IMG/VR virus record: IMGVR_UViG_3300027534_000005
Coordinates: 1 to 39,828 of that record
Length of the DNA stretch: 39,828 nt
Direction: 5' to 3' (one strand)
DNA from: a virus
The first letter of the stretch is position 1; each line of letters begins with the position of its first letter. Position numbers and translations under genes: made by a program. Positions 1 to 39,828 of this stretch are shown piece by piece. Under the pieces are notes generated by a model. It worked only from the letters and a program-made list of their open reading frames with translations, did no database searches and was not told where the DNA came from.

Positions 1-62
1 GGGTTGACCGCATTCAATTGGGTATCGATGACACATCCGATGAACTGAAAAAGCTTTCCTGA
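1..62 (+). CDS. 3' end of an unidentified phage gene (partial)
   Basis: One frame is open from the window edge to a TGA at 60-62 and reads ...VDRIQLGIDDTSDELKKLS. A ribosome-binding sequence (GAAAGGA) and the next ATG follow after 11 bases, the same spacing style as the rest of the block. Only about 19 residues are visible, so no function can be given. Confidence 0.5.
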   Translation, partial: VDRIQLGIDDTSDELKKLS

Positions 63-73
63 AAGGACACACA

Positions 74-466
74 ATGAAAGTGTACGTATACTTTAATCTA
101 CATCGCAAATGCTTTAGCATCAAAGCATTGGAAGGCCCGAACAAGGGTCGTGTTATTGCCCATCGCAACGAGGCACTGGTCTTCGATGCAACCTTCAAAG
201 TGTCCGAAGCTGGTCGTCAGCGTGTCCTTCGTGAGCGTAAAAAGAACGTTCATGCTGGTGTTGTCGGGTTTTGGATTGGTGCTGAGGATGGTGGTGACAG
301 AGCATCGATTGATCACATCGTCATGAACGGCACACCCATCACCTACAACCCATACAAATACGACAGCTTCGTCCACTTGTACGGTGAGCATCCGATCAAG
401 ACAGGTCGTCTTGTGGCACTGACTGTAAACGAGAACAAACGTTCTCACATTAACGTCTGGAATTGA
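74..466 (+). CDS. Hypothetical phage protein, 130 aa
   Basis: The ATG is preceded by GAAAGGA at a good distance. The protein is soluble, moderately basic and has no membrane segment or motif I recognise; the middle contains a Gly/Asp-rich stretch (IGAEDGGDRAS). It lies at the left of a series of small early genes. An antisense frame of similar length exists over the same bases but has no ribosome-binding site, so I take the plus frame as real. Function unknown. Confidence 0.75.
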   Translation: MKVYVYFNLHRKCFSIKALEGPNKGRVIAHRNEALVFDATFKVSEAGRQRVLRERKKNVHAGVVGFWIGAEDGGDRASIDHIVMNGTPITYNPYKYDSFVHLYGEHPIKTGRLVALTVNENKRSHINVWN

Positions 467-475
467 CAGCGCTTT

Positions 476-503
476 GTAATGCTATTGACCACAGTAGCAT
501 TAC
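476..503 (+). other. 9-bp stem-loop in an 88-base intergenic gap
   Basis: GTAATGCTA (476-484) pairs perfectly with TAGCATTAC (495-503) around a 10-nt loop. A further GACAG/CTGTC pair (465-469 with 511-515) could enclose it. No U-run follows, so it is not a classical terminator. It may be a leader, processing or mRNA-stability element for the gene at 555. Confidence 0.5.
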
Positions 504-554
504 TGACTCACTGTCGAGTTGTCGGACTAGCGTCCTTCTCCCATAGGAAACACA

Positions 555-731
555 ATGAAACTCATCACCAAGAAAAACGGCATCGAAATCTGGGCACAAT
601 TTGACCAGACAGCACAGGTCTATGAACTGTTCTTCGACAACGAAGGGCAGACATACACAGGCTGGGCTGTCGATTCCATCAAAGATGCACTGGCTGCATC
701 GACCTACATTATCCAAGAGCAACTATCCTGA
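555..731 (+). CDS. Small hypothetical protein, 58 aa
   Basis: ATG at 555 follows ATAGGAAACACA, a good ribosome-binding site. The frame reads MKLITKKNGIEIWAQFDQ... and ends with TGA at 729-731. The composition is that of a globular protein (aromatic-rich, acidic), with no recognisable domain. Spacing to the next gene is 11 bases and contains GAAAGGA, so it belongs to the same transcription unit. Confidence 0.7.
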   Translation: MKLITKKNGIEIWAQFDQTAQVYELFFDNEGQTYTGWAVDSIKDALAASTYIIQEQLS

Positions 732-742
732 AAGGAACTATC

Positions 743-1117
743 ATGGGCTTAGACATGTATGCATTCACTGTCCCTGCTGACAGTGTCGGTGATGGTGTCA
801 CTGATGTGGCACTGGGTGACAATGCTGTAGAGCTTTTCTATTGGCGCAAATTCAATGCTTTGCATGGTTGGATGGAACAGCTATACCGTAGCAAGAAAGG
901 CTTGCGAGTTGATTTCAATTGCACTACAGTGCGACTAACCAGTGAAGACCTAGACAGGCTTGAGCGTGAAGCAAGCACGTTGCAACCCATTGAAGGCTTC
1001 TTCTTTGGTGAGCAAACCATCTACCCCGAACAACTCGAAAGCGTAGCAACCTTCATTGCTAAAGCAAGACAGGCACTGGCTGATGGCAACGCTGTTTATT
1101 ATGATAGCTGGTGGTGA
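743..1117 (+). CDS. Conserved phage hypothetical protein (MGLDMYAF... type), 124 aa
   Basis: Start chosen at the ATG after TGAAAGGAACTATC. The opening MGLDMYAF and the central YWRKFNALHGWMEQLY resemble a family of phage hypothetical proteins that I recognise by this N-terminus but cannot assign a biochemical role. The C-terminus is aromatic (YYDSWW). It is followed after two bases by the next gene's ATG, which suggests translational coupling. Confidence 0.8.
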   Translation: MGLDMYAFTVPADSVGDGVTDVALGDNAVELFYWRKFNALHGWMEQLYRSKKGLRVDFNCTTVRLTSEDLDRLEREASTLQPIEGFFFGEQTIYPEQLESVATFIAKARQALADGNAVYYDSWW

Positions 1118-1119
1118 CT

Positions 1120-1305
1120 ATGAAAACATACACTGTAACAATTGTACGGTCTAGCTTTGTCACCATCACAGTTGATGCCGACAGCAAAGACGATGCTGAG
1201 GCACTGGCTTGGGACGAACAAGACCGTATGCAGTATGAATGGATTCCCTCTGATGAGTGGGAGACATACAGCGTTGATCAAACATTTGCAAGGGAAGAAG
1301 CATGA
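1120..1305 (+). CDS. Small hypothetical protein, 61 aa (possibly DpnD/PcfM-like)
   Basis: Start set at ATG 1120 (MKTYTVTIV), just after the upstream stop, rather than the GTG at 1111 that would overlap it. The alternating beta-type pattern followed by a DAEALAW helix resembles small DpnD/PcfM-type proteins; this is a weak resemblance only. The stop overlaps the next start in an ATGA. Confidence 0.65.
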   Translation: MKTYTVTIVRSSFVTITVDADSKDDAEALAWDEQDRMQYEWIPSDEWETYSVDQTFAREEA

Positions 1306-1592
1306 GCAAGACATTCACCATCACAATGTACAACGACCCCGGTCACGCTTGGGGCAAGGTCAAGCGAGAGGTGCTGGTCAACCTCGGCATTGCCGACAAG
1401 ATCAGCCGCTACAGCTACCAACGTGGCGACTATGCCTACCTCGAAGAAGACTGTGACCTGACCACCCTGTGCATGGCGCTGAATGAGCGAGACACACGAG
1501 TCAAGTTTGTTGAGAAGCGTAGCAACCGAGACAGCAAGATCAGATCTTATGAGAGGTACGAATATGGCTTCGGCAACATGGCCCTTTCCTGA
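1302..1592 (+). CDS. Hypothetical protein, 96 aa
   Basis: ATG overlaps the preceding stop (ATGA). The protein (MSKTFTITMYNDPGHAW...) is rich in charged and aromatic residues, with a basic C-terminal half containing RSNRDSKIRSYERYEYG. No motif is recognised. The competing minus-strand frame over 1,278-1,646 lacks a ribosome-binding site and is treated as a shadow. Confidence 0.7.
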   Translation: MSKTFTITMYNDPGHAWGKVKREVLVNLGIADKISRYSYQRGDYAYLEEDCDLTTLCMALNERDTRVKFVEKRSNRDSKIRSYERYEYGFGNMALS

Positions 1593-1668
1593 GTTCCCTA
1601 ACCCACTCGACAGTGGACATAAGCGTCCACCGTTCAACCCCAACAACCATGAGGATGCACCGCTATGA
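1564..1668 (+). CDS. Very small proline-rich hypothetical protein, 34 aa
   Basis: ATG 1564 is preceded by GAGAGGTACGAAT. The frame reads MASATWPFPEFPNPLDSGHKRPPFNPNN.. and its stop overlaps the next gene's ATG. It overlaps the previous gene by 29 bases. The coupling and ribosome-binding site support translation, but the length makes this only a moderate call. Confidence 0.5.
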   Translation: MASATWPFPEFPNPLDSGHKRPPFNPNNHEDAPL

Positions 1669-2000
1669 AAAAGAAAAAGCTTTTAATATCTGATGTGCTG
1701 CACTATGCTGCTGATCATTGCCTAGGTATCAAAGGCTCAACTGCACCCCTCAAGAACAAGTTCAGTTGTTCCGCTGTCATTGATGCCTATTTCATACACA
1801 ATGGGGCTGTTGATAAAGAGTTCCTTTTAGATGATGTTCTTACTGGTCTAGCAAACATGGGCTGTGATAGGAACTCACCAACGCTGTTCAGAAAACATGG
1901 CGACCCTGTTTTCTTTACCGAAACTGTTGAGTCTGTACAAGGCATGCGTTACATGTGGCTCAAGTGGGCAGCATTGATGGCAGAGGAACAGGGAGTGTGA
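1665..2000 (+). CDS. Hypothetical protein, 111 aa
   Basis: ATG overlaps the previous TGA. The lysine-rich start (MKKKKLLISDVLHYAADHCL) is not followed by a hydrophobic stretch long enough for a signal peptide. The rest is a mixed helical protein. No domain is recognised. It is directly followed by the SleB-type hydrolase gene, one base after its stop. Confidence 0.7.
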   Translation: MKKKKLLISDVLHYAADHCLGIKGSTAPLKNKFSCSAVIDAYFIHNGAVDKEFLLDDVLTGLANMGCDRNSPTLFRKHGDPVFFTETVESVQGMRYMWLKWAALMAEEQGV

Positions 2001-2001
2001 C

Positions 2002-2466
2002 ATGAGCATAACCCGACACATCCCCATCACCGTCTTCCTTGGTGCTTTGCTACTCAGCACAGCCTCTTGTGACCATGCACCGACACCGTCCCCTGCAGTG
2101 GCTTCAGAGTGGTGCTGCATGATGAAGAACATCTATCATGAAGCCCGTGGTGAGGGTGTGGCTGGTATGCAAGCTGTTGCTGCTGTGACACTGAACAGGG
2201 CAGCACAGGCCAACACCAGTGTCTGTGACGTGGTGTATGCTCGAAAGCAATTTAGCTGGGCCAACACATCGAAGGGTCGCAACAAACCAATGACGGGTGA
2301 CACCGCTGTGGTGTATGCTGTAGCAGCACAGGCTATGACAGGTGCTATGCAGGACATCACAGGTGGTGCTACCCACTACCACACGAAGAAGGTGAAACCA
2401 ATCTGGCGTAAGTCGCTGGACAAAATAGCTGTCATCAACAACCACATTTTTTATAGAAAGAACTGA
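2002..2466 (+). CDS. SleB-type cell wall hydrolase with lipoprotein signal, 154 aa
   Basis: Residues 1-23 form a lipoprotein signal (hydrophobic VFLGALLLSTAS followed by Cys, a lipobox-like LSTASC). The remainder matches the Hydrolase_2/SleB family: IYHEARGE with the probable catalytic Glu (about residue 47), GMQAVAAVTLNRA, the KQFSW box, and GATHYH..V.PIWRKS. Family members cleave peptidoglycan. The lipobox predicts membrane anchoring on the periplasmic face. It sits in the early block, far from the late lysis cassette with its own M15 endolysin, so it is more likely to have a role in entry, prophage state or envelope remodelling than in final lysis (inference). Confidence 0.85.
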   Translation: MSITRHIPITVFLGALLLSTASCDHAPTPSPAVASEWCCMMKNIYHEARGEGVAGMQAVAAVTLNRAAQANTSVCDVVYARKQFSWANTSKGRNKPMTGDTAVVYAVAAQAMTGAMQDITGGATHYHTKKVKPIWRKSLDKIAVINNHIFYRKN

Positions 2467-2467
2467 C

Positions 2468-2695
2468 ATGACTGATAACAATTTGCATGAAACGTCAATG
2501 GCTTCTGAGAAGCCAACACGTAGCCGAGGCCGTCCCTCATTTGCTGAGAAGGCTGAACCAACCCTGCGTGATACGTTCTCGCTGGAGATTATCAAAGGTG
2601 TTCTTGCCAGCGGTGCTGCTGTGTCAGACCCGCTAGAGCTTAGCCGCTATGCATACAAACTTGCTGATGCATTGGTGAAGGTGCGTGATGAATAA
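2468..2695 (+). CDS. Small hypothetical protein with AT-hook-like RGRP motif, 75 aa
   Basis: Begins one base after the preceding stop. Near residues 17-25 it reads TRSRGRPSF, similar to the GRP core of AT-hook DNA-binding peptides, followed by a helical C-terminal half. DNA binding is therefore possible but unproven. Confidence 0.65.
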   Translation: MTDNNLHETSMASEKPTRSRGRPSFAEKAEPTLRDTFSLEIIKGVLASGAAVSDPLELSRYAYKLADALVKVRDE

Positions 2696-2873
2696 TTCTG
2701 TACCATACACAATAGGTAGGCTTCATGGGTTTCGTAAGCAGCCAGCGTCACGTATGTTCATGACCGACACAAGCTGGGAAGCACAGCAATACAGACAAGG
2801 CTATATCGATGGTGGTGTGGCGCTACAAAACGATATAGACCGTGAAAAAACGTTAGGAAAACAAACATGTTGA
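2688..2873 (+). CDS. Small hypothetical protein, 61 aa
   Basis: Start set at ATG 2688, overlapping the previous gene's last codons; a GTG at 2685 is the alternative. The C-terminal half has a W..QQYRQGYIDG pattern often seen in short phage accessory proteins. Stop overlaps the next gene by 7 bases. Function unknown. Confidence 0.6.
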   Translation: MNNSVPYTIGRLHGFRKQPASRMFMTDTSWEAQQYRQGYIDGGVALQNDIDREKTLGKQTC

Positions 2874-3106
2874 GTGAAATTGATATAGCAGACTACGAAC
2901 AACTGCCCGTCCGTGAGTTGTACAAGGTGAAGCCTCGCAGCTACATCAAGCTACCGTGGATGGACGGTACAGGTATTGACGAGGTGGTATTCTTTGATCA
3001 CATCGACGGTATGTACAGCTACTGCCTGAACATGAACAACGAAGTGATACACCTGCAAGCATGGTCGGAGGTTGCACCGCTTGTGAAGAAAGCAAAGCCT
3101 GACTAA
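2867..3106 (+). CDS. Small hypothetical protein, 79 aa
   Basis: ATG at 2867 after GTTAGGAAAACAA. An acidic/aromatic small protein (MLSEIDIADYEQLPV...) with no recognised motif. It is the last gene before a 94-base gap that holds a consensus-like promoter, so it probably ends the first transcription unit. Confidence 0.7.
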   Translation: MLSEIDIADYEQLPVRELYKVKPRSYIKLPWMDGTGIDEVVFFDHIDGMYSYCLNMNNEVIHLQAWSEVAPLVKKAKPD

Positions 3107-3132
3107 ACTGTAGGGTTTTCTGGATGGTTTAT

Positions 3133-3162
3133 TTGACAAGCCATCTGGAAAGCCTTTACACT
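3133..3162 (+). promoter_or_regulatory. Sigma70-like promoter (TTGACA-18-TACACT)
   Basis: TTGACA (3133-3138) and TACACT (3157-3162) are separated by exactly 18 bases, placing a start near 3169, about 30 bases before the next ATG. The -35 box lies in the loop region of a possible hairpin (GATGG/CCATC), and GCCTT/AAGGC could pair around the -10 box. Confidence 0.7.
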
Positions 3163-3200
3163 GAAGGCCTCATCGACCACTTCCACAAAGGAACCTTGAA

Positions 3201-4037
3201 ATGAAACATGCCATCTATAGCCGTAGCCGCAGCGACCAAGCCCTGAGCATCGAAGAGATCCATCAACGTGCTCCTGCAGCATTCAGCGCAACCAAAGCCG
3301 ACCACCTTACTGATCGCTACGTGTCACTGACGACAGCATCAATCATCCCCGTCATGAAAGACTATGGCTTCGATGTTGTTCAAGCAGCACAGAAGCGTAG
3401 CCGCAAAGCAAACAGCGCTGATCATGGCACACACTTGTTGGCGTTTGCTGACACAACACAGAGCTTTGAAGACGGTACACGACCTGAGATTGTTTTGTAC
3501 AACTCAAACGATGGTAGCTCATCTGTGCGTTTGTTTGCTGGTGTCTATCGTATGATTTGCTCGAACGGTATCGTGGCTGGTGAAGGCTTTGAAAGCCGCA
3601 CATTCCACACTAAGAAGCTGCTCACCTTTGAAGACAACCTACGATACATCGTATCTACCCTGCCTACAATGATGGCTCGTGTTGAGAAGATGAAGCAGAT
3701 GAAACTCGACCACGACCAAGTGCATGACATGGCTGTGAAGGCTGTGGCTACACGATGGGACAGCTTCATGAATGATGCTAAGCGTGGTGTGTTTGCTACA
3801 GCATCGACAGTCAATGATGTGATGCGTCAACAACGTCTTGAGGATGTAGGGAATGACGCTTGGTTGGTCTTCAATAAGATGCAAGAGAACGTGGTGAGAG
3901 GTAATGCGTTTGTCCGTAGTATTACCGAGACACACCCCGAAGGTGTGATGCGAAAGGCACGACCAATCAACTCCATCAAAGAGGCGGTGCGAATCAACCG
4001 TGAGTTGTGGGATATTGCCGAAGCAGCTATTGCTTGA
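3201..4037 (+). CDS. DUF932-family protein, 278 aa
   Basis: The central region (LYNSNDGSSSVRLFAGVYRMICSNGIVAG) is the hallmark of DUF932, a family common on phages and plasmids with no established biochemical role. ATG follows AAAGGAACCTTGAA. It is the first gene behind a strong promoter, so probably expressed early. HNH cassette 1 starts within a few bases after its TGA stop (4035-4037), so the coding sequence appears intact. The C-terminal third is helical and basic. Confidence 0.85.
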   Translation: MKHAIYSRSRSDQALSIEEIHQRAPAAFSATKADHLTDRYVSLTTASIIPVMKDYGFDVVQAAQKRSRKANSADHGTHLLAFADTTQSFEDGTRPEIVLYNSNDGSSSVRLFAGVYRMICSNGIVAGEGFESRTFHTKKLLTFEDNLRYIVSTLPTMMARVEKMKQMKLDHDQVHDMAVKAVATRWDSFMNDAKRGVFATASTVNDVMRQQRLEDVGNDAWLVFNKMQENVVRGNAFVRSITETHPEGVMRKARPINSIKEAVRINRELWDIAEAAIA

Positions 4038-4042
4038 TGTTA

Positions 4043-4051
4043 TGATATAAC
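4043..4051 (+). promoter_or_regulatory. Extended -10-like box TGATATAAC
   Basis: TGA plus TATAAC (4046-4051) fits an extended -10 element (TGnTATAAT). No good -35 is seen at 17-19 bases. It is one of five such boxes in the window, all directly at the end of a gene. A start near 4058 would produce the structured RNA. Confidence 0.5.
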
Positions 4052-4057
4052 TTGTGA

Positions 4058-4175
4058 ACAGAAACGCTATAGCTCGTCCCTATTAGCGTTGACAGTAAAG
4101 CCTAGATAGGCTACCTATGCAGCAATGCAGAAGACAACGGACGAGGTTGTCTTGGTAGCCTACCTAGGCTTTTTT
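4058..4175 (+). ncRNA. Structured phage RNA with kissing loops, copy 1
   Basis: Hairpin P1: AACGCTA (4063-4069) with TAGCGTT (4084-4090), loop containing CTCGTCC (4073-4079). Linker GACAGTA. Long stem P2: 4098-4115 with 4154-4171, 17 of 18 positions paired. Inside P2 are P3, TGCA-GCAA-TGCA (4118-4129, a GNRA tetraloop), and P4, an 8-bp stem (4131-4138 with 4146-4153) whose whole 7-nt loop GGACGAG (4139-4145) is complementary to the P1 loop. P4 abuts P2 without a gap. Six Ts follow. The same architecture recurs at 8190. Function unknown; candidates are an attenuator for the HNH gene, an antitermination element or an independent small RNA. Confidence 0.8.
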
Positions 4176-4193
4176 GTTTACAGGTTGCAACAC

Positions 4194-4688
4194 ATGATCA
4201 CTAAGATATGTACTAAATGTGGAACTCAGAAGACCATTGATTGTTTTGGTAAGCAGAAGCACGGAAGACACGGAACCAAATCCGAGTGTAAAGTGTGTGC
4301 ATCGAATCGGACCAAAGCGTATCAGGCACAGAATAGAGAGTATGTCAGACGTTATCAACGTCAATACTCAAGTAGAAATAAAGATTCAATTGCTGACAAT
4401 AAAAAACAATGGCAACAGTTGAACACCTACAAAGTAAACTATTCATCTGCCAAACGAAGAGCAGCAAAGCGCAAGGCTACACCATCATGGGCCAGTATAG
4501 AACACATGGAAAGTCTTTATTTGATAGCTTCTCTTAACAGGGAACAAGGATATGACATACATGTAGATCATATTGTTCCGCTTCAAAGTGACATGGTGTG
4601 TGGTCTTCATTGTGAAGCCAACCTTCAACTGTTGTACGCAAAAGACAACATCGGAAAAAGCAACCGCCACTGGCCCGACATGTGGTAA
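4194..4688 (+). CDS. HNH endonuclease with N-terminal zinc finger, 164 aa
   Basis: Start set at ATG 4194 (MITKICTKCGTQKT), because an upstream ATG at 4125 would lie inside the RNA structure. The N-terminus has paired Cys motifs (CTKCG and CKVC, about residues 6-37) typical of a zinc-binding element; the middle is basic and helical. The C-terminus has the HNH core DIHVDHIVPLQSD followed by HCEANLQLL and KSNRHWPDMW. Related phage proteins are free-standing homing endonucleases that cut allelic sites to spread their own gene. A weak AGG lies upstream of the start. Paralogue of 8323-8862. Confidence 0.85.
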   Translation: MITKICTKCGTQKTIDCFGKQKHGRHGTKSECKVCASNRTKAYQAQNREYVRRYQRQYSSRNKDSIADNKKQWQQLNTYKVNYSSAKRRAAKRKATPSWASIEHMESLYLIASLNREQGYDIHVDHIVPLQSDMVCGLHCEANLQLLYAKDNIGKSNRHWPDMW

Positions 4689-4701
4689 CACAAGGAATAA
4701 T

Positions 4702-5526
4702 ATGCAGCACAACAACGCAATCGGTATGTTCATGGGACTCGCTATCGGTGACGGGCTTGGTGGGCCACTGGAGTTTACCGAACCAAACACAGGAACGCCT
4801 GTTCGTGAAATGATTGGTGGTGGTGTACACAATCTCGACATTGGTGAAACCACAGACGACACAGCTATGGCAATGGCTATCGCTGATGCATACATCTCAT
4901 ACAAACGCTTTGCACCCGGTGCAATTGCACAGAACTTCAAGCAATGGAGAAACAGTGGAACATTCGGCACTCGTAATTATTGTTTTGATATTGGAACTAC
5001 TACTGCTGAAGCGCTGAGTGCTTCGTCTAACAAGCGTCCCTTCGGTGGCTGTTGTTCGTTCATGACAGATGGTAACGGTGGCATCATGCGACTGGCTCCA
5101 CACATCCTGTTCAACCACAACAACAAGACAATGGCGATTGCTGACAGCGTAGCTGGTGGCCTCATCACTCACGGCACTGGTAACTGCGTAGCCTACAGCG
5201 CTGCACTGGCTGCTGAGTTGTTCGATGGTGTCACCGTTGGTGATCAAGCCCTGTTCGACAAGGGCATCAAAGAAGAAAGCGGCACAGTGATGGGGTGCTA
5301 TGCATCGGCATGGCAGTCTGTCTGTGCAACATCGTCCTTTGAAGACGCTGTTGTCCATGCCATCAACAAAGGTGGTGACGCTGACACAGTTGGTGCTGTG
5401 ACAGGTATGATTGCTGGTCGTTTGTATGGCTACGATGCCATCCCTCAACGCTGGCTTGACAAGTTGGTGCAGCATGACGAGTTGCTTGCTGTTGCACAAA
5501 AGCTTTATGCTATGGGAAACACATGA
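4702..5526 (+). CDS. ADP-ribosylglycohydrolase family protein, 274 aa
   Basis: Start at ATG 4702 after CAAGGAATAAT, 13 bases past the HNH stop. Family signatures are present in order: GMFMGLAIGDGLGGPLEF (residues 8-25), TDDTAMAMAIADAY (about 51-64) carrying metal-binding Thr-Asp-Asp, DGNGGIMRLAP (about 122-132) and GGDADTVGAVTG (about 222-233), the second metal-ligand motif. Family enzymes (DraG/ARH type) remove ADP-ribose from proteins or nucleic acids with Mg2+. In a phage this could reverse host ADP-ribosylation used in defence or undo the phage's own modification (inference); note the ADP-ribosyltransferase-like region in the giant virion protein. Confidence 0.88.
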   Translation: MQHNNAIGMFMGLAIGDGLGGPLEFTEPNTGTPVREMIGGGVHNLDIGETTDDTAMAMAIADAYISYKRFAPGAIAQNFKQWRNSGTFGTRNYCFDIGTTTAEALSASSNKRPFGGCCSFMTDGNGGIMRLAPHILFNHNNKTMAIADSVAGGLITHGTGNCVAYSAALAAELFDGVTVGDQALFDKGIKEESGTVMGCYASAWQSVCATSSFEDAVVHAINKGGDADTVGAVTGMIAGRLYGYDAIPQRWLDKLVQHDELLAVAQKLYAMGNT

Positions 5527-5729
5527 CGATTAGGCAAAGCAAAGATGGCACAGCCATCGTCGACACCGAATACTATTGGCAACCAATGGAGACATGCCCG
5601 AAGTCTGCGAAGGTGCAGCTACTCAGTGTGCATGGTGTTGCTGTGTACGGTGAGTATCACGGTAAGGAAACATTCTGGGTAGGGTGGGCACCTCTACCTA
5701 AGAAGCGAAAGGAAGAAAGCAATGATTGA
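5523..5729 (+). CDS. Conserved small phage protein, 68 aa
   Basis: ATG overlaps the previous TGA. The pattern YYWQPMETCPKSAKVQLLS..GVAVYGEYHG...GWAPLPKKRK, with a W-PMETCP opening and a GWAPLP end, is familiar from many phage small proteins related to DUF551-like sequences. No activity is known to me. Confidence 0.75.
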   Translation: MTIRQSKDGTAIVDTEYYWQPMETCPKSAKVQLLSVHGVAVYGEYHGKETFWVGWAPLPKKRKEESND

Positions 5730-5805
5730 CAAGCACATCTGTGGTGTCTGTGTTGCTCATTGTAAACAACGTATGCAATCTGTACAGAATGAGGAACAGA
5801 AATGA
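5722..5805 (+). CDS. Tiny Cys-rich protein, 27 aa
   Basis: ATG 5722 after GGAAGAAAGCA. The peptide reads MIDKHICGVCVAHCKQRMQS... with three cysteines (C..C...C) that could bind metal. Its TGA overlaps the next ATG. Start and stop fit the coupled pattern of neighbours, but so short an open frame may be chance. Confidence 0.45.
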   Translation: MIDKHICGVCVAHCKQRMQSVQNEEQK

Positions 5806-6041
5806 GAACCACTATCGAGATGGCACGTGAAGCTGCGGGTGATGACTGGGGATTGTTTCAGGAGTACATGCCTGAGATACACAGACTGGCAGAGCTTGTC
5901 CGTGCTGATGAGCGTGAGGCGTGTGCGAAGGTGTTGGATGAAATGGCAGAAGATATGGAGCGAGAGATGGAGCCGAGCACCGCAATCGCATATGTTCGTA
6001 GTAAAGCCGCAACTATCCGAGCAAGAGGAGAAACTAAATGA
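5802..6041 (+). CDS. Small phage protein, 79 aa (IEMAREA/RADEREACAKV family, copy 1)
   Basis: Coupled to the upstream stop. The layout TIEMAREAAGDD....LAELVRADEREACAKV....AIAYVRSKAATIRARGE is a helical protein type that is frequent in environmental phages, function unknown to me. A second copy lies at 6644-6856. Confidence 0.78.
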   Translation: MRTTIEMAREAAGDDWGLFQEYMPEIHRLAELVRADEREACAKVLDEMAEDMEREMEPSTAIAYVRSKAATIRARGETK

Positions 6042-6262
6042 GCAAACTGAAATCACTGACATTTGATGAGTACAAAGTAGCGGCCAAGGCCACACTGAAC
6101 GAGGCCGCTGACGAGGAGCCTGATGCTGTCATTGTGCTGATGTTCCACCGGGGGACGGGGCAATTCAAAATCAAATGCTCCAAGGTCGAGAACCGACTTG
6201 AACTTGTCGGCGCATTGGAAGAAGCAAAGAACCATGTATTGGTAACGGGGTACGCATCATGA
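6038..6262 (+). CDS. Small hypothetical protein, 74 aa
   Basis: ATG overlaps the preceding TGA (ATGA), with GAGGAG upstream. An alpha/beta small protein (FDEYKVAAKATLNEAADEEPDAVIVLMF...). No domain recognised. Part of a run of genes linked by four-base overlaps, so co-translated. Confidence 0.7.
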   Translation: MSKLKSLTFDEYKVAAKATLNEAADEEPDAVIVLMFHRGTGQFKIKCSKVENRLELVGALEEAKNHVLVTGYAS

Positions 6263-6471
6263 GCACATTCCAAATGAAAACCACAGAAGTCACCATCGAA
6301 ATGGATGGCTTGCACATCACAACAGTGACAGCACCAGACCACAAACCAAACGAAACAAGAGACCCTGACGAAGCCCAGATTGGCGACTTTCACATGAGCC
6401 TGTTCACGCTAGATGAGTGGGTGGAATTTTCGGGCTTGATCGAGAAAGCAATAAGGGAGGTCACCAAATGA
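6259..6471 (+). CDS. Small hypothetical protein, 70 aa
   Basis: ATGA overlap with its neighbour. The sequence alternates beta-like and charged segments (TTEVTIEMDGLHITTVTAPDHK) and ends in a helix. Nothing further can be said on function. Confidence 0.68.
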   Translation: MSTFQMKTTEVTIEMDGLHITTVTAPDHKPNETRDPDEAQIGDFHMSLFTLDEWVEFSGLIEKAIREVTK

Positions 6472-6647
6472 CAACACAAGACTGGCACGACATGAATAAA
6501 TTCTTGATGGACCTTCACTTCATCCAAGCAAACGCAATCGTTGGGGCAGAGTTGCAGGGCAACAAGCAAGCCATCAAATACATGAAACGAATTGCAGAGC
6601 TGCGTGAGCTAGTCAAGCTGGAAGCTGGAATCAAGGAGAACACATGA
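6468..6647 (+). CDS. Small helical hypothetical protein, 59 aa
   Basis: Start set at ATG 6468 because AAGGGAGG, a near-perfect ribosome-binding site, lies just upstream; an upstream in-frame start inside the previous gene lacks this. Helical (MKRIAELRELVKLEAGI). Function unknown. Confidence 0.68.
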   Translation: MTTQDWHDMNKFLMDLHFIQANAIVGAELQGNKQAIKYMKRIAELRELVKLEAGIKENT

Positions 6648-6856
6648 AGACCGTAATTGAAATGGCGCGGGAGGCTGGGTTGGTAGGTGGGCCGGTATAT
6701 GCGCGAGGACTTGAACGCTTTGCCGAGCTTATCCGTGCTGACGAGCGTGAGGCTTGTGCGAAGGTGTGTGAGGAAGTTGGCGAAGAATCCGACTCATTTA
6801 CACGAGACATTTTGCGTAGTACAGCCGCCGCCATCCGAGCAAGGGGCAACACATGA
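6644..6856 (+). CDS. Small phage protein, 70 aa (RADEREACAKV family, copy 2)
   Basis: Shares with the gene at 5802 the N-terminal IEMAREA, the central RADEREACAKV and the C-terminal AAIRARG, while other positions differ widely. The pair is a diverged duplication separated by three genes. AAGGAGAACAC precedes the ATG. Confidence 0.78.
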   Translation: MKTVIEMAREAGLVGGPVYARGLERFAELIRADEREACAKVCEEVGEESDSFTRDILRSTAAAIRARGNT

Positions 6857-6969
6857 GAGAGCTAGACCCCGACACATGGCTGATGCTTGGCATCACATGG
6901 TTCCACGGTCTGATGTGTGGCTATGCCATATGGCGACAGGACAAACGAAAGCCAATGGAGGACGAATGA
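6853..6969 (+). CDS. Single-pass membrane mini-protein, 38 aa
   Basis: ATGA overlap at the start, GAATGA overlap at the end. One hydrophobic stretch (WLMLGITWFHGLMCGYAIW) followed by basic residues (RQDKRKP) suggests an inner-membrane peptide. Role unknown. Confidence 0.55.
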   Translation: MRELDPDTWLMLGITWFHGLMCGYAIWRQDKRKPMEDE

Positions 6970-7091
6970 AAAGCCAAAAAGAATACACGATTGACTTTGA
7001 CACAAGCGGAGGATCGTCAGTCCTTGGTCGGCTCATTCGTCTGCTGATGTTTCCAATTGTTTGGGTGATGACAGGAAAGGCAAAGCTATGA
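6966..7091 (+). CDS. Small membrane-associated protein, 41 aa
   Basis: ATG at 6966 overlaps the previous TGA; its own stop overlaps the integrase ATG at 7088. The C-terminal half (LGRLIRLLMFPIVWVMTG) is hydrophobic with arginines, consistent with membrane association. Function unknown. Confidence 0.5.
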   Translation: MKSQKEYTIDFDTSGGSSVLGRLIRLLMFPIVWVMTGKAKL

Positions 7092-8182
7092 AACTAGCAC
7101 GTTACATGCAACACGTTGACCGCAACGGTGTAGTCTCTTACAAGTATGCACCACCCGCTGATGCTGTTGAAGCTGGTGTTGTCAAGCGTAAGGCATTGGG
7201 CACCAACCTTGTCGATGCCATCAACTATTGCAACGAACAGAACGATGTGCTTGATGAGTGGCGTAAGGAACATCGCTACCTGAAACACCTCACCACCAAG
7301 AGCACAGTGTTGGATCTGGTCAAGAGCTACATCAACTCCATCGACTACAGCAAGCTGTCACCCAAGAGCAAGGAAGACTATGTCTACTACCTCAAGCGTT
7401 GGGCAGGTGACAAAGCAACACACACTACGCTGTATGCCAGCAGGCTACAAGACCTGACAACACCATCTATGCAGCGCATCTATGACCTGCATGCTGCACA
7501 CAGCATTAGCTTGGCTAGTCATGTGCTGGCTGTCTATCGCTTGTTGTTTAGCTATGCCATCCGCAATGGCTTCACCACCTTCAATCCCTTCACTGCTGTG
7601 AAGAAACAAACAAGCAAGCCAAGGCGTGTGACATGGGAGAACGAACAAGTGAAGCAGTTCTTGACTGTTGCGTTTGAAAGCTTTGACACACGTAGCTTGG
7701 GACTGTTGGTGTATACAGCGTACTGTGCGGCGCAAAGGCTAGGCGACATGCGCCTACTCACTTGGTCAGACTACAACGTTGAGACAGGTGTGATGTCGCT
7801 GACACAGTCTAAGAGACGTGCTAAAGTTTCGATACCTCTGCCTCAAGATCTTCAACAGATGCTGAGACAACAACACAAAGAACTTAGCTGGCAACAGTAC
7901 ATGTTTCCTACGACACGCACTGTTGGTGGAGTATTGCAGCCATACAGCTTACAAGGATTGGCTAAGGCTGGTCGAGCGTTGATGGACAAGGCTGGACTAC
8001 CGAACGAGTTGCAATTGATGGACATGCGTCGAAGCGCAGTGACGGAGATGATCGGTGCTGGTGTTCCTTTGACAAACGTTATGGCCGTTACCGGGCATGC
8101 TACGCCTTCATCATTGACACCGTACATTAGACACACATTGAAGAGCGCCACTGTTGCACAGCAAATGCGTGGTATGATATAA
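7088..8182 (+). CDS. int: Tyrosine recombinase / integrase, 364 aa
   Basis: Start set at ATG 7088, overlapping the upstream stop. The N-terminal third is a SAM-like core-binding region (SYINSIDYSKLSPKSKEDYVYYLKRW). The catalytic domain shows Arg in AAQRLGDMRLLTW, Lys in TQSKRRAKVSIPL, the second Arg in LMDMRRSAVTEM (the usual HxxR His is replaced by Met), His in VTGHATPSSLTPYI, and the nucleophile Tyr nine residues later. Site-specific integration is the family role. No repressor, excisionase or attP core was recognised nearby, so lysogeny is possible but not shown. Its stop codon lies inside the TGATATAAC box of HNH cassette 2. Confidence 0.9.
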   Translation: MKLARYMQHVDRNGVVSYKYAPPADAVEAGVVKRKALGTNLVDAINYCNEQNDVLDEWRKEHRYLKHLTTKSTVLDLVKSYINSIDYSKLSPKSKEDYVYYLKRWAGDKATHTTLYASRLQDLTTPSMQRIYDLHAAHSISLASHVLAVYRLLFSYAIRNGFTTFNPFTAVKKQTSKPRRVTWENEQVKQFLTVAFESFDTRSLGLLVYTAYCAAQRLGDMRLLTWSDYNVETGVMSLTQSKRRAKVSIPLPQDLQQMLRQQHKELSWQQYMFPTTRTVGGVLQPYSLQGLAKAGRALMDKAGLPNELQLMDMRRSAVTEMIGAGVPLTNVMAVTGHATPSSLTPYIRHTLKSATVAQQMRGMI

Positions 8183-8183
8183 C
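8154..8183 (+). promoter_or_regulatory. Promoter TTGCAC-18-TATAAC with extended -10
   Basis: TTGCAC (8154-8159), 18-base spacer, TATAAC (8178-8183) preceded by TGA. It lies within the last codons of the integrase gene. A start near 8190 gives the second copy of the structured RNA. Confidence 0.65.
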
Positions 8184-8189
8184 TACAAA

Positions 8190-8306
8190 CAAAGATACTG
8201 CAACTCGCACTTGATAGTATCGACAGTGAAGCCTATTAAGGCTACCAATGCAGCAATGCAACGGACGATGTGCGAGATCGTTCGGGTAGTCTTAATAGGC
8301 TTTTTT
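8190..8306 (+). ncRNA. Structured phage RNA with kissing loops, copy 2
   Basis: P1: GATACT (8194-8199) with AGTATC (8216-8221), loop containing CTCGCAC (8204-8210). Linker GACAGTG. P2: 8229-8246 with 8285-8302, all 18 positions paired (one G-U). P3: TGCA-GCAA-TGCA (8249-8260). P4: 8 bp (8262-8269 with 8277-8284, one G-U), loop GTGCGAG (8270-8276), fully complementary to the P1 loop. P4 abuts P2. A six-T run follows (8301-8306). Helix lengths, junction spacers and loop size equal copy 1 while the paired bases differ in a compensatory way, which supports the fold strongly. Confidence 0.82.
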
Positions 8307-8322
8307 GTTTATAGGATTTGTT

Positions 8323-8862
8323 ATGCTGACAAAGGTGTGTACTAAGTGTGGTGTTGAGAAAAGTGTTGCTGAATACTACAAACATAAAGGTGGCAGATAT
8401 GGTGTTAGAGCATACTGTAAGATTTGTGACAACCAAAGATGTGCTCAACGCTATGAAGCCAACAGAGATGTTGAGCTTGAAAAAAGAAAATCTTGGTATG
8501 AAGCCAACAGAGAAACTCAACTTGAACAAAAGAAAGTTTATTATAAAGTTAACAAAAAGATTCTGATTGAAAAAAACAAGGCTTATTACAAAGCTAACCC
8601 GCACATAGGCACTGCCAAAAGTGCAAAACGAAGAGCAATAACACTTGATGCAACACCATCGTGGGCGAACAAAGAGCATATTGAAAGCCTTTACCTGATA
8701 GCCTCTATCAATAGACAAGGGGGTTATGATTTACATGTTGATCATATTGTTCCTCTTCAGAGTGACATTGTGTGTGGTCTGCATTGCGAGGCTAACCTTC
8801 AACTGTTGCCAGCAAGCGACAACCTTTCAAAAAGCAATCGCCACTGGCCCGACATGTGGTAA
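8323..8862 (+). CDS. HNH endonuclease with zinc finger, 179 aa
   Basis: Start set at ATG 8323 (MLTKVCTKCGVEKS), after ATAGGATTTGTT. Cys pairs CTKCG and CKIC form a likely zinc finger (residues 6-36). The middle holds three repeats of a Y-EANRE-type helical unit (about 45-90), which are fewer or absent in the paralogue at 4194. The C-terminal core is DLHVDHIVPLQSDIVCGLHCEANLQLL ending KSNRHWPDMW. Probable homing endonuclease. The middle region is more A/T-rich than surrounding genes, consistent with acquired DNA. Confidence 0.86.
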   Translation: MLTKVCTKCGVEKSVAEYYKHKGGRYGVRAYCKICDNQRCAQRYEANRDVELEKRKSWYEANRETQLEQKKVYYKVNKKILIEKNKAYYKANPHIGTAKSAKRRAITLDATPSWANKEHIESLYLIASINRQGGYDLHVDHIVPLQSDIVCGLHCEANLQLLPASDNLSKSNRHWPDMW

Positions 8863-8894
8863 ATTTCAAAGATCAACCAACCAAAGGAAATCAA

Positions 8895-9536
8895 ATGACA
8901 GTCAAACTTATCTGGGCAACACCAGACGCAGACAAACACATCGGCTATTGCGCCCGTGTCAGCAACCCCGGCAACCAAGACAACCCCAACGTGGCAGGGC
9001 TGCTGAAGTATTGTGCAAAGAATGCACACTGGTCTGTGTTTGAGATGGCTAGTGTGTGTCTTGAAGTGTCGACCACTCGCGACATTGCCCGACAACTATT
9101 GCGACACAGAAGCTTTAGCTTCCAAGAATTCTCTCAAAGATATGCTGACGCTACACAACTCGGTGACTTCGCTATTCGTGAATGCCGTTTGCAAGACGAC
9201 AAGAATCGACAGAACTCTTTAGAGACAGACGACTTCGACCTCACAGTGTGGTGGGCAGCAGCACAGGCTAGGATGATTGGTGAGGCTGAGTATTTGTACG
9301 GTGAAGCATTGAATCGTGGCATCGCCAAAGAACAAGCCCGTGCTCTGTTGCCTGAAGGGTTGACACCATCTAAGCTGTACGTCAACGGCACTATGCGTAG
9401 CTGGATTACATTCTTGCAAGCACGACTTGATCCGTCTACGCAGAAGGAACACAGGTTGGTGGCACAGGATGCACTGGCTGTGCTGCGTGGTGTTGCACCT
9501 GTGACAGTGTCTGCATTCTTTGGAGAACAATCATGA
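8895..9536 (+). CDS. thyX: Flavin-dependent thymidylate synthase ThyX, 213 aa
   Basis: ATG at 8895 follows CCAAAGGAAATCAA. The ThyX signature RHRSFSFQEFSQRY (about residues 73-86) is intact, and the length is close to the usual 210-250. ThyX methylates dUMP to dTMP using methylene-tetrahydrofolate, FAD and NADPH, raising dTTP supply during replication. Later ARALLPEGLTPSKLYVNGTMRSW matches the conserved C-terminal substrate-binding part. It works with NrdA/NrdB and MazG encoded further along the block. Its stop overlaps the next start. Confidence 0.95.
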   Translation: MTVKLIWATPDADKHIGYCARVSNPGNQDNPNVAGLLKYCAKNAHWSVFEMASVCLEVSTTRDIARQLLRHRSFSFQEFSQRYADATQLGDFAIRECRLQDDKNRQNSLETDDFDLTVWWAAAQARMIGEAEYLYGEALNRGIAKEQARALLPEGLTPSKLYVNGTMRSWITFLQARLDPSTQKEHRLVAQDALAVLRGVAPVTVSAFFGEQS

Positions 9537-9787
9537 CCTGCACCTGCCCTCCAACAAGCCCGTTCCTGTGGGCACAACATCCACGTCCATCCATCTTCGT
9601 TGACGACCCAGTCTTCAAAGCTAAGCATTCTGCTAAGACAGGCTCACAGCTGGCGACAGAGGTGGTGGAACGTAAGCGTAAGGACAACGTCAACTATGGC
9701 ACCATCTATGGCAGCGCTCGTGAACGTGAGGATGCCATCATCCGTAGCAAACTGATGCACATATACAGCAAGGCAGGTACGAAATGA
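9533..9787 (+). CDS. Hypothetical protein, 84 aa
   Basis: Coupled to thyX by an ATGA. The N-terminus is Cys/Pro-rich (MTCTCPPTSPF), and the C-terminal half is basic and helical (EVVERKRKDNVNYGTIYGSAREREDAI). No activity recognised; its fixed position behind thyX may mean joint expression only. Confidence 0.7.
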   Translation: MTCTCPPTSPFLWAQHPRPSIFVDDPVFKAKHSAKTGSQLATEVVERKRKDNVNYGTIYGSAREREDAIIRSKLMHIYSKAGTK

Positions 9788-10257
9788 AAGTGTTTCTCGG
9801 ACCCTATCAAGACGATAGCACCCCTCGACAAGAGGATGTGATGATTGACAAGTGGGATAGCTGGAATGCTGACCACACCATAGCCCTCATTGCTGCACCG
9901 CTGCTTCAACAACTGAAGCTGACCAAGCATGGCTCAGGTATGGTGGATGATGAGGACGTACCTGAAGAGTTGCGTAGTACGTCAGCACCACCAAAGGAAA
10001 ACGAATGGGACATTGATGCCAACCTACATAAGCGTTGGGATTGGGTGCTGGACGAGATGATCTGGGCTATGAAGGAACATGCCGATGGCACAGGCGATGA
10101 CAAGTTCTTTGATCACAGCGAAGTGAATGAAGAGGTTGACTTGTCTGAGCAGTGGTCACAGATCAAGTGTGACAGAGAAGGCTTGGAAGCTTACAACGCA
10201 CGTAAGCAGCGAGGCTTTGAGTTGTTCGGTAAATACTTTCAGAACTTGTGGGACTGA
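9784..10257 (+). CDS. Conserved phage hypothetical protein, 157 aa
   Basis: ATGA overlap at the start. The segment LHKRWDWVLDEMIWAMKEH (around residues 80-98) is a pattern I recognise from a widely distributed phage protein family without known function. The protein is strongly acidic. Confidence 0.75.
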   Translation: MKVFLGPYQDDSTPRQEDVMIDKWDSWNADHTIALIAAPLLQQLKLTKHGSGMVDDEDVPEELRSTSAPPKENEWDIDANLHKRWDWVLDEMIWAMKEHADGTGDDKFFDHSEVNEEVDLSEQWSQIKCDREGLEAYNARKQRGFELFGKYFQNLWD

Positions 10258-10258
10258 C

Positions 10259-10429
10259 ATGAACTACATTTTGATTACTAGAAATCCTAGAGGTAAAGGT
10301 ATTCTTACAATCACGACTGACGACGGAGATGTTGCTCAGTTTGAAACTGAAGAAGAAGCTGAAGCCTGTGCTGACCAGCAACCGTTGTGTCAGGCATGGG
10401 GCTACCAAGTTGTAGAACTGGAACTATGA
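10259..10429 (+). CDS. Small hypothetical protein, 56 aa
   Basis: ATG 10259, one base after the previous stop; longer in-frame starts would lie in the upstream gene. Reads MNYILITRNPRGKGILTITTDDG... with a beta-rich N-half and an acidic helix. Function unknown. Confidence 0.65.
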   Translation: MNYILITRNPRGKGILTITTDDGDVAQFETEEEAEACADQQPLCQAWGYQVVELEL

Positions 10430-10581
10430 CAATGAACATTGAACAAACCATTGTTGCCCTCACGGGCATAGGCTACCTCATCGTCGGCGTTCTTCAATGG
10501 TCCAAAGGCGAACTGAGCAACGGTATGATCTGGACAGGCTATGCGTTTGCTCAGGTTGGGTTGTGGCTTAACATCAAATAA
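10426..10581 (+). CDS. Small membrane protein, 51 aa
   Basis: ATG 10426 overlaps the prior stop; ATG 10432 is an alternative. Two hydrophobic stretches (IVALTGIGYLIVGVLQW and MIWTGYAFAQVGLWL) separated by a short polar turn suggest a two-pass hairpin in the inner membrane. Role unknown. Confidence 0.6.
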   Translation: MTMNIEQTIVALTGIGYLIVGVLQWSKGELSNGMIWTGYAFAQVGLWLNIK

Positions 10582-10583
10582 CT

Positions 10584-12209
10584 ATGGCATTCATTCGCAC
10601 ACACATAAGCTGTGAACACTGCGGTAGTAGTGATGGTGCATCGCTCAACGACGACCACTCCACCTACTGCTTCGTGTGTAGCACACACACACCCTCTTCC
10701 GAAAACATCACCACAGAAAGACAACACATGACTGAAGTAGTCAAACCAAAAGACATGAGCTTCATCAAACGATACAACAACGGAGTAGCCGTTAGTATCA
10801 GTGAGCGTAGACTAACCAAGACCACCGTTGAAAAGTATGGTGTAGTTAGAGATGGTGACAGCTATCTGTTCCCCTACTTCGACGACACTGGATCGTTGGT
10901 GGCTGCTAAGATTCGCAACGTCAAGGACAAGATCTTCAGCACTGAAGGCGACTGGAAAGCTGGCACCTTATTTGGTCAACATCTGTTCTCCAAAGGTGGT
11001 AAGACAATCACTATCGTTGAAGGTGAAGCTGATGCTCTCGCTGCATTTCAGATGATCGGTGCTGGTAAGTACCCTGTTGTTTCGATTCGTAATGGCGCAG
11101 GCTCTGCAGTCAAGGATGTCAAGGCACAGTATGAATACCTCGACAGTTTTGAAACCATCGTCATTTGTTTTGACAACGATGAGCCGGGACGCAAGGCAGC
11201 TAAGGAAGTTGCTGACATCTTCGGTAGCAAAGCAAAGATTGTCAAGCATGATCCAGCTTTCAAAGACGCATGTGACTACCTAGCCGAAAGTAAAGAGCAG
11301 TTGTTCATTAGTCGCTGGTGGTCCAGTGAGCAATATACTCCCGATGGTTTGATCAATGGTGACAGCCTATGGGATGAGCTTAAGAAGCCACGTCAAAAGC
11401 CTGATGCACACTGGCCCTACACTACCCTTGACGGTATGCTTTGTGGCCTACGTAAGCGTGAGCTTGTCACTGTTGCAGCAGGTACGGGTCAGGGTAAGAG
11501 TACGTTCTTGCGACAGATCATTCACCACTTGTTGATGACGACAGACGACAAGATTGGCTGCGCCTTCCTTGAAGAATCACCATCGCGCACAGCACAAGGC
11601 ATCATGTCCATTGAAGCAATGAAGGCTTTGCATCTGCCAACAACAGAGTACACAGAGCAAGAGTTGCGTGATGCTTTTGAGAAGACAATGGGTACTGGTC
11701 GTGTGACAATGTTCTCTCACTTTGGTAGCCTTGACATTGATAACGTCATTGCCCGACTGCGTTGGATGGCAAAGGGTATGGGGTGTAGCTGGATCATTCT
11801 TGACCACTACCAAATGATCTTGTCTGGTATGGATACCGATGAACGCAAAGGCTTGGACATGCTGCTGACAAAGCTTCGTACATTCGTTGAAGAGACTGGT
11901 GTTGGTTTGTTCGGTGTGTCGCATACTCGACGTGAGTCAGGTAGCAAGGGTGCTGAGAACGGTGCAGAGATGACGCTGTCTTCGCTGCGTGGTACAGCAG
12001 GTATTGCTCAGTTGTCTGACGCTGTGATCGGATTGCAGCGTGACCAACAACATGATGACGAGCGAGTGCGTAACACCACCTGTGTCAGATTGTTGAAGTC
12101 ACGATTCACAGGTGAGACAGGACCAGCAGGCTTTTTGTTGTTCAACAAAGACATGCAACGCCTTATCGAGATTGATGATCCCACACCAGACGAACAGGAC
12201 ATACTATGA
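10584..12209 (+). CDS. Primase-helicase (T7 gp4/Twinkle type), 541 aa
   Basis: Cys10/Cys13 and Cys29/Cys32 form a zinc-binding primase module. A TOPRIM fold follows, with ITIVEGEADALAAF (about 138-152) and TIVICFDNDEPGRKAA (about 191-206). The RecA-like helicase domain has Walker A AAGTGQGKSTFLRQ (about 297-310) and Walker B WIILDHYQMIL (about 402-412), then SHTRRES and SLRGTAGIAQLSDAVIGLQRD. It would unwind the fork and lay primers, partnering the split DNA polymerase encoded 1 kb downstream. The length is close to T7 gp4. The start is set by MAFIRTHISCEHC directly before the zinc motif. Confidence 0.93.
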   Translation: MAFIRTHISCEHCGSSDGASLNDDHSTYCFVCSTHTPSSENITTERQHMTEVVKPKDMSFIKRYNNGVAVSISERRLTKTTVEKYGVVRDGDSYLFPYFDDTGSLVAAKIRNVKDKIFSTEGDWKAGTLFGQHLFSKGGKTITIVEGEADALAAFQMIGAGKYPVVSIRNGAGSAVKDVKAQYEYLDSFETIVICFDNDEPGRKAAKEVADIFGSKAKIVKHDPAFKDACDYLAESKEQLFISRWWSSEQYTPDGLINGDSLWDELKKPRQKPDAHWPYTTLDGMLCGLRKRELVTVAAGTGQGKSTFLRQIIHHLLMTTDDKIGCAFLEESPSRTAQGIMSIEAMKALHLPTTEYTEQELRDAFEKTMGTGRVTMFSHFGSLDIDNVIARLRWMAKGMGCSWIILDHYQMILSGMDTDERKGLDMLLTKLRTFVEETGVGLFGVSHTRRESGSKGAENGAEMTLSSLRGTAGIAQLSDAVIGLQRDQQHDDERVRNTTCVRLLKSRFTGETGPAGFLLFNKDMQRLIEIDDPTPDEQDIL

Positions 12210-12379
12210 AGACAATCAAAATGTTAGTTGAGTTGACCTATGACAATGACACAATGCATGAAGACGATGCTGATGGTATTGCTTGGTTCAATGATGAGGT
12301 CTTAGGTGGTGAACTAGTTGCGTGGTCTAACGAGATAGGCGATGAACTTGGTTTCATCAAAGTATTGGAGATACTATGA
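12206..12379 (+). CDS. Small acidic protein, 57 aa
   Basis: ATG overlaps the helicase stop (ATGA). The sequence (MKTIKMLVELTYDNDTMHEDDADGIAWF...) is acidic and beta-rich, and resembles small phage proteins found beside replication genes. Unknown role. Confidence 0.68.
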   Translation: MKTIKMLVELTYDNDTMHEDDADGIAWFNDEVLGGELVAWSNEIGDELGFIKVLEIL

Positions 12380-12525
12380 GCGATGTAGAACGTTATTGGG
12401 AAGCCATACGAAAGCGATGGCCCCATCCAACACCAAGCTATCAACAGCTTGACCCAATGGAACAGATGATGTTGGTTAACTCGATCAACATCTTGTTGCA
12501 AATCTTAAACAACCGGAGAGCGTGA
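12376..12525 (+). CDS. Small hypothetical protein, 49 aa
   Basis: ATGA overlap at the start. The composition (YWEAIRKRWPHPTPSYQQLDPMEQMMLVNSINILLQIL) suggests a helical peptide with a nonpolar C-terminus. No recognisable domain. Confidence 0.65.
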   Translation: MSDVERYWEAIRKRWPHPTPSYQQLDPMEQMMLVNSINILLQILNNRRA

Positions 12526-12659
12526 TGAAAACTTACAAAGAACTTGAGCGTGAAGCTTACATGGCAGGCAACACAGAACTGGCAAAGCTCTATGCTGAGC
12601 TTGATGACATTGACCGTGCTGTCAAAGCCTACGAAGATCTGAGGGATAACCATGAGTGA
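12525..12659 (+). CDS. Small helical protein, 44 aa
   Basis: ATG shares one base with the previous TGA (TGATG). Highly helical and charged (KELEREAYMAGNTELAKLYAELDDIDRAVKAYEDL). Possibly a coiled-coil. Function unknown. Confidence 0.62.
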   Translation: MKTYKELEREAYMAGNTELAKLYAELDDIDRAVKAYEDLRDNHE

Positions 12660-12810
12660 CGGCGGCAAAGGATCTACACAGCGACCACGCTCTGTGGCTG
12701 ATGAAGAATGGGCCAACCGATGGGATGCCATCTTCGGCAAAGACAAACCTGAACAAACAAAGAAGGACAACGATGACGACATGGTTGAACAAGACACTGA
12801 TCGAAGGTGA
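12652..12810 (+). CDS. Small hydrophilic protein, 52 aa
   Basis: Overlaps the upstream gene by 8 bases and the downstream gene by 38 bases. Strongly polar with a W-rich middle (EEWANRWDAIFGKDK) and acidic end. The long overlap with the zincin-like gene makes it less certain than its neighbours. Confidence 0.52.
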   Translation: MSDGGKGSTQRPRSVADEEWANRWDAIFGKDKPEQTKKDNDDDMVEQDTDRR

Positions 12811-13240
12811 CTACCTTGGTATCTGCACCAATGAGGCAGACTACTATCGCACATTGAGATACTTGAAGGTGCCAATGTCAGACTGGGGCAGCTGGTTAAG
12901 CTCAGGTGCTCTGGCTACAACACACTTCTTAGACTCAGCAAAGGGTAACAGAGCCACTGTTGTCTGCATACCTGTGAAGCCTGAGACAGACGGCATCGAT
13001 GTTGCAACATTGTTAGTACACGAAGCCGTGCATGTGGTGCAGGAATACTTCAGGTATATCTGTGAAGACAATCCCGGTAGTGAGATAGAGGCGTATGCTA
13101 TTCAGAACGTGAGTGCTTCGTTGATGAGAGCCTACCGTGATAAACTGTTCCCGAAACCAAAGAAGGAAAAGAAAGATGGACTACCTGTGGGACATAGAGA
13201 CTTACAAGACAGCGTTCACATTCTCAGCGATCAGTGCTGA
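12773..13240 (+). CDS. Zincin-like protein with HEAVH motif, 155 aa
   Basis: Start set at ATG 12773 (MTTWLNKTLIEGDYLG). Around residues 81-92 it reads LLVHEAVHVVQEYF, an HExxH zinc-protease signature in a hydrophobic helix, and IEAYAIQNVSASL downstream supplies a candidate Glu ligand. This resembles minimal metallopeptidase-like proteins found in phages, but proteolysis is not proven and the substrate is unknown. It overlaps the polymerase start by 65 bases. The upstream extension to 12656 would collide with another gene and has no ribosome-binding site. Confidence 0.75.
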   Translation: MTTWLNKTLIEGDYLGICTNEADYYRTLRYLKVPMSDWGSWLSSGALATTHFLDSAKGNRATVVCIPVKPETDGIDVATLLVHEAVHVVQEYFRYICEDNPGSEIEAYAIQNVSASLMRAYRDKLFPKPKKEKKDGLPVGHRDLQDSVHILSDQC

Positions 13241-14810
13241 TGAGTCGCATGCTGTAGCGTTTGAATGCTCCACCAGAAAGAACGAAGCCCCTGCATTGTT
13301 CAGCTTCCTTGACGAGTTGAAGAAGAAGAAACACAGGATGGTGGGGTACAACAACATAGGCTTTGACTACCCTGTGCTACATGACTTGTTGTCTGTACGA
13401 GACAAGGCAGTGACAGTGTCGGGCAAGGCTGTGGCTACACGTGCGTACAAGAAAGCACAGAGCATCATCGGTAGTGACGACAGGTTTGGTCACCTCATCC
13501 GTGACAACCAACAGTATGTGCAGCAAGTTGACCTGTTCAAGATTATGCACTTCGACAATCCCGCAAGGGCTACATCGTTGAAGGCGCTTGAGTTCAACAT
13601 GAAAGCTGACAGCATCGTTGACCTGCCATACGATCCTCACTCTGACTTGACCGATGACCAGATCGATGTGTTGCTTGTATACAACATGCACGATGTGAAG
13701 ATGACGTTGAAGTTCTACAAAGAATGCTTGTCACAGATTACATTCCGTGAAGAGTTATCTACAAAGTATGGTCGCAACTTCCTCAACCACAACGATACGA
13801 AGATCGGCAAAGACTACTTCATCATGCGTCTTGAAGAAGACATGCCCGGTAGTTGCTATCGTGTTGGTAAGAAGGGTGAGCGTCATATCAATCAGACAAA
13901 GCGACCAGTGATTCACATCAAAGATTGTCTGTTCAACTACTACGACTTCAAGCGTCCTGAGTTTCAGCTTGTGCTTGCTTGGTTTGCTGCACAGTCTTTG
14001 ACAGAAACAAAAGGTGCTTTGTCTGACATTGAAGAGAGCGACCTCGGTGACCTAGCGGCCTATGCTGAGATGGTGACGAAGCGTCAGAAGTGGTTCAACA
14101 AACCAAGCGATGATGTTGTTGCTGGCTTCAAAGCTTTGCATCCAATGGGTTGGGTGTCAGAGGAAGAGTTGAAGGCTAAGAAGAAGGGTGAGAAGCAGTA
14201 CAGCTATTGGAAGAACTGGAGAGTTGCTACCAACTTGAACGTCACCATCAATGGCTTTCGTTTCGACTTCGGCACTGGTGGTATTCACGGATCTGTGTCT
14301 AACGTTATTGTTAACGCTGATGACAAACACATGATCATCGACGCAGACGTTGCATCTATGTATCCCAACATTGCCATTACCAACCGTGTCTATCCTGAGC
14401 ACTTGTCTGAGAAGTTCTGTGACATCTACCAAGACGTGTACGAGCAGCGTAAGAGCTACCCCAAGGGCAGCGCTGAGAACGCCATGCTGAAGCTTGCATT
14501 GAACGGTGTGTACGGTGACAGCAACAACAAGTACAGCCCCTTCTATGACCCTCAATACACGATGACGATCACCATCAATGGTCAGTTGACGTTGTGTTTG
14601 TTGGCTGAGAAGCTGATGGAGATTGAAGGGCTGCAAGTGTTGCAGGTCAACACAGACGGTATCACTGTGAAAATGCCACGCAATAAACATGATGAATATA
14701 TCAACGTTTGTGATGCTTGGCAGAGACAGGTTGGATTACAGTTAGAGTTTGCTACGTATACCAAGATGTGTATTAAAGATTGCAACAATTATATTGCTGT
14801 CTATGAATAA
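13176..14810 (+). CDS. DNA polymerase, family-B-like, N-terminal part (exonuclease + palm), 544 aa
   Basis: ATG 13176 after AGAAGGAAAAGAAAG. The 3'-5' exonuclease has Exo I WDIET (Asp6/Glu8), Exo II GYNNIGFDYP (about 56-65) and Exo III YNMHD (about 169-173). The polymerase has motif A DADVASMYPN (about 388-397), motif B KLALNGVYGD (about 438-447) and motif C VNTDGI (about 491-496), where the usual DTD is NTD. It ends right after ...DCNNYIAVYE. The KxY motif and thumb are missing and are found in the separate frame at 15478. This is therefore one half of a polymerase gene interrupted by a GIY-YIG gene. The other half must join in trans unless another full polymerase exists outside the window. 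Confidence 0.9.
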   Translation: MDYLWDIETYKTAFTFSAISADESHAVAFECSTRKNEAPALFSFLDELKKKKHRMVGYNNIGFDYPVLHDLLSVRDKAVTVSGKAVATRAYKKAQSIIGSDDRFGHLIRDNQQYVQQVDLFKIMHFDNPARATSLKALEFNMKADSIVDLPYDPHSDLTDDQIDVLLVYNMHDVKMTLKFYKECLSQITFREELSTKYGRNFLNHNDTKIGKDYFIMRLEEDMPGSCYRVGKKGERHINQTKRPVIHIKDCLFNYYDFKRPEFQLVLAWFAAQSLTETKGALSDIEESDLGDLAAYAEMVTKRQKWFNKPSDDVVAGFKALHPMGWVSEEELKAKKKGEKQYSYWKNWRVATNLNVTINGFRFDFGTGGIHGSVSNVIVNADDKHMIIDADVASMYPNIAITNRVYPEHLSEKFCDIYQDVYEQRKSYPKGSAENAMLKLALNGVYGDSNNKYSPFYDPQYTMTITINGQLTLCLLAEKLMEIEGLQVLQVNTDGITVKMPRNKHDEYINVCDAWQRQVGLQLEFATYTKMCIKDCNNYIAVYE

Positions 14811-14824
14811 CTATGTGGTATAAC
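14794..14824 (+). promoter_or_regulatory. Promoter-like TTGCTG-19-TATAAC at the GIY-YIG insertion
   Basis: TGGTATAAC lies at 14816-14824, just after the polymerase stop, with a weak TTGCTG 19 bases upstream of TATAAC. A start about 7 bases downstream would fall on or next to the GIY-YIG ATG at 14832, giving an almost leaderless mRNA. Confidence 0.45.
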
Positions 14825-15477
14825 TACTGGTATGAAACCAATCATCCTACTCAAACAACGACCATTGATCTACTGTATATACAATACAGTTAATGGAAAA
14901 GTATACGTCGGAAAGACAAAGTGTATATGGAAGAGGTGCCATCAGTATTTGTCCGATGTGAGAAATGGAAACAACTCAGATCGAATGAACCCTCACTTGT
15001 ACAACTCAATGATCAAGTATGGCGTTGATTCTTTTGAGATGTTCCCCCTTGAGTTTGTGGAAGAAGAACACATTTCAGAACGCGAATTATGGTGGATGCA
15101 ACATCTTAATTCTTTGAATCAAAACAAAGGGTACAACCTGAGATCTGACTCATCTTCTGGAATGCATGTACACGACGAGACTAGAAAGAAGATTAGCCGC
15201 AGAGTCAAGAAAGAGTGGGAGGACGGTAAGCGGGACGGACACTCTGACAAACTTAAAGAGTCTTGGAAGAATCGAGATAGGGCTGAGCAAGGCAGAACCC
15301 TGTCAAAAACTTTGACTAAGTATTTGTATGTGATTACACACGAGGATGGACACATTGAAACTTATTCATACAGAGAACTTCAAGAGAATGGTTTGTCAAA
15401 CGTGCTTGCTAAATTTCACAAAAAGAAAAGTAGCATTGAAAAGTTTAAGAACGTAACAATTGAAAGGGTCTTCATTC
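14811..15477 (+). mobile_element. GIY-YIG endonuclease insertion splitting the polymerase gene
   Basis: About 670 bases lie between the polymerase palm (ending VYE) and its continuation (KVKRKGAYQY). Only 21 bases precede the endonuclease ATG, and its coding region overlaps the start of the second polymerase part by 17 bases. There is thus no space for a group I intron core outside the open frame. The in-frame TAA rules out an intein. Confidence 0.78.
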
Positions 15478-15494
15478 ATGAAAGTAAAACGTAA
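14832..15494 (+). CDS. GIY-YIG homing endonuclease with NUMOD3-like region, 220 aa
   Basis: Residues 12-28 contain the GIY-YIG core (LIYCIYNTVNGKVYVGKT), then a conserved Arg in WKRCHQYL, and Glu in SERELWWMQHLNS, all consistent with an active nuclease. Around 108-150 the pattern SGMHVHDETRKKISRRVKKEW resembles NUMOD3 DNA-binding repeats, and the C-terminal part (YLYVITHEDGHIETYSYRELQENGLS) may be a further DNA-recognition module. Homing endonucleases of this kind recognise the uninterrupted allele of the gene they split. It lies in the polymerase gene and its last codons use polymerase DNA in another frame. No strong ribosome-binding site precedes the start. Confidence 0.92.
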   Translation: MKPIILLKQRPLIYCIYNTVNGKVYVGKTKCIWKRCHQYLSDVRNGNNSDRMNPHLYNSMIKYGVDSFEMFPLEFVEEEHISERELWWMQHLNSLNQNKGYNLRSDSSSGMHVHDETRKKISRRVKKEWEDGKRDGHSDKLKESWKNRDRAEQGRTLSKTLTKYLYVITHEDGHIETYSYRELQENGLSNVLAKFHKKKSSIEKFKNVTIERVFIHESKT

Positions 15495-15912
15495 GGGAGC
15501 CTATCAATACGAAGGGCTTGGCTGGCATCAAGATCAGGGTGGCTTGGTCATACCGATGGCGGCTGAAGCGGCTATGCTGCATGGCATTCCTCTCGACGTG
15601 TACATCAAAGGTCACAAGAACAAGTATGACTTCATGCTTAGGGTGAAGGTGCCCCGTAGCAGCAAGCTTGTGATGGTGATGCAGGACGGTACAGAAGTGC
15701 AACAACAAAACATGTGTAGGTTCTATGCTTGCAATGCAGGTGGTGCTCTTGTCAAAGTGATGCCACCTCTGAAGGAAGAAGCTGAGCCACGCCGCATAGG
15801 TGTTGGTGATGGCTACGGTATGTGGACCTGCAACGACATCAACGACTTCACATGGAAAGATGTTGATTACAAATACTACATTGACGCCGCTGAAAAGTTG
15901 GTGATACAATAG
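15478..15912 (+). CDS. DNA polymerase, C-terminal part (KxY motif + thumb), 144 aa
   Basis: The frame opens MKVKRKGAYQYEGLGWHQDQGGLVIPMAAEAA, which is the direct continuation expected after motif C in this type of phage polymerase; KRKGAY is the probable KxY motif contacting the primer-template. The rest (VEVQQQN-like, LVKVMPPL, RRIGVGDGY, YYIDAAEKL) matches the thumb/C-terminal end. ATG 15478 has GAAAGGG about 9 bases upstream, inside the GIY-YIG coding region. A new start and ribosome-binding site thus appear to have made an independent subunit. Confidence 0.85.
   Translation: MKVKRKGAYQYEGLGWHQDQGGLVIPMAAEAAMLHGIPLDVYIKGHKNKYDFMLRVKVPRSSKLVMVMQDGTEVQQQNMCRFYACNAGGALVKVMPPLKEEAEPRRIGVGDGYGMWTCNDINDFTWKDVDYKYYIDAAEKLVIQ
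15881..15910 (+). promoter_or_regulatory. Sigma70-like promoter (TTGACG-18-TACAAT, extended -10)
   Basis: TTGACG (15881-15886), 18-base spacer, TGA-TACAAT (TACAAT 15905-15910). It lies in the last codons of the polymerase C-part and would drive the single-stranded DNA-binding protein gene with a leader of about 70 bases. Confidence 0.7.
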
Positions 15913-15963
15913 GTCTAGCGACCTGAAGAATATAGGAAGCTGACCCCTATTGAATTGGTCAGC
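15911..15963 (+). other. Two hairpins in the leader of the SSB-like gene
   Basis: AGGTC-TAGC-GACCT (15911-15924) and GCTGACC/GGTCAGC (15939-15945 with 15957-15963, 11-nt loop). The second lies wholly in the predicted mRNA leader, 22 bases before the first ATG-proximal ribosome-binding bases. No U-run follows, so mRNA protection or translational control is more likely than termination. Confidence 0.5.
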
Positions 15964-15985
15964 ATTTAAATCAAAGGAAACTCAA

Positions 15986-16396
15986 ATGAGTGACAAGTTG
16001 AAACTGAAAGCCGATGTATATTGGGCTTCGTTGAATCGTAAGAACGAGATGGCTGATGCCTACACAGTTGACCTGTGTAACCTGTCCGATAAGGCAGTGG
16101 CTGCATTGGAAGAAATGGGTATCTCTGTGCAAGAGAACCTTGAGAAGAAGCCTGAGCAGGGCAAGTACATCACCTGCAAGAGCCAACGTCCCATCAAAGC
16201 CTTTGACACTGACAACGAAGAAATCGTTGAAGACATTGGTAACGGCAGCAAAGCAATCTGTATGATTGGTAGCTACGCTTGGACATACAAAAACAAGAAA
16301 GGCGTTAGCCCTTCGCTGGCTAAGTTGGTCATCACCGACTTGGTTGAGTACGCAGCTGGTGGCAACATCTCTGCTGATGATGAAGACGTTCTGTAA
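15986..16396 (+). CDS. Single-stranded DNA-binding protein candidate, 136 aa
   Basis: ATG 15986 after CAAAGGAAACTCAA. The protein has a beta-rich body (ADVYWASLNRKNEMADAYTVDLCNLS.., YITCKSQRPIKAFD) and an acidic tail ending DDEDVL, the arrangement of phage single-stranded DNA-binding proteins such as T7 gp2.5, whose acidic tail contacts polymerase and helicase. Position between the polymerase and 5'-3' exonuclease supports this. It has its own promoter, fitting the need for high expression. No single diagnostic motif proves the call. Confidence 0.72.
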   Translation: MSDKLKLKADVYWASLNRKNEMADAYTVDLCNLSDKAVAALEEMGISVQENLEKKPEQGKYITCKSQRPIKAFDTDNEEIVEDIGNGSKAICMIGSYAWTYKNKKGVSPSLAKLVITDLVEYAAGGNISADDEDVL

Positions 16397-16413
16397 TACT
16401 TAAAGGAAATACT

Positions 16414-16605
16414 ATGCAAATCAAATTGGACCTCCACCTCGACACCGTTAACGCTTGCCTGACTGCATTGGGTAAGCTGCCTTACGAGTTTGCTGCACAA
16501 CACATCAATGTCATTCAGCAACAAGCTGCCCCACAGTTTGAAGCTGCACAGGCTGCTGCTAAAGCTGAGCAGGCTGAGCAACCAGCAGCAGGCTTGAGCG
16601 ACTGA
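16414..16605 (+). CDS. Conserved small phage protein, 63 aa
   Basis: ATG after TTAAAGGAAATACT. The N-terminus LDTVNACLTALGKLPYEFAAQHINVIQQQA is a helical pattern I recognise from short proteins placed beside phage replication genes. The C-terminus is Ala/Glu/Gln-rich. The stop overlaps the exonuclease start (TGATG). Function unknown. Confidence 0.75.
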   Translation: MQIKLDLHLDTVNACLTALGKLPYEFAAQHINVIQQQAAPQFEAAQAAAKAEQAEQPAAGLSD

Positions 16606-17306
16606 TGATTGCGCTTCTGGACTCGGACATTTATTGTTACCGAGCCGCAGCAGCATGTGAGAACGAAGATGAGATGCAGGCTATCAGATCGGTAGACTCT
16701 CTCATCATCAACACTCTCATGTGTGGTGTAGATAAGTGTGGCTACGTTGATGAGTGGAAGCTCTTCCTTACTGGTAAGGGCAACTTCAGAAACAACATAG
16801 CCGTCACAGCCCCCTACAAAGGTAACAGAGCAGACAAAGTAAAGCCTAAACATCTGGCTGCACTGCGTCAACATCTGATGCAAGAGTGGAAAGCTGACAT
16901 GTCTGAAGGTCAAGAAGCCGATGACTCCATTGCCATTGAAGCTACAAAGCTTGGTGATAATGGGGTCATTGTTTCGTTGGACAAAGACTTAGACCAAGTG
17001 GCAGGGTGGCATTACAACTTCGTCAAGAAGGAAGCCTACTACATCTCTGAAGCTGAAGGGTTGCTCAGGTTGTATATGCAAATCTTGACAGGAGACACTG
17101 CTGATAACATCATAGGTCTTCGTAACATTGGCAATGTTAGAGCCAAGAAAATGTTAGAAGGAGCAGAGGATGAGACAGAGATGTTTCAGCGCTGTGTTGA
17201 AGCCTATGATGGCAACGAAGATAGGGTTGTTGAGAACGCCCATCTACTTTTCTTACGTAGACATGAAGGACAAACATGGACTCCCCCCTCAAACCGAACG
17301 ATGTAG
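16605..17306 (+). CDS. 5'-3' exonuclease / flap endonuclease family, 233 aa
   Basis: The PIN/FEN-type acidic ligands are visible in order: MIALLDSDIYCYRAA (Asp7/Asp9), EGQEADDSIAIEA (about 104-116), SLDKDLDQVAG (about 126-136), and the helix-three-turn region ILTGDTADNIIGLRNIGNVRAKKML (about 162-186) that binds DNA. This matches T7 gp6/T5 D15-like enzymes that remove RNA primers and process ends during replication and recombination. The 3' end overlaps the next gene by 31 bases. Confidence 0.9.
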   Translation: MIALLDSDIYCYRAAAACENEDEMQAIRSVDSLIINTLMCGVDKCGYVDEWKLFLTGKGNFRNNIAVTAPYKGNRADKVKPKHLAALRQHLMQEWKADMSEGQEADDSIAIEATKLGDNGVIVSLDKDLDQVAGWHYNFVKKEAYYISEAEGLLRLYMQILTGDTADNIIGLRNIGNVRAKKMLEGAEDETEMFQRCVEAYDGNEDRVVENAHLLFLRRHEGQTWTPPSNRTM

Positions 17307-17590
17307 CTGTAGTGCTACGACCCATCATTGAAGATGGTGTTGAATGGGACGGTGCGTTCCAGATGTTGGTGAATGTTGCTGGACCTGTGACGCTTGGTGA
17401 AGAACCAATGCGTAGCCTGATGACTGTGGCAAGCTACCTTGCTGCTGCTGTTCCGTTGATGGAAGAGAGCGCACGGTTTACTGAGTTGTTGCGTGACAAG
17501 GCTGACACAATGATTGGTGATGTTGTCATCGGTGACAGCATGACTCCGTTGCTTAGACATAACACTAAGTGTGAGGGAGGTGTGCAATGA
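17276..17590 (+). CDS. Hypothetical protein, 104 aa
   Basis: ATG lies 31 bases inside the exonuclease gene and follows AGGACAAAC. Mostly helical (MRSLMTVASYLAAAVPLMEESARFTELLRDKADTMIGD). No recognised domain. Stop overlaps the next start. Confidence 0.68.
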   Translation: MDSPLKPNDVAVVLRPIIEDGVEWDGAFQMLVNVAGPVTLGEEPMRSLMTVASYLAAAVPLMEESARFTELLRDKADTMIGDVVIGDSMTPLLRHNTKCEGGVQ

Positions 17591-18030
17591 GAGAGTGTGC
17601 TACCTGTATTTATCGTCACGTAGATGGCAACTCTGAGCCTTGCATCAGTTGTGACAGTAACGCTAGTCATTGGGTTGCTATGCCAAACTACAACCCAGAA
17701 GATGTGGCGTTTACTAAGACCACTGCTGGTGTCAAGTACGACAACGGCAAACCGCAATGGTCTTTGCTGCCCTTCAGAGCACTGACACAGGTCGTTGAAG
17801 TGTTGACCTACGGTGCGAAGAAGTATGCTCCCGACAACTGGAAGAAGGTGCCTGATGCTCGTCGTCGTTACATCGACGCAGGCTTTCGTCACTTCACTGC
17901 CTATACCAGTGGTGAAACACACGATCCAGAAACTGGTAAGCATCATCTGGCTCACGCTATTTGCTGCCTACTCTACCTTGTAGCCTTTGACTTAGGAGAA
18001 CATAATGACAAAAGTAACAGTGACGTTTGA
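17587..18030 (+). CDS. dATP/dGTP diphosphohydrolase-like protein (DUF5664 type), 147 aa
   Basis: A Cys-rich N-terminus (CATCIYRHVDGNSEPCISC) is followed by the characteristic core KYDNGKPQWSLLPFRALTQVVEVLTYGAKKYAPDNWKK and RYIDAGFRHFTAYTSGE...GKHHLAHAICCLLYL, which matches the all-alpha NTP pyrophosphatase relatives annotated as dATP/dGTP diphosphohydrolases. It would hydrolyse dNTPs to dNMPs and shape the nucleotide pool together with MazG, ThyX and the reductase. No PurZ-like gene is seen in the window, so base-Z synthesis is not indicated. Confidence 0.82.
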   Translation: MRECATCIYRHVDGNSEPCISCDSNASHWVAMPNYNPEDVAFTKTTAGVKYDNGKPQWSLLPFRALTQVVEVLTYGAKKYAPDNWKKVPDARRRYIDAGFRHFTAYTSGETHDPETGKHHLAHAICCLLYLVAFDLGEHNDKSNSDV

Positions 18031-18178
18031 AGCTGAGATTGATGTTGATGACTTGGGTGCTGAGTATACCAACGAAGACTACCTCATCGACACTGTCAAG
18101 GAACATATCATCTATGCCATGAGTAGGCTTGATGCAGAGATAACATTCAACAAGGTTGATGTGGAAGGACTAGAATGA
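18005..18178 (+). CDS. Small hypothetical protein, 57 aa
   Basis: ATG 18005 after TTAGGAGAACATA, inside the end of the previous gene. Beta-rich and acidic (MTKVTVTFEAEIDVDDLGAEYTNEDYLID). Overlaps the next gene by four bases. Unknown role. Confidence 0.68.
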   Translation: MTKVTVTFEAEIDVDDLGAEYTNEDYLIDTVKEHIIYAMSRLDAEITFNKVDVEGLE

Positions 18179-18366
18179 AACTAACAATCACTGATGCTGA
18201 GAACGGCTTTGTTGTAGCGGTGGAAGACACACCCGATAGCATCTACTACTTCGTTGCGCTAGACGTTGACGATGTGTGTGGTATTGTGCAGAACATCTTA
18301 GTTGAACCACGAGATGTGTTGGACATGACCAACGTTGCCTTTGAAGCTGTACCAAGTGACAGATAA
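18175..18366 (+). CDS. Small hypothetical protein, 63 aa
   Basis: ATGA overlap with the preceding gene. Acidic, beta-rich (MKLTITDAENGFVVAVEDTPDSIYYFVALDVDDV), likely a small single-domain protein. Function unknown. Confidence 0.68.
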   Translation: MKLTITDAENGFVVAVEDTPDSIYYFVALDVDDVCGIVQNILVEPRDVLDMTNVAFEAVPSDR

Positions 18367-18736
18367 GAAACGCAATGGTGGTGAATGGACAGAGGCGCGA
18401 TTCAAATCTTTCGTGACCTCTGCCCTACGTGCTGCATCACGACGATGGCCTCCGAAATACAAAGCTTTGAAGGAAGCTTTCGCTGGCAAAAAAGTGAATG
18501 CAAAGACTGGTAAGCTGGCAATGCATTACACGTGTGCTGCTTGCAATAAACTCTATGTTGCTACCGATGTACAGGTCGATCATATTAAGCCCGTTGTAGA
18601 CCCTAAGAAGGGGTTTGTTAGCTGGGATGTTTATATCAACCGTATGTTCTGTGAGATAGAAGATTTGCAGGTGATGTGTAAGCCTTGTCATAAAATCAAA
18701 ACTGATCAAGAGAAACTTGAAAGGAAGAAGAAATGA
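18356..18736 (+). CDS. HNH nuclease, 126 aa
   Basis: I set the start at GTG 18356 (reads MTDKKRNGGEWTEARFK), 11 bases inside the previous gene; a TTG at 18335 is the alternative. The HNH core has YTCAACNKLY (CxxC), VQVDHIKPVVDPKKGF and LQVMCKPCHKIKTDQEK (CxxCH), a zinc-structured HNH. Unlike the two cassette HNH proteins it has no upstream RNA, no TGATATAAC box and is coupled to neighbours. It is more likely a resident replication or recombination nuclease than a homing element. Confidence 0.83.
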   Translation: MTDKKRNGGEWTEARFKSFVTSALRAASRRWPPKYKALKEAFAGKKVNAKTGKLAMHYTCAACNKLYVATDVQVDHIKPVVDPKKGFVSWDVYINRMFCEIEDLQVMCKPCHKIKTDQEKLERKKK

Positions 18737-19623
18737 GCTTCATCAAATATCAACACCTTGAACGCTACGGTAACACCGAAGTGGAAGGCATTGAAGTGGG
18801 GACATGCTATGTGTTCCCTAAGCTGGATGGTACTAACGGTAGTGTTTGGTATGAGGCTGGCACACTGCGCTGTGGTAGTCGCAACCGTGAGCTATCACCG
18901 GACAACGACAATGCTGGTTTCATGAACGCCATGATGGACAATGTACCCGTACTAACGTACATAATGGCGAACAACGAACATGTTCTCTACGGTGAATGGC
19001 TTGTGCCGCACACGCTGAAGACCTACAACGACGATGCATGGCGCAAGTTCTATGTGTTTGATGTGTTTGATCGTAAGAAAGAACGGTTGCTTAGCTATGA
19101 CGAATACTCCGAAGGACTCGTTGCTGCTGGTATCAACGTCATTGCTCCCATTGCCATCATCAAGAACGGCAGCATCGACCACTTCACTGAGTGTCTGAGT
19201 AAGGCACACTACTTGGTGAAGGACGGTGAAGGTAGTGGTGAAGGTGTGGTGGTAAAGAACTACGACTACCAGAACAAGTATGGTCGTCAGACATGGGCCA
19301 AGATTGTCACCAACGAATTCAAAGCCAAGCATCACATTGCAATGGGTGCGCCTGTTGTTGGTTGTGAAATCGTTGAAGAGAAGATCGTTGCTAAGTATGT
19401 GACGCAGGCTTTGGTGGACAAGGTTGTTGCAAAGATCACGAATGAAATGGAAGGATGGTCTAGCAAATACATCCCTCGTTTGATTCACACTGTATACTAC
19501 GACCTAGTCACTGAGGAAACTTGGAACTTCGTGAAGGAGTTTAAGAATCCAAAGATTGACTTCAAGGTGTTGTCGCACTACACGACAGCGAAGATCAAAG
19601 AACTTAAACCGGAGTTGTTCTGA
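18733..19623 (+). CDS. RNA ligase (Rnl2-like nucleotidyltransferase), 296 aa
   Basis: Motif I is FPKLDGTNG with nucleotidyl-accepting Lys30. Then follow GSRNRELSPDND (motif Ia-like), LYGEWLVPHT (motif III), GEGVVVKNYDY (motif IV, about 173-183) and TWAKIVTNEFK (motif V). The length suits Rnl2-type RNA ligases, which seal nicks and repair cleaved tRNAs or other RNAs in infected cells. In a phage that also carries a tRNA it might counter host tRNA cleavage (inference). The stop overlaps the next ATG. Confidence 0.9.
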   Translation: MSFIKYQHLERYGNTEVEGIEVGTCYVFPKLDGTNGSVWYEAGTLRCGSRNRELSPDNDNAGFMNAMMDNVPVLTYIMANNEHVLYGEWLVPHTLKTYNDDAWRKFYVFDVFDRKKERLLSYDEYSEGLVAAGINVIAPIAIIKNGSIDHFTECLSKAHYLVKDGEGSGEGVVVKNYDYQNKYGRQTWAKIVTNEFKAKHHIAMGAPVVGCEIVEEKIVAKYVTQALVDKVVAKITNEMEGWSSKYIPRLIHTVYYDLVTEETWNFVKEFKNPKIDFKVLSHYTTAKIKELKPELF

Positions 19624-19793
19624 TGAAAATAGAAATTGAAAGCATCAAAGAAAACGATGATGGATCTGCAGACTGCAACATCTACCTAGACGAAGCAGCC
19701 AAAAACTTCCTGATTCGTTACGCCATTATTGCCTGCATCACCGATGCTATCGAAGCAGGCAAGCTTGCAACACCAACAGAGGAAACAGAATGA
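19623..19793 (+). CDS. Small hypothetical protein, 56 aa
   Basis: ATG shares a base with the ligase TGA. Acidic with a central helix (EAAKNFLIRYAIIACITDAIEAGKL). Coupled to mazG through an ATGA. Unknown function. Confidence 0.68.
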   Translation: MKIEIESIKENDDGSADCNIYLDEAAKNFLIRYAIIACITDAIEAGKLATPTEETE

Positions 19794-20104
19794 ATCTTGA
19801 TCAATACCAACGGTCAGCAATGACCTTCCGTTTGCCTACAGCAGACCGTGAATATGCCCTACTCAATCTCTTTGCCGAGGCTGGTGAAGTGGCAGGTAAG
19901 GCTGCAAAGCACCGCCGAGATGGGGGCGATGTTGAGGAATACAATATGCACATCAAAAAAGAACTTGGTGATGTGTTGTGGCAGGTTGCTGCGGTTGCTA
20001 AAGACCACGGCTGGATGTTGTCACAAGTGGCTGAGCACAACCTTGAGAAGCTGTCATCAAGGCAACGGCGCGATGTCATTCAGGGCAGCGGTGATGCTCG
20101 ATAG
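19790..20104 (+). CDS. mazG: MazG-like nucleotide pyrophosphohydrolase, 104 aa
   Basis: The single MazG domain shows LLNLFAEAGEVAGKAAKHRRD (the ExxE-type metal site) and HIKKELGDVLWQVAAVAKDHG (the ExxD site). Length and layout fit phage MazG, which hydrolyses (d)NTPs or alarmone-type nucleotides. It ends with TAG at 20102-20104, directly before a TGGTATAAC box. Confidence 0.9.
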   Translation: MNLDQYQRSAMTFRLPTADREYALLNLFAEAGEVAGKAAKHRRDGGDVEEYNMHIKKELGDVLWQVAAVAKDHGWMLSQVAEHNLEKLSSRQRRDVIQGSGDAR

Positions 20105-20105
20105 A

Positions 20106-20114
20106 TGGTATAAC
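20106..20114 (+). promoter_or_regulatory. Extended -10-like box TGGTATAAC upstream of nrdA
   Basis: TATAAC at 20109-20114 preceded by TGG, one base after the mazG stop. No -35 match at 17-19 bases. A start would lie near 20121, about 60 bases before the reductase gene. Confidence 0.42.
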
Positions 20115-20131
20115 TCCTACCCCTCCCTCAC

Positions 20132-20154
20132 AAGCAGCTTCGGCTGCTTTCTTT
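20132..20154 (+). terminator. UUCG hairpin with T-rich tail
   Basis: AAGCAGC (20132-20138) pairs with GCTGCTT (20143-20149) around a stable TTCG loop, followed by TTTCTTTT. This looks like an intrinsic terminator for the upstream operon, though the T-run is interrupted. Because a promoter-like box lies just upstream, it could also be a stabilising 5' hairpin for nrdA mRNA. Confidence 0.6.
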
Positions 20155-20179
20155 TCCTCTAACACAAAGGTATTACTCC

Positions 20180-21958
20180 ATGACATTCAAGGTTGACATT
20201 GACCTATCCCGTGACGCATTGTTCGACGAACTCGGACTGCAACGTCTTAAAGAAAGCTACATGAAAGATGATGAGACAAGTCCACAAGAACGATTCGCAT
20301 TCGTATCTGCAGCGTTTGCAAGCAATGAAGAACATGCTCAAAGACTTTATGACTACTCTAGTAAGCATTGGCTCAGCTATTCTACTCCTATCTTATCTTT
20401 TGGTCGTTCTAAGCGCGGGTTGCCTATTAGCTGTTTTCTTAATTATATGGATGATAGCGCAGAAGGTTTGGTCGATAACCTTTCAGAGACTAACTGGCTC
20501 TCGATGATGGGTGGTGGTGTCGGTGTTCACGTTGGTATCCGCAACAGCGATGACAAGTCGACAGGGGTTATGCCACACTTGAAAATCTATGACGCTAGTT
20601 CATTGGCCTACCGTCAAGGACGTACACGCCGTGGTAGCTATGCTGCCTACCTCAACATCAATCACCCTGACATCATCCAGTTTCTGGAGATGCGTAAGCC
20701 CACTGGTGACCAGAACGTTCGCACCTTGAACATGCACCACGGCATCAACATGTCTGACGAGTTCATGAACATCATCGAACGCTGCATGAAAGACGACAAC
20801 GCAGACGACAGCTTCAACCTAATCAACCCTGCCAGCGGTGAAGTGGTTGAGACTGTGTCGGCTAAGTACCTGTGGCAGAAGATCTTGGACCTGCGTATGC
20901 AGACAGGTGAACCCTATCTTGTCTTCATTGACACAGCCAATAAAGCTTTGCCATCTTGGTTGCAAGACAAAGGCTTCACCATCAACGGTAGCAATCTCTG
21001 CACAGAAATCTTCTTGCCAACAAACGAGAAACGTACAGCTGTATGCTGCTTGTCTTCACTGAATTTGGAATACTATGACGAATGGAAAAAGGACAAACAA
21101 TTCATCCTTGATGTTATGGAGATGTTGGACAATGTGCTTCAATACTTTATTGACAATGCACCAGACACTATCGCTCGTGCTCGTGCCAGTGCTCTCATGG
21201 AGCGTAGCATCGGTATCGGCACACTAGGCTTCCATGCTTTCCTACAAAAGAAAGGTGTTGCCATTGATGGTGTCATGGCTAAAAGCTACAACAATGAAAT
21301 CTTTAAACACATCCACAGCCAATGCACGATTGGTGATGCTATCTTGGTTACATCACGTGGCGAATGCCCTGATGCACATCTCAGTGGTATTCGTCGTCGC
21401 TTTAGTCACTGGACTGCTATTGCACCTAACGCCTCTAGCAGCCTGATCATGGGCAATACGTCCCCATCAATCGAGCCTTATCGCGCTAATGTATTCCGTC
21501 AAGATACATTATCGGGTGCGTTCGTGTACAAGAATCGTTTCCTCAAAGCAGAGCTTGCACAGCTTGGTAAAGACGACGACGATACATGGGCATCCATCAT
21601 TGCCAACGATGGTTCTATCCAGCATCTGGACGTGCCTGAACAGCTGAAGGAAGTGTACAAGACAGCGATGGAGATTGATCAGCGTTGGTTGATTGAGCTT
21701 GCCGCTGATCGTCAGAAGTACATTGATCAGGGACAGAGTGTGAACTTGTTCTTCCCTGCTAACGTGTCTGTGAAGTATCTGCACAGCGTTCACTTCCTTG
21801 CTTGGAAGAGTGGGCTGAAGAGTCTGTACTATCTCCGCAGTGAGAAAGTGAAGAAGGCAGACAAGGTTGGTGCGCAGATTAAACGTCAACGCATCGAAGA
21901 TGAAATTGATTTGAAAAGCATTGCAGATGGTGACACCTGCTTGGCTTGCGAAGGATGA
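20180..21958 (+). CDS. nrdA: Ribonucleotide reductase large subunit, 592 aa
   Basis: ATG after AAAGG. No N-terminal ATP-cone is present; the protein starts directly with the reductase core, so it lacks the usual overall dATP switch. Catalytic features: the redox Cys in GLPISCFLN (about 84), SNLCTEIFLP with the thiyl-radical Cys (about 273), and TAVCCLSSLN (about 289-290). The C-terminus CLACEG supplies the thioredoxin-reducible pair. It reduces ribonucleoside diphosphates to deoxy forms with NrdB. A small gene (21961-22293) separates it from nrdB. It is shorter than bacterial NrdA (about 750 aa), as is common in phages. Confidence 0.95.
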   Translation: MTFKVDIDLSRDALFDELGLQRLKESYMKDDETSPQERFAFVSAAFASNEEHAQRLYDYSSKHWLSYSTPILSFGRSKRGLPISCFLNYMDDSAEGLVDNLSETNWLSMMGGGVGVHVGIRNSDDKSTGVMPHLKIYDASSLAYRQGRTRRGSYAAYLNINHPDIIQFLEMRKPTGDQNVRTLNMHHGINMSDEFMNIIERCMKDDNADDSFNLINPASGEVVETVSAKYLWQKILDLRMQTGEPYLVFIDTANKALPSWLQDKGFTINGSNLCTEIFLPTNEKRTAVCCLSSLNLEYYDEWKKDKQFILDVMEMLDNVLQYFIDNAPDTIARARASALMERSIGIGTLGFHAFLQKKGVAIDGVMAKSYNNEIFKHIHSQCTIGDAILVTSRGECPDAHLSGIRRRFSHWTAIAPNASSSLIMGNTSPSIEPYRANVFRQDTLSGAFVYKNRFLKAELAQLGKDDDDTWASIIANDGSIQHLDVPEQLKEVYKTAMEIDQRWLIELAADRQKYIDQGQSVNLFFPANVSVKYLHSVHFLAWKSGLKSLYYLRSEKVKKADKVGAQIKRQRIEDEIDLKSIADGDTCLACEG

Positions 21959-21960
21959 AT

Positions 21961-22293
21961 ATGTATACTAATGATTTTTTAGGAAATGAAATCGACATCG
22001 ATGATTACTTTGCGTATTACGTTGCGTCGGGTAAACATCATCAATTATGTCTGTTTCAATTCAAAGGACTCACAGATAAAGGAAGAGCGAAAGCAAAACT
22101 CTTGAAGCGCTCATCTACCACTGGATGGACAACAAACAGAGCGCCTTTAGGTGTCAGAGTTTGGGACAATAAGTTAAAAAACTTTAGATCAACAACTGAT
22201 GATGATCGTAAAAAACAAGCTAACAAACTATTCTACTTAGAAGCTATGCATGAGAGATCAATCAAGCTGTACAACTTTAAGGAAGCAGAATGA
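21961..22293 (+). CDS. Hypothetical protein between nrdA and nrdB, 110 aa
   Basis: I prefer ATG 21961 because AAGGA lies 6 bases upstream; ATG 21955 overlaps the nrdA stop. The protein is basic in its centre (KGRAKAKLLKRSSTTGW). It is more A/T-rich than nrdA and nrdB, which suggests later acquisition. No domain is recognised. The stop overlaps the nrdB start. Confidence 0.75.
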   Translation: MYTNDFLGNEIDIDDYFAYYVASGKHHQLCLFQFKGLTDKGRAKAKLLKRSSTTGWTTNRAPLGVRVWDNKLKNFRSTTDDDRKKQANKLFYLEAMHERSIKLYNFKEAE

Positions 22294-23249
22294 CAAAGAC
22301 TAAATCAGACATTACACAAGAACGTACCATCTTCAAGCCGTTCAAGTTTCCTTGGGCCTATGACGCATGGCTACAACATGAGCAGTCTCATTGGTTGCAC
22401 ACTGAAGTGCCTATGTCAGAAGACGTTAAAGACTACAAGAAGTTGAACAAGGATGAGCAGGAGTTTCTGACAAAGATCTTGCGCTTCTTTGTGCAGGGTG
22501 ACTTGGACATTGGTAGTGGCTACCACGATCATTACATTCCTCTGTTCCGTCAACCGGAAGTGCGAATGATGATGAGTGGGTTTGCTGCTCGTGAAGCTTT
22601 GCACGTTGCAGCCTACGCACACTTGATCGAAACATTGGGTTTGCCTGAGTCAACCTACAACGAGTTCCTGCAGTATGCTGAGATGCTTGAGAAGCATGAC
22701 TATCTGCAACGACTCAACACATCACCAGTGGCTGAGAAGATTGCTGTCATCTCTGCCTTCGGTGAAGGTATGCAGTTGTTCTCCAGCTTCGTTATGCTGC
22801 TCAACTTCGCACGTAACGGTAAGCTGAAAGGGCTTGGTCAAATCATTAGCTGGTCCATCCTTGATGAGACTATGCATGCTGAAGGAATGATAAAGGTCTA
22901 TCGTGAATATGTTAAACATCATCAAGACGAAACAACACCTGAACAGATTAAAGAGATTGCTAAGGAGATGGTTGCTCTTGAGGACCAGTTCATTGATCTT
23001 GCTTTTGGTATGGTGGAAGTTGAGAAGCTCACCAAAGAAGAAGTGAAAGAGTACATCCGCTACATTGCAGATCGTCGACTCATCGCTATGGGCATGAAAG
23101 GAATCTACAAGATTAAGAAGAATCCTTTGCCGTGGGTTGATGGCATGCTCGGTACATCACACACCAACTTCTTTGAACAGAAGGTTACAGACTACAGCAA
23201 GGGTGCTCAGACTGGAACATGGGATGATGTGTGGGGTAAGGCAGCGTGA
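22290..23249 (+). CDS. nrdB: Ribonucleotide reductase small subunit, 319 aa
   Basis: Ferritin-like di-iron fold with FVQGDLDIGSGYHD, REALHVAAYAHL (about 101-112: Glu, His and the radical Tyr in E..H...Y spacing), and SILDETMHAEGM (about 189-200: Glu and His). The radical Tyr is kept, so this is a tyrosyl-radical class I subunit. It supplies the radical to NrdA. The C-terminal tail, DDVWGKAA, is short. Confidence 0.94.
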   Translation: MTKTKSDITQERTIFKPFKFPWAYDAWLQHEQSHWLHTEVPMSEDVKDYKKLNKDEQEFLTKILRFFVQGDLDIGSGYHDHYIPLFRQPEVRMMMSGFAAREALHVAAYAHLIETLGLPESTYNEFLQYAEMLEKHDYLQRLNTSPVAEKIAVISAFGEGMQLFSSFVMLLNFARNGKLKGLGQIISWSILDETMHAEGMIKVYREYVKHHQDETTPEQIKEIAKEMVALEDQFIDLAFGMVEVEKLTKEEVKEYIRYIADRRLIAMGMKGIYKIKKNPLPWVDGMLGTSHTNFFEQKVTDYSKGAQTGTWDDVWGKAA

Positions 23250-23428
23250 GACACTTCACTGTCAGCTATAGCAGCCAGAACAACGTCTTCAAAGGTGTTC
23301 TGCATGTTGAAGCTATGACAATCTCTGATGCTCAAGATAAGTTTCTGTCTTGGCTTCGTGAGCAACCCAGCTATGCACATCTCTGGCAACTCTCGTTTGA
23401 GTTTATAGAGATTGGCGCTAGTCTGTAA
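23246..23428 (+). CDS. Small hypothetical protein, 60 aa (GTG start)
   Basis: A GTG start at 23246 overlaps the nrdB stop; GGGTAAGG is upstream. Reads MRHFTVSYSSQNNVFKGVLHVEAMTISDAQDKFLSW, a small alpha/beta protein. Unknown function; position suggests coupling to nrdB. Confidence 0.65.
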   Translation: MRHFTVSYSSQNNVFKGVLHVEAMTISDAQDKFLSWLREQPSYAHLWQLSFEFIEIGASL

Positions 23429-23435
23429 AACCAAA

Positions 23436-23461
23436 GGAAGCTCCTGTACAATGGGGCTTCC
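23436..23461 (+). other. 9-bp stem-loop before phoH
   Basis: GGAAGCTCC (23436-23444) pairs with GGGGCTTCC (23453-23461, one G-U) around an 8-nt loop TGTACAAT. The loop contains a -10-like TACAAT but no -35 is seen. The hairpin ends 24 bases before the phoH ATG and has no U-run. It could be a leader or processing element. Confidence 0.5.
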
Positions 23462-23484
23462 CTCAACCAACCTAGGAAGTATCA

Positions 23485-24231
23485 ATGGTTACTAAGAAAC
23501 GAGTAGTGTCGCACGTCATCCCTGACGCACCAGCACCAGCTACAAAGAACAATAGCTTGCGTGTTCGTCTTGATGACATGTCAACTATTCAACCCAAGAC
23601 AGCAAAGCAGAAAGAGTTCTTTGATGCCTACAACGCAGGAGACTACTTCATGTGTCTGCACGGTGTTGCTGGCACAGGCAAGACCTACATTGCCCTGTAC
23701 AAAGCGCTTGAAGAAGTGATGGACAAGACCAGCCCTTACAAGAAGGTTGTCATTGTTCGTAGCTCTGTACAGAGTCGTGACATGGGATTCTTGCCCGGTG
23801 ACGCTAACGAGAAGATGGAGACATTCATTCAGCCCTATCGTCAGATCTGTGCCGACCTGTTCAACCGCAAGGATGCATGGGACCGCCTGTCTGAACAAGG
23901 CTACATTGAGTTCATTTCAACCAGCTTCATTCGTGGCACCACATTCACCAACTCCATCTTGTTGGCTGATGAAATTCAGAACATGACGTTTGAAGAACTC
24001 GACACCATCGTCACTCGTGTTGGTCATACATCGAAGATCATCTACTGCGGTGACATTCGACAGACTGACTTGAAGAAGAAGGATGACAAGACAGGCTTGC
24101 CAAAGTTCTTGGACATTGTGCAGGACATGCGAGAGTTCAGCCGCTTTGAATTTGGTATGGACGATATTGTTCGTAGTAGTTTGGTGAAGAACTACATCAT
24201 CGCCAAAACACTTTACGAGGATCGTCAATAA
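23485..24231 (+). CDS. phoH: PhoH-like P-loop ATPase, 248 aa
   Basis: Walker A LHGVAGTGKTYIAL (about 57-70), then VVIVRSSVQSRDMGFLPGDANEKMETFIQPY, Walker B SILLADEIQNMTFEELDTIVTRVG (about 152-175) and IIYCGDIRQTDL, all typical of the PhoH/RecD-like family common in phages. Role uncertain; helicase or RNA-related activity has been proposed for the family. ATG follows CCTAGGAAGTATCA. Its stop shares a base with the next ATG. Confidence 0.93.
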   Translation: MVTKKRVVSHVIPDAPAPATKNNSLRVRLDDMSTIQPKTAKQKEFFDAYNAGDYFMCLHGVAGTGKTYIALYKALEEVMDKTSPYKKVVIVRSSVQSRDMGFLPGDANEKMETFIQPYRQICADLFNRKDAWDRLSEQGYIEFISTSFIRGTTFTNSILLADEIQNMTFEELDTIVTRVGHTSKIIYCGDIRQTDLKKKDDKTGLPKFLDIVQDMREFSRFEFGMDDIVRSSLVKNYIIAKTLYEDRQ

Positions 24232-24413
24232 TGTTACTCATCGAACTGCGACAAGGCATTGGCCTTGACATTGAATTCAACCAAGACATCTGCCACATTG
24301 CTGACACTGACGAGATTGAAAATGGTTTGTTTGCCTTCATCGGCATCATCATCCTGTTACCGTTCGTCAAAATCTACATCGGTGATATGAACTTGATAGG
24401 TGGTAAGAAGTGA
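24231..24413 (+). CDS. Small membrane protein, 60 aa
   Basis: ATG overlaps the phoH stop (TAATG). Acidic N-half and one hydrophobic segment near the C-terminus (GLFAFIGIIILLPFVKIYIG), so probably a single-pass membrane protein. Role unknown. Confidence 0.65.
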   Translation: MLLIELRQGIGLDIEFNQDICHIADTDEIENGLFAFIGIIILLPFVKIYIGDMNLIGGKK

Positions 24414-24898
24414 TTGAAGTTGTTGTTACTGGCGAAATGCTCGTCACTGCTAGAGACAAAGCTGCAGAGATGGGTAAGCTGCGTAACAGCATCACCCGTG
24501 GGGCTGGCAACATTGCTGGCTTCATAGGTGAAGCTATCGCTCAACAGGTTATGGGTGGTGTGTTAGCCAACACATACGAATATGACCTCATCCTGTGCAA
24601 CGGTAAGACAGTGGATGTGAAGACTAAACAGACCTCTGTCAAACCATTAGACACCTATGAGTGCTCTATTGCTGGACTGAATACAACTCAAGAGTGTGAC
24701 TACTATGCTTTCGTGCGAGTTAAGAATGACCTATCTGTAGGTTGGTTCTTAGGTGTGTACGAAAAACAACAGTATATGCTTGACAGCGTGTTCATGAAAA
24801 AGGGTACAATTGATTCCAGCAACGGCTACACTGTAAAGTCTGATTGCTACAACCTCAAAATCAACCAACTGAAAGGACATGAATATGTCAACCAATAA
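24410..24898 (+). CDS. PD-(D/E)XK nuclease-like protein, 162 aa
   Basis: GTG start at 24410 overlapping the previous stop, with ATAGGTGG upstream. NIAGFIGEAIAQQVMGG supplies a helix with Glu, and YEYDLILCNGKTVDVKTKQTS (about 63-83) has the D...(D)VKTK pattern of the PD-(D/E)XK fold, where Asp and Lys are catalytic. DYYAFVRV follows as an expected core strand. It is likely a phage nuclease (Holliday-junction or restriction-like), but the exact substrate is open. Confidence 0.72.
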   Translation: MIEVVVTGEMLVTARDKAAEMGKLRNSITRGAGNIAGFIGEAIAQQVMGGVLANTYEYDLILCNGKTVDVKTKQTSVKPLDTYECSIAGLNTTQECDYYAFVRVKNDLSVGWFLGVYEKQQYMLDSVFMKKGTIDSSNGYTVKSDCYNLKINQLKGHEYVNQ

Positions 24899-25067
24899 AG
24901 CAACTATTGTCTTCACTGACGACAACGATGGTAGCCTCTCTATTCAGATTACATTTGAACCTGAGCAACCTAACAAGGAAAGCAATGCACACATCGCTGC
25001 TGTGTTGGCTCACCAGTACATCGTCAAGAAAGTTGATGAGGCTTACAAAGATGAATCAGCCGAATGA
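24885..25067 (+). CDS. Small hypothetical protein, 60 aa
   Basis: ATG 24885 chosen because AAAGGA lies 7 bases upstream; ATG 24879 would be too close. Reads MSTNKATIVFTDDNDGSLSIQITFEPEQ, similar to short phage beta-rich proteins with a C-terminal helix. Unknown function. Confidence 0.7.
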   Translation: MSTNKATIVFTDDNDGSLSIQITFEPEQPNKESNAHIAAVLAHQYIVKKVDEAYKDESAE

Positions 25068-25350
25068 ACCTGTGAAGCGCACGTCTGTTACCACCACAGA
25101 CATGCAGCAGAAGACAAAGAAGGTGGAGTACCATCGCGTTGCTGATACGACAACAACGTTGTGTTTTCTACATCTGCATTGTGGCTTCCTCATCCTCGGT
25201 AAGAGTGCTTGTGTAGACCCTGCTAAGTACAATCAAGCCCTTGGTGAGAAGTATGCTTACGAAGATGCCATCAATAAGATGTGGGAACTAGAAGGTTATC
25301 TACTCAGCAACGAACTCTATGGAGACAACTATGCAACAACAGCGCCCTGA
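25051..25350 (+). CDS. N4 gp49 / Sf6 gp66 family protein, 99 aa
   Basis: ATG 25051 within the end of the previous gene. The conserved block TTTTLCFLHLHCGFLILGKSACVDPAKYNQALGEKYAYEDAINKMWELEGYLL matches the phage family named for N4 gp49 and Sf6 gene 66, whose function is not established to my knowledge. It helps place the genome among phages with broad podovirus/lambdoid links. Confidence 0.88.
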   Translation: MNQPNEPVKRTSVTTTDMQQKTKKVEYHRVADTTTTLCFLHLHCGFLILGKSACVDPAKYNQALGEKYAYEDAINKMWELEGYLLSNELYGDNYATTAP

Positions 25351-25510
25351 ACGTCCAGCACCATTGAAGATTCAAGTTGGTCAAGGCTACTACGCATTCA
25401 GTCGTGGATGGCTCAACAACCAATACGATCCTGAATCGGTAGCTGGTAAAGAATGGCAACGTGGATTTGACATGGCCTACTTCGACAACCTTGCAAGGAT
25501 TTCCAAATGA
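25331..25510 (+). CDS. Small hypothetical protein, 59 aa
   Basis: ATG 25331 follows GGAGACAACT; the in-frame ATG at 25319 lacks a site. Pattern QVGQGYYAFSRGWLNNQYDPES....WQRGFDMAYFDN resembles short phage proteins with a GW..N.YDP core. Overlaps both neighbours. Function unknown. Confidence 0.7.
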   Translation: MQQQRPERPAPLKIQVGQGYYAFSRGWLNNQYDPESVAGKEWQRGFDMAYFDNLARISK

Positions 25511-25887
25511 CATTCAATCGTCTGCATAACATGCGTAACCCGCATCAAGGCAGCAACAAGAAAGTGTTGTGTGTCTGTTCAGCTGGGTTGTTGCGTAGTC
25601 CTACGCTGGCTTGGATCTTGTCTAATGAGCCGTTCAACTTCAACACTCGTGCTGTAGGAACATCAAGTGAATACGCTTTGATTGTGTTGGATGAGGTGCA
25701 GCTTCAATGGGCCGATGCTGTTGTCTTTGTTGACGATGGTAACTACCAAGCTGCTCGGTACGACCTTGCTGAATTGATCGACAATATGGAACATCACGTG
25801 TTGAAGATTCCTGACATCTATGAGTTCAGACATCCCAAGCTTGTAGAGGCTGCGACAGCGCAGTTGAAAGAAGCATTCAAGATGTGA
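25507..25887 (+). CDS. Low-molecular-weight phosphatase-like protein, 126 aa
   Basis: Near residues 20-33 it has KVLCVCSAGLLRSPTLAWIL, the CX5R(S) P-loop of cysteine-dependent phosphatases (nucleophile in CSAGLLRS). KIPDIYEF (about 99-106) offers the general-acid Asp. The size is right for a minimal LMW-PTP-like fold. Substrate (protein tyrosine, arsenate or other) is unknown. Its TGA stop is part of the TGATATAAC box that follows. Confidence 0.78.
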   Translation: MTFNRLHNMRNPHQGSNKKVLCVCSAGLLRSPTLAWILSNEPFNFNTRAVGTSSEYALIVLDEVQLQWADAVVFVDDGNYQAARYDLAELIDNMEHHVLKIPDIYEFRHPKLVEAATAQLKEAFKM

Positions 25888-25893
25888 TATAAC
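25864..25893 (+). promoter_or_regulatory. Promoter TTGAAA-18-TATAAC upstream of tRNA-Trp
   Basis: TTGAAA (25864-25869), an 18-base spacer and TGA-TATAAC (TATAAC 25888-25893). A start near 25900 gives a short transcript with a structured leader and tRNA-Trp, ended by the terminator at 26051. Confidence 0.68.
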
Positions 25894-25899
25894 ATTGAC

Positions 25900-25966
25900 A
25901 GCGGGGATTCAGGGTATCCGTAAGTCTCATAAGCTCTACGCAGAAGTTTCGAGTACTTCCCCCGCT
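25900..25966 (+). ncRNA. Structured leader of the tRNA transcript (possible relative of the cassette RNAs)
   Basis: AGCGGGG (25900-25906) pairs with CCCCGCT (25960-25966). Inside, GAAGT/ACTTC (25943-25947 with 25955-25959) holds a 7-nt loop TTCGAGT and directly abuts the outer stem, as P4 does in the two cassette RNAs. CGTA/TACG (25919-25922 with 25937-25940) is a further possible hairpin. No upstream P1 hairpin and no loop complementary to TTCGAGT were found, so kinship is uncertain. It could simply be a tRNA 5' leader. Confidence 0.35.
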
Positions 25967-25971
25967 TCCAC

Positions 25972-26047
25972 GTTCCGGTAGCTCAACTGGCAGAGCAACG
26001 GATTCCAAATCCGTAGGTTGTGGGTTCGACTCCTACTCGGTTCGCCA
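25972..26047 (+). tRNA. tRNA-Trp (anticodon CCA)
   Basis: D arm GCTC/GAGC, anticodon arm ACGGA-TTCCAAA-TCCGT (anticodon CCA, reads UGG), five-base variable loop, T arm GTGGG-TTCGACT-CCTAC, discriminator G and encoded CCA. The acceptor stem (25972-25978 with 26037-26043) has G-C, two U-U mismatches at positions 2-71 and 3-70, then C-G, C-G, G-C and G-U. The rest is canonical. Confidence 0.85.
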
Positions 26048-26050
26048 AAC

Positions 26051-26083
26051 AAAAAAGGCAGCTTCATCGGCTGCCTTTTTTTT
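26051..26083. terminator. Bidirectional intrinsic terminator between convergent blocks
   Basis: Six As, GGCAGC (26057-26062), loop TTCATCG, GCTGCC (26070-26075) and eight Ts. The A-tract pairs with the T-tract, so the hairpin ends in a U-run on either strand. It would stop the early (plus) transcript after the tRNA and the late (minus) transcript after the giant virion gene. Confidence 0.9.
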
Positions 26084-26095
26084 CGTCTGTACTTA

Positions 26096-29000
26096 TCACC
26101 GACGAGTTGCTAGTCCACCCTTCGCCAGCTTTTCTGCTGCGTTGAATACAGCATTAAGCTCTTTAATACGACCAGCCTCCTCGACAGCATCACCGCCGAA
26201 GTTCGACCCGTAGTTAGACAATGTCTTGGTGAAACTTCTAAGTGTCTGTGCTTTCTGTTTTGCACCAGCAGTGTCAAGGATGTTAGCGACCTTGTTCAAC
26301 TCATCAATCTTACTTAACTTATCAGCCTTGTCAAAGAACGAGTTTAGCTTTGTAGCAGCTTGATGACCACGACCACCCTTCACTGAAACATTTGATGCCA
26401 TATTGTTGATGACGCTCATCAGATCACGAACACCACCGTATGCTGTATATGCATCGGTAACACTATTGGTCTTAACCGCATTCTTCAATGTAGCATTGAA
26501 GCGCTTGGCTGTCTCGTTGTACATTTCAGGTGATGCATCCCTATTAGACGGAGCAATCAATGACTTCATGTCCTTGCCACCGCTACTAAGTCTAAGCTTG
26601 TCAGCCTCAACCATCATGTCTTCTTTTTCAAAGTAACCAGCACGAGGCAAAGATATTGGACGAACAACTGTTGATGATCCGTTAATGGCTCTTGCAATTG
26701 TGTTCAAGTCTTTAGTGTCATAAGCACCCGGTTGCATGTTGATTCTTGTGAACACATAATCTGCATATGGCATTTTAGTGTACAAGATGTTTTCAGGATT
26801 TGTACCACCAAACGAATCAGCTTTTGCGTTCAGATTCAGATCACTGGTAAATGACGGAGCACCCACCATCAATTCTTCGTGATACTTAGGACTCTGTTGA
26901 GGACTTGTAAATCCTTTTGCTTTCACTGGTGCAATCTTAGCTGCTGTGTTACCGTGCCACAATTTCTTATCAGGAACATCCTTGTACTGCTCACGAAGAG
27001 AATCAAGTTTATTCTGGTAGCTGCTTGCCAGTTTCATACCAACGTCTTTGTCAGATGCTACATTGAATTCACGGTTGAACTTGGCCCTGAATTCTCCTTG
27101 CAATACACCCAACACTTCATCGTCAAACATATCAAACGATTCATCTTTCCGAATGTTACTGAACTCTTTAGTCCTGTACTGTCTGATTGAATCTAACAAA
27201 TCATTGCGTTGTTTAACGTAGTTCTTTTGCTGTGACATGGTAGCCTCATCCATGTCCAATTCTGGAATTTTAAAATTAAGATTACCAGAGTCGAAACCGT
27301 CTGTCTTCTTACCAAGAGGTTCTGTCACTACATCGGCTTCAAACGAAGCCAACTCATCATCCAACATTGAGTCGGCACCCTTGCTTGGTTTAACAGCAAT
27401 ACCGTTTACAGACACTTCGTTGCCATCAATGTCATACTCAATGTTGTCCACTAAAGACTCATCAGCCTTCTTAGCAAAAGGCGGTGGTGGCATTTCAGAA
27501 TACTTCAACCCTTTAGCTTGACCAGTAAAGCTGTGCAGAGTATTGGCATACTCTTCAGGACTAAACACTTTCATGTTTTCCAGCTGAACCGGGGTATACG
27601 CTTCAAGCATGGCTTCTTCACCCTTGGTATAGTCTTCATCAGCAAAGGCTTTAGAGGGCTTAGGAGCCTCTATCGTCTGTGCTGGTGGAGTAGGTAGGGC
27701 TTGCTCTGTTTGACTCAATACAGGCGCTTCTGGTGGCTTTGCTGCCTCTTCAGGAAGCATAGGCTTAGACTTTGCTGCAGGCTTAGGCAGCACAGGCTTC
27801 TTACCCATCAACATGTTGGCGGTCTGGTCAAGCGCTGCAGATGTTGTTGGTTGTTCAGCATCTGCCTTCTTCAATGCGGCATCCTGCATCTCTTTGAGTA
27901 AATCGGAAGAAGTCTTTTTGGCAATCGTACCTACAGCTTTACCAGTAACTTCACCTACAATTTTACCAGCGAGACCACCAGTTGCAAACTTTAAAGAACC
28001 ACGAACAACATCAGCGATAGCCAATGCAGACATGTAGTCTTTAGTTTCATTAAGGTCAAGCCCTGTAGTTTCTTTATACAGAACAGCAGTCTCTCGCTTA
28101 ACCTCTGGTGGAAGCTTACCGTAGTTGACAGCAAAGATACGCGACTGTTCACCCTGATTAAGCGTTGATTGTATGTCTTCGTTCGTTGCAATCTGTTTAG
28201 CGCTTTTTTGTGCCCAGTTCAGTAGATTTTGCAGTGCAATCTTTTGACCATCTTTTGATTTCGACTGATAAAAGTCAGTGTTCTTTACTTGATTAAACGT
28301 GTCAGTGATGATTGGTGCCATAGCTTTTCGAGCAGCAGCATCGATAACCTTATCACCTGTTGAAGTGAATACTTTTCTGAAGTCGATGTTTAGACGTTCA
28401 ACTTCTGCCTCAAGTTCGTTAGGTCGACCTTTAACGACGACACCACTCAGCATCTTCAATGGACCGCTGTCGTTGAATGATGCCTCTTCACGCAATGCTG
28501 GCTGATATACAGGCAGTTCTTGTTTGACAATGGGGGTGCGCTTCATCAACTGCTGCTTGAATGACGATCCGAATCCTTCTTCACCTTTAGGTATTTGATA
28601 AGCGTCACGAGGTAATGTTTCGTCACGATCAATGGCACCAACAATATCGCTTAGCTGTTGAGCAGGAACAAGCGCTCTACCGAAATACTCACCTGCCCAC
28701 TCACCAAAGAACGTAGACAGCTTATTACTGTCACTACCTTCACCGTTTACAAACTTAGCAGCGGCATCAGCTGCTTGATCACCGAACCAAGCATACGTAC
28801 CAGCTGGTGCTTTGAAACCAGTCACTGCTTCCATCAATTCTTTGATTTTAAATTCATCGACACGGTTGTTTTCAAACTTAACCAACCAATCACCCATAGC
28901 CATAAAAGGACCGAACGGCCAGAACGCACGAATGTCTACTCTGGACCCGTCAGTGTTTGGTACATCAAACCAGTCTGTATCCTGATTTTCTTTCCTGTAT

Positions 29001-31423
29001 TTGTAAGCAGCATAAATAATGGATGTACCTACAATACCCTTTGATACGTTCTCAAGACCACGAGAAAGATAAGCAGCACCTTTGTCGTCACCTTGTTTCA
29101 GCATTGAAGCTCCACGAGCAACATCGATGGAGCCTTCAAATGCACCCATAGGACTGTGCTTATACGACCAAGACATAGCGTTAGCCATGAATCGTGGGAA
29201 CGGAGCAATGGTTGATCCAATAATTGGCATTGACTCAAGAAACTTCACACCGTAGAATAATGGTCCTTTGGTGGGCATCTTACTCATGGTAGCGGATAGT
29301 GCTTCATCTGTAGCGTTGTTTAACACATCGAAAGGTACGTTCTTATTCTGTGCAAGAATGTCGTACATATCAAGACCAACACGATTAAGCTGCTTTTCTA
29401 CGTTTGCCACAAAGATTGCTTTGCGGAAAAAAGCATCCTGTGCTACGTTAAGTGTATTGGCGTACTGTGAAATCTTCCACAGATCATCCGCACCTGATTC
29501 ACCTACCGTCCTCAAGATACGTTGACGTAATGCTGGTGAACTAGATAGTAGTGTGTCAGCTAATTCAGAAGACAAACCCTGCTGTCCAAGATAGAATGTT
29601 GTACGAACAGCATCGTCATAAACGGCTTTCATACCACCAGTGAAAGAACCCGTCAGGGGTTTACCTGTTGCCACTTCCGCAGCACTCTTACCTACACGAT
29701 ATAGTGCAGACTCAATAGCTTCAGACGCAGCCCCAATAGTAACAATACTGCCAGTTGAATATCCGTTACGAATAGTAGTGGATACCTGAGACACAAGCAA
29801 TGCTTTCAAGTTACGGTCTAGTTTTTGAGCGCCTTCGTAGAGCCAATTGAATGAATCAACCAACGCATTCCTGTCACCGTACATGTCGTCAACTTCTTTA
29901 GCAGCTTTCTTGTCAAGCTTCTTCAGGGTGTTCTGAAGACGGGCCAGCACAGAATAAGCCTGCAACGTTCTACCAGCATCACCAACAGTGGTACGGTTCA
30001 TCCGTGCAAACTCTTCGGCAGTAATACCAGCCTGAGCTAGAGAGTCTTCCAAAACAGTGTTGTCGATCTTATCGATGTTAATGAAGACATTCTTCACCGC
30101 ATCACTAATCTTCTGGTCTGCTTGTGGTGCCAGATCAGGAACACGTTCCCAAACCTCTTTAGCTACCTGTGCCGCCTTACTGTTTATATCGTTGCGTATT
30201 TGCATCTCAGCAACAGAGGTAGGCTTGCCTTCTTTGTCCAACAATGCACGACCTTCAAAGATGTCGTACTGGTCTTCCAATGCCTTCTCTGTTGGATCTT
30301 TAGCGGGTACGTCTACTTTAGGGGGAGGTGCTACTTTTGAAGATCTCTGATTTAATATCTCAGACAATTCAGGAACAGTGCCCTTACCAGCAACAGCTTT
30401 ACCACCCTTAATGAGCAGCGCAGTTTCACCGCTACCCAACACGGCACCAAGTGCGGCAGATGCAGCAACACGACCAACACTAACACCGCTCTCAACTTTT
30501 TCACGAACAGCGTCAACGGATGGTGCATACTTCGCCTGATCTTCAGGTGACAGAGTAGGTAGGATTTCCTCAAGTTGTTTGAGTCTAGCGGCTTCACCAG
30601 TCAGTTCAATCTTTTGTTGAATGGTGTCAGAAGCAGCAGCACTCGTAGCCTCTATCGCTGGTACAGCAGCCAGCTTACCAGCAGTTGTTTTAACAGCTTG
30701 CTTGACACCAGCCTTTGTTGCTTCCTTCATGAAAGCAGAGGTGGCAATTTTACCTGCGCCTAATGAAATAGCCGTAGTTGGATCGCTGATAATGCTACCA
30801 AGAACATCAAAGACTGGTTTAGTACCCTTCTGTCCATCTTTGCTGAAGTAACTGGCTGTGTTATCAAACAGATCGTATGCTTCTTTAGCTTTGATCTTAT
30901 CTTCGTCACTGGCTTTATTCAGGTATTGAAGCTCCTGTGTTGCAGAAATCAAATTTCCTGTACCGACCATACGCATATGGGTTGCCCAGCGTTTAGTATA
31001 GTCCTCTGCAGATTCACCAGCAACAGGTTGACCAGCCTCACCAAACCGCGAAGTGGCATACTGCACAATTTTCTTGATGTTCTCAGGATCACTGTACAAC
31101 TGTTCAAACGGAATCTCTTTTGCTTTCTTGCTTTGACGCTCAGTTTCCTGACGCATCAATGCTGGACCAGCCGCTTCAAGGACGTTGAAACTTTGAGACT
31201 GCTCTGGTTTCGCAGGCACAGGAGACTGCTGTTGCTGCATAGCCATACGTTCAATTTGCTGTGGCGTAGGCTGAGTAGGCTGAGTAGGCTGAGTAGGCTG
31301 AGTAGGCTGAGTAGGCTGAGACATCTTAGGCAACTTCTTCAAAGCCTGTGCTATCTCCTCCTTTGACATTCCATCAGGAAATTCAACATTACCAACACCG
31401 ATGATTTCAATGATCTGAGCCAT
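26096..31423 (-). CDS. Giant virion/ejection-type protein, 1,775 aa
   Basis: The N-terminus MAQIIEIIGVGNVEFPDGMSKEEIAQAL is a short module seen at the start of large phage virion proteins; it is followed by six Pro-Thr-Gln units (about 36-52). Residues about 735-860 (PFPRFMANAMSWSYKHSPMG...IRAFWPFGPFMAMGDWL) resemble domains of large polyvalent/internal virion proteins. Around 1,485-1,600, KLWHGNTAAKIAPVKAKGF and GAPSFTSDLNLNAKADSFGG suggest an ADP-ribosyltransferase-like fold. The size and late position argue for an internal protein injected with the DNA. No lytic transglycosylase motif was recognised. There is no clear ribosome-binding site; the upstream stop is 8 bases away, so translation may be coupled. 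Confidence 0.85.
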   Translation of the reverse strand: MAQIIEIIGVGNVEFPDGMSKEEIAQALKKLPKMSQPTQPTQPTQPTQPTQPTPQQIERMAMQQQQSPVPAKPEQSQSFNVLEAAGPALMRQETERQSKKAKEIPFEQLYSDPENIKKIVQYATSRFGEAGQPVAGESAEDYTKRWATHMRMVGTGNLISATQELQYLNKASDEDKIKAKEAYDLFDNTASYFSKDGQKGTKPVFDVLGSIISDPTTAISLGAGKIATSAFMKEATKAGVKQAVKTTAGKLAAVPAIEATSAAASDTIQQKIELTGEAARLKQLEEILPTLSPEDQAKYAPSVDAVREKVESGVSVGRVAASAALGAVLGSGETALLIKGGKAVAGKGTVPELSEILNQRSSKVAPPPKVDVPAKDPTEKALEDQYDIFEGRALLDKEGKPTSVAEMQIRNDINSKAAQVAKEVWERVPDLAPQADQKISDAVKNVFINIDKIDNTVLEDSLAQAGITAEEFARMNRTTVGDAGRTLQAYSVLARLQNTLKKLDKKAAKEVDDMYGDRNALVDSFNWLYEGAQKLDRNLKALLVSQVSTTIRNGYSTGSIVTIGAASEAIESALYRVGKSAAEVATGKPLTGSFTGGMKAVYDDAVRTTFYLGQQGLSSELADTLLSSSPALRQRILRTVGESGADDLWKISQYANTLNVAQDAFFRKAIFVANVEKQLNRVGLDMYDILAQNKNVPFDVLNNATDEALSATMSKMPTKGPLFYGVKFLESMPIIGSTIAPFPRFMANAMSWSYKHSPMGAFEGSIDVARGASMLKQGDDKGAAYLSRGLENVSKGIVGTSIIYAAYKYRKENQDTDWFDVPNTDGSRVDIRAFWPFGPFMAMGDWLVKFENNRVDEFKIKELMEAVTGFKAPAGTYAWFGDQAADAAAKFVNGEGSDSNKLSTFFGEWAGEYFGRALVPAQQLSDIVGAIDRDETLPRDAYQIPKGEEGFGSSFKQQLMKRTPIVKQELPVYQPALREEASFNDSGPLKMLSGVVVKGRPNELEAEVERLNIDFRKVFTSTGDKVIDAAARKAMAPIITDTFNQVKNTDFYQSKSKDGQKIALQNLLNWAQKSAKQIATNEDIQSTLNQGEQSRIFAVNYGKLPPEVKRETAVLYKETTGLDLNETKDYMSALAIADVVRGSLKFATGGLAGKIVGEVTGKAVGTIAKKTSSDLLKEMQDAALKKADAEQPTTSAALDQTANMLMGKKPVLPKPAAKSKPMLPEEAAKPPEAPVLSQTEQALPTPPAQTIEAPKPSKAFADEDYTKGEEAMLEAYTPVQLENMKVFSPEEYANTLHSFTGQAKGLKYSEMPPPPFAKKADESLVDNIEYDIDGNEVSVNGIAVKPSKGADSMLDDELASFEADVVTEPLGKKTDGFDSGNLNFKIPELDMDEATMSQQKNYVKQRNDLLDSIRQYRTKEFSNIRKDESFDMFDDEVLGVLQGEFRAKFNREFNVASDKDVGMKLASSYQNKLDSLREQYKDVPDKKLWHGNTAAKIAPVKAKGFTSPQQSPKYHEELMVGAPSFTSDLNLNAKADSFGGTNPENILYTKMPYADYVFTRINMQPGAYDTKDLNTIARAINGSSTVVRPISLPRAGYFEKEDMMVEADKLRLSSGGKDMKSLIAPSNRDASPEMYNETAKRFNATLKNAVKTNSVTDAYTAYGGVRDLMSVINNMASNVSVKGGRGHQAATKLNSFFDKADKLSKIDELNKVANILDTAGAKQKAQTLRSFTKTLSNYGSNFGGDAVEEAGRIKELNAVFNAAEKLAKGGLATRR
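31265..31320 (-). repeat. 9-bp tandem repeat coding Pro-Thr-Gln
   Basis: CTGAGTAGG repeats about six times without change on the plus strand, coding PTQ units in the giant virion protein. Copy number can change without frameshift, so this is a likely length-variable linker. Confidence 0.9.
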
Positions 31424-31431
31424 ATTTTATA

Positions 31432-32814
31432 TTATTCAAAGTCTTGTTTGTCAGGATTCCAACGAAGTGTTGGTGTATTAGTTGGAGCGATTGTTGTTTT
31501 TGGAGTTGACTTCGATGTAACACCTCGCCCTGCTGCTGGTGTCGCTGCTGCTGGTGTCGCTGCTGCTGGTTTTGTCTTATTAGCAGCTGGCGCAGGCACA
31601 TCTGGAATCTCTGGTCGAATAGCCTTACCATTGTCATCAAACATAACACCTGTAGACAACAGCGCGTTCTTATGCATTTCGGACTTAGGAGTACCATCTG
31701 GTTTAGTGTACTCTTTAATCAGTGAATTAGCAGCAATAGCGTTGCCACGTTTGAACAATTCAGACTCACCCATCTCACGCAACGTCAAAGTAACATTACC
31801 ATCTCTATCGACCGATTTAATAAGTTTACCCGGTCCTAAGACGTTCTCAATGACTGAAGCACGAGAACGGGTTGCTGCTGTTATCAAATTACTCTGACTG
31901 ATTTTGTCAGCATCAGTTTTGTCACCCTTACTTGGTGCCGCCAACAATGCTTTGCGCTGCGCTAACAATGTTGCGGCAAGAGAAGCACCAACTGGATCTT
32001 TGTTTTTTTGCTTTTCTTGTATTTCATTGACCAGATCGGTTTGAATTTCTGCTTCAGTTTTCTTATTAGTTTTAAACAAAGACTCGGCAGCTACTACACG
32101 AGCAGCTTTAACCATGACGTTGTTGATTTTGTCTTTGTCACCAGAATCGGAAATATCAAATGCTTCTTTCTGAATGTTCTTTTTGATAACTTCAAGATCT
32201 TGCAACGATGTGAAATCAAACTCAGCCCCAGTAGCAATCTCAGGGCGCTTGAACCCACTGGCAGCACGAAGCTGCTCAATAGAAACACCCATAGCCTTTG
32301 CTGTTTGCTCTTCTGCTTTAGAGCCTGCACGAGCAGAAGCGCGGCTACGCAATGTACCGATACCGAACAACCCTTCTGACTTAGCAGTTTCGATTGTCGA
32401 TGGTTCTCCTTCAGTATCACGTGCTACAACTGGCAACTCTGTCAGCTTTTTCACTTGCTCTAATGCGGTCAACCCTGAAGGATTGTCCTGTTTGATCTTG
32501 ACAACGTCTTTCACTTTGATGCTACCGGGATTGGTCTTAACCAAATCAGCAACAGCACTCATGTAAGTTTTGTTAGTGGCTGCAGCAAACAGTTCGTCTT
32601 GTGTAGCAGTTGGATCGTTCTCTTGCAACAACTTGATGTTCTCAGACAACTCTGTCGACATCTTACGGTTCTCAGCCTGCACCTTGTCGTACTGTTCCTT
32701 CAAAGCTTTGACACCATAGGTAGCAGCCACAGCCGCTTGCTTCTCATCTTCCTTGAGAGTCTCTGTGATGTTCTCAGCAGCACCTGCCACAAATGAGCTA
32801 AATCGAAATCCCAT
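31432..32814 (-). CDS. Virion-associated protein, probable internal/structural, 460 aa
   Basis: ATG shares a base with the preceding stop (TAATG), with GGAG 9 bases upstream. Largely helical and charged, with possible coiled coils in residues 20-70 (KEDEKQAAVAATYGVKALKEQYDKVQAENRKMSTEL). The C-terminus is low complexity (PAAATPAAATPAAG, about 418-432). Position between small structural proteins and the giant protein suggests an internal virion protein. Not recognised as a specific family. Confidence 0.75.
   Translation of the reverse strand: MGFRFSSFVAGAAENITETLKEDEKQAAVAATYGVKALKEQYDKVQAENRKMSTELSENIKLLQENDPTATQDELFAAATNKTYMSAVADLVKTNPGSIKVKDVVKIKQDNPSGLTALEQVKKLTELPVVARDTEGEPSTIETAKSEGLFGIGTLRSRASARAGSKAEEQTAKAMGVSIEQLRAASGFKRPEIATGAEFDFTSLQDLEVIKKNIQKEAFDISDSGDKDKINNVMVKAARVVAAESLFKTNKKTEAEIQTDLVNEIQEKQKNKDPVGASLAATLLAQRKALLAAPSKGDKTDADKISQSNLITAATRSRASVIENVLGPGKLIKSVDRDGNVTLTLREMGESELFKRGNAIAANSLIKEYTKPDGTPKSEMHKNALLSTGVMFDDNGKAIRPEIPDVPAPAANKTKPAAATPAAATPAAGRGVTSKSTPKTTIAPTNTPTLRWNPDKQDFE
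31531..31570 (-). repeat. 15-bp tandem repeat (Ala/Thr/Pro coding)
   Basis: TGCTGCTGGTGTCGC occurs twice in a row followed by a partial third copy. It codes PAAAT-type units in the C-terminal linker of the 460-aa protein and keeps reading frame. Confidence 0.85.
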
Positions 32815-33308
32815 TACATATTCTCCATCTTGTTCTTACGAGCCATTAAACCAGATAGCATAGGCTCAGACGGTTCTTCAACAACTTCTGCGGGGGTTTC
32901 TTTAGCTTTCTGCAAAGCTTTACGAATCACACGAGCAGGAACGATATCATCGTCTGGATCTTTTTCAAACACTTCATATTCAACACCGTGTATCTCAGCC
33001 AATGTCACCAGCATTTCGATGATGACAGGAGTGACCAAGATACCAGCATCAATTGTGTGTACATTACTAGCAACACCAGTAAGCATCATAGCGTTAGCAA
33101 GGGCAGCAATAGGTACACCAGTCTCTAACACATCCAACATACTGTTGATTGTGCGTGGATTGGTTAATGTACTAATGTAACGCTGAGCTATCTCTTCAAC
33201 CTTTACAAGTTGAGGAGGAGTATTCCAAGGTGTCGAGCGAGGACTATCGGTGAAGGAAATACCGGGAGGTACTGGTTTAATAAAGTCTATGGTTGTCATC
33301 TTAGCCAT
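32814..33308 (-). CDS. Conserved phage structural-region protein, 164 aa
   Basis: Start at ATG 33308, with AAAGGGA about 8 bases upstream. The N-half is Pro-rich (MAKMTTIDFIKPVPPGISFTDSPRSTPWNTPPQLV). The middle has a long nonpolar stretch (VPIAALANAMMLTGVASNVHTIDAGILVTPVIIEMLVTLAEIHG), and the C-terminus is charged. I recognise the layout from late regions of environmental phages, function unknown. Confidence 0.75.
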   Translation of the reverse strand: MAKMTTIDFIKPVPPGISFTDSPRSTPWNTPPQLVKVEEIAQRYISTLTNPRTINSMLDVLETGVPIAALANAMMLTGVASNVHTIDAGILVTPVIIEMLVTLAEIHGVEYEVFEKDPDDDIVPARVIRKALQKAKETPAEVVEEPSEPMLSGLMARKNKMENM

Positions 33309-33507
33309 TTAACATTCCCTTTCGTTCTTGTCGAATGCTATACACCATGTTAGCGATGACATCCATTTCAGTCTTTGGTTTCTCTTCAGATGTGAGAGGT
33401 TTTGATGGTGTAAGTAAGCCTTTGTTCTTAGAAGACTTAGTAGGCTTTTCTTCTTTCGACGCGATCATCGCCTCAATCTTTGTCATGTAGCTTTTGATGT
33501 GTTCCAT
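33301..33507 (-). CDS. Small basic hypothetical protein, 68 aa
   Basis: AAAAGGTAATGT precedes the ATG. Lys/Ser/Pro-rich (KEEKPTKSSKNKGLLTPSKPLTSEEKPK), probably disordered in the middle, with a helical C-terminal end (VIANMVYSIRQERKGML). Overlaps the next gene by 8 bases. Role unknown. Confidence 0.68.
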   Translation of the reverse strand: MEHIKSYMTKIEAMIASKEEKPTKSSKNKGLLTPSKPLTSEEKPKTEMDVIANMVYSIRQERKGMLNG

Positions 33508-33510
33508 ACA

Positions 33511-35856
33511 TTACCTTTTAATTCCAAATACAGACTTGATGTCATTAACAGTAATGTTCTTAGCAATTTCAGTGAAGAGACTACCAATGGCTTTACTATT
33601 ATCACCGTCAGCCTTGATGTTAGCAACATCTTTCTGAATAGAAGCAATAGCCAAGTTAGAGATGCGATCTTTAGCGCTCTCACCAGTCTTCCAAGAATAC
33701 GACAACAAATCCCTGTAGGTCTGACTCTGTTGAGCGTAGGTAGAAGCAGACAAGTCTGTAGCGTTCTTTGCATTCACAGCATTGGCTGCATTGACTGCAG
33801 CAGTATTAGCTGTAGAAACATCAGCCAAGATTTTAGCATTGGCTACGTTAATCTCAGCAGACATGCGTGAATTAAATTCAGCACGATCATTCTTCTCTTG
33901 AGCGTTAAACTTGATGAGTTCGTTGGCAGCATCCATGTTAGCCAAGCTTATCTTATTCTTCTCAGAAGCATTGAACTGGTTAGCTGTCAAAGCCAATGTA
34001 GCATTAACCTTGGCAATATCGTTAGCGTTGGTGGCATTGGTCAATGAAGCAGCATTAGCTGCAGATGCATCAGACAAGATAGACTGTGCAATTTGCTGAC
34101 TCTTCAACACAGCCATCTGCTGCTTATTATCCAAGTTCTTCAAATCTGTTGCCAAGAAAGCCTGAGCATTCTGCACAGCAGTTTGCTGACGAGCATTCAA
34201 GTTTGCCATGTCCATCGAAGCAATGGTGGCTGCGTTGGCTAGGACCGTTTGTTGTGAAGCATTCAAGTTGGCAATACCAATATCCTTCATCAACTGAGAA
34301 TTATTCAAAGCAGCTTGTTGTGCTGCAGTAAATGTGGTGTTGAGGTTTTCAGCAATACGAGCAGCATTCAACACAGCAGCCTGTTGTTTATTATCCAACA
34401 CCTTACCCTGCATAGCGGCTTCAATCTGAGCATTAGCCAAAGCTGTTTGCTGACGGTTAGAAGTGTTGCTAATGTCCACTTGCACTTGCATAGAACTGTT
34501 ATGCAAAGCAGCCTGTTGCAAGTTGTTCAGGTTGATGTTGGCTTGTTCAGCGTAACGAGCAGCATTAACAACTGCAGCTTGCTGTTGGTTGGACAAGTTC
34601 TGTCCCTGCAAGGTAGCTCTGATCTGTGTGTTAGCCAACATAGTCTGTTGCATGTTGCTGAGGTTTTGACTCTGCAAAGCAAACGAGTTGGTGGCGTTGG
34701 TAAGACGGGCTTGCTGTTCATTAGACAGATTCTGCAAAGACAAACCCTGCTGTGCAGCAGCGTTAGCCAACGAAACCTGCTGACGGTTGTTCAGGTTCTG
34801 CATACCCATCTGCTGGAACACTTGAGCGTCCTGTACAGCAATAGGCAGGGCACTCTCCATAGCGGCTTGGAAGATTGCTGTAGCAGCCATAGAGCTACCA
34901 CCCAAGCCTCGTGCAGCCATAGCAGCGTTAGCACCACGAATAGCACCAGCAGCCCATGCAGGGGTGGCACCATCGTCAAAGCTCTTCATCAGCTCAGACA
35001 ACTGACCTTGCACTGTAGACATGGCATCAACGTTGCCCTGTGCAGCTTCTGCCAAGGTGCCAGCATCCACTGTAAATTTATCCAGCTTTGCTGCCACCAT
35101 CTTAGCGTCAGGAGCAAGACCTGCAGCAGTGATTGCTGTAGCCTGTGCCATGTCACGCTCTGCAATTTGAGCAGGTTTGACAAGCTCGTTAGCCTGCACT
35201 TGTCCCTGTGCAGCCTTTACAGCTGCAGGTGATTTAGTCTGTGCAGCCTCTGCTGTAATAGTGGGGACTTCGGTGACAGCTTCAACCATTTCACCAGCCT
35301 GTGTCTTACGCTCTTTTGCAACAACAGGTACGACTGCTGACTTGTCGACAGTCTGTGCTGTAGCTATCGCACCTTTAGACACTGTGCCTTGTTCTGCTTC
35401 AGCGAGAGAACCTTCAGAGACAGTGCCTGTGGCTGCAGTTTGACCAGCTTGTGCTGTTTTAATAGCACCTTGCGTAGTTTGTGCGGTGGCATTAGTTGAT
35501 TTAACAGGTGCGGGAGCAGATACACCAGCAGCTTGTGTAACCTGTACAGGTGATGCAGTGACAGCATCACCTGTGACTGGTGTTTTCACAGTCATGCCGG
35601 GAGTGATTTTAGTCTCTTCAGCTTTGTAGGTTGTAGCAGTAGGTGCTTTAGGAACAGCACCACCTTCAGCAAACTTCTTAGGCTGCACAACACCGCCCTT
35701 AGCCATACGCTCCACAAACTTAGAAGTGATAGCGCTATACTTCTGAGCGTCAGAAGGTGACGAAGCAAGGAAGTCGTCGAAGCCCTGCATAGGACCGTCA
35801 TATCCCATCTTACGTGCAACGATTTCCTTTTGTTTTGATGTGAAGCTCTTATCCAT
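33511..35856 (-). CDS. Virion-associated repeat protein, 781 aa
   Basis: ATG after AATAGGAAACAAT. Residues 1-60 are a distinct basic head; about 60-240 are Ala/Thr/Gln/Val-rich low complexity. The part near 240-350 includes DGATPAWAAGAIRGANAAMAARGLGGSSMAATAIFQAAMESA, a block seen in large phage structural proteins. Residues about 354-593 consist of eleven 22-residue units (NLxNxQQxxLxNA...). The C-terminal part is again Asn/Ala-rich and helical. Likely an internal or tail-associated structural protein; it might act as a rod or fibre-like element. Not assigned to a named family. Confidence 0.82.
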   Translation of the reverse strand: MDKSFTSKQKEIVARKMGYDGPMQGFDDFLASSPSDAQKYSAITSKFVERMAKGGVVQPKKFAEGGAVPKAPTATTYKAEETKITPGMTVKTPVTGDAVTASPVQVTQAAGVSAPAPVKSTNATAQTTQGAIKTAQAGQTAATGTVSEGSLAEAEQGTVSKGAIATAQTVDKSAVVPVVAKERKTQAGEMVEAVTEVPTITAEAAQTKSPAAVKAAQGQVQANELVKPAQIAERDMAQATAITAAGLAPDAKMVAAKLDKFTVDAGTLAEAAQGNVDAMSTVQGQLSELMKSFDDGATPAWAAGAIRGANAAMAARGLGGSSMAATAIFQAAMESALPIAVQDAQVFQQMGMQNLNNRQQVSLANAAAQQGLSLQNLSNEQQARLTNATNSFALQSQNLSNMQQTMLANTQIRATLQGQNLSNQQQAAVVNAARYAEQANINLNNLQQAALHNSSMQVQVDISNTSNRQQTALANAQIEAAMQGKVLDNKQQAAVLNAARIAENLNTTFTAAQQAALNNSQLMKDIGIANLNASQQTVLANAATIASMDMANLNARQQTAVQNAQAFLATDLKNLDNKQQMAVLKSQQIAQSILSDASAANAASLTNATNANDIAKVNATLALTANQFNASEKNKISLANMDAANELIKFNAQEKNDRAEFNSRMSAEINVANAKILADVSTANTAAVNAANAVNAKNATDLSASTYAQQSQTYRDLLSYSWKTGESAKDRISNLAIASIQKDVANIKADGDNSKAIGSLFTEIAKNITVNDIKSVFGIKR
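34078..34797 (-). repeat. Eleven 66-bp coding repeats (22 residues each)
   Basis: Consecutive units begin NLNN, NLSN, NLSN, NLSN, NLNN, NTSN, VLDN, TFTA, NLNA, NLNA and NLDN, each followed by xQQ and an L/V-x-N-A core, with a constant 22-residue period. The DNA copies are diverged, so the constraint is on the protein. Confidence 0.9.
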
Positions 35857-35867
35857 ATTGTTTCCTA

Positions 35868-36332
35868 TTAAGCCACCAAACCGGGCAAGTACACAGTTTT
35901 ACCATCACGCTTCGTAGCTGTCATTACTTGTTTTTTCAAGTTGGCAGGGTCATATGATACATGCACCCAACCACTGTCAGGTACACCGGGTGTATAAAAC
36001 TCTAAAATCAATTGAGTGAATTGTAACTCATCACGGATGTATGCTGCCAGTTCTGCATTAGCAACACCGGGTATTTCGATGTCAGCAGCTTGACCTTTGC
36101 AATGATCACTGGTCTTGCTACCACCAACTGAAGCATTCACTTCTGGGCTTCGATAGCCGCTGTTAACTTTGACACCTCTATCGTAATGATCACGTACAGG
36201 CTGCAACACATTAACAGCCAATGACTGGAGAGCAGAGATAACGTCTTGTGTAGGAGCATTGTCGAGACCTTTGCGTAGAGCAGTTTCGCTTTGTGTCAGT
36301 TCGTTGAGAGTGAAGTTGGCTGTCAGTTTCAT
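35868..36332 (-). CDS. M15-type peptidase endolysin, 154 aa
   Basis: Zinc ligands are visible: SDHCKGQAADIEI with His77 and Asp84, and WVHVSY with His124, preceded by NSGYRSPEVN. This matches M15A peptidases that cut peptide bonds in peptidoglycan. There is no signal peptide or membrane helix, so a holin must release it from the cytoplasm. Its ATG overlaps the Rz stop (ATGA), placing it in the lysis cassette. Confidence 0.92.
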   Translation of the reverse strand: MKLTANFTLNELTQSETALRKGLDNAPTQDVISALQSLAVNVLQPVRDHYDRGVKVNSGYRSPEVNASVGGSKTSDHCKGQAADIEIPGVANAELAAYIRDELQFTQLILEFYTPGVPDSGWVHVSYDPANLKKQVMTATKRDGKTVYLPGLVA

Positions 36333-36784
36333 TTGGTACTTTCAGTAGTGGGCCAAGCATCAATCAAGGCTTTGGCATCAGCGGCGTGTCCGTCAGCTTT
36401 TTTCGCCATGTCTGTAAGAGCAGCGCTGCACTCTCCGAATACGGCTGCGAGGGTTGTGGTGTGGTCTCTAACGGAGGGGCAGGTAGCACTACTGACTTCA
36501 ACGGTGGTGCGACTGTGGTAGTCGCGCACCCAGTCAAGCTCAGAACGAGCACGAGCGGCAGCAGCAGCATTGGCAGCAGCGGTTTGTTGAGCCTTTTTGA
36601 GAGCATTGTCTTTCTTCTCCTGCAAGAGTATTGTTTGTTCCATAGCATCAGCAGTGGCCTGTGCAACAGCAGCATTGTGAGCAGCATGGATGTTGTCAAT
36701 CTCAGCGTTGAGTCGCCAACCATTGACAAGGAAGCCAACAGCAAAAGCTGTAGCAGCTACACCACCTGTGATGTATAAATTCAT
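36329..36784 (-). CDS. Rz: Rz-like i-spanin, 151 aa
   Basis: One N-terminal membrane segment (YITGGVAATAFAVGFLVNGW, residues 4-23), then a long helical Ala/Gln/Lys-rich periplasmic part (DNALKKAQQTAAANAAAAARARSELDWVRDYH) and a conserved-type end (CSAALTDMAKKADGHAADAKALIDAW). This is the inner-membrane spanin layout that bridges to the o-spanin to fuse inner and outer membranes. The o-spanin gene is embedded in another frame (36364-36606). Confidence 0.87.
   Translation of the reverse strand: MNLYITGGVAATAFAVGFLVNGWRLNAEIDNIHAAHNAAVAQATADAMEQTILLQEKKDNALKKAQQTAAANAAAAARARSELDWVRDYHSRTTVEVSSATCPSVRDHTTTLAAVFGECSAALTDMAKKADGHAADAKALIDAWPTTESTK
36364..36606 (-). CDS. Rz1: Rz1-like o-spanin lipoprotein, 80 aa, embedded in Rz
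   Basis: In a different frame of the Rz gene, ATG 36606 follows AGGAG with a 10-base spacer. The peptide starts MLSKRLNKPLLP, then a hydrophobic stretch and LSLTGC (lipobox, Cys27), then a Pro-rich segment (APPLKSVVLPAPPLETTPQPSQP). Lipobox plus Pro-rich body nested in Rz is the defining o-spanin arrangement. The mature protein would be about 54 residues, anchored in the outer membrane. Confidence 0.88.
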   Translation of the reverse strand: MLSKRLNKPLLPMLLLPLVLVLSLTGCATTTVAPPLKSVVLPAPPLETTPQPSQPYSESAALLLQTWRKKLTDTPLMPKP

Positions 36785-37107
36785 TCTGACATCTTCCCAC
36801 GAATGTAGGCAGTAGCAGCCATGAATGCAACAACGATGGTGCCCATAGCAGCACAGAACGTAGTAGCCAATCCCATTACAGCATCAACCTTTGCAAGCTC
36901 TACAAATGGAAGCAGCATCAACACTACGGTGATGAACGGAAGAAACAAAGCAAACCACGCCATCACTCGCTGTTGATCAGCAAGCTTGTCCATGTTGTCG
37001 ATCTGCATCATCCGTTCAGATCTGTTGAGTTCTTCGTCAGTGACAACACCATCGTGGTTGATGTCAAACTGATTGTAATGTGAATCTTTCTCAAGAGTCT
37101 TTGTCAT
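36781..37107 (-). CDS. EF-hand-like membrane protein, holin candidate, 108 aa
   Basis: Start set at ATG 37107, overlapping the previous stop (ATGA); the longer version would add a His-run from a GAT repeat and is rejected. Residues about 15-27 read DINHDGVVTDEEL, a calcium-loop-like DxNxDG motif. Two hydrophobic segments follow (VMAWFALFLPFITVVLMLLPFV and VMGLATTFCAAMGTIVVAFMAATAY). Its place beside Rz and the endolysin makes it the best holin candidate, though this is positional inference. Confidence 0.72.
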   Translation of the reverse strand: MTKTLEKDSHYNQFDINHDGVVTDEELNRSERMMQIDNMDKLADQQRVMAWFALFLPFITVVLMLLPFVELAKVDAVMGLATTFCAAMGTIVVAFMAATAYIRGKMSE

Positions 37108-37556
37108 GCTCTGTCCCTGAATAGAGTGATGATGATGATGGTGAAATAGATGGAGAAGGCTAAGACAATTGCTAAAGCTCCCCACCACATACCTTCAATA
37201 ATCTTGACTCGTCTACGCATCTTCCTGCGTATCTCTTCTTCCTGTGCTTCCTTGCGTTGCTTCGCTGCCTTAGCTTGAAACATACGCCAGTCGTTGATGA
37301 GGCCGGGTCTGCCGTAATAGGTCATAGCCTGTTCAAGCTCTTCCTTCTTTGCCTTTATCTGCTCAAGAGCAAAGAACTCTTCAGCATCGGTGTTGATGGT
37401 GTCACCACTCTTATCAAGCAAACGCTTACGTAATGTAGCTTCGCTATCAAAGAGTTGTGACAAAGCCTTGCCAGCATTCATCAAGTCACCAGTGTTCGAT
37501 ACAGCTTCCTTGATAACAGCAAACGCTGCATTAGCAGCAGCGAGTTCTACAAGCAT
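37104..37556 (-). CDS. Conserved phage membrane protein, 150 aa
   Basis: Start overlaps the preceding stop (TAATG). The N-half (MLVELAAANAAFAVIKEAVSNTGDLMNAGKALSQLFD) and a central Lys/Glu-rich coiled-coil region lead to one C-terminal membrane segment (MWWGALAIVLAFSIYFTIIIITLF). I recognise this protein type from late regions of environmental phages; its role is unknown, possibly virion or lysis related. Confidence 0.78.
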   Translation of the reverse strand: MLVELAAANAAFAVIKEAVSNTGDLMNAGKALSQLFDSEATLRKRLLDKSGDTINTDAEEFFALEQIKAKKEELEQAMTYYGRPGLINDWRMFQAKAAKQRKEAQEEEIRRKMRRRVKIIEGMWWGALAIVLAFSIYFTIIIITLFRDRA

Positions 37557-37759
37557 TATCGAAACATACGCTCACCAACAAAGGTGAGGATGCCGCCGAA
37601 TAACGAAGCGATGGTCATACCCATCCAGAACCCACCCTTGCTTTGATTAGCCAATGCCAGCAGCTTCTTTATGTCAGCGTCCATACTGTCCACCTTCTTA
37701 CTGAGGGTGTCAACAGTGCTGATCAGCTTGCCATATTCGACAGGATCTATATGTTCCAT
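37556..37759 (-). CDS. Small coiled-coil/TM protein (XhlA-like layout), 67 aa
   Basis: An N-terminal heptad-like helix (YGKLISTVDTLSKKVDSMDADIKKLLALANQ) and a C-terminal membrane segment (GFWMGMTIASLFGGILTFVG) give the same layout as haemolysin XhlA-type proteins that accompany holins. Homology is not certain. Located at the start of the lysis group. Confidence 0.7.
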   Translation of the reverse strand: MEHIDPVEYGKLISTVDTLSKKVDSMDADIKKLLALANQSKGGFWMGMTIASLFGGILTFVGERMFR

Positions 37760-37783
37760 TTGTACTACTACCTACACAGACGC

Positions 37784-38080
37784 TTATGCGTTCCAAGGTG
37801 TGCCAGTGGCGGTCACAGGGTTTTTCTGCAAGGCAATGTTCTGAGCCAGAGAAGCCTCTGTTGCGTCCTTGTCCACGCCCGATGCCCAGCACCAGCCCAG
37901 CACTTCAGCCTCGGTGACATCAGCGTAAGGGATGGTGGGGGAGCCATCAGCCCATGAGCAGGTGGAGTAGATGGAGGCGCTGTATTCACCGTCAACGGCT
38001 GTGCAGGTCCAGTGGGCTGTGGTGATGAAGCCTGTTGCTACATCGTAATTGGTGGCTGTGATTGTCCAAGTTGCGGTCAT
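37784..38080 (-). CDS. Small beta-rich protein next to tail fibre, 98 aa
   Basis: Start set at ATG 38080 because AAAGGA lies 8 bases upstream; an upstream in-frame ATG at 38095 lacks one. Reads MTATWTITATNYDVATGFITTAHWTCTAVDGEYSASIYSTCSW, a repeated beta-hairpin pattern, then an acidic helix. Similar short proteins follow tail-fibre genes in many phages, where they may assist or decorate the fibre; the function here is inferred. Confidence 0.75.
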   Translation of the reverse strand: MTATWTITATNYDVATGFITTAHWTCTAVDGEYSASIYSTCSWADGSPTIPYADVTEAEVLGWCWASGVDKDATEASLAQNIALQKNPVTATGTPWNA

Positions 38081-38095
38081 GATATTTCCTTTCAA

Positions 38096-39828
38096 TTAAC
38101 CCATGCGGTAAAGCACGAAAGTGTTTGTCGCAGTGCGACGAATGCGGAACTGCGCAGATGTCCCAGTGGCAATTGTCAAACCACCCAGCGATGTTACGCC
38201 AGTGTTGATTGCCATTGTGATGGTGCCGGAGGCAGTGTTGATGACGGTGAAGTCATAACCCAAGTTGACCGCAGCCCAAGAAACCAGAGTTTCCAGCGTA
38301 GTGCCAAGAGGCATCGTCACGGTGTAGCTTGTGCCAGTCGTGTTGATGATCTGGCCTTGGATGTTGGCGTTGGTCAGAGTCGCTGTGGTGCTGATGGATG
38401 CAGGAGCGGGTGCCCAGACGACCACTGCACCAGCTTGGACTTGCACGTTACCTGAAGCGTCGATACGGGCGCGTTCGGTGCCGTTTGTGGCAAACAGCAA
38501 AGGGGAATTGCTCGTTACAAAGATTTCCCCGGTGTTTGCGCCAGAACGAATTTCCATGTTGCTTACGTTTGTGCCAGTCCTTTGCAAACGGAGTGTGGCG
38601 TTCGTGCTGTCTCTTTCAATTTCCAAACCGCTACCCGAAGCAAAGGCAGGGGCACTCGTCCCAATACCCACGTTGCCGGAGGAGTCGATACGCATGCGTT
38701 CGGAGCCGCCTGTGCTAAAAAGAAGCGGAGTAGAACCGCTTGTTACAACAAATTCTGCAGCAGTTTCTCCGGCGCGAATTTCCATGTTGCTTGGGCTTGT
38801 GCCAGTCCTTTGCAAACGGAGTGTGGCGTTCGTGCTGTCTCTTTCAATTTCCAAACCGCTACCCGAAGCAAAGGCAGGGGCACTCGTCCCAATACCCAAA
38901 TTCCCACTTGCATCCAGCGTCATCGCCTGTGTGAAGGTGATGGCAGCATCCGCTGTACCGGAGGGGGCGTTGTACCAGATGTGCTGGCCGTTCAACTGCG
39001 TGTATTCGGTTGCAAAACTGGAAGCGATGTATTTGCGTGCAGAGCCGTCAAAGAAGTAGTTGTACCCAAGATATGCTGCTGCATTGGTTGCCCAGAATGA
39101 TGCGTTGCGGTTTTGAAGGGCCGTACTTGTAGCACCCCAAGCACTCGGAGTAACTCCCAAGCCGAGGTTGCCGGAGGAGTCGATGCGCATGCGTTCTACG
39201 CCTGTCGCACTGGTGCTGTCTGATGTCGCAAAGGTCAGGCTAACCAAATTTCCAGCAGAATTCTCAATCACGCTGACAATCTTTGCCTTCGCGCCTGTAC
39301 CGTTGGTAGAGGCATCGTTGGCGTAGAAGTCAATTTCACCGATGACGTTCCCGGTCGTCAGCGCCGTGTTGGAGTTTTCAAGCGTCAAGACCGCGCCAGT
39401 AGAGCCAGAGCCGCTTGGGTTAAGCAATGAGCGTGGCGAACTCGTCCCAATACCGAGGTTGCCGGAGGCGTCAAGGCGCATGCGCTCTGTGTCAGAAACA
39501 CCAAACGCCAACGGACGTGCTCCGTTAAAGAACTGTGTTGTGCCGTTGTCTTCAATGTAACCTGTACCAATAGAGACTGTTCCGCGAGTGCTACCAACCT
39601 CCAGATGTGGGCCGTGAGTAACGACAGTTGGAATGACGCCAATACCCACGTTGCCAGAGGCAGCAATACGCATACGCTCAGTTGGCGTTACCGAGTTTGT
39701 ACCAGTTCCGAAAATCAGGTTGCCGCTACCATCGTTGTAGATTCGGCTATCAAGGCCACCAGCAGGAACTGTTAGCAACAATTCAGGCGAAGCCGCTGTT
39801 ACTTGCAAGCGCCCTTGAACAAGAGTCT
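38096..39828 (-). CDS. Tail fibre/tail spike-like protein, C-terminal part (cut by window edge)
   Basis: The frame is open to the right edge (upstream codons read TLVQGRLQVTAAS), so the true start is outside the window. At least five units carry ERMRI-xxSGN(V/L)GIGT-type sequences, alternating with variable segments, a pattern of repetitive phage fibre proteins that form elongated beta-structured stalks. Two units are almost identical. It ends with a compact C-terminal domain (TSYTVTMPLGTTLETLVSWAAVNLGYDF...TNTFVLYRMG) that may bind the host. No intramolecular chaperone (S74) motif is visible. It is followed by a small beta-rich protein gene. Confidence 0.86.
   Translation of the reverse strand, partial: TLVQGRLQVTAASPELLLTVPAGGLDSRIYNDGSGNLIFGTGTNSVTPTERMRIAASGNVGIGVIPTVVTHGPHLEVGSTRGTVSIGTGYIEDNGTTQFFNGARPLAFGVSDTERMRLDASGNLGIGTSSPRSLLNPSGSGSTGAVLTLENSNTALTTGNVIGEIDFYANDASTNGTGAKAKIVSVIENSAGNLVSLTFATSDSTSATGVERMRIDSSGNLGLGVTPSAWGATSTALQNRNASFWATNAAAYLGYNYFFDGSARKYIASSFATEYTQLNGQHIWYNAPSGTADAAITFTQAMTLDASGNLGIGTSAPAFASGSGLEIERDSTNATLRLQRTGTSPSNMEIRAGETAAEFVVTSGSTPLLFSTGGSERMRIDSSGNVGIGTSAPAFASGSGLEIERDSTNATLRLQRTGTNVSNMEIRSGANTGEIFVTSNSPLLFATNGTERARIDASGNVQVQAGAVVVWAPAPASISTTATLTNANIQGQIINTTGTSYTVTMPLGTTLETLVSWAAVNLGYDFTVINTASGTITMAINTGVTSLGGLTIATGTSAQFRIRRTATNTFVLYRMG
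38569..38898 (-). repeat. Direct repeat, 102 bp perfect, 228-bp period, in the tail fibre gene
   Basis: Bases 38569-38670 and 38797-38898 are identical; similarity extends left to about 38547 and 38775 with a few changes. The period is 228 bp (76 codons), so gain or loss of a unit keeps the frame. It codes the SAPAFASGSGLEIERDSTNA-type unit twice. Confidence 0.92.

Follow-up and report, generated by a model that had tools for sequence, protein, structure and literature searches.

What is the RNA that a 39.8-kb IMG/VR phage record encodes twice, each time ahead of an HNH endonuclease gene, and does it act as a two-state switch, as a sequence-only reading of the locus had proposed? The window, meaning the whole 39,828-nucleotide stretch analysed here, carries copy 1 at about 4058–4176 and copy 2 at 8188–8307 (region 8170–8320). 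The features of both copies are as follows.

4041–4051, plus strand: TATGATATAAC, extended −10-like candidate promoter of copy 1 (TGn before TATGAT / TATAAC), conserved in position
4063–4090, plus strand: P1 hairpin of copy 1, 10 bp with one bulge (MFE fold; double-sided changes)
4073–4079, plus strand: P1 loop CUCGUCC, kissing strand 1, perfect complement of 4139–4145
4097–4115, plus strand: P2 5′ arm of copy 1, including the self-complementary AGCCTAGATAGGCT at 4099–4112
4118–4129, plus strand: P3 hairpin TGCAGCAATGCA of copy 1 (MFE fold; pair-change counts)
4131–4153, plus strand: P4 hairpin of copy 1, 8 bp (MFE fold; double-sided changes at 8/8 pairs)
4139–4145, plus strand: P4 loop GGACGAG, kissing strand 2 (complementarity to the P1 loop)
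4154–4172, plus strand: P2 3′ arm of copy 1, including the self-complementary AGCCTACCTAGGCT at 4157–4170; scored as a compact terminator-like site
4170–4175, plus strand: terminator-like U-run after P2 of copy 1 (GGCTT[T/C]TTTGTTT block in 12/12)
4194–4688, plus strand: HNH endonuclease gene 1, 164 aa (PHROG 1035, PHROG 26577, invariant block)
8173–8183, plus strand: TATGATATAAC, −10-like element of copy 2, the TAA of which doubles as the stop codon of the integrase ORF 7061–8182
8194–8221, plus strand: P1 hairpin of copy 2, loop CUCGCAC at 8204–8210 (fold; kiss analysis)
8228–8246, plus strand: P2 5′ arm of copy 2, including AGCCTATTAAGGCT at 8230–8243
8249–8260, plus strand: P3 hairpin of copy 2 (fold)
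8262–8284, plus strand: P4 hairpin of copy 2, loop GUGCGAG at 8270–8276 (fold; kiss analysis)
8285–8306, plus strand: P2 3′ arm (8285–8303) and U-run (8301–8306) of copy 2 (sequence; folding)
8323–8862, plus strand: HNH endonuclease gene 2, 179 aa (HNH block; profile matches)

Homologues were sought by scanning viral contigs for patterns and for HNH proteins, and with two covariance models, R1 and R2. Twelve close copies were found in ten records: two in the window, two in L001 (the second read in L176, the same contig) and one each in L002, L003, L004, L179, L180, L181, L182 and L380. Six of these (both copies of L001, and those of L002, L003, L004 and L380) were located first by RNA patterns alone. 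Given the ten source records to search, R2 recovered all 12 copies; among loci outside L123–L169, to which its coverage ran, it gave seven strong matches in 95 HNH loci and, in 98 control loci, two matches at E up to 1 (best, 0.032). Minus-strand model matches mirrored the plus-strand ones, owing to the palindromic stem. An Rfam 15 gathering scan of the window and a relaxed scan of 4000–4230 returned no family for the RNA, the weak matches, to microRNA, plastid or sRNA families, falling far short of the gathering scores, and a literature search with most subscription journals outside its coverage found no description of it. Searches by blastn with the copy 1 region, window positions 1–20000 and several more distant elements yielded no useful named-phage relative; the exceptions were a short match of the L292 flank to MW202520, a match of L338 to MW202484 (75.5%) and matches to the HNH gene of L326. 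As a structure and as a cassette, the RNA is supported as a new conserved module of HNH cassettes; its function we infer.

The architecture comprises P1 (10 bp), P2 (19 positions), P3 (4) and P4 (8), with a 7-bp kissing contact between the P1 and P4 loops, the latter of which sits inside a three-way-junction, terminator-like hairpin. Against shuffled sequences the whole fold stands at z = −6.75 for copy 1 and −8.21 for copy 2 (0 of 200 shuffles each). Across the 12 sequences, 97% of 572 cells are paired and 26 of 48 pairs show double-sided changes, including eight of ten in P1 and every pair in P4; sliding the whole structure as a control gave at most nine such pairs. The kissing contact, to which the sequence-only reading had given the part of favouring one state, is real and strongly covarying, and is the strongest result of this analysis. 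It forms in all 12 sequences (84 of 84 cells paired), and four of its seven pairs have changed on both sides. The loops take seven distinct sequences, with double changes in 18 cells versus 5.3 in shuffles, and their covariation is 0.597, whereas shuffling gave 0.160 (0 of 500) and sliding no more than 0.100. Because the kissing sequences vary freely while pairing is kept, shape is the conserved property. P2 ends in GGCU and runs into UUUUUUG, a U-run preceded by a G+C-containing hairpin, with six Us at 4170–4175 and 8301–8306 just as had been noticed from the letters; the U-run contains a C in L182 and L380. P2 and the U-run together form a putative intrinsic terminator.

The next gene encodes an HNH protein in all 12 close copies, including the six first found by RNA patterns alone, and its start lies 11–16 nt beyond the GTTT that follows the U-run in every case. 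The product of gene 1 in the window matches PHROG 1035 ('endonuclease VII', 3.6 × 10⁻²³) and also PHROG 26577, and Pfam HNH matched the window proteins only below its cut-off. The HNH proteins share an invariant VDHIVPL...NLQL..N..K.NR block, and their matches are to endonuclease-type or unknown families, plus a Lar-like profile at low score. Near-identical RNAs stand before unrelated HNH types in L182 and L176b, the latter protein containing HNH_3 and an AP2-like part. Occupied and empty versions of a site, as in a homing cassette, occur among relatives: in L004, the promoter-like element, RNA and HNH gene lie exactly where L001 and the window show an ATGA overlap of neighbouring genes, and in L002 the cassette directly follows a stop codon, at a place left empty in the window and L003. 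The unit that differs between sites consists of the promoter-like element, the RNA, the HNH gene and a short ribosome-site stretch. Copy 1 of the window begins directly after the DUF932 stop, and the −10 element of copy 2 takes in the integrase stop. From these comparisons of sites, the RNA appears to move with HNH homing genes as one cassette.

At the DUF932/ADP-ribosylglycohydrolase site (L176:2395–3057), the HNH gene behind the RNA is of one type in the window and of another in L176, indicating that one site has turned over its nuclease. Separately, we considered a leader peptide encoded by ORF 4125–4688, which is in frame with the HNH gene of copy 1, and rejected it: an extra base in L002 shifts the frame from the same ATG, and the equivalent frame in copy 2 is out of frame with its HNH gene.

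Upstream of the RNA, TATAAC or TATACC is found at the same place in all 12 close copies, and the promoter-like motif is enriched in the window. A −10-like element ends 5–16 nt upstream of P1 in each of 22 scored RNAs (12 close and ten distant); the scan always returns a best site, and at P < 0.05 it outscored shuffled sequences for 17 of the 22, made up of ten close copies and seven distant elements, with copy 1 at P = 0.053 when TATGAT was taken as the best −10. A consensus promoter scan of the plus strand at 3900–4800 and 8000–9000, which needs a −35 and does not call an extended −10 alone, called none. Judged by its position and sequence, the element would be a promoter from which transcription begins immediately upstream of P1. 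Elsewhere in the window, the promoter-like motif of the copies has a single near match, TGTGGTATAACTA at 14814–14826, which falls between the end of the DNA polymerase gene (14810) and the next ORF (14832).

The reading that we favour, at a rough probability of 0.55, is a braced attenuator or small-RNA unit that would hold homing-endonuclease expression low. It builds on four things that sequence comparison establishes (RNA structure, kiss, cassette and neighbouring HNH gene) and envisages a self-contained expression module that would be part of the HNH homing-endonuclease cassette. The −10-like promoter would start the transcript just before P1; during transcription P1 would form, followed by the 5′ arm of P2 as a small hairpin and then by P3 and P4, and the P4 loop would kiss the P1 loop through 7 bp. 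The emerging 3′ arm would strand-displace the 5′ hairpin, and P2 would zip from the junction to the U-run; the resulting intrinsic terminator would be braced by a P1–kiss–P4 rod. The palindromic arms would be a relay, holding the 5′ arm transiently. Most transcripts would end as an RNA of about 115 nt, and the HNH gene would be expressed from leak-through only; the RNA set free in this way may also have an action of its own. Two considerations weigh against attenuation: a terminator between promoter and HNH gene fits only if leak-through is useful, and it would be polar on downstream genes.

A stand-alone phage small RNA gene is a possible reading at clearly lower odds. The promoter, a pseudoknotted RNA of about 115 nt and the terminator would then be complete in themselves; the RNA would act in trans by its shape, or would merely be very stable, with the HNH gene as hitchhiker or partner. 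The −10-like element upstream of P1 in all 22 RNAs and the variable but always paired kiss agree with this, as do more distant relatives. At least ten distant elements (L057, L172, L326, L237, L257, L269, L292, L329, L338 and L356) have a 5′ hairpin, a 7- to 14-nt kiss into a terminator-like stem, and a U-run; further kisses of 7 and 8 nt occur in L011 (with L012 and L013) and MW202484. Most were fetched by terminator patterns (TAGGCTTTTTTG or GGCTTTTTTGTTT), so the U-run is present by construction but the kiss is not, and the P values of the distant kisses combine to 1.6 × 10⁻⁸, or 2 × 10⁻⁶ for seven lineages. L057 scores E = 1.7 × 10⁻⁵ in the model and most of the others 0.003 to 0.3; the source of L237 was an inspection of HNH leaders, not the model. 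We argue for homology from architecture and weak model scores, which fall short of proving shared descent.

An HNH-type gene lies downstream in L172 (Pfam HNH), L326 (NUMOD4), L237 and L011; the last two were fetched through HNH searches, leaving L172 and L326 as the cases unbiased for an HNH neighbour. No HNH gene was recognised after the other seven of the ten elements (L057, L257, L269, L292, L329, L338 and L356), the L292 record ending soon after the RNA, and a stand-alone function therefore fits those seven better. Against it stand the constant HNH neighbour of the close family, at its narrow spacing from the U-run motif, and the distant set, in which inspection found no conserved unpaired seed.

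Less probable again is silencing of the I-TevI kind, in which an outer stem, P0 (CUAUAGAC with GUUUAUAG), would hide the AGG before the HNH start. P0 would form only in transcripts begun upstream, internal-promoter transcripts lacking it, and this mode is compatible with the braced attenuator. Full pairing is seen in six of the 12 close copies and pairing at seven of eight positions in three more, with double-sided change at two positions; the 5′ strand and the end of the −10 element overlap, and T4 I-TevI offers a precedent (PMC3014915). P0 is, however, broken in L176b, L181 and L180. On account of these three breaks, and of a 5′ strand that lies within the promoter, we rejected P0 as part of the core RNA and kept it as a rival for read-through transcripts. 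An automatic helix finder took P0 for P2 in copy 1, L002, L003 and L004, chose another 7-mer for L001 and returned no helix for L182 and L380; the kisses of the misread close copies come from a separate reading.

The two-state switch starts from a genuine property of the arms. Both P2 arms are self-complementary in both copies (5 bp, 4-nt loop), with the sequences and coordinates originally given for copy 1, and they can pair instead with each other in a stem of 19 positions, of which 18 are paired in copy 1 and all in copy 2. Folded alone, the 5′ arms (4099–4112 and 8230–8243) reach about −6 kcal/mol, and the 3′ arms −5.6 (4157–4170, copy 1) and −3.5 kcal/mol (8288–8301, copy 2). When the order of stacked pairs was permuted in 4,000 trials that kept the P2 duplex, the share in which both arms folded as well as the real ones was 0.13% for copy 1 and 0.32% for copy 2; the arm-shuffle test took in seven of the 12 close copies and four distant elements, and its L237 row is rough, with a 3′ arm shorter than the real one. 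Arm self-complementarity is thus non-random within the family, but it represents one inherited event and not independent evidence from each homologue. With eleven sequences tallied together and L180, which has indels, read separately, the 5′ hairpin retains every pair in all 12 close homologues and the 3′ hairpin in 11; the exception is L176b, in which a G–G breaks both the 3′ hairpin and an arm–arm pair.

The sequence-only reading went on to propose that the RNA chooses between two terminator configurations, two local hairpins or one long stem, and so controls read-through into the HNH gene. The beyond-chance arms speak for this, as does the freezing of the dual-use pairs of P2 (double-sided change in 0 of 10, versus three of four middle pairs, in 11 sequences without L180). 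In L180, bases gained in both arms keep and lengthen both local hairpins and P2, with double-sided changes at some dual-use columns in the alignment of the model. Of the five P2 pairs that belong to neither hairpin, however, three to four are just as frozen; the dual-use freezing is therefore explained equally well by constraint at the stem base and junction. In an energy model that leaves out the kiss, forced two-hairpin folds came to −34.5 and −32.1 kcal/mol for copies 1 and 2, versus −51.8 and −51.3 for the P2 form, that is, 17.3 and 19.2 kcal/mol worse. Co-transcriptional folding predictions, the check suggested at the outset, placed the 5′ hairpin at a probability of 0.80–0.96 until the 3′ arm started to emerge and at 0 afterwards, whereas the 3′ hairpin stood at 0.00 at all 22 prefix lengths printed per copy and P2 rose to 0.92 and 1.00.

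In a terminator/antiterminator switch, the RNA adopts either of two folds that exclude each other, and in one of them the terminator hairpin is lost. The present RNA resembles such riboswitches in that alternative pairings precede a U-run ahead of a gene, but differs in that both alternatives are terminator hairpins; neither fold abolishes the terminator, and no antiterminator was found. Because the same GGCU hairpin precedes the same Us in both forms, the model contains no read-through state. The alternative pairing is kept in 11–12 of the 12 close copies and is absent from most distant relatives, among which L172, L326, L237, L257, L292 and L329 form the arm–arm duplex from arms that lack self-complementarity, the very pattern that had been named in advance as telling against a switch; their homology is by architecture, not by sequence. 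The distant arm duplexes span 18–23 bp, yet the arms alone give 0 to −4.6 (5′) and 0 to −2.7 kcal/mol (3′), with L057 a partial exception (5′ arm −4.6, P = 0.018) and the 5′ arm of L269 also at −4.6. The self-complementary arms, the kiss and a 5′ hairpin intermediate therefore survive from the switch proposal, and the choice between two end states does not; we consider the switch improbable. The self-complementarity of the 5′ arm is most likely that of a transient hairpin, later strand-displaced, and so a folding step. A tentative extension of the braced attenuator is that these RNAs represent a new phage small RNA class, in which a promoter-proximal hairpin would kiss the inside of its own terminator; unrelated HNH homing endonucleases would have adopted it repeatedly as a control part, and the 5′ arm palindrome would be a folding chaperone timing P2 closure and hence termination.

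HEARO is an RNA-guided system, and the HEARO/OMEGA RNAs of IsrB and IscB likewise adjoin an HNH-domain gene in a mobile unit. That the RNA is a cofactor or guide of this kind is very unlikely: it does travel with HNH genes, but it matches neither HEARO nor any other Rfam family and is indifferent to HNH type, standing near-identical before unrelated ones, and the window proteins are small (164 and 179 aa), have the endonuclease-type, unknown or low-scoring Lar-like matches given above, and show no RuvC match in PHROGs or Pfam, so that we see neither a described HNH-associated RNA family nor a RuvC-like plus HNH effector.

Parallels come from the homing-endonuclease leaders of T4 and Aeh1 (PMC3014915, PMC2988022). 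In T4 mobE and segF, intrinsic terminators lie towards the 5′ end of the coding region, and about 30% termination is given for mobE (PMC2988022); RNA structures are shown or implicated in lowering translation of T4 I-TevI, Aeh1 mobE and T4 segB (PMC3014915, PMC2988022). As is proposed here, a structured 5′ RNA, an intrinsic terminator or both limit the endonuclease in those systems, and an internal promoter lies within the structure (PMC3014915, PMC2988022). Those leaders are simple hairpins that cover the ribosome site, or else terminators within the coding sequence; here, a putative terminator with a kissing loop and a three-way junction separates the promoter from the gene and is common to unrelated HNH types. 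On our reading, and by analogy, the present RNA would do similar work with a different architecture. T4-type hairpins are the main source of knowledge on how a selfish homing gene keeps its nuclease within limits that the phage can bear; if several HNH types reuse it, a conserved, sequence-variable terminator braced by a kissing loop would be a general control part. It would also offer a clean natural system for measuring the influence of tertiary contacts and transient hairpins on termination, and it supplies an RNA family that Rfam lacks.

Several further observations concern other elements. Within the window, a short tandem repeat of TAGGCTGAG units occupies 31260–31320, inside a 1,775-aa minus-strand ORF. 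A shared, non-coding-looking block (AACCGTCAGGGCGCGTTAGCTAATGG...) follows the RNA in L338:1300–1747, L269, L257:8140–8497, L329 and MW202484.1:33511–34157; it occurs in varied genomic settings, for example just before a 280-aa ORF in L338 and L269, and may be a second mobile RNA element. In L237:5840–6000, a 14-bp and a 7-bp long-range pairing (by eye) join the 5′ part to the inside of the terminator-like stem, and an HNH gene follows. Other HNH relatives have different structured leaders (L204, L253, L208, L227, L235, L226 and L242; L008, L014, L017 and L019), which had no Rfam match in the records scanned. These leaders comprise a closing stem, a GGG..CCC hairpin and a second hairpin, often followed by UAACCA, with a TAAAAT- or TATAAT-like site immediately upstream; by eye, the second loop of L227 (CCUUAAC) pairs with GUUAAGG over the ribosome site.
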